Origin: an uncultured Chloroflexus sp.
Lineage (GTDB): Bacteria > Chloroflexota > Chloroflexia > Chloroflexales > Chloroflexaceae
Assembly: GCF_937129525.1 (NCBI RefSeq)
Contig: NZ_CAKZNK010000092.1
Location: 1-55,538, forward strand
DNA length: 55,538 nucleotides
Reading direction: 5' to 3'
The stretch's first letter is position 1. The number at the start of each line of letters is the position of its first letter. The notes beneath the pieces are model-generated. The model did not search any database, had not been told where the DNA came from, and saw only the letters and a list, made by a program, of their open reading frames with translations. A program made the translations under genes and the position numbers. Positions 1 to 55,538 of this stretch are shown here, piece by piece.

Positions 1-97
1 TATCGACTATCGCTCTCCTGGCAGATGGCTGGGCGCAGCAGCGCTGCGCCCCTACCCCCGCTCCCGCTCCACCTGCCATTGCCCGCACAGCGCCGGC

Positions 98-114
98 TAT
101 CGGCTATCGACTAT
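98..114. repeat. Short TATCGGC-type heptamer relic
   Basis: One TATCGGC unit, one TATCGAC variant and a partial TAT lie in tandem here; further variants (TATCGAC, TATCGCT) open the window at 1-14. The same unit forms the long array at the right end of the window, so this is probably a decayed or short copy of the same intergenic repeat family. The rest of 1-121 shows no gene. Confidence 0.6.
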
Positions 115-121
115 TTACAAC

Positions 122-132
122 AAAACGGTTTT
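122..132. promoter_or_regulatory. Candidate LacI-family operator, AAAAC-G-GTTTT
   Basis: A perfect 5+1+5 inverted repeat just upstream of the lacI promoter. A one-mismatch version (AAAGC-C-GTTTT) lies at 1314-1324 before the binding-protein gene. The odd-length palindrome with a central C/G is plausible for a LacI-type protein. Recurrence at two promoters of the same sugar locus is the main argument; binding is inferred. Confidence 0.4.
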
Positions 133-148
133 TTCTGGTATCATCCCC

Positions 149-177
149 TTGACAAGTCAATGGTATCATGGTATAAA
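149..177 (+). promoter_or_regulatory. Sigma-70-type promoter of the LacI-family regulator
   Basis: TTGACA at 149-154 and TATAAA at 172-177 are separated by 17 nt, close to consensus for a housekeeping promoter. The direct repeat TGGTATCAT occurs at 136-144 and 161-169, flanking the -35 box, and a palindrome (179-193) covers the expected start of transcription. Together this suggests a regulated, probably autorepressed, promoter. Confidence 0.7.
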
Positions 178-178
178 T

Positions 179-193
179 CGAATTAGTAATTCG
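179..193. promoter_or_regulatory. Perfect palindrome over the lacI transcription start
   Basis: CGAATTA-G-TAATTCG is a perfect 7+1+7 inverted repeat immediately downstream of the -10 box, where a repressor would block initiation. It differs from the AAAAC-G-GTTTT element at 122-132, so either two regulators act here or only one of the two is the true LacI site. Confidence 0.45.
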
Positions 194-216
194 TTTTAGT
201 AAGATTATTCAGGTCA

Positions 217-1248
217 ATGGCTGACCACTCTCGCTCAAAACGTAACCGTCCGCCGTCAATGTACGACGTTGCCCGGCTGGCTGGTGTTTCCCAAACCACG
301 GTTTCTTTCGTGGTCAACAATGTCGCCAGCGCCGCGATCAGTCAGGAGACGCGCGATCGGGTATGGGCTGCCATCCACGCGCTGGGTTGGCGTCCCAACG
401 CAATGGCGCGCGGTCTGCGCACCCGTCATTCGCAGACCCTCGGCCTGATCTCTGACGAGGTGGCGACTTCGCCGTATGCGGTGCGTATGATCCTCGGCGC
501 GCAAGAAAAGGCTTGGGCGGGTAGTCAAATGTTACTGGTAGTGAACACGAGTGGCCAGCGTGATATTGAGCAGACAGCGCTGCAATTTATGCTGGAACGG
601 CGGGTAGAGGGGTTGCTATACGCCACAATGTATCATCACGAGGTTGTGCCACCGCCAGAAATAGGGTTAGTGCCCGCCGTGCTGCTCAATTGCTTTGTGG
701 CCGATCGCTCCCTGCCGGCCATTGTGCCGGATGAGCAACAGGGTGGTTATACCGCCACTGAAGCCCTGATTCGGCGGGGACATCGCCGGATTGCTTTTGT
801 TAACGAGACCATTCCGATGCCGGCTTTGTTTGGCCGCCTGGAGGGGTATCGGCAGGCGCTGGCCGATTATGGTTTGCCGTTCGACCCGACGCTGGTGCGT
901 CGCTGCCATTCAAATGCTCAGGATACCTTTGCTGTCGTTCGTGAACTGCTCGAATTGCCCGATCGGCCAACAGCGATCTTTTGTTTCAACGATAAGATGG
1001 CGATGGGTGCTTATGACGCTATCAAGCGAGCAGGACTGCGCATTCCCCAGGATGTGGCAGTGATCGGTTTCGACAATCTTGAGCTAATTGCCGCCCAGCT
1101 TTACCCGCCTTTGACAACGGTGGCTTTGCCGCACTACGAGATGGGACAGCGAGCGGTTGAGTTGTTGCAAACCCTGTCTGCTGGCGAGCAGTTACCGCCA
1201 ATTCAGCATACCATTCCCTGCCCGCTCGTCGAACGGGCTTCGATATAG
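217..1248 (+). CDS. LacI-family transcriptional regulator of the adjacent sugar operon
   Basis: A 343-aa DNA-binding repressor. The N-terminal helix-turn-helix (about residues 14-38, with VARLAGVSQTTVSFVVNN) and the hinge region (GWRPNAMARGL, about 57-67) are typical of LacI/GalR proteins. The rest is a periplasmic-binding-protein-like effector domain with family motifs such as RRGHRRIAF and IPQDVAVIGFDN. It is the first gene of a block followed by a sugar ABC transporter and a GH32 enzyme in the same direction, so the effector is probably sucrose, a fructo-oligosaccharide or a product of their cleavage (inference). The start is ATG at 217; the Shine-Dalgarno is weak and an internal ATG at 259 is unlikely because it would cut into the HTH. 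Its own promoter (149-177) is surrounded by palindromes, suggesting autoregulation. Confidence 0.9.
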   Translation: MADHSRSKRNRPPSMYDVARLAGVSQTTVSFVVNNVASAAISQETRDRVWAAIHALGWRPNAMARGLRTRHSQTLGLISDEVATSPYAVRMILGAQEKAWAGSQMLLVVNTSGQRDIEQTALQFMLERRVEGLLYATMYHHEVVPPPEIGLVPAVLLNCFVADRSLPAIVPDEQQGGYTATEALIRRGHRRIAFVNETIPMPALFGRLEGYRQALADYGLPFDPTLVRRCHSNAQDTFAVVRELLELPDRPTAIFCFNDKMAMGAYDAIKRAGLRIPQDVAVIGFDNLELIAAQLYPPLTTVALPHYEMGQRAVELLQTLSAGEQLPPIQHTIPCPLVERASI

Positions 1249-1313
1249 ACGTTAGCCGTTATTCATCGGCAACCTGAATGAGAAAGGAGGTGCCGCAGCT
1301 TTTTTTATCGCGT

Positions 1314-1324
1314 AAAGCCGTTTT
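1314..1324. promoter_or_regulatory. Candidate second LacI-family operator, AAAGC-C-GTTTT
   Basis: An imperfect copy (one mismatch in the arms) of the 122-132 element, 41 nt before the binding-protein start codon. The 1249-1364 gap also holds a near-perfect but orphan Shine-Dalgarno (AAAGGAGGTG, about 1283-1292) with no convincing reading frame after it. Confidence 0.35.
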
Positions 1325-1364
1325 GTCAATGGTGACCGTTGTTGAACAGTGAGGAGATGGAACA

Positions 1365-2684
1365 ATGCATCGTTCACGTATGATGCTGGTGGTCACAGTG
1401 ATGACCATCGTAGGTTTTGTGCTGGCTGCATGCGGTGGTGGTGATACGACTCAACCCCAGGCTGGCGCCACGACTCAGCCGTCCGCTGGGGAACAGAAGC
1501 GAGTAACTATATTGGGCGCGTTCGGAGGCACTGAGGCCGATGCTTTTGAAGAGGTGATCAAGGTCTTCGAGGCGGCAAATCCCGATATTGACGTCGTCTA
1601 CACCGGTGTGAATGACTTCGACACTCAGATTGTTGTGCGTGTGCAGGCTGGCGATCCGCCAGACATTGCCGGCTTTCCGCAACCCGGTGGCGCGGCTCGG
1701 CTGGCTGCCGAAGGCAATCTTGTGCCGCTGTGGCCTGAGATCATTTCTTTGATCGATCAGAACTATGCTCCGTTCTGGAAAGAACTGGGCACTTTTGGCG
1801 GCACGCCTTATGGTGTGTTCCATCGCGTCAATGCCAAGGGCTTTATCTGGTACAACAAGCCGGCGTTTGAGGCTGCCGGTTATACCGTGCCCACCACGTG
1901 GGATGAGCTGAAGGCGTTGACCGAGCAGATGAAGGCCAACGGTCACACGCCCTGGTGCGAGGGTATCGAGTCAGGCGCAGCAACCGGTTGGAAAGGCACT
2001 GACTGGATCGAAAATATCATGCTGCGCACTCAGACTACCGCGACTTACGATCGCTGGATCGCAGGGGAGTTGCCGTTTAGCTCGCCCGGAGTCAAGCGCG
2101 CGTTTGAGATTCTGGGTGAGGTCTGGTTCACCGATGGCAACGTTTATGGCGGTCGGCAGTCGATCGTGTTGACCAATTTCGGCGATGCGGCGACCTTCCT
2201 CTTTACCGAGCCGCCGAACTGCTGGTTGCACTTGCAGGGCAGCTTTGTCACCAACTTCTTCCAGGATTCGGTGAAGGCCGATCTGGACAACAAGGTTGGT
2301 CTGTTTGTTATGCCGCCAATCGATCCCAACGTGACACCGGCGCTTGAGGTTGGTGGCGATGTCTTCGTCGTGCTCAAGGATCGCGATCGGCCAGAGGTGC
2401 GGAAGTTCATGGAGTTTATGGCAACCGGCGCGTCAGCCACGCCGTGGGCGCGACTCGGTGGCGGTATCTTCCCCCACAAGGATCAAGACCTGAGCGTCTA
2501 TCCAACCTCAATCGAGCGCCAGGTTGCCGAGGCCATCCTTGCCGCGCAGGCAGCTCGCTTCGACGCTTCGGATGCGATGCCGGCTGCCGTTAATGCCGCT
2601 TTCTGGAAGGGTGTGACCGACTGGGCCAGCGGCAATCGCGATCTCGATACGATGCTGGCCGAGATCGATGCGGCGGGACAATGA
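1365..2684 (+). CDS. ABC transporter sugar-binding lipoprotein (CUT1 family)
   Basis: A 439-aa extracytoplasmic solute-binding protein of the MalE/UgpB type, which captures a sugar and delivers it to the two permeases encoded next. It begins with a lipoprotein signal peptide with lipobox L20-A-A-C23, followed by a Gly/Thr/Gln-rich tether, so it is anchored in the membrane. The mature part shows family features: VTILGAFGGTEADAFEEVIKVF near the start, AGDPPDIAGFPQP, and GKGxIWYNKPAFE-like and VPTTWDEL segments. The start is ATG at 1365 with GAGGAG about 9 nt upstream. A GC-rich hairpin follows the gene, which probably lets this transcript accumulate above the permeases. The GH32 enzyme in the operon suggests a fructose-containing substrate (inference). 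Confidence 0.9.
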   Translation: MHRSRMMLVVTVMTIVGFVLAACGGGDTTQPQAGATTQPSAGEQKRVTILGAFGGTEADAFEEVIKVFEAANPDIDVVYTGVNDFDTQIVVRVQAGDPPDIAGFPQPGGAARLAAEGNLVPLWPEIISLIDQNYAPFWKELGTFGGTPYGVFHRVNAKGFIWYNKPAFEAAGYTVPTTWDELKALTEQMKANGHTPWCEGIESGAATGWKGTDWIENIMLRTQTTATYDRWIAGELPFSSPGVKRAFEILGEVWFTDGNVYGGRQSIVLTNFGDAATFLFTEPPNCWLHLQGSFVTNFFQDSVKADLDNKVGLFVMPPIDPNVTPALEVGGDVFVVLKDRDRPEVRKFMEFMATGASATPWARLGGGIFPHKDQDLSVYPTSIERQVAEAILAAQAARFDASDAMPAAVNAAFWKGVTDWASGNRDLDTMLAEIDAAGQ

Positions 2685-2699
2685 GTTAGAGACTCTTAT

Positions 2700-2734
2700 G
2701 CGGCGGGTCGCCACCCGATCCGCCGCGCTCTTTT
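2700..2734 (+). terminator. Hairpin between binding-protein and permease genes
   Basis: GCGGCGG (2700-2706) pairs with CCGCCGC (2720-2726), and three more inner pairs give a 10-bp stem with a 7-nt loop, followed by GCTCTTTT. It resembles a weak rho-independent terminator or RNA-processing/stability hairpin. In ABC operons such a structure after the binding-protein gene usually raises its transcript over the permeases. Its strength here is not known. Confidence 0.55.
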
Positions 2735-2847
2735 ACCATAACGTTGTGATCTGGCAACGTTGAGACATCCGTTGCGCCACCAGTGTTGTGCAATCCCGTT
2801 CACTGTAACGTTTGGTCTGGCAATGTTGCCACGCAAGGAGGAGTTTC

Positions 2848-3984
2848 ATGCGACCAACACGGGAAATAACCCGCTCCCCCGCGGCAAACGGCATTGGCGC
2901 GTTTCTCTCAACCACGATTGGCCGCTTGCTGGTTTCGCTATTTGTGCCTGCCGTCACCTTTCTGGTGTTGTATCAGGTCTTTATCTTCCTGCGTGATACG
3001 CAGATCCCCCAATGGATCACGGCAATCATCGCGATTCTGTGGGGTGTTGGCGGTGTGTTGGCGCTCTTCACCATCTCAAACTACGTCATCGAACAGCTTG
3101 GGCCGGCCTGGCGACGACGCCTTATTCCTTTCGTTTTCGTGGGGCCGGCGCTGGCAATTTTGACCTGGTATCTGGTCTTGCCAACTATCCGCTCGTTTAT
3201 CGCCAGTCTGTACGATGCCCGCGGGATCAATTTTGTTGGTCTCGACAACTATATCTATGCCTTCACCAGCCAGGAGATGTTGCAGTCGTACCGGAACAAT
3301 TTCCTGTTCTGGATGATCTTCGGCACGGCCATGAGTGTCGGTTTTGGCTTGCTGATTGCCGTTCTGGTTGATCGTACCCATCCGGTATTTGAGACGATCT
3401 GTAAGGCATTGATCTTTATGCCAATGGTGATCTCAGGGGTGGGCGCTTCGGTGATCTGGAAGTTTATCTACGAGTATCGACCGACCGGCGCAAATCAGAT
3501 CGGGTTGCTCAATGGGATCATCACTGCGCTGGGGTTTGAGTCGCAGGGCTGGCTGTTGTTGCAGCCGTGGAATAATCTCTTCCTGGTGATTATTATGGTC
3601 TGGCTTCAGACCGGCTATTCGATGGTTATCCTTTCGGCGGCAATTAAAGGCATCCCCTCCGATCTGCTCGAAGCGGGTCGCATTGATGGCGCCAACGAAT
3701 TTCAAATCTTTCGCAGCATTATCTTGCCCTCTATTCAAGGGACACTAATCACGGTCACGACGACAATCATTCTCTTTACCTTAAAAATCTTCGATATTGT
3801 CCAGTCGATGACCGGTGGAAATTTTGGCACACAGGTGATTGCCAATGTCCAGTATGTGCAGCTTTTCCGTCAGGTACACAACGGTCGCGCGGCAGCGATT
3901 GCGATTATCCTGCTGCTGGCAGTGTTGCCGGTGATGTACTACAACCTGCGTCAGTTCGGTAAGCAGACGGAGGCCTTCCGATGA
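2848..3984 (+). CDS. ABC sugar transporter permease, MalF-type
   Basis: A 378-aa inner-membrane permease. The start ATG at 2848 is preceded by AAGGAGGAG at a good distance; the frame is open further upstream, but those residues lack a ribosome site. The hydrophobic segments begin around residues 25-50 (LLVSLFVPAVTFLVLYQVF), then a second near 60-80 and a core of about six more. The conserved cytoplasmic EAA loop is present near the C-terminal third (LLEAGRIDGANEFQIFRSI), where the transport ATPase docks. It pairs with the MalG-type permease that overlaps its stop codon. The N-terminal extension with two extra membrane spans before the core is typical of MalF-like subunits. Confidence 0.9.
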   Translation: MRPTREITRSPAANGIGAFLSTTIGRLLVSLFVPAVTFLVLYQVFIFLRDTQIPQWITAIIAILWGVGGVLALFTISNYVIEQLGPAWRRRLIPFVFVGPALAILTWYLVLPTIRSFIASLYDARGINFVGLDNYIYAFTSQEMLQSYRNNFLFWMIFGTAMSVGFGLLIAVLVDRTHPVFETICKALIFMPMVISGVGASVIWKFIYEYRPTGANQIGLLNGIITALGFESQGWLLLQPWNNLFLVIIMVWLQTGYSMVILSAAIKGIPSDLLEAGRIDGANEFQIFRSIILPSIQGTLITVTTTIILFTLKIFDIVQSMTGGNFGTQVIANVQYVQLFRQVHNGRAAAIAIILLLAVLPVMYYNLRQFGKQTEAFR

Positions 3985-4901
3985 CCAGCACAACTTTTTC
4001 TGCCCCTCGCCACCGCCCGCGGATTCGTTTTGGCACGGTGATGGTCTACGTGGTGATGATCGCAATCACTCTGTTGTGGATCACGCCGACCATCGGCTTG
4101 CTGGTGAGTTCGTTTCGACCCGCTGACGATGTTAAGACAAGCGGTTGGTGGACGGTGGTGACAAACCCGGATACGGCCCGGTTTACACTTGATAACTATC
4201 GAGTCGTGCTTGGTTTGCCTCTGCCGGATCGCCCGGCGCCGACCGGTGGTAGCCGCGTTGGTATGGAAGTCGCGCTGCTCAATACGTTGACCGTGGCGTT
4301 GCCGGCGACGATTATTCCAATCTTAATTGCCGCGTTTGCCGCTTATGGCTTCGCCTGGATCGACTTTCCTGGTCGGCGCGCGCTGTTTATTCTGGTTGTG
4401 GCAATGCTGGTGGTGCCGCTGCAAATCTCGCTGGTTCCGATCCTGCGCGACTACGTGGCCTTGCAGCTCGGTGGTACCTATCTCGGTGTCTGGCTGGCCC
4501 ACACCGGTTTCGGGTTGCCACTGGCCGTCTATCTGCTCTACAACTACGTTAGCACCATCCCGCGCGATATTTTCGAGTCGGCGTTTCTCGATGGCGCGAC
4601 TCACTTCACCATCTTCACCCGCCTCATCTTGCCGCTCTCGATGCCGGCATTGGCCAGTTTCGCTATCTTTCAGTTCCTGTGGACGTGGAACGATCTGCTG
4701 GTGGCGCTGGTCTTCTTAGGCGCCGAACCGCGCGTTCAGGTCGTGACCCAGCGTTTGCTGAGTCTCCTCGGGCAGTTCGGGCAGGATTGGCATCTGCTGA
4801 CTTCCGGCGCGTTCGTCTCGATGGTCGTGCCGTTGATCGTCTTCTTCTCGTTGCAACGATTCTTCGTTCGCGGTTTGATGGCCGGTTCGGTGAAGGGCTA
4901 G
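3981..4901 (+). CDS. ABC sugar transporter permease, MalG-type
   Basis: A 306-aa partner permease that overlaps the previous gene by ATGA (start at 3981), indicating translational coupling. It has an N-terminal span (VMVYVVMIAITLLWITPTIG), a periplasmic region, then a BPD_transp core. The EAA loop reads FESAFLDGATHFTIFTRLILP, the docking site for the ATPase. No ABC ATPase gene follows, so the transporter must borrow a shared MsmK/UgpC-like ATPase encoded elsewhere, as is common for CUT1 systems. Confidence 0.9.
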   Translation: MTSTTFSAPRHRPRIRFGTVMVYVVMIAITLLWITPTIGLLVSSFRPADDVKTSGWWTVVTNPDTARFTLDNYRVVLGLPLPDRPAPTGGSRVGMEVALLNTLTVALPATIIPILIAAFAAYGFAWIDFPGRRALFILVVAMLVVPLQISLVPILRDYVALQLGGTYLGVWLAHTGFGLPLAVYLLYNYVSTIPRDIFESAFLDGATHFTIFTRLILPLSMPALASFAIFQFLWTWNDLLVALVFLGAEPRVQVVTQRLLSLLGQFGQDWHLLTSGAFVSMVVPLIVFFSLQRFFVRGLMAGSVKG

Positions 4902-5041
4902 GTGCTGCGGATCATTAATTAGTGCTTGTCTCGCTCAAGGAAGCAGGCGAAGCCCGGCCTGGGTTACTGCGCCTGCTCCTGGCTTGTATGGTGAAAGAGC
5001 AATCCTGTTTCGCTCTGGCAGAAAGAGGTCACCAAAGATTT

Positions 5042-6454
5042 ATGCTCAACGATTGCCATCGTCCTCGCTATCACTTTTTGCCACCGGCCAACTGGATGAA
5101 CGATCCGAACGGATTGATCCAATGGGGTGATACCTTTCATCTCTTTTATCAGTACAACCCCGCTGGGCCATTTCATCGGAACATTCACTGGGGACATGCG
5201 ACCAGTCGTGATCTCATTCACTGGCAGCATCAGCCGATTGCGCTGGCGCCAACCCCTGATGGCCCGGATGCCGATGGCTGCTGGTCGGGGTGCGCAGTTG
5301 ATGATCACGGCACGCCTACGCTGATCTATACCGGATTTCGTCTGCCCGAAACACAGCAACCTTGTCTGGCAGTGAGCTACGATGGCATGGTCACCTGGCA
5401 AAAATGGCCGCAGCCGATCATCTCTGCGCCACCGCCTGACCTCGATCTGCTCGGTTTTCGCGACCACACCATCTGGCGCGAAGCCGGATGCTGGCATATG
5501 CTGATCGGCGCCGGCATTCGCGGCCAGGGCGGCGCTGCGCTGCATTACAGCTCCCACGATTTGCGTCATTGGAAGTATGAAGGGCCATTACTGGTTGGAG
5601 ATGCCGGACAGTTCGAACCAATCTGGACGGGCACGCTGTGGGAGTGTCCCGATTTCTTTGCGCTGGGCGATGATCATGTGCTGATCTGTTCGGTATGGGA
5701 TCAGCGCCCCTACTACACTATCGCCATGCAAGGTTCGTATGGCGATAGTCGGTTTACGCCTCATACCATCCACAAACTCGATGCCGGTGATGTTCATTTT
5801 TACGCGCCGCAGACTGCGCTGCTCCGCGATGGTCGCCGGATCATGTTTGGTTGGGCGATGGAGGGGCGCAGCGAAGCGGTGACACGGGCAGCAGGTTGGG
5901 CTGGCGTGATGTCGCTGCCGCGCGAGGTAAAACTGGCCAGTGATGGCTCCCTCGTGACCATACCGATTGCCGAGGTCGAGCGGTTGCGCGGGGTTGCCAC
6001 GCAAGCAGCGCCCGGCTACGTGTCGCCGGGCGCGCTGCAATGGATGGCGATCCAAGGCGCGCATCTTGAGCTTGAGTTTATCGCCCATCCGCCGGCAAGC
6101 GGGTCGTTGAGCATCTGGCTGCGGGCCAGTCCCGATGGGAGCGAAGCGACGATTCTGCGCTACGATACCGATACCGACACGCTTACGCTCGACCGCAGCC
6201 GCTCAGCGCTGGCGGGTGAAGTCTGGCGCGACTCGCATCATTGCCTGCTGCCGCTGACCGTCGGCGAACCGCTCCATCTGCGTATCTTCCTCGACGGCTC
6301 GTTGATCGAAGTATTTGCCAATCAGCGCCGCTCGATCACCAGCCGCATCTATCCATCGCGGCCTGACAGTCTCGGCGTCGCGCTGCTGGCAGAAGGCGGG
6401 CGCGCCGAAGTTGTGGCGCTCCGCGCCTGGGAGATGGCCGGGATTTGGGAGTGA
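5042..6454 (+). CDS. GH32 beta-fructosidase (sucrose/fructan hydrolase)
   Basis: A 470-aa glycoside hydrolase family 32 enzyme that removes fructosyl units from sucrose, fructo-oligosaccharides or levan/inulin. All three catalytic landmarks are visible: the nucleophile D21 in WMNDPNG, the transition-state stabiliser D141 in GFRDH, and the acid/base E201 in WECPDF. The five-bladed propeller is followed by the usual C-terminal beta-sandwich (about 340-470; GSLIEVFANQR). I start it at ATG 5042, where the family N-terminus begins (RPRYHFLPPANWMND) and AAAGAGGT lies upstream; the frame stays open back to GTG 4922, but those residues look non-homologous and lack an RBS. No signal peptide is seen, so cleavage is probably intracellular after uptake. 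Transport plus GH32 explains the operon as fructoside use. Confidence 0.92.
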   Translation: MLNDCHRPRYHFLPPANWMNDPNGLIQWGDTFHLFYQYNPAGPFHRNIHWGHATSRDLIHWQHQPIALAPTPDGPDADGCWSGCAVDDHGTPTLIYTGFRLPETQQPCLAVSYDGMVTWQKWPQPIISAPPPDLDLLGFRDHTIWREAGCWHMLIGAGIRGQGGAALHYSSHDLRHWKYEGPLLVGDAGQFEPIWTGTLWECPDFFALGDDHVLICSVWDQRPYYTIAMQGSYGDSRFTPHTIHKLDAGDVHFYAPQTALLRDGRRIMFGWAMEGRSEAVTRAAGWAGVMSLPREVKLASDGSLVTIPIAEVERLRGVATQAAPGYVSPGALQWMAIQGAHLELEFIAHPPASGSLSIWLRASPDGSEATILRYDTDTDTLTLDRSRSALAGEVWRDSHHCLLPLTVGEPLHLRIFLDGSLIEVFANQRRSITSRIYPSRPDSLGVALLAEGGRAEVVALRAWEMAGIWE

Positions 6455-6476
6455 CAGGGTCGGGCTGGCGAGAGGA

Positions 6477-6508
6477 GCGCGACAACTGTACGCAGTTGTC
6501 GCGCTTTC
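6477..6508 (+). terminator. Rho-independent terminator of the sugar operon
   Basis: A perfect 12-bp inverted repeat, GCGCGACAACTG with its complement, around the stable tetraloop TACG, then TTTCTC. It starts 22 nt after the GH32 stop codon. Confidence 0.85.
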
Positions 6509-6529
6509 TCTACGCTGCTAATGTTACCG

Positions 6530-6613
6530 CTAAAACGTCCACCACACCCAGTGATACGATGTCACCGGCAACGGGCGCGGCGGCATTGGTGAACCGGGTT
6601 TGGGCAGTTTATT
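6530..6613 (-). pseudogene. Relic of the C-terminus of a DUF6345-like gene
   Basis: About 84 bp match the 3' end of the gene at 8192-10318 with roughly six mismatches. On the minus strand it reads KPGSPMPPRPLP followed by VTSYHWVWWTF and the same TAG stop; the intact gene has KPNSPMPP in the same place. Nothing upstream of this tail can be matched to the intact gene, so it is a broken duplicate or a recombination scar. The similarity stops abruptly at about 6613/8276 and at 6530/8192. Confidence 0.85.
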
Positions 6614-6995
6614 ATTCTAGCGCCGCAGGGCATTGCTCGCGCCGTGCAGGTGCGCTTGAGCAATGTCAAGCGCTTATACCTCAGAATGCCTTGATCTGGA
6701 GGCGCGCGCTCGATACCTGCCAGGGCTTCGCTAAGGCGTTCAAAGCGCGCGTCATCAGCGCCTAGAGCGCTGCTGGAACTGCAACAGAACGTGGAGATCG
6801 ATCTGGTCGGGCAGCGCGCCTCACCCACAATAACCACCGCGAGCAGGTGGTGGCGCTGTCCGAGGCGATCACCAACTAGCGGCTCGGCTGAGCGACACGC
6901 CGGAGATTGCTGCGGGCGCAATCGATAGTGGCGGAGTGGCAGCTTGCGCCAAATCTAGCCACTGAGAGCGCGTCCACAGCGGAACAACGCCACGG
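6614..6995. other. Gene-free stretch between relic and hepT
   Basis: No supported gene. Short open frames on both strands have no recognisable motif, no ribosome site and several stops. It may be further decayed coding DNA (a minus-strand piece reads DDARFERLSEALAGIERA), but I cannot name a parent. Confidence 0.5.
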
Positions 6996-7409
6996 TTAGA
7001 GCAATTGCGCAAAGACCGGTTTGAATGCTTCCAGATCATCGAGATTGTCTTGCAGAACACGATAAACGATGCTGCGGTCGATGTTCAGATAGTCATGCAC
7101 GAGGATGTTACGAAAACCAATCATTCTGATCCAGGCTTCCTCTTGAGCAGAATCGATCAGACCCGCTTCGCGCAGCCGACGAGGAATGTCGCTATACCAG
7201 TCAATCGTTCCTAAACCTTGTTCTGCAACGACATGATTTCCCAGATCGTTGAGCGACTCGATCGCCAGTTGTAGAAACCGCTCTGCGCTCCCATATCGTT
7301 CGGGGTTACCGACAAATTCATCGTATGAGTACCGCTGTAACTGGCGCAAAATAGCCAGATACTCATCCAACTTTTCCAGCCTTTTGCGGATGACTTCGGG
7401 TCTGACCAT
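6996..7409 (-). CDS. hepT: HepT-type HEPN RNase toxin
   Basis: A 137-aa HEPN-domain protein, the toxin half of a MntA-HepT module. The catalytic RNase signature Rx4HxY is intact: R100, H105 and Y107 in RNILVHDY. In characterised pairs HepT cleaves RNA and the MntA partner silences it by adding AMP to the tyrosine of this motif. The helical character and length match the family. The frame is open upstream, but the start at ATG 7409 gives the family-sized protein and leaves a 47-bp overlap with the end of mntA. Gene order antitoxin-toxin with overlap is typical. The toxin looks intact. Confidence 0.85.
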   Translation of the reverse strand: MVRPEVIRKRLEKLDEYLAILRQLQRYSYDEFVGNPERYGSAERFLQLAIESLNDLGNHVVAEQGLGTIDWYSDIPRRLREAGLIDSAQEEAWIRMIGFRNILVHDYLNIDRSIVYRVLQDNLDDLEAFKPVFAQLL

Positions 7410-7797
7410 GCAACACTCGCTGTTGGTACGCCTTGCGTTGGACATCCAGGTAGGGTCGAAAATCCAGGAACTGGCGCGTGATCCTGGAAAAATACGCTCC
7501 CCGGTCAAAGTCTTCGGTCTGATAGATGACGCGATTGTGACGCACAACCTCATGCTTCAACACAATATCGTCCGTGTCGAGGACAACCAGATCGACCCGG
7601 CAGAATCCGGCCCGAGCCAGATCGGTTAGGATGTCGATACGGGGAAGTTCGCCAGCGCCCGGTCGCGGGACAATCGCCAGATCGAGATCGCTTTCGGCAT
7701 GGAGCTTGCCGCTAACTGCTGATCCAAACAGATAGACTGCCTGGATCCCTGGGTATTTCTTAAAAATGTCAGGCAATTGTTCCAGGGTAGGGAACAT
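7363..7797 (-). CDS. mntA: MntA-type nucleotidyltransferase antitoxin
   Basis: A 144-aa minimal nucleotidyltransferase. The family signature GSx10DxD is present: G25-S26 in LFGSAVSGKLH, then D37 and D39 in ESDLDLAI. VDLVVLD further on supplies the third carboxylate. MntA-type proteins AMPylate a HEPN toxin, here the overlapping hepT. The frame also opens at TTG 7803, but ATG 7797 has AGAAGG at a suitable distance and is preferred. Such modules stabilise chromosomes or act in phage defence; this one lies about 6 kb from the phosphorothioation island but is separated from it by housekeeping genes. Confidence 0.85.
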   Translation of the reverse strand: MFPTLEQLPDIFKKYPGIQAVYLFGSAVSGKLHAESDLDLAIVPRPGAGELPRIDILTDLARAGFCRVDLVVLDTDDIVLKHEVVRHNRVIYQTEDFDRGAYFSRITRQFLDFRPYLDVQRKAYQQRVLHGQTRSHPQKAGKVG

Positions 7798-8191
7798 TTG
7801 CAACCTTCTAATGTTGAATGTTCAACGTCTTCGGCGTTGTACCTTTACCACTTCGCATGATACCACAGGCATAGATGTTAACATTCCACCTGCCAAAATC
7901 CTTGCAGTTGAGACGTGATCCCTGGTGCGTTCAAGGTGTGTGGCGCTGGCGACATCCATTCACGTCCTTACCTGCCTTCATCTTCACGTGCAGATAAGGG
8001 GTGTAGAGGCAAAGCGCGCGCCATCCTGCCGTTGATCTCCCTTAGGTGCAGCGATGATGGCGCAGCATACCTTCCGTACATTGTGGGGATTGCTGCGGCT
8101 GCTGACTCGCCTTCTCCTCATGCTACTGTGAGGACGCGATGTTTTCCCCCCTGCGCCCGCGCGCGGGCACAGGGGAGAGGACGACTATCCC
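7798..8191. other. Intergenic region upstream of mntA
   Basis: No supported gene. A strong GC hairpin lies at 8148-8175 (CCCCTG and GCCCG arms), downstream of the minus-strand gene at 8192, but no T-run follows it on either strand, so terminator function is uncertain. The promoter of mntA should lie near 7810-7860; I see no clear consensus. Confidence 0.4.
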
Positions 8192-10318
8192 CTAAAACGT
8201 CCACCACACCCAGTGATACGATGTCACCGGCAGCGGGCGCGGCGGCATCGGCGAATTGGGTTTGGGCAGTTTATCATTGAGCGGATTGACGGTATTACTC
8301 CGCGCATAGATGTAGGCCGGCTTGCCCGCGTTCATATCGAAGGCGGTCTTGACCCAGGCCTGGGCAATTGTCAGTTGGGCCCAGGGAAAGTCGATGCCGA
8401 GAAATGACGGCATACGCATATTGGCCGTCAGTGTCCCGCCGAAGGCAACATCGGCCATGTTGCTATTGAAACCGAGCAACATATGCGCCCCTTGAAACGC
8501 GCCGAACCAGCGTCGAATCGGTTCGCTTCCCGATGCGTATCCCTGCACGCGCAACGTCTGACACGAGGCAAAACCGACCCAGCGGAGGCTCTGGTAACGG
8601 GCATTGGTGCCGTCAAACCAGGTGCTATCTTTGTTTGAGCCTAACGAGATACCGCCTGGACCACCGTGCCCGGCGTAGTAGACAAAAGCGGCCCGATCGA
8701 CACCGGCCGTGCAATCGATCCCACCGAGACTGCAATCGCGCCAGTCGCGTTCCCATGCGTTGTTGTTGTACCACAAGAAGCGCGAGCTGTAGCCTGCCAG
8801 GATCATCCCAGACGAAAACCCGCTCACATCTGGTATTACTGCAGGTAAATCGGAGCCACCCGGTCCGCTAGGCGGATAATCCCAAACGCCTTCAATGCCA
8901 TAGGTATATATGGTTTGGGCCAGTTCTGCCGTCGGTAAGGCGGTCGAACTACTGCCAGGGTTGGTTACGACTGGGATGTATGTGAAGCTGAAATTCGGTG
9001 TCAGGCTGATGCTGGCTTCGCGCTGAAAGCCGTTGTTGTCGGTTACGCGCAGAATGATTGTCACTGCATCCGGTGAGGTTTCGCGGATCGTTGTTGGTAA
9101 CGTGGTTGAAAGGTTGACACTGCCAGGATCGCTAAGTGTGGTCGGGTCGCTGAGCGGTGTCTCATCACCGAGCAACCACTGGTAGGTGTACGGCGCAGTG
9201 CCGCTGGAGATTGAGCCGGTCAGATTGATCGGGCTGGCGGCATTGAACAGGCTGTTATTAGCCGGCGTGGTGATCGCGACACTGGGAGCGGGGCTGTTAC
9301 TGCCTGTTGCGGCGAGCGGGATCGAGAACGAGCGCAAGACAATCTCGTCTCCATTCGGCAGGGTCACCGTGATATTGTCGAAAACTGCCTCAGGCTCAAG
9401 AATTGTTTGCTCGCGCGAGGCGTCGTCAACCATGTATTTTAAGACCGGCTCAGGAACGTTGACAGTGCCATTTGGATATGCGGCTCGAACCTGATCGGCC
9501 ACTTCATTGCGCACCTCGGCGAGCGAGCGCACCGGCGTTTCACGGACATAATCCAGGCTCCGCCCGTAAAACGGCATTGCCACAGCGACCAGGCCGGGGA
9601 TGGCATCGTCGAGTGAGTCACTGCTATTGCTCAGCGGTGTGGTACCGGTGGTATCGGTGGTGGTGAAGAGAAGTGAGATGTGGCCGCCGGCGCCTCCGAT
9701 CTCGATAAACTGGTCGCCGCCGAAGCCAAACGGCACCTCTACCACGACGCCAACCACCGTTTCGCTCACCTGTCCCGGCGTGCCGCCTGAGACCGGCGCT
9801 TGAGCTGCCCGAATCAGCGTGGTGCGCCCGAAGTCCTTCGTCGAATCGCATGCTCCTGGCTGCGCCCGGGTGCGCGCCGGATAGTTACTCAATCCGTTTC
9901 CTTCCAGCACACCGTCGTGACCGGCAAAATTATTGTTAACCAGGAAGAGACAGGCGAGCCGTTTGGCCGCTTCTTCATTAACCGATCCGACTGGCGCCGA
10001 GAAATCGAGACCGTCGATGTCGTAGGCGAAGAAACCGCCTGACGCCGCATATTGGGTCAGGACAGTGCGGTTTGCTTCGTTTAGCCGGAAGAAGCGTTGT
10101 CTGTCGTTGAAGGTGTCCTGGCCGGTAGCTGCGGCGCGCCCAACCCCTTCCAATCTGCCGCCCAACTGCTGAGTTGTGTCATTGCTGACAGCTAACCTGG
10201 TGAGGCGAAAGATGGGTAAACGAAGGGTTTGCGCCGGGGCCGGCGCCGCCGGCGCCAGACTTGCGCAGAGCAGACCGATGAGAAACCAGATTGGCATGTA
10301 GTGAACCGCGCGCTTCAT
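8192..10318 (-). CDS. Secreted DUF6345-like protein with caspase-fold His/Cys pair
   Basis: A 708-aa exported protein. ATG 10318 has an excellent AAAGGAGGT six bases upstream and opens a signal peptide (positive start, then WFLIGLLCASLAPAAPAPAQ). The middle (about 345-445) resembles an Ig/PKD-like bacterial surface domain (SVAITTPANNSLF, YTYQWLLGD, ILRVTDNNGFQ). The C-terminal third resembles caspase/gingipain-type (clan CD) folds: H551 in YYAGHGGPGG and C586 in GFASCQT sit at the ends of hydrophobic strands, the usual dyad arrangement. I recall this pattern as DUF6345; no substrate or proteolytic activity is established. A relic of its extreme C-terminus lies at 6530-6613. It could be a surface protease or an inactive relative. 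Confidence 0.75.
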   Translation of the reverse strand: MKRAVHYMPIWFLIGLLCASLAPAAPAPAQTLRLPIFRLTRLAVSNDTTQQLGGRLEGVGRAAATGQDTFNDRQRFFRLNEANRTVLTQYAASGGFFAYDIDGLDFSAPVGSVNEEAAKRLACLFLVNNNFAGHDGVLEGNGLSNYPARTRAQPGACDSTKDFGRTTLIRAAQAPVSGGTPGQVSETVVGVVVEVPFGFGGDQFIEIGGAGGHISLLFTTTDTTGTTPLSNSSDSLDDAIPGLVAVAMPFYGRSLDYVRETPVRSLAEVRNEVADQVRAAYPNGTVNVPEPVLKYMVDDASREQTILEPEAVFDNITVTLPNGDEIVLRSFSIPLAATGSNSPAPSVAITTPANNSLFNAASPINLTGSISSGTAPYTYQWLLGDETPLSDPTTLSDPGSVNLSTTLPTTIRETSPDAVTIILRVTDNNGFQREASISLTPNFSFTYIPVVTNPGSSSTALPTAELAQTIYTYGIEGVWDYPPSGPGGSDLPAVIPDVSGFSSGMILAGYSSRFLWYNNNAWERDWRDCSLGGIDCTAGVDRAAFVYYAGHGGPGGISLGSNKDSTWFDGTNARYQSLRWVGFASCQTLRVQGYASGSEPIRRWFGAFQGAHMLLGFNSNMADVAFGGTLTANMRMPSFLGIDFPWAQLTIAQAWVKTAFDMNAGKPAYIYARSNTVNPLNDKLPKPNSPMPPRPLPVTSYHWVWWTF

Positions 10319-10551
10319 GATCAACCTCCTTTGCAAAAAAAATAGATACCATTCGCATTGCCTGAATACAGTAAATGGAGGAGATCATAGAGGCGTTATA
10401 TTCAGACACGCACGATCTTATACGCAGATCTCACCGGAAAGTAGCGCGATAATTGTCCTGATTTATGAAATCAACAACATAACCTGTGTTTTTAACCAAA
10501 AAGTTACTTTCTAAAAGTTTGTGCTCACTATCACAACAACTGACGCATTCA

Positions 10552-10560
10552 TGCTATAAT
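10552..10560 (+). promoter_or_regulatory. Extended -10 promoter of acnA
   Basis: TG-C-TATAAT lies 60 nt before the acnA start, with no good -35 box; the TGN extension compensates. The intergenic region 10319-10620 must also hold the divergent promoter of the secreted protein gene, for which I see no clear consensus. Confidence 0.65.
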
Positions 10561-10620
10561 CGCACTACCACAAGATGGAAAGGCCTTCCGTTGCGGGAGT
10601 TCAACCGAAGGAGAAAAACG

Positions 10621-13362
10621 ATGGCTAACAGCTTTGGCGCTCGCTCGACGTTAACCGTCGGCGATCGCGTCTATGAAATCTACCGCCTTGACGCACTCAC
10701 TGCCCACGGCATCAATCTGACCCGTCTGCCCTACTCGCTCCGCATTCTGCTGGAAAATCTGCTCCGCCACGAAGATGGTCGCACCGTCACTGCCGATGAC
10801 ATCCTGGCGCTTGCCAACTGGCAGCCGCAAGCCGAACCCGAGCGGGAAGTGGCTTTTATGCCGGCGCGCGTGATTTTGCAAGATTTCACCGGCGTGCCAT
10901 GCGTGGTCGATCTGGCGGCCATGCGTGACGCTATGGCCGAGCTGGGTGGCGATCCGCGCCGGATCAATCCGTTGCAGCCGGTAGAATTGGTCATCGACCA
11001 CTCAGTGCAGGTTGATGCGTATGGCTCTGAAGCGGCGTTGTTGATCAACAAAGACCTTGAGTTCCAGCGCAATGTTGAGCGCTACGCTTTCTTGCGCTGG
11101 GGTCAGACGGCCTTTGACAACTTCAAAGTCGTGCCGCCGGGCAATGGCATCGTCCATCAGGTCAACCTTGAGTATCTGGCGCGCGTCGTCTTCACCAGCG
11201 ATGAGAATCCGCGCGCGCAGGGCGCAGTGCAGGCCTACCCCGATACTCTGGTCGGCACCGACTCGCACACCACGATGATCAACGGCCTTGGCGTGCTGGG
11301 TTGGGGTGTGGGCGGTATCGAAGCCGAAGCAGCCATGCTCGGTCAGCCCCTGTCAATGTTGATCCCACAGGTGGTTGGCTTCAAGCTGACCGGACGGCTG
11401 CGCGAGGGTGCAACCGCCACCGATCTGGTGTTGACCGTGACGCAGATGCTGCGCAAGCTTGGCGTGGTGGGCAAATTTGTCGAGTTCTTTGGCCCCGGCC
11501 TGGCCAACTTGCCGCTTGCCGACCGGGCAACCATTGCCAACATGGCGCCAGAGTATGGCGCAACCTGTGGTATCTTCCCGGTTGACGACGAGACGTTGCG
11601 CTATCTGCGCTTCTCTGGACGCAGCGAAGAACGGGTCGCGCTGGTCGAGGCGTATTTCAAGGAGCAGGGTCTCTTCCACGACGAACACACCCCTGAAGCC
11701 GAGTATTCAACGGTCATCGAGCTTGATCTGAGCGCGGTCGAGCCGAGCGTGGCCGGCCCCAAACGACCCGAAGGTCGGGTGCCGCTAACCGAGGTCAATC
11801 GCACCTTCCACATGGCCGTGCCGGCAATTGTCAACCCGAATCAGCCCGATACCGCGCTATCGGCAGCCGATTTTGCCGCTACCGCCGTGGAAGTTCCCGG
11901 CGCCAATTACAAACTGCACCATGGTTCGGTCGTTATTGCTGCTATCACCTCCTGCACCAATACGTCGAACCCGTCGGTGATGGTGGCCGCCGGCTTGCTG
12001 GCCAAGAAAGCGGTCGAAGCCGGCTTGACGGTCAAGCCATGGGTAAAGACATCGCTGGCGCCCGGTTCGAAAGTGGTGACCGAGTATTTGACCAACGCCG
12101 GCTTAATGCCCTACCTCGAGGCGCTGCGTTTCCACACCGTCGGTTACGGATGCACGACCTGCATCGGAAACTCCGGCCCGCTGGCGCCTGAAATCAGCCA
12201 GACGATCGAGCAGGCCGGATTGGTCGCCGTGTCGGTGTTGTCGGGCAATCGCAACTTTGAAGGGCGAGTGCAGCAGGACGTTAAAGCCAACTATTTGATG
12301 TCTCCGCCGCTAGTTGTGGCCTACGCCATTGCCGGTCGGATCGATATCGATCTGGATCGAGAGCCGCTAGGGATTGGCAAAGATGGCCAGCCGGTCTATC
12401 TGCGCGACATCTGGCCTTCACAGGCTGAGGTTCAGCAGACAATCGAGACGGCGATCCAGTCTGAGATGTACCGTCGCTCATACGCCAGCGTCTTTGTTGG
12501 CGATGAGCGCTGGGAGAACATTCCAGTGCCGGCTGGCGATCAGTTTGCCTGGGATCCGGCCAGCACCTACGTGCGCCGACCGCCCTACTTTGATCGGATG
12601 AGTCCAACTCCGCCAGAGCGAGTGGCCGAGATCCACGGCGCGCGGGTACTGGCCTTCCTCGGTGACAGCATCACCACTGATCACATCAGCCCTGCGGGCA
12701 GCATCAAGGTCAACTCACCCGCCGGCAAATATCTGATCGAGCATGGGGTCGCGCCAGCCGATTTCAACAGTTACGGCGCGCGGCGCGGCAACCACGAAGT
12801 CATGGTGCGCGGCACGTTTGCCAACATTCGCCTGCGCAACAAGCTGGCGCCGGGCACCGAAGGCGGTTTCACCACCTACCTGCCCACCGGCGAGGTAATG
12901 ACAATCTATGATGCCGCGATGCGCTATCAGGCCGATGGCACGCCACTGATCGTCATTGCCGGCAAAGAATACGGCAACGGCTCATCGCGAGACTGGGCCG
13001 CCAAAGGCCCCTACCTCCAGGGGGTCAAGGCAGTGATTGCCGAGAGTTTCGAGCGCATTCACCGCTCAAATCTGGTCGGCATGGGGATCGTGCCACTGCA
13101 ATTCATGCCCGGCGAGAGCGCAGCCAGCCTCGGCTTGACCGGCCACGAGGTATACGATGTGATCGGATTAGCCGATGCAATTGCCAGTGGCTTTGCTAAT
13201 GGCCGCATTCTGACCGTGCGGGCCACTGCCGCTGACGGCACTGCGCGCGAGTTCCAGACCCGCGCGCGGATTGATACGCCGCAAGAGATTGAATACTATC
13301 GCCACGGCGGTATCTTGCAGTACGTGTTACGCCAGTTGCTGGCCGAAGACAACGCTGCGTAG
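10621..13362 (+). CDS. acnA: Aconitate hydratase A
   Basis: A 913-aa aconitase of the AcnA/IRP1 type, interconverting citrate and isocitrate in the TCA cycle. The [4Fe-4S] cysteines are C445 (SCTNTSNP) and C511/C514 ([10 protein letters not shown]). Other family blocks are present: [33 protein letters not shown], and the swivel-domain stretch [13 protein letters not shown] with [17 protein letters not shown]. Length is normal. ATG 10621 has AAGGAG nearby; the open frame further upstream covers the promoter and is not translated. It is monocistronic between its own extended -10 promoter and a hairpin terminator. With gltA and sucAB elsewhere in the window it supplies an oxidative TCA cycle. 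It is the last housekeeping gene before the A+T-rich island. Confidence 0.97.
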
Positions 13363-13419
13363 AGCGCCTGACCCGGCTGAGCGTGAGGCCGGTCTCGTAG
13401 CGGCCCCTTACCAACCATG

Positions 13420-13442
13420 CCCCCTCAGCAGCACTGAGGGGG
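13420..13442. terminator. Hairpin terminator downstream of acnA
   Basis: CCCCCTCAG and CTGAGGGGG form a perfect 9-bp stem with a 5-nt loop, about 60 nt after the acnA stop. The T-run is poor (TATGCGTTT), so efficiency is uncertain. The remainder of 13363-13553 shows no gene. Confidence 0.6.
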
Positions 13443-13553
13443 TATGCGTTTGGCGACAAACGATGACACAGCCGATCACTCATGGCGACCAGCGTGGCAA
13501 ACCGCGCGTCACCGCAGTGCGTTCGATGATCCTTGGTAGGAGAGACGGGATAT

Positions 13554-13581
13554 TTGCTAAGTTTATTTTAATGTTTATAAT
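13554..13581 (+). promoter_or_regulatory. Promoter of the phosphorothioation-type island
   Basis: TTGCTA (13554-13559) and TATAAT (13576-13581) are 16 nt apart in a sharply A+T-rich patch (from about 13550) that contrasts with the GC-rich DNA before it. It lies 57 nt before the first island gene. No other good promoter was seen before 27.4 kb and the six genes are nearly gapless, so one transcript may cover the island. Confidence 0.6.
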
Positions 13582-13637
13582 ACGATATTGTCTCCATGCT
13601 CCTGTACAGTTTTTTGACTTTACATAATAGTGATTTT

Positions 13638-14552
13638 ATGACTCGATCTTTCATCTTTAGCGGCCACGAAACGTTCACCCTGCGAAGTAACTGGCTTAAA
13701 AAAGCCTTCGATCTACTGCGTACCTATGATGACCTTTTTAGCCGTGAAGATGCGTTCGTTCTGCTCGGCGTTGGCAAAAACATGGCGCAATCGATTCGGT
13801 TCTGGGGATTGGCAACCGGTCTCTTCGAGCGTGTCGATCGAGGCGAATTCCGCGCAACACAACTCGGTACCGACCTCTTAGCGGACGATGGATGGGATCC
13901 TTTCCTGGTAACTCCTACCGGGCGCTGGCTGATCCACTATCAGCTTGTGGCAAGGTCTAACTCGCCGTTTACGTGGTATTACACGTTCAATTTGCTTAAG
14001 CGAGGTGAATTTACTGGTCATTCGCTTCGCAATTCAATAATAGACTACGTTTCCCATCGTAGTAGTAAAATTGTTTCAGAGTCTACACTAGATCGTGATA
14101 TTGATTGCATGCTCCGGTGTTACATCCGACCAAATATTACCCGCGCTGGCGCTAGTCAGTCTGTAGAAGAAGTTTTGCATTGTCCACTCCATGATCTCGG
14201 TCTTCTTCAAGCGTTACCTGATCAACGCGGCTATCAACTGACAAGCGGTCTGCGCGCGGATGTGCCGGACGAGCTGGTGGTGCTGGCTGCGCGTAACCAG
14301 GCCATCTCACTTGGACGATCAACACTCTCTTTTAACGATTTGGCATACGGTGAAAAATCACCTGGACGAATCTTCCGCTTTGATGAAGATAGTCTACTGA
14401 GTCGCCTCTTCCGTTTTGAAGAGATGACGAATGGCCTGGCCGCTTACAGCGACAGTGGTGGTATTCGCCAGATTGTATGGCGTAATCTTGAGTTACTCGA
14501 TGAACGAACACTCCTTGTAGCCGCTTTTGATCGAGAAAAAGCGTATGTCTAA
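13638..14552 (+). CDS. DUF4007 family protein, first gene of Dnd-like island
   Basis: A 304-aa protein that I recognise as DUF4007 from its N-terminal block: FIFSGHETFTLRSNWLKKAF followed by EDAFVLLGVGKNMAQSIRFW. The predicted fold is mainly helical with winged-helix character (DNA binding is an inference). The family has no established biochemical role, but I recall members next to DndC-like PP-loop proteins in defence loci. ATG 13638 begins the conserved block; the frame is open to 13596 without an RBS. It overlaps the next gene by 8 nt. In this locus there is no DndB, DndD or DndE, so DUF4007 may take over target recognition or regulation (inference). Confidence 0.8.
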   Translation: MTRSFIFSGHETFTLRSNWLKKAFDLLRTYDDLFSREDAFVLLGVGKNMAQSIRFWGLATGLFERVDRGEFRATQLGTDLLADDGWDPFLVTPTGRWLIHYQLVARSNSPFTWYYTFNLLKRGEFTGHSLRNSIIDYVSHRSSKIVSESTLDRDIDCMLRCYIRPNITRAGASQSVEEVLHCPLHDLGLLQALPDQRGYQLTSGLRADVPDELVVLAARNQAISLGRSTLSFNDLAYGEKSPGRIFRFDEDSLLSRLFRFEEMTNGLAAYSDSGGIRQIVWRNLELLDERTLLVAAFDREKAYV

Positions 14553-17500
14553 ACTTATCTCTATTGCATCACGCTATACTCGTTCGGTGCATATTAGATA
14601 TGATTTTCATGATCTCCGTCATTATCCCAAGGGTTATCTAGTTACACCGCTTGTTCGGCAGACACTAGAACGCATTTTGCGAGGTTTGCATGCCGGGAGT
14701 CGAGATCGCGCATTTTCTGTGATCGGCCCCTTTGGTGCTGGTAAATCAGCGTTTGCGCTATTTTTAGCTCATTTCTTGCAGCGAAACCAGAAAAGGCGCC
14801 AGCAGATGCTGCACGATCTAGACACTGTGGTAGAAGATGCGTGGCTTACGGTGCCCTCGCTGCTTGCCGTTCTAACACCAGGTAATAACAGTTCGTTGCG
14901 ACGCGCTGTTGTGCAGTCGTTGCTGGATGCGCTGGAACGATCACGTTTGTCAACGCCAGAGATCAAACAATTCCGCCAGCATCTGACGGCATGTATCCAA
15001 AATGAGCCGCTTGATCCGGTCACTACTGCCGAGCTGGTAGCGGAGGCTGCGCGATTGTTGAAAAGTGAGGGCACGTATGCTGGCATTCTTCTCATCATTG
15101 ATGAGTTGGGTCAGTATCTCGATTATGCCGCTCATCACGACGACGAACGCGATCTCTTTGTTTTGCAGAGCCTCGCTGAAATGGCAGCTCGCAGTGGCGA
15201 TACGCCGGTGGTGGTGGTCACTATTTTGCATCAAGCTTTCGAGCATTACACAGCGTATGCAGGTAGCCGTCGCCGGCTCGAGTGGGCGAAGGTTCAGGGG
15301 CGTTTCATTGATCTAGCATTTCAGGAGCCACTCAGCCAGATGATCCGGATGGTGGCAGCCGCTTTACGACCCGCCGTTTCTGATCCGTTGAAAGCGCAGC
15401 GTGTTGCCTGGTCTGAGCGTATCTCGCCCATCACGGAAGAGCTGGGATTGCGACCAAACGAAATCGCTGCGGATGAATGGCGGCAAATTATTGCCGATAC
15501 GTTTCCGATTCATCCAATGACGCTGCTTGCTCTCCCCGGTATTATGCGTCAGCTTGCGCAAAATGAACGAACGCTTTTTTCCTTTCTTGCTTCTGATGAA
15601 CCCTGGGGTTTGCAAGATATATTGAATCAGGCCCAGCAAGGTAATTCCGTGCCAATCTATCGCCTGACGCATATGTTCGCCTATGTTGAAGCTAATCTTG
15701 GCGCAGGTCTTTTCACGCGCGCTCGTGGTCAGCGTTGGGCCGAGCTGGTGGAAGCGCGGGCAGAAATCGCTGTCACAGAAACCCATCTTCTTGATACCTT
15801 AACCGTTATTGGTGTGCTGAATGCGCTGGAGCGAGCTGCCGGTTTGCGTGCCTGTCAGGCACAAATTTCGTTTGCGCTCACCGATCATCTTGCTGATGAG
15901 CAGGTCACGTTGGCGCTGCGTGCTTTGCAGGATCGCAGACGCATTATTTATCGACGCTATCGTGATAGTTTTGTGCTCTGGGAAGGGAGTGATCTCGATC
16001 TTGAAGAACTTACTCTGTCAACTCGACGCAGATTGAGTGAGCAGTTATCCGTATGCCAGCTACTATCCCGTTATGCCGATACAACGCCACGCATTGCCCA
16101 TCGACACAGTTATCAGTCGGGAGCAACGCGCGTATTTGCGGTTCGCTACGTCGATCTCAATCAGTGTCGTGAAGGTCTATCGTCAATCCCAAACTATGAT
16201 GGTGAGATCCTGCACATTGTGCCAAATGATGAAGAAGAGTTAGCGCAAGCGGAACAGTGGGCAACCGATCCGGCGCGAATTGATGAAACGGCGCGGATCG
16301 TAGTTTTGCCGCAGCGCATCCACGAGTTACGTGATGTCACTCTTGAGGTGGCGGCACTGCGCGCGCTTTTGGAAGAGAGGGAAGAACTTGAACATGACCG
16401 GGTGGCGCGGCGTGAAGTGGCAAGTCGCCTACTTGAAGCAGAGCAGGTATTACAGGAAGCATTGAGAAGAGCATTCAACCCACAGAGCCGCTGGTTCTAT
16501 CGCGGCCAGTCGGTTGCGCTGACCAATGCTCGCCAGATTGATGAACTTCTATCACAGGCGGCTGACATCACCTACCGGTTGTCGCCTCGGATCTGGAATG
16601 AACTCATCGCGCGAGATACGATCTCATCAGCAGCAGCCAAAGCTCGCCGCAACCTGGTTGAAGCGCTTATTACCCGCTCTGATCAAGCGTTGCTTGGGAT
16701 TATAGGTTATCCTCCAGAGCGTGCTATCTATGCCAGCCTCTTCCAGCTCAGCGGGATACATCGTGAAACAACAGATGGCGCATGGGAAATCGGGCCGCCG
16801 CCATCTGAAGACCCGTTACAGCTTCGTCCGGCATGGAATGCGCTGGAAGAAAAGTTGCACAGCTCGGAAAACAATCCTCTACCGCTAACAGAACTGTATA
16901 CGTTTCTCCAACGACCACCTTACGGCGTCAAAGCTGGGATTATTCCTCTTCTCTTCGTCGCATTTTATGTCGCGCGAGCTGGAGAGGTGGTCTTCTACGA
17001 GCATGGTAACTACGTGCCTATTCCCGACATGGCGATGTTTGAACGCTTACTGGCGCGACCTGACTATTTTGCTGCGCGCCTTTGCCAGGCAAAGGGAGCG
17101 CGCCGTGCCGTGTATCAGCAGCTCGCTGCCACGTTTGCGCCGCAGGCATTGCAGCAACGAGTTCAACCTGCCCTGCTTGCGGTTGCAATGCCATTTCTCC
17201 GCGTTTACCACCGTTTGCCGTCGTACAGTAAACATACGAAGCAAATTAGCCAGCGCGCGCAAGCAATTCGGCAAGCGCTAGGCGACGCACGCGCACCCGA
17301 TGAATTGTTGTTTGAACTACTTCCACAGGCTTGCGCAATAGTGCCCTGGAAATCGACTGATACGATTGAGCAGGAGCAACTTCGTGACTTTATTAATCAG
17401 TTACAAGCAGGCTTGCAAGAGTTGCAAACGGTGTTTCTTAACCTCCGACGTGACATTATCAATAGCGTGATCACAGCGTTTGCCTTGCCGGACAATACGG

Positions 17501-17973
17501 CGCAAGCGCATCAGGCGTTGCTTCATCGTTATCAGCGTATAGCAGCGCTAACGAATGACCCACTTCTCCACTCTCTCGGCGCGCGATTGGAGACAGCTCA
17601 GCCTGATGGCGAGTCGTGGGCAATGAGTATCGCAGCGCTTGTTATGAAACGACCGCCAGAGCAATGGCAAGACGGCGATTTGCCCGTGTTCCGCGCAGCT
17701 ATAGCCGATCTGGCCCGCCGGTTTCGCGCAGTCGAAGCGTTGATACTTGCCGCAAGTCATCAGGCAGGAGAAGATAACCTTCTTCGCATTGCAATTACGA
17801 ACGGAAAGGGGGAAGTAAGTCGCGTTGTTCATCTCCGCGCCGATAATGAAACTCATCAGCTTCGTCGCGAGCTACGCGCGGTGCTGGAACGTTACCAGAC
17901 GCTCAACCTGGATCAACGCATTGGTTTGCTGGCTGAGATGCTGCAACATCTTGTAACCGATGAACATGCTTAA
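14545..17973 (+). CDS. Large P-loop ATPase of the Dnd-like island
   Basis: A 1142-aa ATPase. The Walker A motif GPFGAGKS is at residues 61-68 and the Walker B motif LLIIDELGQYLD has its acidic pair at D186-E187. The remaining 900 residues are helical, with a charged likely coiled-coil stretch around 600-650 (LEEREELEHDRVARREVASRL reduced here to its character), and no nuclease or methyltransferase motif I can see. Size and N-terminal ATPase with long helical tail recall the BrxC/PglY/DUF499 ATPases of BREX-type systems, but I cannot assign it to one. It starts at ATG 14545, overlapping DUF4007, rather than TTG 14527. Its position before the DndC-like gene suggests it powers or positions the DNA-modification step, perhaps in place of DndD (inference). 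Confidence 0.75.
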   Translation: MSKLISIASRYTRSVHIRYDFHDLRHYPKGYLVTPLVRQTLERILRGLHAGSRDRAFSVIGPFGAGKSAFALFLAHFLQRNQKRRQQMLHDLDTVVEDAWLTVPSLLAVLTPGNNSSLRRAVVQSLLDALERSRLSTPEIKQFRQHLTACIQNEPLDPVTTAELVAEAARLLKSEGTYAGILLIIDELGQYLDYAAHHDDERDLFVLQSLAEMAARSGDTPVVVVTILHQAFEHYTAYAGSRRRLEWAKVQGRFIDLAFQEPLSQMIRMVAAALRPAVSDPLKAQRVAWSERISPITEELGLRPNEIAADEWRQIIADTFPIHPMTLLALPGIMRQLAQNERTLFSFLASDEPWGLQDILNQAQQGNSVPIYRLTHMFAYVEANLGAGLFTRARGQRWAELVEARAEIAVTETHLLDTLTVIGVLNALERAAGLRACQAQISFALTDHLADEQVTLALRALQDRRRIIYRRYRDSFVLWEGSDLDLEELTLSTRRRLSEQLSVCQLLSRYADTTPRIAHRHSYQSGATRVFAVRYVDLNQCREGLSSIPNYDGEILHIVPNDEEELAQAEQWATDPARIDETARIVVLPQRIHELRDVTLEVAALRALLEEREELEHDRVARREVASRLLEAEQVLQEALRRAFNPQSRWFYRGQSVALTNARQIDELLSQAADITYRLSPRIWNELIARDTISSAAAKARRNLVEALITRSDQALLGIIGYPPERAIYASLFQLSGIHRETTDGAWEIGPPPSEDPLQLRPAWNALEEKLHSSENNPLPLTELYTFLQRPPYGVKAGIIPLLFVAFYVARAGEVVFYEHGNYVPIPDMAMFERLLARPDYFAARLCQAKGARRAVYQQLAATFAPQALQQRVQPALLAVAMPFLRVYHRLPSYSKHTKQISQRAQAIRQALGDARAPDELLFELLPQACAIVPWKSTDTIEQEQLRDFINQLQAGLQELQTVFLNLRRDIINSVITAFALPDNTAQAHQALLHRYQRIAALTNDPLLHSLGARLETAQPDGESWAMSIAALVMKRPPEQWQDGDLPVFRAAIADLARRFRAVEALILAASHQAGEDNLLRIAITNGKGEVSRVVHLRADNETHQLRRELRAVLERYQTLNLDQRIGLLAEMLQHLVTDEHA

Positions 17974-17987
17974 AAGAGGAGTTGCTG

Positions 17988-18821
17988 ATGGCAACCGAGA
18001 CTGACATCATTCGTGAGTGGGCAGCGCGTCCTGGTCGTCATATTGTGAATCTTAGCGGTGGCAAAGATAGCACTGCCCTTGCCATCTATCTCCATGACAA
18101 AATACCGCAGATTGAATATGTTTTCTGCGACACGCACAAAGAACTGCCAGAAACCTACGAATATCTGGATCGTCTGGAAGGATTTTTGCAGCGTCCTATC
18201 ATTCGCCTCAATGCCCAGCGCGGATTTGACCATTGGCTTGATATGTATGGCGGGATGCTACCTTCCGCGCAGGTTCGCTGGTGTACTCGCAAACTGAAGA
18301 TCGAACCATTTGAAGCATTCATCGGCGATGATCTGGTCTGGAGCTATATCGGTATTCGGGCAGATGAAGGTCGAAGCGGGTACATTTCAACGAAACCTAA
18401 TGTGCGTCCGGTCTATCCATTCAAAGAATTGGGCATGACGATTGCCGACATTGAGCGTATCCTCGAAATGAGCGGCTTAGGATTGCCGGCATACTACTCC
18501 TGGCGCCAACGGAGCGGCTGCTTTTTCTGCTTCTTTCAGCGAACCGGAGAATGGATAGGCTTGAAAGAGCATCATCCCAATCTGTTTGAGCAGGCGAAGG
18601 CGTATGAGACGGAACGAGGCGGGGAACATTTCTACTGGCGTCAGCGCGAAAGTTTGGCTGAACTGGAACGTCCTGAACGCATTGCGCAGATCAAGCGCGA
18701 ACACGCTATGCGGCTGGAAACAGAGCGCAAAAAACGCCCTAACCGACCGCTGATCGAATTGGTTGGAGCGGCTCTCGATGCCGAAGATGACGAGGTTGGA
18801 TGCGATATTTGCCATCTGTGA
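17988..18821 (+). CDS. Short DndC-like PP-loop (PAPS reductase family) protein
   Basis: A 277-aa member of the PAPS-reductase/DndC superfamily. The PP-loop SGGKDST is at 23-29. C99 (RWCTRKLK) with C178 and C181 (SGCFFCF) match the Fe-S cysteine pattern of DndC/BrxP-type enzymes, and a further C272/C275 pair (GCDIC) closes the protein. DndC activates the DNA backbone with ATP so that sulfur can replace a non-bridging oxygen; canonical DndC is much longer (about 500 aa from memory), so this is a compact version closer in size to CysH or BREX-4 BrxP. ATG 17988 has AAGAGGAG upstream. Residues before dptF are separated by only 9 nt. A cysteine desulfurase (DndA/IscS) is not encoded nearby and must come from elsewhere. 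Confidence 0.82.
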   Translation: MATETDIIREWAARPGRHIVNLSGGKDSTALAIYLHDKIPQIEYVFCDTHKELPETYEYLDRLEGFLQRPIIRLNAQRGFDHWLDMYGGMLPSAQVRWCTRKLKIEPFEAFIGDDLVWSYIGIRADEGRSGYISTKPNVRPVYPFKELGMTIADIERILEMSGLGLPAYYSWRQRSGCFFCFFQRTGEWIGLKEHHPNLFEQAKAYETERGGEHFYWRQRESLAELERPERIAQIKREHAMRLETERKKRPNRPLIELVGAALDAEDDEVGCDICHL

Positions 18822-18830
18822 GGTGGTGGC

Positions 18831-20591
18831 ATGGCACGTGTGCAAAATCCATTCGTTGATTATCTCAACCGATACACGACCGCTTCGCCAAACCATGAAG
18901 CCGCTTTCGATGAGTATATTGCGGCAGCGCAACCACCTGCTGCCGGCCCTCTCCGGTTGCAAACCAAAATTGAGCGATTCTTACTCGAAGTATATAACAA
19001 AGACCGACCACCCTCTGTAATTCTGACCGGTAATGCCGGTGATGGCAAAACCTATTTATGTCGCCAGGTATTGCGGACGTTTGGTTCTCCGCAGGTGTCA
19101 GATTTGTTGTGGGAAAGTCTTGTTGATCGTCCGATTGAGCGCAATGGAACGCGCTTGTTCGTTGTCAAAGATCTCTCAGAATTGAGTGAAGAAAAGGGGA
19201 AGGAGATTCTTGATCGTTTGGGTGAGGGATTAAATAATCCGGCAAATCCTAATCGATATCTCATTGCCGCAAACGAAGGTAGACTGCGGCAATTGCTTTC
19301 AGGTTTGCCCCATCGAGGAGAGTTATCTCAAACGATCAATCATCAGCTCGAAAATGGCGCGGAAATTACCAACGAATCCTTGATTGTAATCAACCTAAAT
19401 CGCGTCGCAACCTCAACATTTGTGCCAGAAACGTTGCGTTGGATGACTGATCCGCGTCACTGGCACGACTGTCAGCAGTGTCACGCGCGAGATAAATGCC
19501 CGATTCGGTACAATGCTGAGCAATTAGCCAATAACGAGATTGTTAGTCGGGTGCAAACTCTGTATCAGCTCTTGGAAGCTATTGGCGAACATCTAACTGT
19601 TCGTGACATGCTGATCCATTTCGCATACACCATCAGTGGCGGCCAAACATGCAGAAAAATCCAGCAGGCAGGAAGTGATTTGTCACAGTTTGTCTACTAC
19701 GAAAATATCTTTGGACGAGCTGATGATGAAGGGTTTCGCCGCAAGTCACATCTTACCCAACTCCTGGCCCGGCTGCAGATCGGTCAACATTCCAGCTTTG
19801 AAATTGACGAATTTATTTTGAGTGGAGGGAAAACATCTGACGAGACGTTTATCCATCAGAAGTTGTTTGGCGAGACAATCGATGTAAACTTTAAGCAGTT
19901 TAATCAAGACCGACGCGCATATCTCGAAGGAAGTGATAATTCGCGAGCGCAAGACGCGCTCAAGTGGCTACCGCATTGCCGACGTAAAATCTTTTTTACT
20001 GGATCGATCCATCACTATTACCGACTCTTACCGTTTCGGTTCTTTCAAGAATACCACCAGCTCTACAGATCGTCTGGAGAGAGAATAGACGAACAAACAT
20101 TACGCTTGTTTGTTAAGGGCTTAAATCGGGCTTTTTCGCGACTATATCTCCACGAAGATCAGCACCTGTATATAACCGCACAATATTTACATAGTGTTAA
20201 TCAGCCACATCCGTTAGTGTTATTTAGGATACCAATTGACAATATTCGCCTGTTTTTTGACGAGACTGCTGCTGATTACATTGATGTCACTCGATACACA
20301 CTCTGTTTAGATATTTCACCTCCGCGTACATCACAAAATCAGGAACCGCTCAAATGGCGATTGGGGATCTTGCAGTTTGAGTACATTATGCGATTAGCCG
20401 TCGGAGGAAACTTCGCAATTCTTGCCACGGAATGCGAGCTTGACATTCGACGGTTGAAGGATGAACTGATCAAACGGTTTGCGCCTACCACGTTGGATCA
20501 ACATGTGGTCGAGTTCTTCATGCCTGCTCGCAGCAGGTATGAACTGCGCAGGTTGCGAATTAATGAACACCGGAAAATTGTCGCTGAGTAA
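18831..20591 (+). CDS. dptF: DptF, phosphorothioation-dependent restriction ATPase
   Basis: A 586-aa P-loop protein with Walker A GNAGDGKT at residues 67-74 and a C-x2-C-x5-C cluster (C214, C217, C223) that may bind zinc. N-terminal layout, length and position match DptF (DndF), one of three proteins that restrict DNA lacking phosphorothioate marks in Dnd systems. ATG 18831 follows GAGGTGG at a good distance and lies 9 nt after the DndC-like gene. The next two genes fit DptG and DptH. Assignment is from remembered family features plus gene order. Confidence 0.78.
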   Translation: MARVQNPFVDYLNRYTTASPNHEAAFDEYIAAAQPPAAGPLRLQTKIERFLLEVYNKDRPPSVILTGNAGDGKTYLCRQVLRTFGSPQVSDLLWESLVDRPIERNGTRLFVVKDLSELSEEKGKEILDRLGEGLNNPANPNRYLIAANEGRLRQLLSGLPHRGELSQTINHQLENGAEITNESLIVINLNRVATSTFVPETLRWMTDPRHWHDCQQCHARDKCPIRYNAEQLANNEIVSRVQTLYQLLEAIGEHLTVRDMLIHFAYTISGGQTCRKIQQAGSDLSQFVYYENIFGRADDEGFRRKSHLTQLLARLQIGQHSSFEIDEFILSGGKTSDETFIHQKLFGETIDVNFKQFNQDRRAYLEGSDNSRAQDALKWLPHCRRKIFFTGSIHHYYRLLPFRFFQEYHQLYRSSGERIDEQTLRLFVKGLNRAFSRLYLHEDQHLYITAQYLHSVNQPHPLVLFRIPIDNIRLFFDETAADYIDVTRYTLCLDISPPRTSQNQEPLKWRLGILQFEYIMRLAVGGNFAILATECELDIRRLKDELIKRFAPTTLDQHVVEFFMPARSRYELRRLRINEHRKIVAE

Positions 20592-20610
20592 CTCAAGGAA
20601 AGTAAGAGCT

Positions 20611-22248
20611 ATGAATGTCTACGGTCAGTTTCAGAGGGATGAAAAATACCCGCTTGAGGCGCTTATTTGGGGGCATCGCCTGCGTGATAATCAGCACTGG
20701 ATTGAATATTTGCTCGAATTTCTCAGCGTGTTAGTTGGATACGACTACAGTTTTGGTCGAGGTACACAGCCGCACCAAAAATATCGAATTCCCAAGAGAT
20801 TGGGATTGCGTAGATTTATTTTCTATGACAAGTACGAGAAGACACAGGATAGCCGAGATGATCGCGCTGTCAAAATGCTCAGAGAGGCTTTAGTAAATAA
20901 GGTTGAGCAAAACAAATATGATGCTGAAGCAACATTACAGCAGATCCAGGTGTTATTGCGATCATTTGCGGTTATTGAGGATAACCGGTCTTGGTATGCA
21001 AAAAGTCTATTTCCTGCTCACGAAAATTTGCTGCTCTGGGAAGCGTTACGCAAGAGATCAACGAAAGATACATACCGGGGGCCTGTTGACCATTTTTCTG
21101 CTGATGATCTGGACGAAAGTATCGAGTTTAATGCCCGTAACTTCTTTGCGCGGGGAGGTGAACTCTACTACTTGATCATTTCTGCTGGCACGGAACACGA
21201 CTCTGAGCGACGTGAGCGCATTGCGCGTAGCCTGTGGCGGTTACTCACCGAGCAAAATCAGTCTCTCGGTGAACTGGCCAGCCTGATTGATCAAACTTGG
21301 CAGGAACAAAAACAGTCACCTGACAATGATGCTCAGGGTTCGCCTGGCTGGATACCTGATCCTGATTGCAAACTGTATCAACAGTTTGCCGAAGATCTCG
21401 ATATTTTGCTTGATAATAGTCTGGATGCTCTTGAAAGCCTGGAATTACTTGCGCATCTCATTTGCTTTCACGTTATTCTCTACATTTACCATCGCGCTCA
21501 TCCTCAACATGATCCGAGTCTCTGCCAAACTGGCAAGTGCCTTGATGTCTGTCGTCCTGAGTTGCTGATTGATATTCCCGGCGATGAAGAAAGTCAGAAG
21601 GTTCGCTCACTTTCAGCTAATCAACTGCGTTTGCATGAACAGTGGCAGGTTGAACGTGTCAGACGCTATATCAAAGCAAAGGTGGAAGCGATAGCTAAAC
21701 AGACTCCTCCCGATCAATTTCTCGATCAGATTAGAGCGGAAGTTGATCGCTACTTAGGGGGAATTCGCAGGAAGGGGCGAGAACAATTTGAAAAAAATAT
21801 GCAATCCTTCGAGCCGAAGGTTCTGGCAGGTTATACAGCGCACATGCTCGATCAGGTAGTTGAATCGCTTGATGAAGTCATGGGTAGGAACTTTCGCGAT
21901 CACTTCGTCAGCGTTCATCGTCGTCTTGGCCGATCAATCGGTCTGATTGCGCCATTGCGAGGGCCGCAACCTCGTTTCGTACTCGGTGATAATTTGCTTA
22001 AGACGCTTACAATGACTGTTATTCCTGCCGGTAAAACCATGACGTTTGGCCAGTTCCTTGAAACGCTTTACGCGCGTTACGGGATCATCATTGGTCCAGG
22101 CGAGGCGCGCAAAGCACAATTTTTTAAGCGGAGCCGGACAAATGAGGGAGTCTTTGCTCGAAATCGAGATCGGTTTTTGTTGCGCATGAAACTTGCCGGG
22201 TTGTTGACCCAATACTCTGATGCCACGGCTATGGTTCATCGACCATAA
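20611..22248 (+). CDS. dptG: Probable DptG, restriction component
   Basis: A 545-aa protein between dptF and dptH, the standard place of dptG. I do not see a catalytic motif. Features are a tyrosine/arginine-rich N-terminal block (GYDYSFGRGTQPHQKYRIPKR), long helical stretches and a cysteine cluster C305-x4-C310-x3-C314 preceded by two histidines (HPQHD), possibly metal or Fe-S binding. ATG 20611 has AAGGAAAG upstream; the frame opens 132 nt earlier inside dptF, but that part is out-of-frame shadow sequence. The protein is somewhat longer than the DptG I remember, so the name rests mainly on synteny. Confidence 0.6.
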   Translation: MNVYGQFQRDEKYPLEALIWGHRLRDNQHWIEYLLEFLSVLVGYDYSFGRGTQPHQKYRIPKRLGLRRFIFYDKYEKTQDSRDDRAVKMLREALVNKVEQNKYDAEATLQQIQVLLRSFAVIEDNRSWYAKSLFPAHENLLLWEALRKRSTKDTYRGPVDHFSADDLDESIEFNARNFFARGGELYYLIISAGTEHDSERRERIARSLWRLLTEQNQSLGELASLIDQTWQEQKQSPDNDAQGSPGWIPDPDCKLYQQFAEDLDILLDNSLDALESLELLAHLICFHVILYIYHRAHPQHDPSLCQTGKCLDVCRPELLIDIPGDEESQKVRSLSANQLRLHEQWQVERVRRYIKAKVEAIAKQTPPDQFLDQIRAEVDRYLGGIRRKGREQFEKNMQSFEPKVLAGYTAHMLDQVVESLDEVMGRNFRDHFVSVHRRLGRSIGLIAPLRGPQPRFVLGDNLLKTLTMTVIPAGKTMTFGQFLETLYARYGIIIGPGEARKAQFFKRSRTNEGVFARNRDRFLLRMKLAGLLTQYSDATAMVHRP

Positions 22249-22265
22249 CATCAATGGGGGCCACA

Positions 22266-25200
22266 ATGAAACCAGAAACCGATCAAATTATTGCTCGAGC
22301 TGTTATTCGTTGCATTAATACGATCCAATCATCTAATCAAACAGGTCGTTTATTTATTCGTCTCGAGGATTTCAGTGCGTTGGTGTATCGACAGATCCTC
22401 CAATTTATTAAACGTTATCCAAACATCATTGCGCGCACTATCGAGCCTATTCCGGGCTTTGAGAGCTTTGCAATCGAAGATGGTCGATCGGCTACCTGGT
22501 ATCGCAATCATTTAGAGTCTGGCAAGACGTTGTTATTGATCTTTAATCGACGAACTAGCGATGCGCAGAGTCTCAAAGACATCTATACCATTAATAATGC
22601 GACATTGATTCGAGAGCAACTTGAGGATTTAATTGAGGCAAGTATTCAACATTACCAGTATAATGAGGTTGAAAAGGAGATACTTGTCGCTTTTGTTGGT
22701 AAAACTCTTAAAACGATTGGAGTAGAACCGCAACTTCATGATTTGGTTGGGTTTTTTGTTGAAATAGATCTTCTCTTAAGTGATAATAATGACATTGAAA
22801 CTGCGATTGCTATTTCGCTTCCGCATCTAGGTCTTTTCCGTTGTCGTAGATTGGCGAAATCTTTGTTCGATCACCGCAGTCGAAGCCTGCTGCGAGAGAT
22901 ATACCGCGCAGCGCGTATTGGGCTGGAAATTATAGATGAAAACCAGCAAGAAAAGTTGTTGGATAACCTTGCTGCCGCTGAATTCAGTAATGAAAGTGAA
23001 GTAAAAGGTTTGTCTGGCGCAGAGAAAAGGCAATTACTTCGCGATTTTATCAATGGCGCATTGGCCAATCAACCCGAACAGCTCAAACGTGTTCTTGAAA
23101 TAGACTGGGAAGAGGTACAGCAAATCATAAAACCTCGCCGACGCGCGGCCACGAAGGAGCAAGTTATTCAAGAATTGCGGGAGGTAAATCAAGAATTATC
23201 GTCACCTATCGAAGAGATAGATATGTTGATTGATGCGATAGAGCGAGATGTTGATCCTGGAACACCACTTATTGAGGCGGTCTTGCAAGTAGTGCATGCA
23301 CAACTATCACCTGAAGTGCGCGCTGCTCTGCGTCGTTTGATGCGTCCCCGTGACACTAAAAATGCCGATTTTCTTTACGGCTTGATGACCTTACTGGTTG
23401 AGATGTATCACCTCTATGGGCAAGACCGATCCGCCAAATTGCGAGTGTCAGTACAGTTTAAGCCAACGGATAAACGATCAAAGAAGACAAGTCTATTCGA
23501 AGCAGCGCGCGCTTTTCAGTGCGTGTATGGTGGCATTGAGCAGTTTATGCCGACAATTCACTGGGATCTAGATCAGTTGTGGAAGATAGTAGCGGATAGA
23601 CAGGCCATCGAAGATGAGGAAGATGCGGAGGAGCAGGAGCGTAAAGTACATCTTCAGTTTAGTGTTACGCTCGAACCGATGGATCGTCAAGCCCGCCCTC
23701 TTGCCAAAGCAGATCTTTACTGGGAATACCGGGCTGATAGTCCAGTTGCAGCAACCGCCCTGGCACTTGAGAGTGAATTATCTCAAACTCAACAGACTCT
23801 GTTAGGTCCCATATTTGATACGGGGTTGACCGCGCTACGCATTCCGGTCTACTCTTCCTACCAAAATATCGACAAGATCGATGATCTTGACTTGTATCAG
23901 CCATTCCGAACACTCGGACGATGGTTTCAGAATGCTGGCAACCTGCGAGATATGCTGCAGGATATCTGTCGTGAAAAAGGTGTGCGAAAGGACATTGTCG
24001 ATCCGATTCTGGAATCTCTATCCAAATTAGAGCAGGCATGGGCAGCTTTCATTCACGCAGCGCAAAGCGGCCTTTTCAATGAGAGGGTTGCATTACTGCT
24101 AGAGCAATACAAGGAATTTCTCCACACCGCTCTATCAAGTCTCACAAAAAGCCAGTATTTGCCGCTATACCGCATTATCAACCGCGCCTGGATGATAAGT
24201 CCATCTTCGCCTGACTCTTGGGTAGTCATGCCATTGATTCACCCTCTCAAGCTGGCCTGGTGGCACAATCGCGCGCGCGCATTCAATAATTTGGTTATGC
24301 GTATGTTCGGCAGTGATGAAGCGGAGCATGTGCATGTAATAGATCACAAGATCTTGCAACGTGAAATTGGCGCTGCCTACAGCTCGCATCATATCCCTCC
24401 GGCGCTTAGTGTCGCAGACAGAGGTCTACAGGGGCAATGGTTCACGGCTTATGAGGAAGTGCAGGGATACGAACTGTTCCGACTATATATTGATCCATCA
24501 GAAATGGCTGGCTTTAATATTGCCGAATTAGCTGAAGATGAACAAGATATAGCGCAAAGTCAGGCAGTAAATGTCCTGGTCAGTGTTGTGCAAGATTATC
24601 TAGCGACATATCCATTTGCGCGCGACGGTCTAACAATCGTTTTTCTCGAGTGCAAACACTCTGCGCTACCGATCATGATGCTGGAGAAGCTTGATCAAAT
24701 CAGCAGAAAAGCTCCTTTACTACAACAGCTTCATGTTACTGTTCATACTTCTCGGCATGGCGCGACTATTTATCGGCGAATTGATCAGTGGTTAAATGGG
24801 GAAATGGCGCGAACAGAGCGTGAAGGAGCCGGATACTTACCGAGAATCACCGTAGATGTGATTGAATGCTCATTGCAAGACGTGATTCGCCAAGTAGCAC
24901 CGGCAGATCTTGTTTTATTGGTCGACTTTTTTACCCACAATAGTCGGCGCTTGAAAGCGAAACTTGAACAATATCAGGAAGAAACTCAAGAAAGTATCAT
25001 TCATGCTCATCAGATCAAGCCTGAACCATTTGAAGAAGGAGAAGCTTTCCGCCGCCTTCGCTTAACATCGACGGCAAAACCGGATATTCTGCGACTGTTT
25101 TTGTTGTGCCAATACGCCGGTACGCTGTCCGCAGGTGAAAAACTACCAACTGTCGATCAAAATATTAATCTCTATTCTGATCTGTCACTGGAACGATGGC

Positions 25201-27422
25201 AGGACCTGATCGAACAACTTCACAATCACTTCAACTGGGTAGTTTGTTACGATGAGACAATCGATCGCTTCTTGTTACGAGCAGCCGCTCAGGACAAGAT
25301 ACAGGTTATTCGTTACGCGCTAGGCTTAGGGGTGCAACGCTTGCACCATTTGACAATCTCGTCTGCCGGTCGCGCGCAGGAAATAGTCGAACAACGACTG
25401 GCCTCTCGGCTCGAACAGATGTTGCCGACCTTTTCTCGCGATCAATGCCGGCAAATTGCCGGCCATCTGGCGAATAGAGCAAATCAGGTCTCCGGCGACA
25501 TTGTATTGCGCGCGGCTGGTCCAGGGGTGTTTCTGAACGAATTGATCGGGTTAGTAGCGGCAATCTTTGAGACAGAACAGGTCTTTCGTCAGCAGTATCC
25601 TGATGGTTTGCCGGTTTGGATTCTGCTTGACGATTTTAAGCATTGGTTCAACCAGGAGAAAGTGCCAGACTTGCTCTTCATAGGTCTCAGACAAGATGAC
25701 AACCAACTGAATGTAACACTTCAAATTATCGAAGCAAAATGTGTTAATGTTGATGCTGTAGAACCAGAGGCGCGCGATGCCAGGTTGCAGGTGCGAAGTG
25801 GTATCAGTAAGTTAGTGAGAGCCTTTGCGCCGGGTGGTTCTCATCTTGACGCGCCATACTGGTATGATCAGCTTTACCGGGCGATTGCCGGTAATGTGAG
25901 CCTCACCGATCGTACACGGGCGCTTTGGGAAGGGATTTGCGACGATTTGTACGCAGGCAATTTCGCGCTTAATGCCAGTGGTCATAGTATGGTCTTCTGC
26001 TATGATGGCCAGGCCGGTATTGTGAACGGGCCGGAGGTAAAGGAGTTCCCTGAAAGGTTTGCTGAAACGCCTGAGGTGCCGCTTTACGAACACCGCTACG
26101 GTCGTAAGGAATTGGTGACCGTGCTGCGTAACTTGATCCAGCAGACAAGCAGTATTGATGAGAAGCGAACGTTTGATTGGAACATGGATGATGGAGACAA
26201 AAAGGATCCTCTACCAACTACTGATCCCCTTTCCCCTCCACCCAATACATTGCCTGAACCGAGGCTCGTAGCTTCTTCCAATGATAACGAATCTTCAGAA
26301 GATAAAGAAATCCCTGGCCCACTTCCACCGGTTGATCCAGCCTGGCTGCAACAAAAAGCTGCTGAGATCGAATATGCCTTGCGTATTCGGAACTTCCAGT
26401 TTTACCCGATCAATATTGCTGATGCTGACCAGGGGCCGAGTATTATTCGGTTTAAGTTCAGACCAAAGCCTAATCAGCAGCTAAGTAAGATTCAGGCGCA
26501 AGCTCAAGATTTGGCTCGTGAATTGAGGCTAAAGTATCCTCCTTTTATCGATAACGTACCAGGAACCCATTTTATCGGAATTGATATTCCCCGCGAACCA
26601 CGTGCTACTGTATATCTGCGTCCGCTTCTAGATCGATTACCTGAACCAGGACCTGCAGAATTGCCAGTTATTGTTGGCATGTCACCCGATGGGAGGCTTA
26701 TCACTGAAGATTTGTCCGAATTTCCTCATCTTCTCGTCGCTGGGGCTACCAATTCGGGGAAATCAGTTTTTCTACGCAATTTATTGCTAAGCCTGCTATC
26801 TGTTTACCAGCCGGGTCAGCTAGAATTATTAATTATTGATCCAAAACAAACTGATTTTATCATTTTCGATCAGATTCCCCATTTACGTGGCGGCAAGGTT
26901 ATCGTTGACATAAACTCTGCTCGCAAGGCACTGTTGGATCTTGCCCGTAGCGAGATGCCTCGGCGACAGCGGATCATTGCCAATCGGAGCATGAAGATCA
27001 AAACGTTTAATCAGCGCTACCCAGATGAGGCGTTGCCGCCAATTGTTGCAATTATTGACGAGTATGCTTTACTGAAGAACCAAATGGATCGAAAAGAACA
27101 GGAGATATTTGAGCAACAACTCAGCATCTTAGCCGCTGCAGCTCGCTCTGTAGGCATTCATCTGGTAGTAGCAACACAGCGCCCCAGTGCCGATGTGCTT
27201 ACCTCAACAATCAAAGCCAATTTAGACGTGCGTGTAGCGCTACGGGTGGCTTCCATTGTCGATTCACGAGTCGTGCTTGATGCGCAGGGTGCCGAGAATC
27301 TGCTTGGCTATGGTGACATGCTCTTCCGCGGTTCTGATGGTAGGATAGTGCGTTTGCAAGCGCCATATATCGATGAGGACGAAATCAGTGAATGGCTGAA
27401 GGATCGGTTTGGCGAACGATAA
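22266..27422 (+). CDS. dptH: DptH, FtsK/HerA-type restriction motor
   Basis: A 1718-aa protein. The C-terminal 260 residues are a clear FtsK/SpoIIIE-HerA motor: Walker A GATNSGKS at about 1492-1499, LLIIDPKQTDF, Walker B VAIIDEYALL, and the distal VVATQRPSADVLTSTIKANL sensor region. A proline-rich, acidic linker (about 1300-1360) separates it from a large N-terminal region without known motifs, helical and leucine-rich. Size, architecture and being last of three genes match DptH (DndH), the motor needed for restriction by Dnd systems. ATG 22266 follows a G-rich RBS; an in-frame ATG at 22254 is possible. Its last 38 bp overlap the convergent methyltransferase gene, which marks the right edge of the island. 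Confidence 0.85.
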   Translation: MKPETDQIIARAVIRCINTIQSSNQTGRLFIRLEDFSALVYRQILQFIKRYPNIIARTIEPIPGFESFAIEDGRSATWYRNHLESGKTLLLIFNRRTSDAQSLKDIYTINNATLIREQLEDLIEASIQHYQYNEVEKEILVAFVGKTLKTIGVEPQLHDLVGFFVEIDLLLSDNNDIETAIAISLPHLGLFRCRRLAKSLFDHRSRSLLREIYRAARIGLEIIDENQQEKLLDNLAAAEFSNESEVKGLSGAEKRQLLRDFINGALANQPEQLKRVLEIDWEEVQQIIKPRRRAATKEQVIQELREVNQELSSPIEEIDMLIDAIERDVDPGTPLIEAVLQVVHAQLSPEVRAALRRLMRPRDTKNADFLYGLMTLLVEMYHLYGQDRSAKLRVSVQFKPTDKRSKKTSLFEAARAFQCVYGGIEQFMPTIHWDLDQLWKIVADRQAIEDEEDAEEQERKVHLQFSVTLEPMDRQARPLAKADLYWEYRADSPVAATALALESELSQTQQTLLGPIFDTGLTALRIPVYSSYQNIDKIDDLDLYQPFRTLGRWFQNAGNLRDMLQDICREKGVRKDIVDPILESLSKLEQAWAAFIHAAQSGLFNERVALLLEQYKEFLHTALSSLTKSQYLPLYRIINRAWMISPSSPDSWVVMPLIHPLKLAWWHNRARAFNNLVMRMFGSDEAEHVHVIDHKILQREIGAAYSSHHIPPALSVADRGLQGQWFTAYEEVQGYELFRLYIDPSEMAGFNIAELAEDEQDIAQSQAVNVLVSVVQDYLATYPFARDGLTIVFLECKHSALPIMMLEKLDQISRKAPLLQQLHVTVHTSRHGATIYRRIDQWLNGEMARTEREGAGYLPRITVDVIECSLQDVIRQVAPADLVLLVDFFTHNSRRLKAKLEQYQEETQESIIHAHQIKPEPFEEGEAFRRLRLTSTAKPDILRLFLLCQYAGTLSAGEKLPTVDQNINLYSDLSLERWQDLIEQLHNHFNWVVCYDETIDRFLLRAAAQDKIQVIRYALGLGVQRLHHLTISSAGRAQEIVEQRLASRLEQMLPTFSRDQCRQIAGHLANRANQVSGDIVLRAAGPGVFLNELIGLVAAIFETEQVFRQQYPDGLPVWILLDDFKHWFNQEKVPDLLFIGLRQDDNQLNVTLQIIEAKCVNVDAVEPEARDARLQVRSGISKLVRAFAPGGSHLDAPYWYDQLYRAIAGNVSLTDRTRALWEGICDDLYAGNFALNASGHSMVFCYDGQAGIVNGPEVKEFPERFAETPEVPLYEHRYGRKELVTVLRNLIQQTSSIDEKRTFDWNMDDGDKKDPLPTTDPLSPPPNTLPEPRLVASSNDNESSEDKEIPGPLPPVDPAWLQQKAAEIEYALRIRNFQFYPINIADADQGPSIIRFKFRPKPNQQLSKIQAQAQDLARELRLKYPPFIDNVPGTHFIGIDIPREPRATVYLRPLLDRLPEPGPAELPVIVGMSPDGRLITEDLSEFPHLLVAGATNSGKSVFLRNLLLSLLSVYQPGQLELLIIDPKQTDFIIFDQIPHLRGGKVIVDINSARKALLDLARSEMPRRQRIIANRSMKIKTFNQRYPDEALPPIVAIIDEYALLKNQMDRKEQEIFEQQLSILAAAARSVGIHLVVATQRPSADVLTSTIKANLDVRVALRVASIVDSRVVLDAQGAENLLGYGDMLFRGSDGRIVRLQAPYIDEDEISEWLKDRFGER

Positions 27423-28050
27423 TCCTCTCCAACCCACTCACGCGATCCAGCGCGCCCTTCTCTGCCACGAGATTAAACCAGCGAATGCCGGGTCGTTGCG
27501 GGTCAGGTGTCTCTTCGGTAAACAACACGCGCAGACCGCTCGATTCGAGCAGGAGGGTAAGGCGGGCAGGTGGTAGCCAGGTGTAGAGCCGGCCATCGAG
27601 GGCGCGTTCACCCTCCGGCGGAGGTGTGCGATACGAGATGATCAGTCGTCCTGCCGGGCGCATGATCCGGGCCAGGTTGATCGTTGCGCTGATCAGTGCT
27701 GCTGCCGGTATGTGCATCAACACGGCGATGCAGAGCACGTTGTCGAAGCTGGCATCGGCAATTCCCGCCAGTTCGGGCAGTGCCGCTGCGCGCACTTCGA
27801 TGCCGGGGTAGGCGGCGCGAGCCTCGGCGATCATCCCGGTTGATGGCTCGAACCCTACGGTTGGGAAGCCGCGCTGGTTCAACCACGCAACATCGCGTCC
27901 GCTGCCGCTGCCCACATCCGCTGTGGGTTTGCCCGGGTGAAAGAAGGTGTCAACCAGGCGATAGATCGCATCGGGGTGCAGGCTTCGTTGGAACGCTGCC
28001 TGCTGGCGGGCCAGCTCGTCATATGTTCGGATCGTTTGTGGATCGGCCAT
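27385..28050 (-). CDS. Class I SAM-dependent methyltransferase
   Basis: A 221-aa Rossmann-fold methyltransferase. Motif I is TADVGSGSGRDVAWLNQ (about 40-56), followed by an acidic VGFEPS motif II and the post-motifs DNVLCIAVLMHI and IMRPAGRLIISYR. The substrate is unknown; the type is a small-molecule methyltransferase rather than a DNA methylase (no DPPY/NPPF). The base composition is GC-rich like the chromosome, unlike the island it touches. It ends 38 bp inside dptH on the other strand, so its last dozen residues (IIVRQTDPSAIH) may have been reshaped when the island inserted (inference). Confidence 0.82.
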   Translation of the reverse strand: MADPQTIRTYDELARQQAAFQRSLHPDAIYRLVDTFFHPGKPTADVGSGSGRDVAWLNQRGFPTVGFEPSTGMIAEARAAYPGIEVRAAALPELAGIADASFDNVLCIAVLMHIPAAALISATINLARIMRPAGRLIISYRTPPPEGERALDGRLYTWLPPARLTLLLESSGLRVLFTEETPDPQRPGIRWFNLVAEKGALDRVSGLERIIVRQTDPSAIH

Positions 28051-28229
28051 AGGCGTGATCTGCGCGTCGGTGTGGTTGTATCGGTCAGATTAGTTCAGTC
28101 CGAATCATACCATGCCACGCGGCGCGCAGGTCTGGAAGAGGCGCTGGTCGGATCGGCGGGCAGCAGTTTGTTTGAATACAGGCTCCACGCCTATGTCGTG
28201 TGGCGCAGGAGGGCAACTGTCTCGATACG

Positions 28230-28259
28230 AAACCGGGGCGGTCAGCGCGACCGCCCCGG
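28230..28259 (-). terminator. Rho-independent terminator of sucA-sucB
   Basis: A perfect 11-bp inverted repeat (CCGGGGCGGTC and its complement, 5-nt loop), starting 22 nt after the sucB stop on the minus strand and followed there by TTTCG. The rest of 28051-28229 shows no gene. Confidence 0.8.
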
Positions 28260-28280
28260 CCAGCATTGGCGCGCGAGGAT

Positions 28281-29621
28281 TTACCCTTCCAGTAGCAGCG
28301 CTTCTGGATCTTCGATCAGCTCCTTCACCTTCACCAGAAAGCGCACTGCGGTGCTGCCATCGATCAGGCGGTGATCGTAGCTGAGCGCGACGTACATCAT
28401 CGGGCGAATGACGATCTGGCCGTTGACAACCACCGGACGCTCTTCGATCTTGTGCATGCCAAGAATGCCTACCTGCGGCGCGTTCAGGATCGGGGTGCTC
28501 ATCAGTGAACCGTAGACGCCGCCGTTGGTAATCGTAAAGGTGCCACCCTGTAGCTCGGCCAGGCTCAATGTGCCTTCGCGCGCTTTTTTGGCCAGTTGGG
28601 CAATCTCTCGCTCGATTTGGGCAAAGGTCTTGCGGTCGGCGTCGCGCACAACCGGCACAACCAGCCCTTCATCGACGCCAACGGCGATGCCGATGTCGTA
28701 GTAGTACTTGATCACCACCTCTTCGCCCTGAATCTCGGCGTTGACGAGCGGAAAGGCCTTAAGCGCGCCGACGACAGCTTTGGTGAAGAATGACATGAAG
28801 CCCAGTCCGACGCCGTGTCGCTCTTTAAACGAGTCTTTGTGGCGGGCGCGCAGGGCCATCACGGCGCTCATATCGATCTCGTTGAAGGTTGTGAGCATTG
28901 CGGCAGTGTGCTGCGCTTCCACCAGGCGACGGGCAATCGTCAGTCGCCGGCGGCTCAGCCGCTGCCGTTCTTCACGCCGATCGCCATTCGTGGTGACACT
29001 AACCGGCGCGGGCGCAGGTGATGGAGTCGGTCGCGGTGGCGCAGGCACCGCTGCCGGTTGTGGTGGCGTTGGCGCAGTTGCCGGCGGTGGTGGCGGTGGT
29101 GTTTCAATGATTGCCGGGATGGCATGGCTGACGTGTACCCGTGACTCGTCGGCTTTGGCTGTGGCCTCGCTTGGGCCTGCGCCAGAGACCAGGCGCAGTA
29201 CGTCTTCTTTCGTCACCCGTCCACCCGGGCCGCTACCCGGCACGGCGCGCAGATCGATGGCGTGCTCAGCCGCCACTTTTTGCGCTACCGGCGTTGCCAG
29301 CACCTCTGTTGCCGGCGCTGTCGGAACCGATGCAGCGGTTGAAGTGACCGCCGGAGCAGTAACCGACGGCGCTTTGGGTAATGCCCCGGCTTCGATTGTC
29401 CCTAGCAGATCGCCGATTGCCACCGTTGTGCCTTCCGGACAGGCGATGCTCGCCAATACGCCACTCTGATCGGCGGCAACCTCGAGATTCACCTTGTCGG
29501 TCTCGAGTTCGACGACCGGTTCGCCAATGGAGACTGCTTCTCCCTCTCGTTTCAACCAGCGCGCTACCGTCGCTTCAACAATCGATTCGCCTAGCGACGG
29601 CACTCGAATTTCGTATGCCAT
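28281..29621 (-). CDS. sucB: Dihydrolipoyllysine succinyltransferase, E2 of 2-oxoglutarate dehydrogenase
   Basis: A 446-aa E2 acyltransferase. Domains in order: lipoyl domain with the lipoylated K43 in ETDKVNLEV; Ala/Pro linker; E1/E3-binding domain (about 110-148, [13 protein letters not shown] with [13 protein letters not shown]); a Pro-rich flexible linker (about 175-210); catalytic domain ending in YDHRLIDG with H417 and D421. [11 protein letters not shown] at the N-terminus is typical of succinyltransferases. It follows sucA by 139 bp and shares its direction, so E1 and E2 are made together; the E3 (lpd) is elsewhere. The terminator at 28230-28259 closes the unit. Confidence 0.95.
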
Positions 29622-29760
29622 GCCGTTAACCTGCCTCTATCAGTGTAGTGAGCCTCTCCAAGCATTGTAGATATTCCACAGGCGGCAGACACAGCTTCAT
29701 ACAGATGACAGATCGCTCCTGCTCTGACTCGCCGGGCCTGCCGCGACGGTCGCAAATCGC

Positions 29761-32586
29761 TTATCGCGTCAGCGCCGTCTGGCCTGCGATAGCCGGAACC
29801 GGCGCGTCTGGTATATCGGCCACCGCTTCGCGCAGAATACGGGCCTGCTCGCGCGCGTGAATGCTATGCAGACCCTCAGCCGGACTGGCCGATTCGGCGC
29901 GTCCGACGTAGCGCAGCGTAACCCCTTCCGGCAACAGTTGTTGCAATCGCGGCCAGACAAACGTCCACGCTCCCATATTTTGCGGCTCTTCTTGCAGCCA
30001 GATCACCTCACGCAGATGCGGATACCGCTGCGTGGCAGCGCGCAATTCTTCCGTCGGGAAGGGGTAGAGTAGCTCGAGCCGCAACAGATCAACCCGACCA
30101 GCCGTCTTTTCCCATTCGGCGCTCGAGAGCAGGTCAATCGCCACCTTACCCGAACACAGGATGAGGCGGGTGACTCCTTCGGGAGCGGGAGCTTCGGCGC
30201 CCAATCCCAAGACCGGTTGGAAGCGATTGTCGGTCAGGTCGCGCAGTGACGAACTGCTGCGGGGATGGCGCAACAGGCTCTTGGGGGTCAGGATGATCAG
30301 CGGTTTGGGATCGGCGTAGAGTGAAGCGGCCTGGTAGCGCAGCAGATGGAAATATTGCGCCGCCGTGGTGCAGTTGGCGATGCGGATGTTGTCGTTGGCT
30401 GCCAGTTGCAAAAAGCGCTCCAGCCGCGCGCTCGAGTGTTCCGGGCCTTGCCCTTCGTAACCGTGTGGCAAGAGCATCACCAGCGACGGGTTTTGCCCCC
30501 ACTTGGCATGACCGCTGACGATAAACTGGTCGATAATCACCTGAGCGCCATTGGCAAAATCGCCAAACTGCGCTTCCCACAGCACTAACGTGTCGGGGGC
30601 ATGGCAGCTATAGCCATACTCAAAACCGAGCACGGCGGCTTCAGAGAGCGGGCTGTTATAGACCGCAAACGACGCGCGAGCCTGAGGAATGGCGTGCAGC
30701 GGAATGAAGCGCTCGCCGGTAACCACGTCGTGCAGGACGGCGTGGCGGTGGCTAAACGTGCCTCGCTCGCTGTCTTGACCAGTTAAGCGGATGGGTGTGC
30801 CGTCGGCGAGAATGCTGGCGAAGGCCAGTGCTTCAGCGTGCCCCCATTCGATGCCATTCTCTTCATAAATCGCCTGGCGGCGGCGTTGTAACATGCGCTC
30901 GAGTTTGGGATGAACGGTAAAGTTTTCCGGTCGGTCGAGCAGCGCCTCGTTGAGTTCGATCAACGTCTTGGCCGATACCGGGCGGGCAAAGATCGGCGGT
31001 CGGCGCAGCGGCTGCGGGTCAGGCGGTGGCGGGGCCGGTGGTAGCGAAGCGGCCAGACGTTGCCGTTCGCGCACCTTCTCGAATGCCTGCTGAAGCTTCT
31101 GCATCACGGCATCGACGCGCGCCTGCGCCTCTTCGCGCGTAATAATCCCGCGACGTTCGAGTTCACGCGCCCAAATCTCGCGCGCGGTCGGGTGATTGCG
31201 AATGCGCTCGTACATCTTGGGTTGGGTAAACTCCGGCTCATCACCTTCGTTGTGCCCCCAACGTCGGTAGCCGACCAGGTCGATCAGAAAATCTTTCTGA
31301 AACTTTTCACGGTAGGCCGAGGCCATGCGCGCTGCAGCGATGCAGGCTTCAACATCATCAGCATTGACGTGAACAACCGGAATTTCCAGCCCGCGGGCCA
31401 GGTCACTGGCATAGAGAGTCGAACGCGAATCGTTGCTATCGGTGGTAAACCCGATCTGGTTGTTGATAATGATGTGAATTGTCCCGCCAGTGTGGTATCC
31501 CTTCAAGCGGGAGAGGTTGAGCGTTTCGGCCACAATTCCCTGACCGGGGAAAGCGGCATCACCGTGGATCAAGATCGCGAGCGACTCCTTCTCATCCTCT
31601 TCGGGGAAGCCTGGCCGATGCCGACGCTCTTGAGCGGCGCGCGCGCGCCCTTCGACCACCGGGTTGATAAACTCCAGATGGCTGGGGTTGGGCGCCAGCG
31701 TAATCGGCATTTCGGCCACGCCACTCTCGCGGTAGGCCTTGCGCGCGCCCAGGTGATACTTCACGTCACCGGTCCAGCCCTCATATGTATCTTTGGTATA
31801 GTCGGGCGAGTGAAACTCGGTCAGGATCATCGAATAGGGCTTGCCAAGGATGTGAGCCAGCACATTCAAGCGGCCACGATGAGCCATGCCGATCACGACC
31901 TCTTTAGTGCCGGCAGTGGCGGCATTGCGGATAATTGCATCGATCATCGGGATGAGCATATCGCAACCCTCGATCGAAAACCGCTTTTGACCGGGGAAGG
32001 TTTTGTGCAAAAAGCGCTCGAAGGTCTCAACCTCGGTCAGGCGGTCGAGCAATTCGCGCTGCCGTTCGGCATCCATCCCGCCAAAAAAGCGCCGATCTTC
32101 GGCGGCTTCGCGGATCCAGGCTCGTTCGCGATAATCTTGAATCTGGTCAGTCTCGTACCCAATCGAGCCGGAATAGGCCTGCCGCAAACGTTCAACGCCC
32201 TCGGCGGCATTGCGCACCTGGGTGGCAATCGGCCCGCGCACAATATGCGCCGGCAGGGCCGCCAGGTCAGCCTGAGTCACGCCATGCGTGGCCAGCTCAA
32301 GACCGGGATCACCGGGAGGATCGCTGCCCAGCGGGTCGATCCGGGCTGCCAGGTGACCTAGTTCGCGGATGTATCGGATTAAGCGCGCTGCGCCAACAAT
32401 GCGCGTCACGTCGAGTTGGGGTTGGCCGCGTTCATCAGTCGATGCCAGACCTTCGTCTGGCGGCGTCCATTGGGCAAAGAAGGCGCGCGTCGCTTCATCA
32501 ACCGAATTGGGATCGACGCGGTAACGTTCGTACAATTCGATCAGATAGCCGGCATTTGGGCCGTAAAAACCATTCCATTCATTCAT
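29761..32586 (-). CDS. sucA: 2-oxoglutarate dehydrogenase E1
   Basis: A 941-aa thiamine-diphosphate enzyme that decarboxylates 2-oxoglutarate and succinylates the lipoyl group of SucB. ATG 32586 begins the family N-terminus (NEWNGFYGPNAGYLIELYERY), with AAGGAG upstream; the upstream frame covers the promoter. Landmarks: GMAHRGRLNVLAHILGKP, the ThDP motif HGDAAFPGQGIVAETLN with IINNQIGFTT, RRWGHNEGDEPEFTQP, and the C-terminal transketolase-like part with EAQFGDFANGAQVIIDQF. Length is normal for E1o. Together with acnA and gltA it shows an oxidative TCA cycle, expected to operate during dark respiratory growth if the host is Chloroflexus-like. Confidence 0.96.
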   Translation of the reverse strand: MNEWNGFYGPNAGYLIELYERYRVDPNSVDEATRAFFAQWTPPDEGLASTDERGQPQLDVTRIVGAARLIRYIRELGHLAARIDPLGSDPPGDPGLELATHGVTQADLAALPAHIVRGPIATQVRNAAEGVERLRQAYSGSIGYETDQIQDYRERAWIREAAEDRRFFGGMDAERQRELLDRLTEVETFERFLHKTFPGQKRFSIEGCDMLIPMIDAIIRNAATAGTKEVVIGMAHRGRLNVLAHILGKPYSMILTEFHSPDYTKDTYEGWTGDVKYHLGARKAYRESGVAEMPITLAPNPSHLEFINPVVEGRARAAQERRHRPGFPEEDEKESLAILIHGDAAFPGQGIVAETLNLSRLKGYHTGGTIHIIINNQIGFTTDSNDSRSTLYASDLARGLEIPVVHVNADDVEACIAAARMASAYREKFQKDFLIDLVGYRRWGHNEGDEPEFTQPKMYERIRNHPTAREIWARELERRGIITREEAQARVDAVMQKLQQAFEKVRERQRLAASLPPAPPPPDPQPLRRPPIFARPVSAKTLIELNEALLDRPENFTVHPKLERMLQRRRQAIYEENGIEWGHAEALAFASILADGTPIRLTGQDSERGTFSHRHAVLHDVVTGERFIPLHAIPQARASFAVYNSPLSEAAVLGFEYGYSCHAPDTLVLWEAQFGDFANGAQVIIDQFIVSGHAKWGQNPSLVMLLPHGYEGQGPEHSSARLERFLQLAANDNIRIANCTTAAQYFHLLRYQAASLYADPKPLIILTPKSLLRHPRSSSSLRDLTDNRFQPVLGLGAEAPAPEGVTRLILCSGKVAIDLLSSAEWEKTAGRVDLLRLELLYPFPTEELRAATQRYPHLREVIWLQEEPQNMGAWTFVWPRLQQLLPEGVTLRYVGRAESASPAEGLHSIHAREQARILREAVADIPDAPVPAIAGQTALTR

Positions 32587-32691
32587 GCCTCGCCCGCTCC
32601 TTGGTCGTTTGATACCGACAGCCGGTTTTTTGTTAAGAATGTCACAAATAATGAATGATTGCGCAACACTTTGCGTTGCTCTGCCGCTTCT

Positions 32692-32700
32692 ATTGTACCA
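32692..32700 (-). promoter_or_regulatory. Extended -10 promoter of sucA
   Basis: On the minus strand TGG-TACAAT, an extended -10, lies about 106 nt before the sucA start. No convincing -35 is seen. Confidence 0.55.
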
Positions 32701-32786
32701 CGTTGACTGCACAGCGTTTCAAGGCAAAAAAACAACGCGGCCAGAGGCCGCATCGTCTTGTCGGAGCGACGAGAAGAGGGTGTAGC

Positions 32787-32933
32787 TTATGCGCCGGCAA
32801 TCGCGTTGCAGGCCGCCGCAACTCCTAGCATGGCGCCAAGCGTGACCAGGACGGCCAAAAACTGGGCCAGCCGGTAAGGCATCTCGTAGCGCGTAGCCGG
32901 TCGAGAAACTGAGGTAATCCGCTCCCGCTGCAT
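32787..32933 (-). CDS. Predicted 48-aa single-span membrane peptide
   Basis: An ATG at 32933 preceded by GTGAGG at six bases opens a 48-codon frame. The product has a basic N-terminus (MQRERITSVSRPATR) and then one hydrophobic helix from about residue 22 (FLAVLVTLGAMLGVAAAC). It lies just upstream of sucA in the same direction but with the sucA promoter in between. A palindrome (32946-32959) sits immediately before the RBS. It is too short for a family assignment. Support is the RBS, composition and placement only; it could be chance. Confidence 0.45.
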   Translation of the reverse strand: MQRERITSVSRPATRYEMPYRLAQFLAVLVTLGAMLGVAAACNAIAGA

Positions 32934-32945
32934 GTTTGCCTCACT

Positions 32946-32959
32946 TGTAACAGGTTACA
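32946..32959. promoter_or_regulatory. Palindrome TGTAAC-AG-GTTACA, possible operator
   Basis: A perfect 6+2+6 inverted repeat between the small minus-strand ORF and the plus-strand extended -10 promoter at 32991-32999. It could control either direction. No cognate regulator gene is nearby. Confidence 0.4.
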
Positions 32960-32990
32960 TGTTTTATCGTATATTGTCATGATATCCATT

Positions 32991-32999
32991 TGATATAAT
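32991..32999 (+). promoter_or_regulatory. Extended -10 promoter upstream of the large membrane protein
   Basis: TG-A-TATAAT, with TTGTCA 14 nt upstream of the hexamer (shorter than ideal). It would give a leader of about 240 nt before the start at 33244. In that leader I see no riboswitch-like structure and no convincing gene. Confidence 0.5.
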
Positions 33000-33243
33000 G
33001 CGTCACCAGAGAGAAATGCTTCCAACCGGTGGGGAAGATCTACCTGAGCGGTGATGAACGGCGTCAAAATTTTGCAAAATTGTTACCAAATTCGCGCTCC
33101 AAAAATGGTACGATAAGCCTCGCAACTGACTGACGTTTGCTTCTCCACAGGCGATCTTGCGATCGGTGTATGGCATATGGTCGCTGACTCAGAGATGCGA
33201 CTTCGGCAGATTCGCGTGGATCCGAAAGTGTTTGGAGCGTGGT

Positions 33244-36200
33244 ATGGGAGTTGAGACTGTCATCATCTTCTGCTCACTGCCTCTCATCTTGATCGCAGGT
33301 GTGATAGGTTTTTTCATTGGCCTGAGCGTGGCGCGCCGAGCCGATCCGCGCTCGCAATTCGCCGATCTGGTGCAATTCTGGCGGCAAACCCAACAAATTG
33401 ATCAAGCTACCGCCGATCGGCTGCTGAAATTGTTGTGGAGCCGTGAGATGCCCCGGGTGGCAGAATCGGTAGAACTTGATGAGTCACGCCAGGTACCATC
33501 TACCGATGTGGCAGATGGTATACCCGCGCCGGCTCAACCGGTGCCAGAACCGATGTCGATGCTCGCGACACGTTCGGCAAGCGATGCGCCATTATCTTCC
33601 CTGACAGTCGAACCGATAGCGCCGCCAGATCGCGCGCCATTGCCGGAGGGTGGGAACGTTCCGGTTACGCCAGTAGATGAAAAGCCGTTCGTGGCTGCGG
33701 CTGATTTACCGGAAGCGAGCCGTGCCGATCGGCTGTCGCCATTCGTTGCCGCGCTCCTCTCGCTGGGAATGCGGCGGATGTTGCTTGCTATTGGCACATT
33801 TCTGGTTGTCGTTTCGAGTCTGGTGCTCGTGATCTTCAACTGGAACAGCTTCGTTCCTGTGACGCAGGTCGGGATTATCGCGGCATTGACAGCCGGTCTG
33901 TGGGGGCTGGGGCGATGGCTGGAGCAGCGAGAGGATTTTGCCGCTGCTGGCCGCAACTTGAGCGCAGTGGCGGCATTACTGGTTCCCGTTGTCGCCTTCT
34001 CTTTTACTCGCCCTGGTTTGCTGAATCTTGATCCTCCGCTCGCTTTCCTGCTGGTCAGTGGATCAAGTGCGCTGCTGTACACGATTGGCGCCTGGCTTTC
34101 CAGACGGCTTTTCTACAGTTTGGCCGCAAGCGTGGCAGTATGCGCCACGATGATCAGCTCGTTCTGGCAATGGAATGTGGCCGCGCTCTGGCAGCCGGCC
34201 TGGTCGTTTAGTTTGTGGTTGTTGGCATCGATTGTTGCCCGGTGGCTGGCGCAGCGGAGTGCCGTTCCGCTCGCGCTGGGGCCGCGTATCTTGCAATGGG
34301 CTGGCCCGCCGGTGTCGTTGCTGGTAAGCCTGAGCTTCTTTCTAGCCGATCCAACTGTCATGACCGCGCCAGCCACGTTGACGGCGCTGGCGTTGGGGGC
34401 CGTGTTCTGGGGTGGTTTAGGGTGGTTTGACCGCCAACCAAACTGGTGGTGGGCTACTGCGCTCATCTTGCCCGTGGCCGCGCTGGTAGGATCGGTCTTA
34501 CCCAATGTCGGCCCAAACTGGATCACGCAAGGCTTTGCCGCGCTCGCGCTGGGATATGTTGGATTGGCCGCTGCGACCGAACGGCGCTCGTCTGGCTATG
34601 CTCTGCCGCTGCTGGCTGTGGCGCCGGTGTTGGGGTTGGTGGTCATTGGCGCGACACTCGACCGCTCGGCGGTAATCCGGAACTATCCGCTGTTGATCGG
34701 GACGGCAGGCCTGGCGTTGACGTTGCTCGAACGTGGCCGACTGGTGGTGTTGCAGGCCCGTCGCGCGCTGGTCGGCACACTGTTGCTCGGTCTGGCAATC
34801 GTGCTGGTTGCCGGTTGGACGGCTATGGTCGGTGAGACGGTGAGTCAGCGCCTGTTCATTGCGCTGCTGGTCGGGGGCAGCGCGTTTCTGACGCAGGCTG
34901 TGCCGATGGTGGGGCGGATCGCGTATGCGCCGGCGACGTGTCGCTTCGTGGGGGCCGGGCTGGTTGCATTCACGGCGCTTGCACTTGTCCTGGTTGATGT
35001 CGATCTGCGCATCCTGGCGCTGGCGCTGGCAATGGCGCTCTACGGCTGGCAGGCTGCGCGCGCGCGTCATAGCTGGTGGGCGCTGAGCAGTTTGACGGCG
35101 GGCGTGTTGTTCGTGGCAGCCGGATTGAGCCGGCTGGGATGGCTGGCAACGTTGGAACACTATCTCCTGGCCGGGATGGGCCTGGCTGGTCTGCTCGGGA
35201 TTGGCGGGAGTCTGCTCCGCCATGGGTCGCAACAGTATTGGATGAAACCGGCGCTGGGCTGGGCGGGCCTGTTGAGTGGCCTCAGTTCCCTGTTGTTGCT
35301 GGTCGCTTTCACGCAACCAGGGCTGATTGCAGTGAGTGCCGCTCTGCTTGGTAGCGCAGGCTGGGTCGTGATGAGCGCCATCTGGCGTCGCTGGTGGATG
35401 GGGTATCCGGCGGCGACTCTGCTGACTATAGGATGGATGCTGGCTGTCATCGGTAGATTTCTCGATTGGAGTGGTGGTCTCAGCGCGCTGGCAGTGCTGG
35501 CCGTTCCCCTCAGCGCCGGGTATGGTCTGTTTGCGCTGGCCCTGCGCCGCTGGCCAGATTACGACCGCCCCTATGCCCATTTTGCGCTGGGTATCGCGTT
35601 GCTGATACCGCTCCCGGCGTTGCTGGTTGTGCTGGAGCATTGGGCGCAACTCGCCGCGCCGGCTGCTCTGGTCAATCTCCCGCTGGCGACGATCGGATCG
35701 GCGGCCATTCTGGCTGCCGGCGCGGTAGCATACCGGCGCTGGCGGATTGCGAGTCTGAGCCTGATCCATCTGATGATTGCAGTTGGCGGACTGGCTTACT
35801 GGCTGGCGCCGCGTGATGGGTTGGTAGTTGGCTGGACGCTGCTCGCGGCAGCCAGTGCGACAATTATCGGCAGTGTGTTTGCGCAGCGTCGATGGATGGC
35901 GCCAGAGCTGCGCATGATCGGTCGTGACAGCTACGGGATTGGTGGCGTCGCTGGGCTGGTGGCGCTATCGTCGCTCTTCACCGGCGACCTGAGCAGTCTG
36001 ATCTGGCCATTGCTGGTATGGGCACTGGTTACCGCGATCGTTACCGCTCACGAGCAGAGTGAATTCGGCGCTACGCTCAGTCTGCTGGCGCTCATCGGCA
36101 GTATGGCCGGAGGTTTGGCGTTGACCGTGTTGTCTGCGCCATGGCAGGCGGCCTGGTTAGCGCTGACGCTTCTGCTGCCGGTGATGGCCGGCTGGCTGGC

Positions 36201-36882
36201 GCAGCGCTGGCCGGCTGGCGCTTGCTGGTATCGACCAACCCTGTGGACACCGCTGGTGGTTGGGTTACTGGCGATCGCGATTGCCGCTGCCGATATGCGC
36301 GCGCTGGTGGTTGCTCTGGTTAACGCCGGTGTCGTTCTGGTCACAATCACTGTGCGTGAACGGCGCAGCGAGTATGGCTATCTGGCCGGAGCAGCATTTG
36401 TTGCTGCCAGTCTCGGTCAATTTACAGTCTGGGAAGTGGCTGAGATCCAGTTCTACGTCATTCCGGTTGGCGCTTACCTGCTGGTGCTGGCAAACGGCAT
36501 TCGCCACTTCCAGCGCAACAATGGATTGGCGCGGCTGGTGGACACCGGTGCGGTGGTTTTGCTGTTGGGAGTGACGCTGATTCAGGCCGCCGGTTCAGCC
36601 AGTAACATCTTCTTCATCCTGCTGGTCGGCGGCGAGTCGCTACTGGTCGCCGTATATGGCGGTCTGCTGCGGTTGCGGGTGCCGTTTATCGGCGGAATTG
36701 CCGGTATTGTGGTCAGTGTGCTCTGGCTGGTTGCCAACGCAGCGCTGATGCTCAACCAATGGCTGCTACTGGGGAGCCTTGGTCTGCTAATGCTGGTGGC
36801 CTACGTCTTGCTCGAACGGCAACAAGCGGTTCTCCGGCGCCTTGGGCGCGACTGGGCACTGCGGTTGCAGCAATGGCGTTAA
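33244..36882 (+). CDS. 1212-aa polytopic membrane protein, function unknown
   Basis: Starts at ATG 33244 with GGAG upstream. One N-terminal span (about 5-27) is followed by a cytoplasmic helix reminiscent of the DUF2157 start (LVQFWRQTQQIDQATADRLLKLLW), a Pro/Ala-rich linker to about residue 160, then an almost unbroken series of roughly 30 hydrophobic helices to the C-terminus. Loops are short and Arg/Trp-rich; there is no nucleotide-binding or catalytic motif. Such very large Ala/Leu/Gly-rich proteins are annotated in other bacteria as DUF2157 or SCO7613-like membrane proteins; this is resemblance only. It stands alone between its own promoter region and a bidirectional terminator. Function is not known. 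Confidence 0.75.
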   Translation: MGVETVIIFCSLPLILIAGVIGFFIGLSVARRADPRSQFADLVQFWRQTQQIDQATADRLLKLLWSREMPRVAESVELDESRQVPSTDVADGIPAPAQPVPEPMSMLATRSASDAPLSSLTVEPIAPPDRAPLPEGGNVPVTPVDEKPFVAAADLPEASRADRLSPFVAALLSLGMRRMLLAIGTFLVVVSSLVLVIFNWNSFVPVTQVGIIAALTAGLWGLGRWLEQREDFAAAGRNLSAVAALLVPVVAFSFTRPGLLNLDPPLAFLLVSGSSALLYTIGAWLSRRLFYSLAASVAVCATMISSFWQWNVAALWQPAWSFSLWLLASIVARWLAQRSAVPLALGPRILQWAGPPVSLLVSLSFFLADPTVMTAPATLTALALGAVFWGGLGWFDRQPNWWWATALILPVAALVGSVLPNVGPNWITQGFAALALGYVGLAAATERRSSGYALPLLAVAPVLGLVVIGATLDRSAVIRNYPLLIGTAGLALTLLERGRLVVLQARRALVGTLLLGLAIVLVAGWTAMVGETVSQRLFIALLVGGSAFLTQAVPMVGRIAYAPATCRFVGAGLVAFTALALVLVDVDLRILALALAMALYGWQAARARHSWWALSSLTAGVLFVAAGLSRLGWLATLEHYLLAGMGLAGLLGIGGSLLRHGSQQYWMKPALGWAGLLSGLSSLLLLVAFTQPGLIAVSAALLGSAGWVVMSAIWRRWWMGYPAATLLTIGWMLAVIGRFLDWSGGLSALAVLAVPLSAGYGLFALALRRWPDYDRPYAHFALGIALLIPLPALLVVLEHWAQLAAPAALVNLPLATIGSAAILAAGAVAYRRWRIASLSLIHLMIAVGGLAYWLAPRDGLVVGWTLLAAASATIIGSVFAQRRWMAPELRMIGRDSYGIGGVAGLVALSSLFTGDLSSLIWPLLVWALVTAIVTAHEQSEFGATLSLLALIGSMAGGLALTVLSAPWQAAWLALTLLLPVMAGWLAQRWPAGACWYRPTLWTPLVVGLLAIAIAAADMRALVVALVNAGVVLVTITVRERRSEYGYLAGAAFVAASLGQFTVWEVAEIQFYVIPVGAYLLVLANGIRHFQRNNGLARLVDTGAVVLLLGVTLIQAAGSASNIFFILLVGGESLLVAVYGGLLRLRVPFIGGIAGIVVSVLWLVANAALMLNQWLLLGSLGLLMLVAYVLLERQQAVLRRLGRDWALRLQQWR

Positions 36883-36897
36883 GCAACGGATAACAAC

Positions 36898-36932
36898 GTG
36901 GTCGAGCGGCCCGATCTGGGCGGCTCGACCAC
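36898..36932. terminator. Bidirectional terminator between convergent genes
   Basis: A 15-nt arm (36898-36912, GTGGTCGAGC then GGCCC) pairs with 36918-36932 with a single mismatch and a 5-nt loop. It sits between the ends of the membrane protein gene (+) and gap (-). T-runs are weak on both sides. Confidence 0.7.
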
Positions 36933-36958
36933 ATCAAAAGCATTGATAACAACAAAAT

Positions 36959-37984
36959 CTACGCAAACCGATCGGCAACCAGCGCCGTCAGATCGGCGAC
37001 GCGCACCGAATAGCCCCACTCATTGTCATACCAGGCGACAATCTTGAAGAAATCGTCACCCATGCTCATCGTCAACGGCAAATCGACGACACTACTGTAG
37101 GTTGTGCCAATGAAATCGGTGCTCACCAGCGGATCATGGCTGACGCCGAGGATACCCTCTAGCTCCTCGCTCTCGCTGGCCTCAATAAATGCCTGATTGA
37201 TCTCTTCGACCGATGTCTTGTTGCTCAGCAAGACCGAGAAATCGACCATTGAGACGGTCGGCGTTGGCACGCGAACGGCATAACCATGGAATTTGCCCTT
37301 CAGCTCAGGAATCACCAGGGCCACCGCCTTGGCAGCGCCAGTGGTGGTGGGAACCATATTGATCGCTGCCGCGCGCGCCCGGCGCAGATCCTTATGGACA
37401 TTATCTTGCAAATTCTGATCCATCGTATACGAGTGGATCGTCGTCATCAGACCACGCTCGATGCCGAAGCGATCGTTGAGTACCTTCGCCACCGGCGCAA
37501 GGCAGTTGGTCGTGCAGGAGGCGTTGGAGATGATATGATGCTTTTCGTGGTCGTACTTCGCGTCGTTAACGCCGAGGCAGATCGTAATATCTTCACCCTT
37601 CGCCGGCGCAGTGATGATCACCTTCTTTGCGCCTGCTACCAGGTGCGCTTTGGCCTTCTCAGCGTCGGTGAAACGCCCGGTCGACTCGATGACAATATCT
37701 ACGCCCAGCTCTTTCCACGGCAACGCTGCCGGATCGCGCTCGGCCAGCGTTAGCAATTCATAGCGCACATCGTCCTGTTCAACCACAATCGCCTTATCAG
37801 TCACCGTTACTTCGCCATCAAATGCGCCATACGTCGAGTCGTAGCGCAGCAGATGGGCAAGGGTTTGAGCGTCAGTCAGGTCGTTAATTGCAACAATCTC
37901 AAACTCTTCAGGATAGTACTCCAGCATCGCCTTGAAGCTTTGGCGCCCGATCCGGCCGAAACCATTAATAGCGACGCGAACCAT
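36959..37984 (-). CDS. gap: Glyceraldehyde-3-phosphate dehydrogenase, type I
   Basis: A 341-aa phosphorylating [17 protein letters not shown] begins the NAD(P)-binding domain; the catalytic C157 is in [12 protein letters not shown] and H184 in [24 protein letters not shown] and [14 protein letters not shown] complete the signature. ATG 37984 has AAGGAGG six bases upstream; the frame opens slightly earlier without support. The gene is single, with an extended -10 promoter at 38079-38087 and a perfect palindrome covering the expected transcription start (38054-38070), so its expression is probably regulated by a repressor. It serves glycolysis/gluconeogenesis with enolase at the far end of the window. 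Confidence 0.97.
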
Positions 37985-38053
37985 GCAAGCCTCCTTAGAC
38001 ACTCAAGCGATTGCGCTTCGGCTGAATGCAACCGCAAGCGGCAATAGTACGGC

Positions 38054-38070
38054 AGACAACTGTTGTCTGA
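38054..38070. promoter_or_regulatory. Perfect palindrome over the gap transcription start
   Basis: CAGACAA-CTG-TTGTCTG, a perfect 7+3+7 inverted repeat whose near edge is 9 nt downstream of the gap -10 hexamer, where a bound repressor would block initiation. A different palindrome occupies the same place at eno (55313-55333). Confidence 0.55.
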
Positions 38071-38078
38071 CGCGGTCA

Positions 38079-38087
38079 TTATAGCAT
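38079..38087 (-). promoter_or_regulatory. Extended -10 promoter of gap
   Basis: On the minus strand TGC-TATAAT, a perfect -10 hexamer with TG extension, about 95 nt before the gap start. No clear -35. Confidence 0.65.
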
Positions 38088-38234
38088 CTTTGCCTGCCGG
38101 TTCGGATACCGATCTCTGCCCGTCGAGTGAAGAAATGCCTACTTAACGCCTGCCGGGGAATGATAGGTCACAGACGCAATGCCGGGAAGCGGGTAAAGAT
38201 TGTATCATAACAATAACCATTCCCCTGGCATTTC

Positions 38235-38243
38235 TGCTACAAT
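38235..38243 (+). promoter_or_regulatory. Extended -10 promoter of the CvpA-like gene
   Basis: TGC-TACAAT, 42 nt before the start codon at 38286. The segment 38088-38234 between this and the gap promoter shows no gene. Confidence 0.6.
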
Positions 38244-38285
38244 GTGTAGTAATTTCGAGTTTTCACTCTCTTAAGGGGTGACAGT

Positions 38286-38894
38286 ATGCTCATCGACATT
38301 GGCGCATTGGCAGTGATCGGGTTCTTCGGTTTCATCGGCTTGCGGCGCGGCGCCTGGCCGAGCGGGTTCATTCTGGCCGGCACATTGATCGGCACTGTGC
38401 TGGTCGATCTCTGGCAAAATGGGGTGATCGATCTCCTGGCATGGGTTGGGCTGGCGACGGGTTGGCCGCTCTTCCTGGCGCTGAGCGGTTTGCTGACGCT
38501 GGCGATTATCGTTGGTTATGGGATCGACGTTATCGCCGAGCTTGGAGTGGAAGACGCTGAAGAGTGGTCGCACCGCCTGGTCGGCACCGGGATCGGGCTT
38601 ATCAACGCTGCGCTCACGCTCACCTATCTGGTGAAGTATGCGCAGATAGCCTGGTCAGAAGCGGCTGTTGCCTCACAATTAGCGGCCTCTACCGTCATAC
38701 CGATGGTGATCGAGCTGTTGCCCTGGGGCATGCTGGCGATTACGCTGCTTGGCCTCTTGATTCTGACCCTCCGCTTGTTGCACAAGTTCCACAGTGAGCG
38801 CATGTTGTACCTTGAAATGCCGGCTTCGCCGCAAGAGGCTGATCGGCGCGTGTTAGATCACGTCACGCAGGCACTCGAACGGCGGCGACGGTAG
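38286..38894 (+). CDS. CvpA-like small integral membrane protein
   Basis: A 202-aa protein with about four transmembrane helices: 3-18, 26-42, 60-82 and 140-165. IDIGALAVIGFFGFIGLRRGAWP at the start resembles the CvpA/colicin V production pattern of a span followed by GxRRG. A charged cytoplasmic tail (HKFHSERMLYLEM to QALERRRR) ends it. ATG 38286 has AAGGGGTG upstream. It converges with tgt (21-bp gap). CvpA proteins have poorly defined roles in envelope homeostasis; the assignment is by topology and one motif only. Confidence 0.55.
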   Translation: MLIDIGALAVIGFFGFIGLRRGAWPSGFILAGTLIGTVLVDLWQNGVIDLLAWVGLATGWPLFLALSGLLTLAIIVGYGIDVIAELGVEDAEEWSHRLVGTGIGLINAALTLTYLVKYAQIAWSEAAVASQLAASTVIPMVIELLPWGMLAITLLGLLILTLRLLHKFHSERMLYLEMPASPQEADRRVLDHVTQALERRRR

Positions 38895-38915
38895 TAGCGC
38901 AGGTAGTGTCGGGCT

Positions 38916-40127
38916 TTACCGGTGGATGGAACCCAGTGGCTTGCCTAACCATTCGGCGTAGAGTTCACCAAACCTCCCCGCAGCCAGCGCTGCCCGCACT
39001 TCGGCCATCAGATTGAGCAAGAAAGCAACGTTGTGCAGACTGACCAGTCTGATGCCGAACAATTCTTTCGAGCGGCACAGATGGTGTATATAGGCGCGCG
39101 AGAAGTGACGGCAGGTATAGCAGGTACATCCCTCTTGCAATGGCCCTGGGTCGTCGCGTAGCGCCGCATTGGTAACATTCAGTCGCCAGTTGCGTTCGCG
39201 ATTGCGCACCAGCGCCGCGCCATGCCGGCCAAGTCGGGTTGGGCTGACGCAGTCAAACATATCGATACCGCGCGCTACCCCCTCTAACAGATCATCGACA
39301 TCGCCGACACCGAGCAGATGGCGCGCCATGCCATCAGGCAGATAGGGGACAGTCATCTCAACCACCTCGTACATTTGCGCTTTGTTCGCTCCCAGTGACC
39401 CGCCGATACACAATCCATCAAGTTCCAGTTGACTGATGAATTCAGCGCTGGCCCGGCGCAAGTCAGGGAAAATACCGCCATGCACAATACCAAAGAGCAA
39501 TTGATCGGGATTGGGCAGCGCATTCCGGTTGCGTTGTTGGTGCGCTGCCAGACAGCGTTCGGCCCAGCGGTGGGTGCGGGCCATACTCTGCGCCGTGTAC
39601 TCGTAGCCGGCGCGAAATGGCGGTAGTTCGTCGAAACAGACAATCACGTCGGCGCCGAGATGGTGCTGCACTTCAATACTGCGCTCTGGCGTGAAGACGT
39701 GGCGCGAACCGTCAAGGTATGATTTGAAGATGACCGCTTCTTCGGTCACGGTGACCATATCGTTCAGGCGCGCCGGATGGGCGGGACGCCGACCTTTTAC
39801 TTCATCGGCAATGCCGCCATAGACGAGCGAGAAGACCTGAAAGCCGCCACTATCGGTTAGAATGGGACCATCCCAGCTCATAAACCGGTGGAGGCCGCCG
39901 TGACGGGCGATCAGTTCGTGGCCCGGTTGCAGGTAGAGATGATAGGTATTGCCGAGAATGATCGATGCGCCGTGCTCGCGCAATTCGCGCGGACTGAGTG
40001 ATTTGACGGTTGCGCGGGTGCCTACCGGCATAAAGACCGGCGTTTCAACGACGCCATGCGCTGTCTGTAAGCGACCGGCGCGGGCGCGGCTATGGGGATC
40101 GCGGGCAGTGATCGTAAAGTGACTCAT
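38916..40127 (-). CDS. tgt: tRNA-guanine transglycosylase (queuine insertion)
   Basis: A 403-aa TGT that swaps guanine 34 of GUN-anticodon tRNAs for a 7-deazaguanine (preQ1 in bacteria). Blocks present: VETPVFMPVGTRATVKSLSP, GNTYHLYLQPG, ILTDSGGFQVFSL with the general catalytic Asp, GGSLGANK, and FDCVSPTRLGRHG with the nucleophile Asp. The zinc site is C-x-C-x2-C followed by a His in CTCYTCRHFSRAYIHHL. ATG 40127 is the conserved start. It has the usual length for bacterial TGT, and its presence implies queuosine synthesis or salvage elsewhere in the genome. It is divergent from the kinase gene that follows. Confidence 0.96.
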   Translation of the reverse strand: MSHFTITARDPHSRARAGRLQTAHGVVETPVFMPVGTRATVKSLSPRELREHGASIILGNTYHLYLQPGHELIARHGGLHRFMSWDGPILTDSGGFQVFSLVYGGIADEVKGRRPAHPARLNDMVTVTEEAVIFKSYLDGSRHVFTPERSIEVQHHLGADVIVCFDELPPFRAGYEYTAQSMARTHRWAERCLAAHQQRNRNALPNPDQLLFGIVHGGIFPDLRRASAEFISQLELDGLCIGGSLGANKAQMYEVVEMTVPYLPDGMARHLLGVGDVDDLLEGVARGIDMFDCVSPTRLGRHGAALVRNRERNWRLNVTNAALRDDPGPLQEGCTCYTCRHFSRAYIHHLCRSKELFGIRLVSLHNVAFLLNLMAEVRAALAAGRFGELYAEWLGKPLGSIHR

Positions 40128-40246
40128 ACAATTCTATTTCAGCGCAAAGGCGCGCGAGCGTCCTCTCTTCGCATTTGTTACAGGATTGGTATTATACAAC
40201 GATGTTCGATGCTGACCGTAATGTTTCCAGGCGGCGCTGACGACCG

Positions 40247-40255
40247 TGCTATAAT
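40247..40255 (+). promoter_or_regulatory. Extended -10 promoter of the FGGY kinase gene
   Basis: TGC-TATAAT, 38 nt before the GTG start at 40294. On the other strand a TATAAT (plus-strand ATTATA at 40191-40196) probably serves tgt, 64 nt before its start, with no clear -35. Confidence 0.6.
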
Positions 40256-40293
40256 GCCGGCTATTCGTTGCAGGCAGAGTATGAGGCATAACC

Positions 40294-41775
40294 GTGACCG
40301 GACGATACATTCTGGCAATCGATCAGGGCGGCAGTGGGAGTCGCGCTGTTATCTACGATGATGAGGGGCAAGTGCGAGGGTATGGCTATCGCGCGGTGGG
40401 GCGAGTGTCACCACAGCCGGGGTGGGTCGAGCAGCGGCCTGCGCTGGTGGCGCGGAGTGTTGCCATAGCTATCAATGAGGCTTTGGCAAAGGCCGGCGCG
40501 CGCGGGAGAGATCTGCTGGCGTGCGGCATCACCTCACAACGCGATACAGTCTTTGCCTGGCATGCCCGCACTGGGCGACCAATCGGCAATGCGATCACGT
40601 GGCAAGACCTGCGCGCGGCACCACTGGTGGCGGCTCTCGATGAGACGCCACTGGCTCCGCAGCGGCGGGAGCGGCTGGGTCAGTTCCCCGGCGCTTATGC
40701 CGGGGCGATGCATATGGCCTGGCGGATGCAACACGATGCCGCGTTTCGGCGCGCTGCCGAGCGGGGTGAATTGCGGGTGTCGCTGGCGGCAGGCTGGATT
40801 GTGCAGGCGTTGGGCCGGCCCGCCGAGCACGCGCTCGATCACTCGCTCTTGCAGGCGATGACCGTCTACGATCCGCGTCGGCGCGCGCTATGGGACGAAT
40901 GGATCGATGCGTTGCGCATCCCGCGCGCTGCCTTGCCGGTGGCCCGCTCAACCATTCATCATTTCGGCGAATTGCATCTCGATGGCGCCGCAGTGCCGGT
41001 GCTGGCCATGATGACCGACCAGCAGGCGGCTCTCTTCGGCTACGATTGTCGGCTGCCCGGTCAGGCGGTAGCCACCCACGGCACTGCCTCATTTGTGAAC
41101 GTGGTTGCCGGTTCAGTCGCACCGCCGCAGGGCATTTGCAAAACCTATCTGGCCTGGGAGCTTGACGGTATGCCAACCTATGCTATGGAAGCGGATATGA
41201 CAACCACCGGCGCGGCGGCCAACTGGTTACGCGAGATCGGTCTGGTATCCCGGGTAGCCGACCTTGACCGACAGGCGCGGCAGGTGTCAAACAGTGGCGG
41301 GGTCGTGTTTGTGCCGGCGTTAAACGGGCTGGGTGTGCCGAGCGAAGATCGCAGCGCGCGGGGCGCCATCTTTGGCCTGGCGCTAGGTGTGAAGGTCGGA
41401 CACATTGCGCGCGCCTTCTACGAATCGATCGGGTTTCAACTCTTCGACATCCTGGCGACCATGCGGTCAGAGGCCGGGTTAAGCATCACCGAGCTGCGGG
41501 TCGGTGGCGGGCTGGCTGCCAGCGATCTGGCCTGCCAGATCCAGGCCGATCTTAGCGGCGTCACGCTGGTGCGCGCGCGCGATACCGAAACAACGGCTCG
41601 CGGTGTAGCTCTGCTGGCCGGGATTGGGGCCGGGGTCTGGTCGTTAACGTCATTGCCTGAGTTGATCGACGACAATGCCGTTCGTTTCACGCCGGCAATT
41701 ACTGATGAAGAGCGGGTTGTCAGGCATGCGCGGTGGCAGCAAGCAGTAGATCGCGCAAAAGGGTGGGTAAAGTAA
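40294..41775 (+). CDS. FGGY-family carbohydrate kinase, glycerol-kinase-like
   Basis: A 493-aa kinase of the FGGY family. The phosphate-binding loop is LAIDQGGSGSRAVIYD at the start. Glycerol-kinase landmarks include SQRDTVFAWHARTGRPI with ITWQDLRA and TDQQAALFGYDC, the region carrying the catalytic Asp. E. coli GlpK has Arg-Glu in the glycerol site where this protein reads Arg-Asp, so the substrate may be another polyol. GTG 40294 is the start: it has GAGG seven bases upstream, and the nearby ATG (40281) is out of frame. No glycerol facilitator or dehydrogenase is adjacent, which leaves the substrate open. Confidence 0.8.
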   Translation: MTGRYILAIDQGGSGSRAVIYDDEGQVRGYGYRAVGRVSPQPGWVEQRPALVARSVAIAINEALAKAGARGRDLLACGITSQRDTVFAWHARTGRPIGNAITWQDLRAAPLVAALDETPLAPQRRERLGQFPGAYAGAMHMAWRMQHDAAFRRAAERGELRVSLAAGWIVQALGRPAEHALDHSLLQAMTVYDPRRRALWDEWIDALRIPRAALPVARSTIHHFGELHLDGAAVPVLAMMTDQQAALFGYDCRLPGQAVATHGTASFVNVVAGSVAPPQGICKTYLAWELDGMPTYAMEADMTTTGAAANWLREIGLVSRVADLDRQARQVSNSGGVVFVPALNGLGVPSEDRSARGAIFGLALGVKVGHIARAFYESIGFQLFDILATMRSEAGLSITELRVGGGLAASDLACQIQADLSGVTLVRARDTETTARGVALLAGIGAGVWSLTSLPELIDDNAVRFTPAITDEERVVRHARWQQAVDRAKGWVK

Positions 41776-41852
41776 AACGGTAGTACGATAACTATCAATA
41801 GTAATTTTACCCAATTTCCATGACTTTGTTTCCGATTTCGTTGCCTGCGCGG

Positions 41853-41881
41853 TTGCCGAAGCAGGCAACAGCTTCTATAAT
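41853..41881 (+). promoter_or_regulatory. Promoter of the kinase-phosphatase operon
   Basis: TTGCCG (41853-41858), 17-nt spacer, TATAAT (41876-41881), 58 nt before the kinase start. Close gene spacing suggests the transcript continues through the FHA gene and perhaps further. Confidence 0.65.
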
Positions 41882-41939
41882 AGAGAAACAAATCATCGAT
41901 GCTTATCGCTGGCAATCATTGGGTATGATGAGGTGACCC

Positions 41940-44000
41940 ATGGGTTTGATCAAACGGGTTGGCACCAAAGCTGTAAATGCGCAACCATCCGAAACCGACG
42001 CTGCCGAAGAGGGCACCCGTCAGATCGGCCCATCCGCTCATACACCAGAAGAGGGCACTCGTCAGATGCAGGCCCGTCCGCTGGGGCAGGGCGAGGAGGG
42101 TACCCGGCAGATGGAGGCGCGGCCTGTCGCTCAGTCACGACCAGCCGCTCCGGCGATGCTTAGCCCTGGCACCATCTTGCAAGGGCGCTATCAGGTCGAG
42201 GGGCCTATCGGAATCGGTGGCATGAGCGTTGTCTATCGCGGTCGTGATCTGCGCTTCAAAGATGTCGTTCGCTACTGCGCGATTAAAGAGATGGCGCAGA
42301 GCGCACCCGACTCACAGACCCGGCTCCTCAATCTCAAGAACTTCCAACGGGAAGCGAGTTTGCTGGCTACGTTGCAACATCCGGCTATCCCCAAGGTGTA
42401 CGACTTTTTCGAGGAGCATGGAAAAGTCTACCTTGTGCTCGAATTTATTCCCGGTAAAGACCTGGAAACAGTGCTGGAAGAGCAGGGCAAGCCGATTGAT
42501 GAAGCGCGAGTGGCGCGGTGGGCAGTGCAGATTTGTGATGTGTTGAACTATCTGCATAATCACAAGCCGGAGCCGATTGTCTTCCGCGATATGAAGCCGT
42601 CAAACGTGATGGTCACCGGCGATGATCGGATTGTGCTGATCGACTTTGGTATTGCTCGTAACCTTAATCGCAGCGACCGTAAAGGCACGATGATCGGTAC
42701 TGAAGGGTATTCACCACCCGAGCAGTACCGCGGTGTTGCCGAGCCGGTGGGTGATATTTATGCGCTTGGCGCAACGTTACATCATCTCTTGACCAATACC
42801 GACCCTCGCCTTGAAACTCCCTTTACCTTCCAGGAACGTCCCGTTCGCCAGATCAACCCCGCGGTGTCGCCCGAAATGGAAGCAGTGGTGGCGCGCGCGC
42901 TTGAGTACGATATGTCAGCGCGCTGGCAGAGCGCCGAAGAGTTTCGCCAGGCATTGCTGACAGTGCCGGCGCTGGCCGAGATGGTTGGCAGCAAGATCGC
43001 CAGCCCGGCGCCGGCGGTGGTCAAAGGCAAGAGCGCGCAAACAACCGAGCTGGTCTGGCGGTTTAAGTGTGAAGATGAGGTGCGCTCATCGCCGTTTGTG
43101 AGTGGTGGGTTGGTATTTGTCGGCTGTTACGATACCAATCTCTACGCAATTGACGCTGCGCGTGGCGAGTTTCGCTGGAAGTATGCGACCGAAGGCGGCA
43201 TCAGTTCGTCGCCGACCGTCTGGCAGGATACGGTCTTCATCGGCTCGGAAGATGGCAAGCTCTACGCGCTCGATATGCGGCGCGGCAGTCTGCGCTGGAG
43301 TTTTCGCACCGATAAGCCGATCCGTTCGTCGCCACGAGTCGAGGACCGGGTGGTTGTTGTCGGCTCGGATGATCAGCACGTCTATGCCGTTGACGGTATG
43401 CGCGGTACGCTTATCTGGAAGTATCGCACGTGGAATCCCATTCGCTCATCGGCCTGCATTAACGGCACGTCGGTCTTTATCGGTGGTGATGACGGTAATG
43501 TCTACTGCCTTGACGCGCGCACCGGTTCGGTCAAGTGGAAGCAACGCACGCAGCAGCCGGTGCGCTCGACGCCGGCATATAGCGAGGGGCTGGTTTTCGT
43601 CGGTTCGCTCGATCAGAATCTGTATGCCCTCGACGCCGAGGGTGGCTGGCCGGCCTGGCGTTTTCGCACCGGTCACTATATCAACTCATCGCCGTGCGTC
43701 GTCGGCACTCGCGTCTTTGTTGGTGGCGTCGATGGCAACATGTACGCTCTCGATACCAAAAACGGACGCCTGGTATGGAAGTATGAAGCAGGCAGCCAGA
43801 TTACCTCGTCGCCGCGCGTCGAAGGTGGACGACTCTATTTCGGCGCAGTCGATCAGGCAGTCTACTGTCTCGATGCCGGCAGTGGTCAGTTGATCTGGAA
43901 GTATCTGACGGAAGGCCCTGTTGTGTCATCGCCGATGATCGTGAATGGCATTGTCTATATCGGCTCGATGGATCATCATCTCTATGCGCTGAAAGCGTAG
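41940..44000 (+). CDS. Ser/Thr protein kinase with C-terminal PQQ-type propeller
   Basis: A 686-aa Hanks-type kinase. Residues 1-75 are a flexible tail holding three copies of EEGTRQ[I/M], with threonines T26, T40 and T55. The kinase domain (about 82-340) has GIGGMSVVYRG, the ATP lysine K116 (YCAIKEM), the catalytic D217 in FRDMKPSN (F replaces the usual H of HRD) and DFG at 235-237. From about 365 to the end are roughly eight beta-propeller repeats of the type LYAIDxxxGxxxWKY, as in PQQ/WD-like ligand-sensing domains. No membrane span is seen, so the protein looks cytosolic. It is followed by a PP2C phosphatase, a VWA protein and an FHA reader, a complete phospho-signalling set. The N-terminal tail is a candidate autophosphorylation site for FHA docking. 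Confidence 0.92.
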   Translation: MGLIKRVGTKAVNAQPSETDAAEEGTRQIGPSAHTPEEGTRQMQARPLGQGEEGTRQMEARPVAQSRPAAPAMLSPGTILQGRYQVEGPIGIGGMSVVYRGRDLRFKDVVRYCAIKEMAQSAPDSQTRLLNLKNFQREASLLATLQHPAIPKVYDFFEEHGKVYLVLEFIPGKDLETVLEEQGKPIDEARVARWAVQICDVLNYLHNHKPEPIVFRDMKPSNVMVTGDDRIVLIDFGIARNLNRSDRKGTMIGTEGYSPPEQYRGVAEPVGDIYALGATLHHLLTNTDPRLETPFTFQERPVRQINPAVSPEMEAVVARALEYDMSARWQSAEEFRQALLTVPALAEMVGSKIASPAPAVVKGKSAQTTELVWRFKCEDEVRSSPFVSGGLVFVGCYDTNLYAIDAARGEFRWKYATEGGISSSPTVWQDTVFIGSEDGKLYALDMRRGSLRWSFRTDKPIRSSPRVEDRVVVVGSDDQHVYAVDGMRGTLIWKYRTWNPIRSSACINGTSVFIGGDDGNVYCLDARTGSVKWKQRTQQPVRSTPAYSEGLVFVGSLDQNLYALDAEGGWPAWRFRTGHYINSSPCVVGTRVFVGGVDGNMYALDTKNGRLVWKYEAGSQITSSPRVEGGRLYFGAVDQAVYCLDAGSGQLIWKYLTEGPVVSSPMIVNGIVYIGSMDHHLYALKA

Positions 44001-44025
44001 GGGATACTGGCAAGGGGAAGCTGCT

Positions 44026-44985
44026 GTGACGCCAGACGAAACTGCTCCCGCTACTGATGAAACACCTACAGAACCGATGAGCCTGGCTGATATTGAAGCG
44101 GCGCGGCGGCAACAGGCACAACTGACGTCGCCCGAAGAGGATGGCACTCGCCAGATCGGTCAAGATTATCAGCCGGCTCTGACATTACGCCGCTCGGCGC
44201 AAGGCTTCGCTGCCGCTGCGCTGCGTGACATAGGACGAGTGCGCGAGTCGAATCAAGATTGCGCTCTGGCGATGATTATGACTCTGCCGCGCGAAGGGAG
44301 CGATGTGCCGGTTGGTTTGTTTATCGTGGCTGACGGTATGGGTGGTCATCATGGCGGCGAAGTGGCCAGCCGGCTGGCAGTGCAGACGGTATTGACCAGT
44401 GTGCTCGAACGACTCGTGTTGCCGTTGATCGAAGATGGCCTGAATGACGCTTTGCAACCGCTCATGATCGAAGCGGTGCAAGAGGCAAATGCCGCCATCT
44501 GGCGCGAATCGCAGGCGCTCGGTTCAGATATGGGCACTACATGCACGGCGGCGTTAGTGATCGGTCACGGTCTGTATGTGGCTCACGTCGGTGACTCGCG
44601 CTGCTACGTCTACGAGCCGGGTGGGTTGCGTCAGCTTACCACCGATCATTCAACTGTCGGACGCCTGATTGCGCTCGGTCAGCTCGATCCCGATGAAGCG
44701 CGCGATCATCCGCTGCGCAACCAGCTCTACCGCACTGTTGGTCAACAGCCGCAGATCGCCGTTGATTTCGTCTACCATCAACTAAATAACTGTTCCCATA
44801 TCGTTCTGTGCAGCGATGGCCTCTGGAGCCTGGTTGACGAGCGGGCGATCGAACAGGCGCTTCAGCACAGTCCCTGGCCGCAAGATGTCTGCCGTGAGCT
44901 GATTGCATTGGCCAATCTTGCCGGCGGTGACGACAATATCTCGGCGGTCGTGGTGTCGCTACCGCTTGATGAGGGTCAGCGATGA
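44026..44985 (+). CDS. PP2C-family Ser/Thr protein phosphatase
   Basis: A 319-aa metal-dependent phosphatase, the likely eraser for the kinase just upstream (25-bp gap, GTG start with AAGGGGAAG upstream). The PP2C motifs are RESNQD (about 73-78), the metal-binding DGMGG at 103-107, HVGDSRCYVY, SDGLWSLV and GGDDNISAVV. The first 55 residues are a disordered acidic tail with EEDGTRQIG; T41 there matches the EEGTRQ motif repeated in the kinase tail. It overlaps the VWA gene by ATGA. Confidence 0.93.
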   Translation: MTPDETAPATDETPTEPMSLADIEAARRQQAQLTSPEEDGTRQIGQDYQPALTLRRSAQGFAAAALRDIGRVRESNQDCALAMIMTLPREGSDVPVGLFIVADGMGGHHGGEVASRLAVQTVLTSVLERLVLPLIEDGLNDALQPLMIEAVQEANAAIWRESQALGSDMGTTCTAALVIGHGLYVAHVGDSRCYVYEPGGLRQLTTDHSTVGRLIALGQLDPDEARDHPLRNQLYRTVGQQPQIAVDFVYHQLNNCSHIVLCSDGLWSLVDERAIEQALQHSPWPQDVCRELIALANLAGGDDNISAVVVSLPLDEGQR

Positions 44986-46238
44986 GCAATGTTAACCTGC
45001 GCATTACCGCCAGTCGTAGCATACTTCCGGCTACCTCTGAGCCGCAGGTGCTCTATGCCCTGGTCGAGCTGACAGCGCAGAGTAGCGCTGCGAAAATGCC
45101 CCGGTTGCCGCTCAATCTTTGCCTGGTCATCGATCGCAGTTCGTCAATGCGGGGAGAGCGCTTGCAACAGGTCAAGCAGGCGGCAATGCAGATCCTCGAC
45201 CTGCTCGGCGATAACGAGAGCTTTGCCCTGGTGACGTTCAACGACCGGGCCGAAGTGGTTGTGCCGGCGCAACTGGCGCGGGCGCGGGCAGAAATTAAAC
45301 GTCAGATCGGCGCGATTGATGCCGCCGGCGGCACCGAGATGGCAACCGGCCTCGCGTTAGGGCTGCAAGAGCTGCAACGGGCAATGATGCCACGCGCGGT
45401 TCATCGCCTGTTATTACTGACCGATGGCCGCACCTATGGCGATGAAAGTCGTTGTGTCGAAATTGCCCGGCGCGCGCAGTCGCGTGGGATCGGCATTACT
45501 GCGCTTGGGATCGGCAGCGAGTGGAACGAAGATCTGTTAGAGACGATTGCCGCCCGAGAGAATAGTCGTACCCATTACATTACCTCTGCTGCCGAGATTA
45601 CAAAGATCTTTACCGCCGAAGTTGAGCGCATGCACAGTATCTTTGCTCAGGATGTGCAGGCGCGGCTGGCGCTGCAACCTCAATCACTGGTGCGGTCGCT
45701 CGATCGCGTGCGCCCCTTTATCGGGCCGTTGCCGGTGATCGAAGAATCTGATTTTGTCTGGACAGCGGCTCTCGGTGATTGGCCGGAGCAGGATGTCCAG
45801 GCTTTGCTACTGGAAATAGTTGTGCCACCGTTGCCGCAGGGACGACACACTATAATGCGTTTGAGCATCCGCTACCGCACTCCCGGCAGTGATAGCGTCA
45901 TCCAAAGCCAGGAGCAAACGCTGTCGGTGGTCTTGCGCGATCCCGATGAGGTTGGTGACGATGTGGATCCAACCGTCAAGCACTGGCTGGAACGGTTAGT
46001 GGCTTACCGGTTGCAGGCCAGCGCATGGCAAGCGGCGGAAGAAGGGAAGCTCGAAGAGGCGACACGGCGCTTGCAGATGGCCGGCACACGTCTGTTTGAG
46101 GCAGGCCAGGTCGAGCTGGCTCGCGCGGTGCAAGAAGAAGCCACTCGCTTGCTTCGTTCCGGACAGGCCAGCGCTGAGGGGCGCAAGCGAATTAAGTATG
46201 GCACTCGCGGTCTGATCGGGCGCGAAGAGCAATCATAA
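44982..46238 (+). CDS. VWA-domain protein of the phospho-signalling operon
   Basis: A 418-aa protein overlapping the phosphatase gene by ATGA. A von Willebrand factor A domain (about 45-215) carries an intact MIDAS start DRSSSM, with LLLTDGRTYGDE as the second metal loop. A beta-rich segment follows (about 220-320), then a helical C-terminal part with many Ala and Glu. The extreme C-terminus is RIKYGTRGLIG, where T408 sits in a G-T-R-x-L context like the kinase and phosphatase tails. VWA proteins with kinase, phosphatase and FHA partners are recurrent in bacterial stress and assembly modules; the specific role here is not known. Confidence 0.9.
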   Translation: MSNVNLRITASRSILPATSEPQVLYALVELTAQSSAAKMPRLPLNLCLVIDRSSSMRGERLQQVKQAAMQILDLLGDNESFALVTFNDRAEVVVPAQLARARAEIKRQIGAIDAAGGTEMATGLALGLQELQRAMMPRAVHRLLLLTDGRTYGDESRCVEIARRAQSRGIGITALGIGSEWNEDLLETIAARENSRTHYITSAAEITKIFTAEVERMHSIFAQDVQARLALQPQSLVRSLDRVRPFIGPLPVIEESDFVWTAALGDWPEQDVQALLLEIVVPPLPQGRHTIMRLSIRYRTPGSDSVIQSQEQTLSVVLRDPDEVGDDVDPTVKHWLERLVAYRLQASAWQAAEEGKLEEATRRLQMAGTRLFEAGQVELARAVQEEATRLLRSGQASAEGRKRIKYGTRGLIGREEQS

Positions 46239-46255
46239 GCCGGAGCGCGTAATCT

Positions 46256-46774
46256 ATGATCATTTGCAGTCATTGTCAGGCGCAGCAACTGGAAGGGACA
46301 ATCTTTTGCACGGTTTGCGGGGCGAGTTTGCTCAGCGCCAGGTCGCAGCGCCAGACGACTGCCTCGCTGAATCGGGCTGCCGAAGTTGCCCAGCAGATTG
46401 AAGATGAAGTGACAATCTTACCGGCGCCAACGCATGAGGTCGCCGGTCCGGCGCTTGCGCTTGTCGTGATCAGTTCTGGTCGTCGAATCGAATTGCCGGT
46501 TGCGCCTGAATTGATTATCGGTCGCAAAGACCAGCAGCGTAATTTCTTTCCCGATGTTGATTTCAGCCTCGATGGTGGCTACGATGCAGGTGTCTCCCGT
46601 CGCCATGCCCGGATCATCTGCGAGAATGGTAGCTATGCAATCGAAGATCTTGGGAGCTCGAATGGGACGTTTCTCAACCGCCAGCGTGTGCCTCCCAGCC
46701 AACCGATGCCGTTGCGCCATGGCGACGAGGTGCAGTTTGGAATGTTGTTGGTGCGGTTTGAGTTGAAATTGTGA
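46256..46774 (+). CDS. Zinc-ribbon FHA-domain protein (phospho-threonine reader)
   Basis: A 172-aa protein. The N-terminal zinc ribbon has C4-x2-C7 and C18-x2-C21; a variable linker follows. The FHA domain (about 80-170) has IIGRKD, SRRHARI and SSNGTFLNRQRV, which hold the Arg, Ser-x-x-His and Asn residues that bind phospho-threonine. FHA domains often select a hydrophobic residue at +3, which the shared GTRx[I/M/L] tails of the neighbouring proteins supply (inference). Gap to the VWA gene is 17 bp. Confidence 0.93.
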   Translation: MIICSHCQAQQLEGTIFCTVCGASLLSARSQRQTTASLNRAAEVAQQIEDEVTILPAPTHEVAGPALALVVISSGRRIELPVAPELIIGRKDQQRNFFPDVDFSLDGGYDAGVSRRHARIICENGSYAIEDLGSSNGTFLNRQRVPPSQPMPLRHGDEVQFGMLLVRFELKL

Positions 46775-46801
46775 TAGCAACGTGCTTGCGGAGGCTTCTC
46801 T

Positions 46802-47047
46802 ATGCCGAAAACGATCATCCTTCACCTCACCGGCGAGGATCCGTTGCTGGCCGATATCGATCAGGAACCACAGCCCGGCGATCTCTTTATTAAAGTTACC
46901 AATATGCGCAAACGTGATGGCAAGCCGGTGCCATATCTGGCTGCCGGTGTGCAGGCGGTGATCTTCCCCTGGCATCGCATCACCTTTATCGAGTTGATGC
47001 CGAGCGAGGAGGAACGCAGCCAGGTCATCGATTTCTTCCGCCAGTGA
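46802..47047 (+). CDS. 81-aa protein of unknown function
   Basis: A small, soluble protein (MPKTIILHLTGEDPLLADI...) predicted to be mostly beta, with no cysteine or membrane span. GGAGG lies seven nt before ATG 46802. Its GTGA overlap with the ureohydrolase start (47044) and closeness to the FHA gene (27 bp) make it a genuine operon member. I do not recognise a family. Confidence 0.7.
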   Translation: MPKTIILHLTGEDPLLADIDQEPQPGDLFIKVTNMRKRDGKPVPYLAAGVQAVIFPWHRITFIELMPSEEERSQVIDFFRQ

Positions 47048-47991
47048 GCACTCTGTTACGGCAAGTCATTCCCCCGGCCCACGATCTGTTTTATCGGCGT
47101 GGTGATCCTAACGATCGTCGCCTGGGTGAAGTAGTTGTTCCCGGTGTAGCCGGCTACGATGCGGCGACAGTTGTTATTCTCGGTTGTCCGCAGGATATTG
47201 GCGTGCAACGCAACCGGGGCCGGCCCGGCGCCGCTCACGGGCCGGCAGCGATTCGACGTTGCCTCTATCGGCTTGGGGTAGCCGAAATCTCCGACCTGTC
47301 GATCTGCGATCTCGGAGATACGCCGGTCAATGGTGACCTGGAAACAATCCATGCCCTTCACCGCGAAATAGCGGCCCAAATCATTGCAGATGGCAAACTT
47401 CTGATCAGTCTCGGCGGCGGCAACGACATCAGCTATCCCGATATGGCGGCGCTGGCACTGGTGGCGCCGCCAACACTGGCAATTAATGTCGATGCCCATT
47501 ACGACGCGCGGGCCGATCAGCCGGCCAATAGCGGCACGCCTTACCGGCAGTTGATCGAAACCGGCTTGATCGATCCGCGCCGCTTTTGGGTCTTTGGCGC
47601 GCAACCTCATGCCAACTCGCCAATCTATACCGATTACCTGCGCGAGCGAGGGGCAACGATCGTTGAACTGTCGGCAGCTCGTCAACACGGCGTGGTCGCG
47701 ATGATGCAAGCAATGCTGGCGGCCAGTGACGCAGTCAGTATCGGGTGGGGATTCGATCTTGATGTGGTACAATCATCTGAAGCGCCTGGAGTCAGCGCGC
47801 CCAACCCGCTCGGCATGCGCGGTGATGAGCTGGTGGCGCTATCGATGCTGGCCGGCGCCGAGCCGCGCACTCGTCTGATCGAGATAAGTGAACTCAATCC
47901 GACATACGATATTGATGATCGCACTGCTCGCCTGGCCGCCGTTGTGATCTGGTATGCGCTGATGATGGTTGCCCAGCAGCGCTCAGATTGA
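47044..47991 (+). CDS. Ureohydrolase-family protein (formiminoglutamase/agmatinase-like)
   Basis: A 315-aa arginase-superfamily enzyme. The binuclear manganese ligands D150, H152 and D154 (NVDAHYDARAD) and D238, D240 (FDLDVVQ) are conserved, but the position of the usual first-metal histidine (GGDHS or GGGHE motif) is N127 in LGGGNDIS. A few ureohydrolases (I recall a trypanosomal formiminoglutamase) also use Asn there, so activity is possible. The GxxxGPxxIR block (GAAHGPAAIRRCLYRLG) is also family-typical. GTG 47044 overlaps the stop codon of the 81-aa gene. The substrate cannot be read from sequence. Confidence 0.82.
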   Translation: MSTLLRQVIPPAHDLFYRRGDPNDRRLGEVVVPGVAGYDAATVVILGCPQDIGVQRNRGRPGAAHGPAAIRRCLYRLGVAEISDLSICDLGDTPVNGDLETIHALHREIAAQIIADGKLLISLGGGNDISYPDMAALALVAPPTLAINVDAHYDARADQPANSGTPYRQLIETGLIDPRRFWVFGAQPHANSPIYTDYLRERGATIVELSAARQHGVVAMMQAMLAASDAVSIGWGFDLDVVQSSEAPGVSAPNPLGMRGDELVALSMLAGAEPRTRLIEISELNPTYDIDDRTARLAAVVIWYALMMVAQQRSD

Positions 47992-48024
47992 TAGACTATC
48001 GGAACCTGGAATTTAAGGTCAACG

Positions 48025-49197
48025 ATGCAGACACTCTCGAACTCCTCGCACCGACGCGCGGTACAATTCATTTTATTGATGGGTTTTGTGAGCCTGCTGG
48101 CCGATATGGTGTATGAAGGAGGCCGGAGCCTGAGCGGTCAATATCTGGCCTTGCTAGGGGCGAGCGGCGCAGTGGTCGGTATTACCGCCGGGATCGGCGA
48201 ACTTATCGGCTACGGCTTGCGGTTGGTGTTTGGCTATCTGAGCGATCGCACTCGTCGTTACTGGCTGTTCACCATTCTCGGCTATACGCTGACCATTATC
48301 GCCGTGCCGCTGCTGGCGCTAGCGCAGGCCTGGCCGCTGGCGGTAGGTTTGCTCATGGTGGAACGGTTGAGCAAGGCGCTGCGCAGTCCGGCCAAAGACA
48401 CATTGATCTCGTATGCTGCCGAGCGAGTCGGTTCCGGCAAGGGTTTTGGCTGGCACGAAGCGCTCGATCAAGTTGGCGCGTTCGCGGCGCCACTGGCACT
48501 GGCGGCAATACTGGCTACAGGTGGTAGTTTTCAATTTGCTTTCGGTATCCTGCTTGTGCCTGGCCTGCTCTGTCTGGCGGTGCTGCTGGCGGCGCGAATT
48601 CTGTTCCCCCAACCATCGGATCTGGCCGGAACGTCGCCGATAGTTGTGACGACCGGTTTCAGCTCATCATTTTGGCGCTATATCATTGGCGTGGGCCTGT
48701 TTGCCGCCGCGAGCGTTGATTTCGCCCTGGCTGCCTACCATTTTCAACGCGCGCAGTTGATGCCCACTGCGGCAATTCCGGCGCTCTACGGGTTGGCCAT
48801 GGTTGTTGATGCCATTGCTGCGTTGGGATTTGGGATGCTGTACGACCGGATCGGTTTCCAAACCTTGCTCGGTGTCGCAGCACTGGCGACATTCAGTACC
48901 CCTTTGCTCTTCAGCAGTAGCCTGATCGCTGCCGTGATCGGTGTCGCGCTCTGGGGCGTAGCGCTGGGTGCGCAAGAGTCGGTTATGCGCGCAGCAGTTG
49001 TGCAACTGGCTCCGGCTGACCGGCGCGGCGCGGCCTATGGCGTGTTTAATGCCGGTTTCGGTCTGAGCTGGTTTGTCGGTAGCGCCATGCTGGGCTGGCT
49101 GTACGATGTGTCACTGCCGGCGCTAATTGGCGTTTCGATCTGTCTGTATCTGGGCGCTGCCGTGATGTTGTGGAGTTTTGCCCGCCGGCGGGCATAG
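48025..49197 (+). CDS. MFS transporter
   Basis: A 390-aa major-facilitator protein with about 12 predicted helices. Motif A is present in the first cytoplasmic loop (FGYLSDRTRRYW), and RLSKALRSPAKDTLIS resembles the TM4-5 region of drug or sugar-phosphate type members. ATG 48025 has AAGGTC upstream. No substrate is suggested by the neighbours. The 32-bp gap after the ureohydrolase would allow co-transcription. Confidence 0.85.
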   Translation: MQTLSNSSHRRAVQFILLMGFVSLLADMVYEGGRSLSGQYLALLGASGAVVGITAGIGELIGYGLRLVFGYLSDRTRRYWLFTILGYTLTIIAVPLLALAQAWPLAVGLLMVERLSKALRSPAKDTLISYAAERVGSGKGFGWHEALDQVGAFAAPLALAAILATGGSFQFAFGILLVPGLLCLAVLLAARILFPQPSDLAGTSPIVVTTGFSSSFWRYIIGVGLFAAASVDFALAAYHFQRAQLMPTAAIPALYGLAMVVDAIAALGFGMLYDRIGFQTLLGVAALATFSTPLLFSSSLIAAVIGVALWGVALGAQESVMRAAVVQLAPADRRGAAYGVFNAGFGLSWFVGSAMLGWLYDVSLPALIGVSICLYLGAAVMLWSFARRRA

Positions 49198-49239
49198 TGC
49201 GCGCATCTATGGCGCATCGGCGCTGATGCCGGCAAAGTT

Positions 49240-52200
49240 ATGAATCGCTTGTGGTACGAACTTGCGCTGACCCTGTTGGTCGCTTCGACGCTTGCGCTCT
49301 GGAACGGGTGGGGGCTGGCGCGGTTGTTGCTGCCGGCAGCTTTGCAGCCCTGGAGAGCGGTGCTGGCGCCGTTGCTGGGCTATGCGCTGACCATTCTGGT
49401 CGGCTATTGGATCGCGCGTTTTGTCGGTGGGTTGGGTCTGGCGCTGATGTTGCTCTTACCGCTCAGTGGCTGGCTCAACTGGCTGGCATGGCGACGGTAC
49501 GGAATGCCCAATCTGGCAGCGGCGTTGAATCAGCACTGTCCGGCGCTGTTAGCGGTCTTGATCGCGCTGGCGATAGGGGTTGCTCCGCTCTATAGCTACG
49601 GCTACGCGGCGCCAATCGGCGCTGGATGGGACGTAGAAAATTACTGGCCTACAGCGCGTTATCTGACACGTGGCCCGGTGAGCGCGATTGCGACTGCACC
49701 CGATAACCCGCTGCGCGATATTAATGCCGATCCGCCGCGTATCGGTCTGACGCTCGGATTCAGCATCTGGCAGGGGAGCGTTGATCTCCTCAGTTTCAGT
49801 TATAGCGAACCGCTGGTCAGTTTTGTGCCACTGCTGGCATGGCTGCGCGCGCTGGGGGTGGCAGGCATCTATGTGCTCTTGCAGTCGGTGTTTGAGTTGC
49901 GGCGTCTCTGGGCGGGGTTTGGCGCATTGCTGGCGGCGCTGAACGGTTTGTTGCTCTGGGTCAGCTATTTCAATTTCGGCATGCAACTGGCAGCCTGGCC
50001 GCTCATCCCGCTGGCGTTGATCCTCGGTCTGGCCGCAGTGCAGACATTGCCTGACAGCTCATCTGTCGCTCGTCGTCATAGCTGGTTTGCGCTGCTTATC
50101 GCCGCTATCGGGTTGGCTGCCATTCCGGTGGCCTACTATCCGGCGCTTGGCCCGATTGGATTGATGGCCGTCGGTATCGGTATTGCCACCCTTTGGTCGG
50201 CGCGGAATCGCTGGTCACTGGTCGGTCGGGCCGGCATACTGATCGCGCTCACCCTGGCGTTCGCCGCTCCCACCATTCCCGACTATTTTGCCGGTTTCAA
50301 TTACCGTTACAGTCTGCCGATGACGACGCTTGGCCTGTTTCGTTTCGCACCCCTGAGCGATATTGTCGGCCTGAGTCGCTTTCGCCTCCGGGAAGGGCCA
50401 GAACCGCTATCGCTCCCGTTGCTGCTGGCTGCGCTGGCGCTGGCGTTGACGGCTGGCTATGGTCTCATAGCCGGACGCCAACGCGGACGCTGGATCGGTA
50501 TGCTTGTCGGCGCAAGCGGTTTTCTGCTCTATCTGCGATTTGGCGCCGAATATCACTACGGCTATCTGAAGGCGGCGGCGTATCTGGGCTGGATTGTCAC
50601 TGCGCTGGCGGCGAGCGGGTTGCAGGCGATCCACGATCATCTTGCCGGTCATCCGTCATTGTTACGACGACTTGTGACTGGTAGCGTTGGTGTTATCATC
50701 GGCGGCGCCATCGCGTTCACCGGTGGGCGGGTGGTAGCCGATCACTGGCGCACCCCTGGACTGTTTGTCGGCGAGTTGCCGGCTTTGCGCGAATTGCGTC
50801 AGGTCGTGCCCGCAGGTAGCACTGTCTTGCTCACCGGTGATTCGCGCGTTCAGGGGATGACCAGCACGCTGGCCGCGTATCTGCTCGATCACGCCATCGT
50901 TTGGGGTGATGTGCGCACCGGCTATACTTCATCGGTGGCCGGTGAACCTGATGCAATTGCCGGGTACGCACTCTTGCATCGCGATGAAGACCCCACCCTG
51001 TGGGGCTATGCCGAACCATCGATCTGGAGTGGCGGTTCTTACCGTCTCTACCGGCGACCAGGTGATGTGATCGCTCATCTCAAGGCGCAGCAGTTATTGG
51101 TTGAAGGTCAATCCATCACCGTATCGATCACCGCCGACCGTCTGTCAACCGTTGCGCTACTCCTCCCGTCAGAGCGAGTAACGCGCTGGATTCGGTTGCA
51201 AACCGTATCACTCACTCCCGCTGAAATTGTGATTGACGGTCAGCGGTATGCCGTGCCAGCCGGGTTGGGCGCAATCGTGGTCGGGCCGGTTGAGACGCCA
51301 CATACGTTGACCATTCAAAGCGGCGCGATCCCCATTCGGCTGCAATCGCTAAGCCTGTTTTCTGCTGTGCCAACTGAGGCAGATACGGCGAATCAGAGCG
51401 TGGTAGTGAACGCAGCGAGCGCTGTTGCAGGGTCACAGATCATCGCTACTATTGATATGTTTAATCCAGATAGTGGGCCACTGGTAGTGGCGTTGGAACT
51501 CTGGGAACAGCGACAAGGTTATCTGCTGGCGCGCTATGGGTTGCGTTTGTTCCCGGCAGCGGTACCGCAACAAGTGATTGTCGCGATTGATTTCAACAAC
51601 AGATCTGCCACCGCCCGGGATGCTGACGGAACCTTCTTGCCGCTCGGTGTCTGGCAGGCCGAACCACAACCCGGCATATATACGGCTCGATTGTGGATCG
51701 GTACCGATCTGCGCGCCCTGCTCGCCCCGGTTGATCTCTTTGCGCTGGCTATCGACCGGGCCGGCCAGGTGACACTCGATTGGACAGCGCAACATTCGTT
51801 GCTGGCGGCGCGGATTGATCGGCCACTGCAACCCCTGGCGGCGCAGTTTGGCGATGATATGCTCTTGCGCGGGTACGATCTCGGCGTCGATCAGATCGTT
51901 GCCGGTGACACGCTGGCGATCACGCTCTGGTGGCAGGCGCTGCGCGATCAGCTTGATGAGCGCAGCATTATGCTTCATCTGCGCAATGAACGCGATGAAC
52001 GGATCGCAGATGCCGATGGGCCGCCGGCTGCCGGTGGTCGTCCGACGAGTCTGTGGCAGGCGGGAGAACTGATTATCGATGATCGACGGCTAACGATCCC
52101 TGCCGGGCTGCCATCTGGTCGTTACTGGTTGGTCGTGGGCAGTTATCGCTGGCCCTCACTTGAATTAGTGCCACTCCACGGCGCTACCGAACTCTTCTGG

Positions 52201-52242
52201 CGGATTCCGCTGGAAGTAAAAGCTGCGGCGACCGAACAATAA
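49240..52242 (+). CDS. 1000-aa membrane protein, GT-C-like with beta-rich C-terminus
   Basis: The N-terminal half (about 1-505) has roughly 13-15 membrane helices. An acidic/aromatic loop after the third or fourth span (GAGWDVENYWPTARYLTRG) is where GT-C glycosyltransferases place the catalytic Asp. The C-terminal half (about 510-1000) is soluble and beta-rich, with aligned Trp/Asp/Gly motifs in two or three lobes reminiscent of carbohydrate-binding modules. Such architecture suggests a lipid-linked-sugar transferase acting outside the membrane; no family is firmly recognised. It stands between an MFS gene and gltA and has no visible terminator or promoter of its own. Confidence 0.6.
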   Translation: MNRLWYELALTLLVASTLALWNGWGLARLLLPAALQPWRAVLAPLLGYALTILVGYWIARFVGGLGLALMLLLPLSGWLNWLAWRRYGMPNLAAALNQHCPALLAVLIALAIGVAPLYSYGYAAPIGAGWDVENYWPTARYLTRGPVSAIATAPDNPLRDINADPPRIGLTLGFSIWQGSVDLLSFSYSEPLVSFVPLLAWLRALGVAGIYVLLQSVFELRRLWAGFGALLAALNGLLLWVSYFNFGMQLAAWPLIPLALILGLAAVQTLPDSSSVARRHSWFALLIAAIGLAAIPVAYYPALGPIGLMAVGIGIATLWSARNRWSLVGRAGILIALTLAFAAPTIPDYFAGFNYRYSLPMTTLGLFRFAPLSDIVGLSRFRLREGPEPLSLPLLLAALALALTAGYGLIAGRQRGRWIGMLVGASGFLLYLRFGAEYHYGYLKAAAYLGWIVTALAASGLQAIHDHLAGHPSLLRRLVTGSVGVIIGGAIAFTGGRVVADHWRTPGLFVGELPALRELRQVVPAGSTVLLTGDSRVQGMTSTLAAYLLDHAIVWGDVRTGYTSSVAGEPDAIAGYALLHRDEDPTLWGYAEPSIWSGGSYRLYRRPGDVIAHLKAQQLLVEGQSITVSITADRLSTVALLLPSERVTRWIRLQTVSLTPAEIVIDGQRYAVPAGLGAIVVGPVETPHTLTIQSGAIPIRLQSLSLFSAVPTEADTANQSVVVNAASAVAGSQIIATIDMFNPDSGPLVVALELWEQRQGYLLARYGLRLFPAAVPQQVIVAIDFNNRSATARDADGTFLPLGVWQAEPQPGIYTARLWIGTDLRALLAPVDLFALAIDRAGQVTLDWTAQHSLLAARIDRPLQPLAAQFGDDMLLRGYDLGVDQIVAGDTLAITLWWQALRDQLDERSIMLHLRNERDERIADADGPPAAGGRPTSLWQAGELIIDDRRLTIPAGLPSGRYWLVVGSYRWPSLELVPLHGATELFWRIPLEVKAAATEQ

Positions 52243-52354
52243 TAACGCGACGATTCGGCTGCGTTTGCGTGGTTATTCGTGATACTGTTGCCCAACAACT
52301 GAGATCGTCTTCCATGGTGTCGCGCGCATTTATCCTGTGCAATTTGTAACGACT

Positions 52355-52363
52355 TTTGGTACA
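52355..52363 (+). promoter_or_regulatory. Extended -10 promoter of gltA
   Basis: TG-G-TACAAT, 119 nt before the gltA start codon. No convincing -35. Confidence 0.5.
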
Positions 52364-52482
52364 ATACCAGCGAACAAAAATCCTCATACCACGCCAACCC
52401 TGCTTCTGGTATGCCGGCGTTTTACAGTAGCGCGAATGTATCGATGGCGATGCAAGCGTAGTACACACGAAAGAGTACGGCT

Positions 52483-53769
52483 ATGACAAAGAACACTCTG
52501 ACAGTCACCGACAATCGCACCGGCAAGACCTACGAAATTCCGATCGAGAATGGAACGATTCGAGCGACCGATCTGCGCCAGATCAAGGTTTCGGACGATG
52601 ATTTTGGGTTGATGTCCTACGATCCGGCCTATCTCAACACCGCATCGTGCAAGAGTAGCATCACTTACATTGATGGCGATCGCGGCATTCTTGAGTATCG
52701 TGGCTACCCGATTGAGCAACTGGCCGAGCAAAGTTCGTATCTGGAAGTGGCCTATCTGTTGCTGTACGGTGAACTGCCCTCAAGAGAGCGATTGGCGTGG
52801 TGGGAATACCGCATCAGCCGACACCTCTTCCTGCACAATAGCCTGGTCGAGCTGATCCAGGCCTTCCGCTACGATGCGCACCCGATGGGGATTCTGATCA
52901 GCTCGGTGGCGGCGATGTCCACGCTCTACCCCGAAGCGAAGAATATTCACGACCCGACTGTGCGTGAAAAGCAGATCTGGCGTATCATCGGCCAGATTCC
53001 GACGATTGCCGCCTTCGCCTACCGGCATCGAATTGGGCGTCCGTTTAATTTGCCCGACAGCTCTCTCAGTTATACCGCCAACCTGCTGTACATGATGGAT
53101 TACATGAACCAGCGCGAGTATGAGGTCAACCCTGTGCTGGCCAAAGCGCTGGACGTGCTCTTCATCCTGCATGCTGACCACGAACAGAACTGTTCAACGT
53201 CGGTGATGCGCAGCGTCGGTTCAAGTCACGCCGATCCGTACAATGCGCTGGCGGCGGCGGCGGCGGCGTTGTACGGGCCGTTACACGGTGGCGCCAACGA
53301 AGCAGTGCTGCGAATGTTGCAGCAGATCGGTCATCCCAAGAATGTGCCGGCGTTTATCGAGCGGGTGAAGAAGGGTGAAACCCGTCTGATGGGCTTTGGC
53401 CATCGTGTCTACAAGAATTACGACCCGCGAGCCAAGATTATCCGCAAGATCGCGCACGAAGTCTTCGCGGCGACGGCGGCCAACCCACTGCTCGATGTGG
53501 CGATGGAATTGGAGCGAGTAGCGCTGGAAGACGACTATTTCGTTTCGCGCAAGCTCTACCCGAACGTCGATTTCTATAGCGGTCTGATCTATCAGGCGTT
53601 GCGCTTCCCGATCGAGTACTTCCCCTTCCTGTTCGCCATTCCGCGCGCGTCGGGCTGGCTGGCGCAGTGGCTGGAGATGCTCGAAGATCCAGAGCAGAAG
53701 ATTACCCGTCCGCGCCAGGTGTATATCGGTCCCCAGCGGCGGGACTATGTGCCGCTCGATCAGCGGTAG
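52483..53769 (+). CDS. gltA: Citrate synthase
   Basis: A 428-aa type II-like citrate synthase condensing oxaloacetate and acetyl-CoA. The catalytic triad is visible: H268 (GPLHGGANEAV), H307 (GFGHRVYKNYDPRA) and D363 (PNVDFYSGLI). NCSTSVMRSVGSSHADPY is a family block. The N-terminus (LTVTDNRTGKTYEIPI) is typical of longer bacterial forms. It is a single gene between an extended -10 promoter and a strong terminator. With acnA and sucAB it completes the first oxidative steps of the TCA cycle represented in this window. Confidence 0.97.
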   Translation: MTKNTLTVTDNRTGKTYEIPIENGTIRATDLRQIKVSDDDFGLMSYDPAYLNTASCKSSITYIDGDRGILEYRGYPIEQLAEQSSYLEVAYLLLYGELPSRERLAWWEYRISRHLFLHNSLVELIQAFRYDAHPMGILISSVAAMSTLYPEAKNIHDPTVREKQIWRIIGQIPTIAAFAYRHRIGRPFNLPDSSLSYTANLLYMMDYMNQREYEVNPVLAKALDVLFILHADHEQNCSTSVMRSVGSSHADPYNALAAAAAALYGPLHGGANEAVLRMLQQIGHPKNVPAFIERVKKGETRLMGFGHRVYKNYDPRAKIIRKIAHEVFAATAANPLLDVAMELERVALEDDYFVSRKLYPNVDFYSGLIYQALRFPIEYFPFLFAIPRASGWLAQWLEMLEDPEQKITRPRQVYIGPQRRDYVPLDQR

Positions 53770-53809
53770 TTGCCACGCCAGCTACGTAACAAGGTGATTG
53801 ATCCTATCT

Positions 53810-53855
53810 CCAGGCCCCGCTGCGCATCAACGCTCAGGGGCCTGGGGGTGTTTTT
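53810..53855 (+). terminator. Rho-independent terminator of gltA
   Basis: CCAGGCCCC (53810-53818) pairs perfectly with GGGGCCTGG (53837-53845), the loop contains a small GCG/CGC pair, and a TTTTT tract follows at 53851-53855. Confidence 0.85.
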
Positions 53856-53925
53856 GGTGAAGCGTGAAGTGAACTGGCTGGAGATAGCGGCTTGCCCTGA
53901 AGTCGGCGGAAACCAGAAAGGTCAT

Positions 53926-53950
53926 CGGCCAGCGCAAAGTGCGCTGGCCG
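53926..53950. terminator. Inverted repeat between gltA and eno
   Basis: CGGCCAGCGC with its perfect complement, 5-nt loop, 49 bp from the eno stop. Possibly the eno terminator on the minus strand, although a strong T-run is lacking. Confidence 0.5.
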
Positions 53951-53998
53951 GAAGCGATCGGTACTACTGGTCAAACCCGGCGGGCACGATGTGAGCGG

Positions 53999-55393
<1,395 letters not shown>

Positions 55394-55458
55394 TCAGCCT
55401 GCGTGTCCACAAAGCCGGCTATCGGCTATGGCTCCGACCGCAGAGGACGCAGCGGGAT

Positions 55459-55538
55459 TATCGCCTATCGGCTATCGGCTATCGGCTATCGGCTATCGGC
55501 TATCGGCTATCGGCTATCGGCTATCGGCTATCGGCTAT
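55459..55538. repeat. TATCGGC tandem heptamer array, cut by the window end
   Basis: One TATCGCC variant (55459-55465) is followed by ten perfect TATCGGC units and a partial TAT to the last base, so the array continues beyond the window. A separate GGCTATCGGCTATGG fragment lies near 55420. Related units open the window at 1-14 and 98-114. Unit length 7 is not a multiple of three. Nothing else is seen in 55350-55458. Confidence 0.9.

Follow-up and report, generated by a model that had tools for sequence, protein, structure and literature searches.

The Chloroflexus DNA analyzed here, a stretch of 55,538 nucleotides (the window), carries six closely spaced genes resembling components of several defence systems that mark DNA and attack DNA lacking the mark. 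A sequence-only reading had presented them as a phosphorothioation-type island in which proteins of the DUF4007, BrxC/PglY-like ATPase, and DndC-like types feed a classical DptFGH effector, possibly as a Dnd/BREX-4 hybrid. The locus raises the question of which system these genes form and which of their products cuts DNA.

Family assignment and layout of the gene cluster

The results of the profile searches revealed that all six proteins matched PADLOC Ssp profiles, namely SspB (E 1.6e-80), SspC (E 0), SspD (E 1e-113), SspF (E 4.8e-233), SspG (E 4e-54), and SspH (E 0). We are therefore confident that the set is a complete SspBCD-SspFGH phosphorothioate defence system, already described and not a new hybrid. 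Systems of this type are characterized by single-strand phosphorothioation (5'-C(PS)CA-3') and phage restriction. The earlier description of a phosphorothioation island that lacks DndB, DndD, and DndE and feeds a three-gene effector holds, but neither the new Dnd/BREX-4 hybrid nor the classical DptFGH does.

An SspBCD-SspFGH system was described experimentally in Vibrio in 2021 (PMC8092258). As reported for SspABCD-SspFGH of Vibrio anguillarum FF-93, sspBCD adjoins sspFGH, SspF carries a Walker A motif, SspH has an FtsK/SpoIIIE-like C-terminus, and the desulfurase can be an IscS encoded elsewhere (PMC8092258). Unlike that system, compared here through PADLOC profiles and not through the FF-93 proteins, the present one lies in a Chloroflexota host, and sspA is absent from the cluster. 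The genome does encode, at other places, a SufS (C46) that passes its cut-off and a protein of the NifS/IscS type (C155) that falls slightly short of the NifS cut-off, and either desulfurase may serve the Ssp proteins.

The six same-strand reading frames are all intact, with successive gaps of -8, 14, 9, 19, and 5 bp, and sspFGH adjoins sspBCD, no gap exceeding 19 bp, in line with the nearly gapless arrangement noted earlier. A putative sigma-70-like promoter lies upstream (Table 1); a consensus scan of both strands of the 401-bp region yielded 2 such sites, compared with a mean of 0.4 in shuffled sequences. The operon forms a low-GC island (48.6%, against 57-59% in its flanks within the window). 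Its B-C-D-F-G-H arrangement is shared by C. islandicus (L010) and by three further genomes from this order (L080, L082, and L084). The operon was probably acquired horizontally. A search for the unoccupied insertion site in stretches from three relatives lacking SspF (L095, L096, and L097) revealed no such site: the downstream methyltransferase gene was present, whereas acnA fell outside the stretches examined.

Table 1. Positions of the ssp genes, the putative promoter, and the domains of SspH in the window
Feature	Position	Strand	Description
Sigma-70-like promoter	13554..13581	+	TTGCTA-16 nt-TATAAT, 10/12 consensus positions; putative
sspB	13638..14552	+	304 aa; DUF4007; predicted DNA-nicking/recognition subunit of the PT-modification module
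sspC	14545..17973	+	1142 aa; BrxC/PglY-like P-loop ATPase
sspD	17988..18821	+	277 aa; PP-loop ATP pyrophosphatase/PAPS-reductase fold; predicted sulfur transfer
sspF	18831..20591	+	586 aa; effector subunit, P-loop ATPase; PADLOC SspF 772.9 bits
sspG	20611..22248	+	545 aa; DndG-like subunit; PADLOC SspG 182.5 bits
sspH	22254..27422	+	1722 aa; predicted nuclease-translocase subunit; PADLOC SspH 1628.2 bits
SspH PD-(D/E)XK-type nuclease domain	25371..26093	+	about residues 1040-1280; putative, from alignment and AF2 model
SspH nuclease-set codons	E1096 25539, D1139 25668, E1160 25731, K1162 25737, Q1179 25788	+	
SspH FtsK alpha domain	26340..26591	+	residues 1363-1446; PF17854 E 2.3e-10
SspH FtsK/SpoIIIE motor domain	26661..27188	+	residues 1470-1645; PF01580 E 1.1e-33; solved FtsK E 3.6e-59

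A putative nuclease domain in SspH

In the parts considered, the 2021 Vibrio study reports DNA damage but names no nuclease domain (PMC8092258). Among the matches listed in our literature search, which lay mostly outside subscription journals, no title or abstract opening linked SspH to a nuclease or MADS to Ssp. The system itself is known; the new element is the putative assignment of the nuclease to SspH, with E1160 and K1162 as its ExK motif.

We derived the motif from the alignment alone, leaving out two duplicates (L081 of L010 and L087 of L070) and an SspH that is split into two pieces (L067). Across four phyla, E1096, D1139, E1160, and Q1179 occurred in 23/23 sequences and K1162 in 22/23; the exception, a relative of the same genus (L080), carries Q instead. 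The D, E, K, and Q align with identical letters in DptH and MAD8, the corresponding subunits of the Dpt and MADS effectors, whereas E1096 faces S or G in MAD8. The ExK motif was present in all seven DptH and all four MAD8 sequences.

The textbook topology of PD-(D/E)XK nucleases served as the reference for an AF2 model of the domain (pTM 0.76), and the alpha-beta topology of the model fits it. Foldseek returned no match at E <=0.001, and the best Z score was a middling 7.8. The structural neighbours were mostly nucleases; two of the 17 above Z 5 (9a5m and 9wuf) are not known to be PD-(D/E)XK nucleases, and families outside this list may also resemble the domain. Scanning the middle region of the 23 sequences singly, with E up to 1, retrieved no PD-(D/E)XK Pfam family; a PIN_3 match in one sequence (E 0.14) was at chance level and was rejected. 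SspH is probably the cutting subunit, because the conserved PD-(D/E)XK set precedes an FtsK motor.

The alternative that survives best accepts the SspBCD-SspFGH identity and holds that the PD-(D/E)XK-like domain is structural, with cutting left to a different subunit or to nucleases of the host. The Q at position 1162 in L080 and the middling structural agreement would fit such a role, as would the limited structural coverage, which leaves out the greater part of SspG, of SspF, and of the SspH N-terminal portion. Set against these points are the invariance of the E, D, E, and Q, the aligned ExK motif in DptH and MAD8, the description of DndFGH as a translocation-coupled nickase (PMC11662687), and the assignment of an REase domain to DndH (PMC10853773). 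We consider the structural alternative unlikely and retain SspH as the probable nuclease.

SspF, SspG, and a proposed working of the system

The Walker A motif of SspF is TGNAGDGKT (residues 66-74). A sequence search of SspF against solved structures returned only CYP51, at a chance-like E of 0.07, which we discarded; the same search with SspG retrieved no match. The AF2 model of SspG ranked DndG (7exx) first in Foldseek and was aligned with it at a Z of 13.3 over 351 residues, the next entry being at 7.1; this Z is to be weighed against the value of 14 that helical models can attain in such comparisons when they have no relatives. The model is poor and mostly helical (mean pLDDT 56, three-sequence alignment), its rmsd to DndG is 7.8, and its fold list also contains unrelated entries. 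In this model, the C-terminus of SspG looks winged-helix-like.

We infer the biochemistry, the complex, the mark, and the motif of the mark in the Chloroflexus host as follows. A cellular cysteine desulfurase of the NifS/IscS type would pass sulfur to SspD, sspA being absent, and SspB would nick or select the site together with the SspC ATPase. A complex of SspF, SspG, and SspH would then attack DNA without the mark. SspF may act as a gating ATPase and SspG as a DndG-like DNA-binding subunit, and SspH would cut through a PD-(D/E)XK nuclease moved along DNA by its own FtsK motor.

A different possibility is that the phosphorothioate mark of this operon is mainly regulatory or redox-protective and that the effector is silent or weak. 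The commonest arrangement reported, sspBCD without sspFGH or sspE (2,211 of 2,678; PMC8092258), is consistent with such a use of the mark, but the six reading frames here are intact and adjacent, and unrestrained SspFGH is toxic in the Vibrio system (PMC8092258). This makes the regulatory or redox-protective role improbable, and a restricting effector remains our reading.

Relationship of SspFGH to DptFGH and MAD6-7-8

We further compared the effector with DptFGH (DndFGH), which shares three genes in the same order, comprising a P-loop subunit, a DndG-like subunit, and a subunit with a PD-(D/E)XK domain and an FtsK/HerA-type motor. SspH has an FtsK-alpha and an FtsK domain; FtsK-alpha also occurs in some DndH proteins (PMC10853773). 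The trio had been named DptF, DptG, and DptH. However, the proteins encoded at 18831-27422 matched neither TIGR03236/7/8 nor the PADLOC Dnd-FGH profiles at E 0.1. As a positive control, five DptF/G/H proteins from two plasmid loci matched the NCBIfam models, although the two plasmid DptH proteins, at E 1e-37 and 2e-73, fell under the curated cut-off of their model. The whole genome contained no match to the DptH family. DndFGH pairs with the double-strand phosphorothioation proteins DndBCDE; no dndBCDE set was encountered among the six proteins here, and DndB, DndD, and DndE were without a match, as noted earlier.

A classical DptFGH joined to an unusual modification module would account for the identical gene order and the remote homology of the three subunits, but it is very improbable: the Dpt models do not recover the trio, whereas Ssp profiles match it at E 4e-54 or better, and the failure of the Dpt profiles refutes membership in that family. 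The name DptFGH is withdrawn, and the kinship it implied persists at the depth of remote homology, in the hhalign comparisons, the MADS bridge, and the SspG-DndG resemblance.

Before sequences were counted, four proteins of MAD6 length and three fragments shorter than 500 aa were removed from the F set, and one short SspG (L086) from the G set. SspF, SspG, and SspH aligned with DptF, DptG, and DptH in hhalign at probabilities of 97.6, 71.3, and 93.7, whereas the six off-diagonal pairs did not exceed 0.2; the scores were 103, 47.9, and 78.3, against best values of 20.1, 24.6, and 22.8 in 60 column shuffles. MAD6-MAD7-MAD8 has the same gene order, and its profiles matched SspF, SspG, and SspH at probabilities of 100, 98.4, and 98.8 over 458, 329, and 644 columns. 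SspF matches the C-terminus of MAD6, which, unlike SspF, has an additional N-terminal kinase/PglW-like part of about 700 residues. In L094, a methyltransferase gene and a specificity gene precede the MADS trio in place of sspBCD.

Four MAD-like loci were used, three of which (L091, L093, and L094) have a MAD7 above the NCBIfam cut-off. The fourth, L092, lies outside that sample; its H protein is closer to the DndH models of PADLOC than to mad8, and the two proteins encoded upstream had no PADLOC match at E 1e-10. L092 was therefore considered doubtful, and the MADS comparison was repeated without it (100, 98.0, and 98.6) and with L094 alone (99.6, 95.7, and 94.6). The links of the F and H subunits and of SspG with MAD7 held in both repeats, whereas that of DptG with MAD7, weak at 36.5, fell to 20.4 and 0.7 and did not hold. 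The sequence comparisons and their controls point, subunit by subunit, to a common FGH effector superfamily of Ssp, Dpt, and MAD proteins. MAD6-8 bridge Ssp and Dpt strongly for the F and H subunits and weakly for G, the weak links being SspG-DptG (71.3) and DptG-MAD7.

Gene identity, domain order, the conserved catalytic set, and remote homology are read directly from the sequences. On this basis, we favour the view that SspFGH, DndFGH, and MAD6-7-8 share an ancestor and are probably one ancestral three-subunit machine for translocation-coupled restriction by a PD-(D/E)XK nuclease. Its marking partner would have been exchanged repeatedly, among modules for double-strand phosphorothioation, single-strand phosphorothioation, and methylation; in this machine, SspH would be the nuclease and diverged F/G parts would read the mark. 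DndFGH is reported to form a 2:2:1 complex with translocation-coupled nicking and an ATPase repressed by the mark (PMC11662687). If the three effectors are one machine, such findings become predictions for the other two, and the exchange of marking modules could be tested as a rule of their evolution.

The modification module and its likeness to BREX type 4

The three modification proteins agree with what had been read from the letters. SspB is a DUF4007 protein (PF13182, E 5.7e-69). SspC, noted earlier as a BrxC-like ATPase, scored 1128.8 bits with the PADLOC SspC model, twice the best BrxC model (578.8 bits); its residues G64, G66, K67, and S68 occurred in 15/16 sequences, and D186 and E187 in 16/16. 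SspD, the short DndC-like PP-loop protein, matched the PADLOC SspD model at 377.7 bits and PF01507 at E 5.6e-11; DndC models were only distant matches. It carries SGGKDS together with C180xxC183 and C274xxC277 (numbering of a 279-aa reading frame), and each of the four cysteines was present in 20/20 sequences.

That the locus is BREX type 4 or a Dnd/BREX-4 hybrid is scarcely credible: SspB, SspC, and SspD are homologous to components of that system (PMC12839542), and SspD also matched the BrxP model (E 4.7e-9), but the SspC model outscores the best BrxC model, the companion genes are sspFGH, and PglZ and BrxL, which belong to BREX type 4 (PMC12839542), were not found among the six proteins, so that membership was rejected. 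In sequence searches against solved structures, SspC had no match, SspD matched PptA (E 7e-4), and SspB matched the solved SspB structures 6juf and 6lb9 (E 5.5e-32).

Identity of the operon as SspBCD-SspFGH

The six proteins were compared with the PADLOC models, which they matched in gene order with 268.6 (SspB), 1128.8 (SspC), 377.7 (SspD), 772.9 (SspF), 182.5 (SspG), and 1628.2 (SspH) bits; the solved SspB structures 6juf and 6lb9 also matched the SspB of the window (E 5.5e-32). The operon is the SspBCD-SspFGH system already known from experiments in Vibrio anguillarum FF-93, in which, according to the accessible text of PMC8092258, SspBCD and IscS place a single-strand mark at 5'-C(PS)CA-3', and DNA lacking this mark suffers damage from SspFGH, which is toxic when the mark is absent. 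The gene sspA was absent from the cluster in the window, and the same text describes ssp clusters without sspA in other genomes too. The source genome (4.48 Mb, the window being its contig 92) encodes a SufS (603.4 bits, above the cut-off of 475.1). It also encodes a NifS/IscS-like desulfurase, whose 521.4 bits fall below the NifS cut-off of 530.75. A search of the genome with the DUF262 family, used instead of SspE's own profile, revealed a 259-aa frame as its sole match. As a system the operon is ordinary, and its value is that of a lead for further work.

The sequence-only reading had identified the effector genes as DptF, DptG, and DptH. This assignment was not upheld: SspF, SspG, and SspH all lacked a match to the DptF, DptG, and DptH models at E 0.1. 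Five DptF, DptG, and DptH proteins encoded at two plasmid loci served as positive controls and matched the same NCBIfam models, the two DptH proteins among them scoring under the curated cut-off. Searching this genome with the DptH family returned no match, and one weak match was found across 151 genomes of the phylum. Membership in BREX-4 was rejected as well; neither PglZ nor BrxL matched among the six proteins.

The GC content of the ssp stretch was 48.6%, compared with 57.4% and 59.1% in its flanks within the window.

Features of the ssp locus and of the remaining window
Feature	Position	Strand	Remarks
HepT-like RNase gene and, in overlap with it, a nucleotidyltransferase (Polbeta) frame	6996-7803	minus	looks like a HepT-MNT toxin-antitoxin pair
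714-aa protein	8192-10336	minus	DUF6345 domain of unknown function
Aconitase	10486-13362		upstream neighbour of the operon
Promoter-like site	13554-13581		ahead of sspB
Six ssp genes	13638-27422	one strand	inter-gene gaps -8 to 19 bp
SAM-dependent methyltransferase	27385-28050	convergent to sspH	downstream; 38-bp overlap with sspH
1241-aa protein	33157-36882	plus	no Pfam match at E 1e-3
Cluster with Ser/Thr kinase + beta-propeller, PP2C phosphatase, VWA and FHA proteins	41940-46774	plus	
1000-aa protein	49240-52242	plus	no Pfam match at E 1e-4

Remote homology of SspFGH with the Dpt and MAD proteins

Using hhalign, we compared SspF, SspG, and residues 1-1330 of SspH with the DptF, DptG, and DptH proteins encoded by seven loci (L103-L109) of the plasmid collection. 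Both dptF and dptG were annotated in six of the seven and dptH in L105-L107; elsewhere the neighbouring large gene was taken as DptH, and L109 carried no annotation. The results revealed probabilities of 97.6 for SspF-DptF, 71.3 for SspG-DptG, and 93.7 for SspH-DptH (scores 103, 47.9, and 78.3), the last match leaving out the N-terminal ~600 residues of SspH. The six off-diagonal pairs reached a probability of at most 0.2. Control scores for F, G, and H were 20.1, 24.6, and 22.8 in the best of 60 column shuffles and 20.7, 15.8, and 29.8 with reversed profiles, and SspB, SspC, and SspD scored at most 24.6 against Dpt.

We further compared both sets with four MAD6-MAD7-MAD8 (MADS) loci. The probabilities were 100 for SspF-MAD6 (458 columns), 98.4 for SspG-MAD7 (329), and 98.8 for SspH-MAD8 (644), with the six off-diagonal pairs at or below 0.9; DptF-MAD6 and DptH-MAD8 each gave 99.2 and DptG-MAD7 only 36.5. 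One of the four, L092, is a doubtful MAD locus, the DndH models fitting its H protein better than mad8. Without it, the F, G, and H values were 100, 98.0, and 98.6 for Ssp-MAD and 99.2, 20.4, and 99.0 for Dpt-MAD; with L094 alone, whose trio is preceded by a methyltransferase gene and a specificity gene, they were 99.6, 95.7, and 94.6, and 96.3, 0.7, and 96.3. Single-profile searches, which found MAD6 with SspF and DptF (4/4 each), MAD7 with SspG (4/4) and DptG (0/4), and MAD8 with SspH (2/4) and DptH (4/4), agree in part with the profile-profile comparison.

These four loci (L091-L094) hold MAD6-MAD7-MAD8-like trios in Chloroflexota, with a MAD6-like protein that has a kinase/PglW-like N-terminus and an SspF-like C-terminus. 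L092 appears intermediate between MADS and DndFGH.

The bold reading, in which a single effector machine was combined anew with three different kinds of mark, has good support where F and H are concerned. In the case of G, it rests on SspG-MAD7, the moderate SspG-DptG score, and a structure match. The AlphaFold2 model of SspG was poor (pLDDT 56.3, three sequences). Foldseek ranked DndG (7exx) first at E 0.067, non-significant alone, the next entry having E 0.8; structural alignment with 7exx gave Z 13.3 over 351 residues (rmsd 7.8), and the next entry Z 7.1 over 76. Mostly helical models may, by the tool's caveat, give such Z values without being relatives, so what gives the match weight is how far the next entry falls behind it and that it is the expected protein. 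The plasmid DptG of the hhalign comparison is close to 7exx (E 4.4e-115).

According to PMC8092258, there is no sequence homology between SspFGH and DndFGH, but Walker A and FtsK parallels are pointed out there. A review mentions sspFGH in passing as homologs of dndFGH (PMC12707154, accessible part); common ancestry of Ssp and Dnd has thus already been asserted in print. DndH has been analysed as an REase plus HerA/FtsK in PMC10853773, in whose accessible part the words SspF and SspH are absent. Among the papers listed in a literature search mostly short of full texts, no earlier report was found of the controlled Ssp-Dpt profile test, the MADS bridge, or the SspH nuclease residues.

Putative nuclease domain of SspH

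In an alignment covering four phyla, E1096, D1139, E1160, and Q1179 were present in 23 of 23 SspH proteins and K1162 in 22. The exception, a same-genus relative (L080), has Q there, reading ESQ where the motif has ExK; its SspH is possibly inactive or altered. D1139, E1160, K1162, and Q1179 aligned to D, E, K, and Q in both DptH and MAD8, and E1096 to E in DptH and to S or G in MAD8. This set, placed directly before the FtsK-alpha and FtsK domains, is the PD-(D/E)XK signature.

An AlphaFold2 model of residues 1020-1330 (five sequences; pTM 0.76, pLDDT 73.5) placed E1096 on a helix ahead of the sheet, D1139 at a strand start, E1160 and K1162 on the following strand, and Q1179 on the helix after that. 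Foldseek returned no match for this model at E 0.001 or below; its top rows were McrBC chains and chains of the Hachiman HamAB complex. VIA-align gave 17 rows above Z 5, the best at Z 7.8, possibly middling according to the tool's note. Fifteen are PD-(D/E)XK nucleases or complexes with one (HamA, PaqCI, McrBC, MspJI, N.BspD6I, Can2, and FokI); the remaining two, 9a5m and 9wuf, are not known to belong to this group. The putative nuclease assignment is carried by the residue pattern, not by the structural Z.

Distribution and gene order

SspF matched at E 1e-10 or below in 28 of 400 Chloroflexota genomes, as an SspF-sized protein or a piece of one in 13 and either inside a long reading frame or at the end of a contig in 15. 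Four long matching proteins, two from these 15 genomes and two being second copies in other genomes, were inspected and were MAD6-like with an SspF-like C-terminus. SspF relatives occurred in 39 plasmid records. The order F-G-H on a single strand was found in all 23 distinct further loci having the three genes, with two small annotated genes separating G from H in L066.

No empty insertion site for the operon was demonstrated. In C. islandicus, the same methyltransferase gene terminates the operon (74% identity), and in another same-genus genome (G006) ~128 kb separates the two. Among the other loci, sspH is divided into two frames in L067 and SspG is short in L086; both loci are possibly decaying copies.
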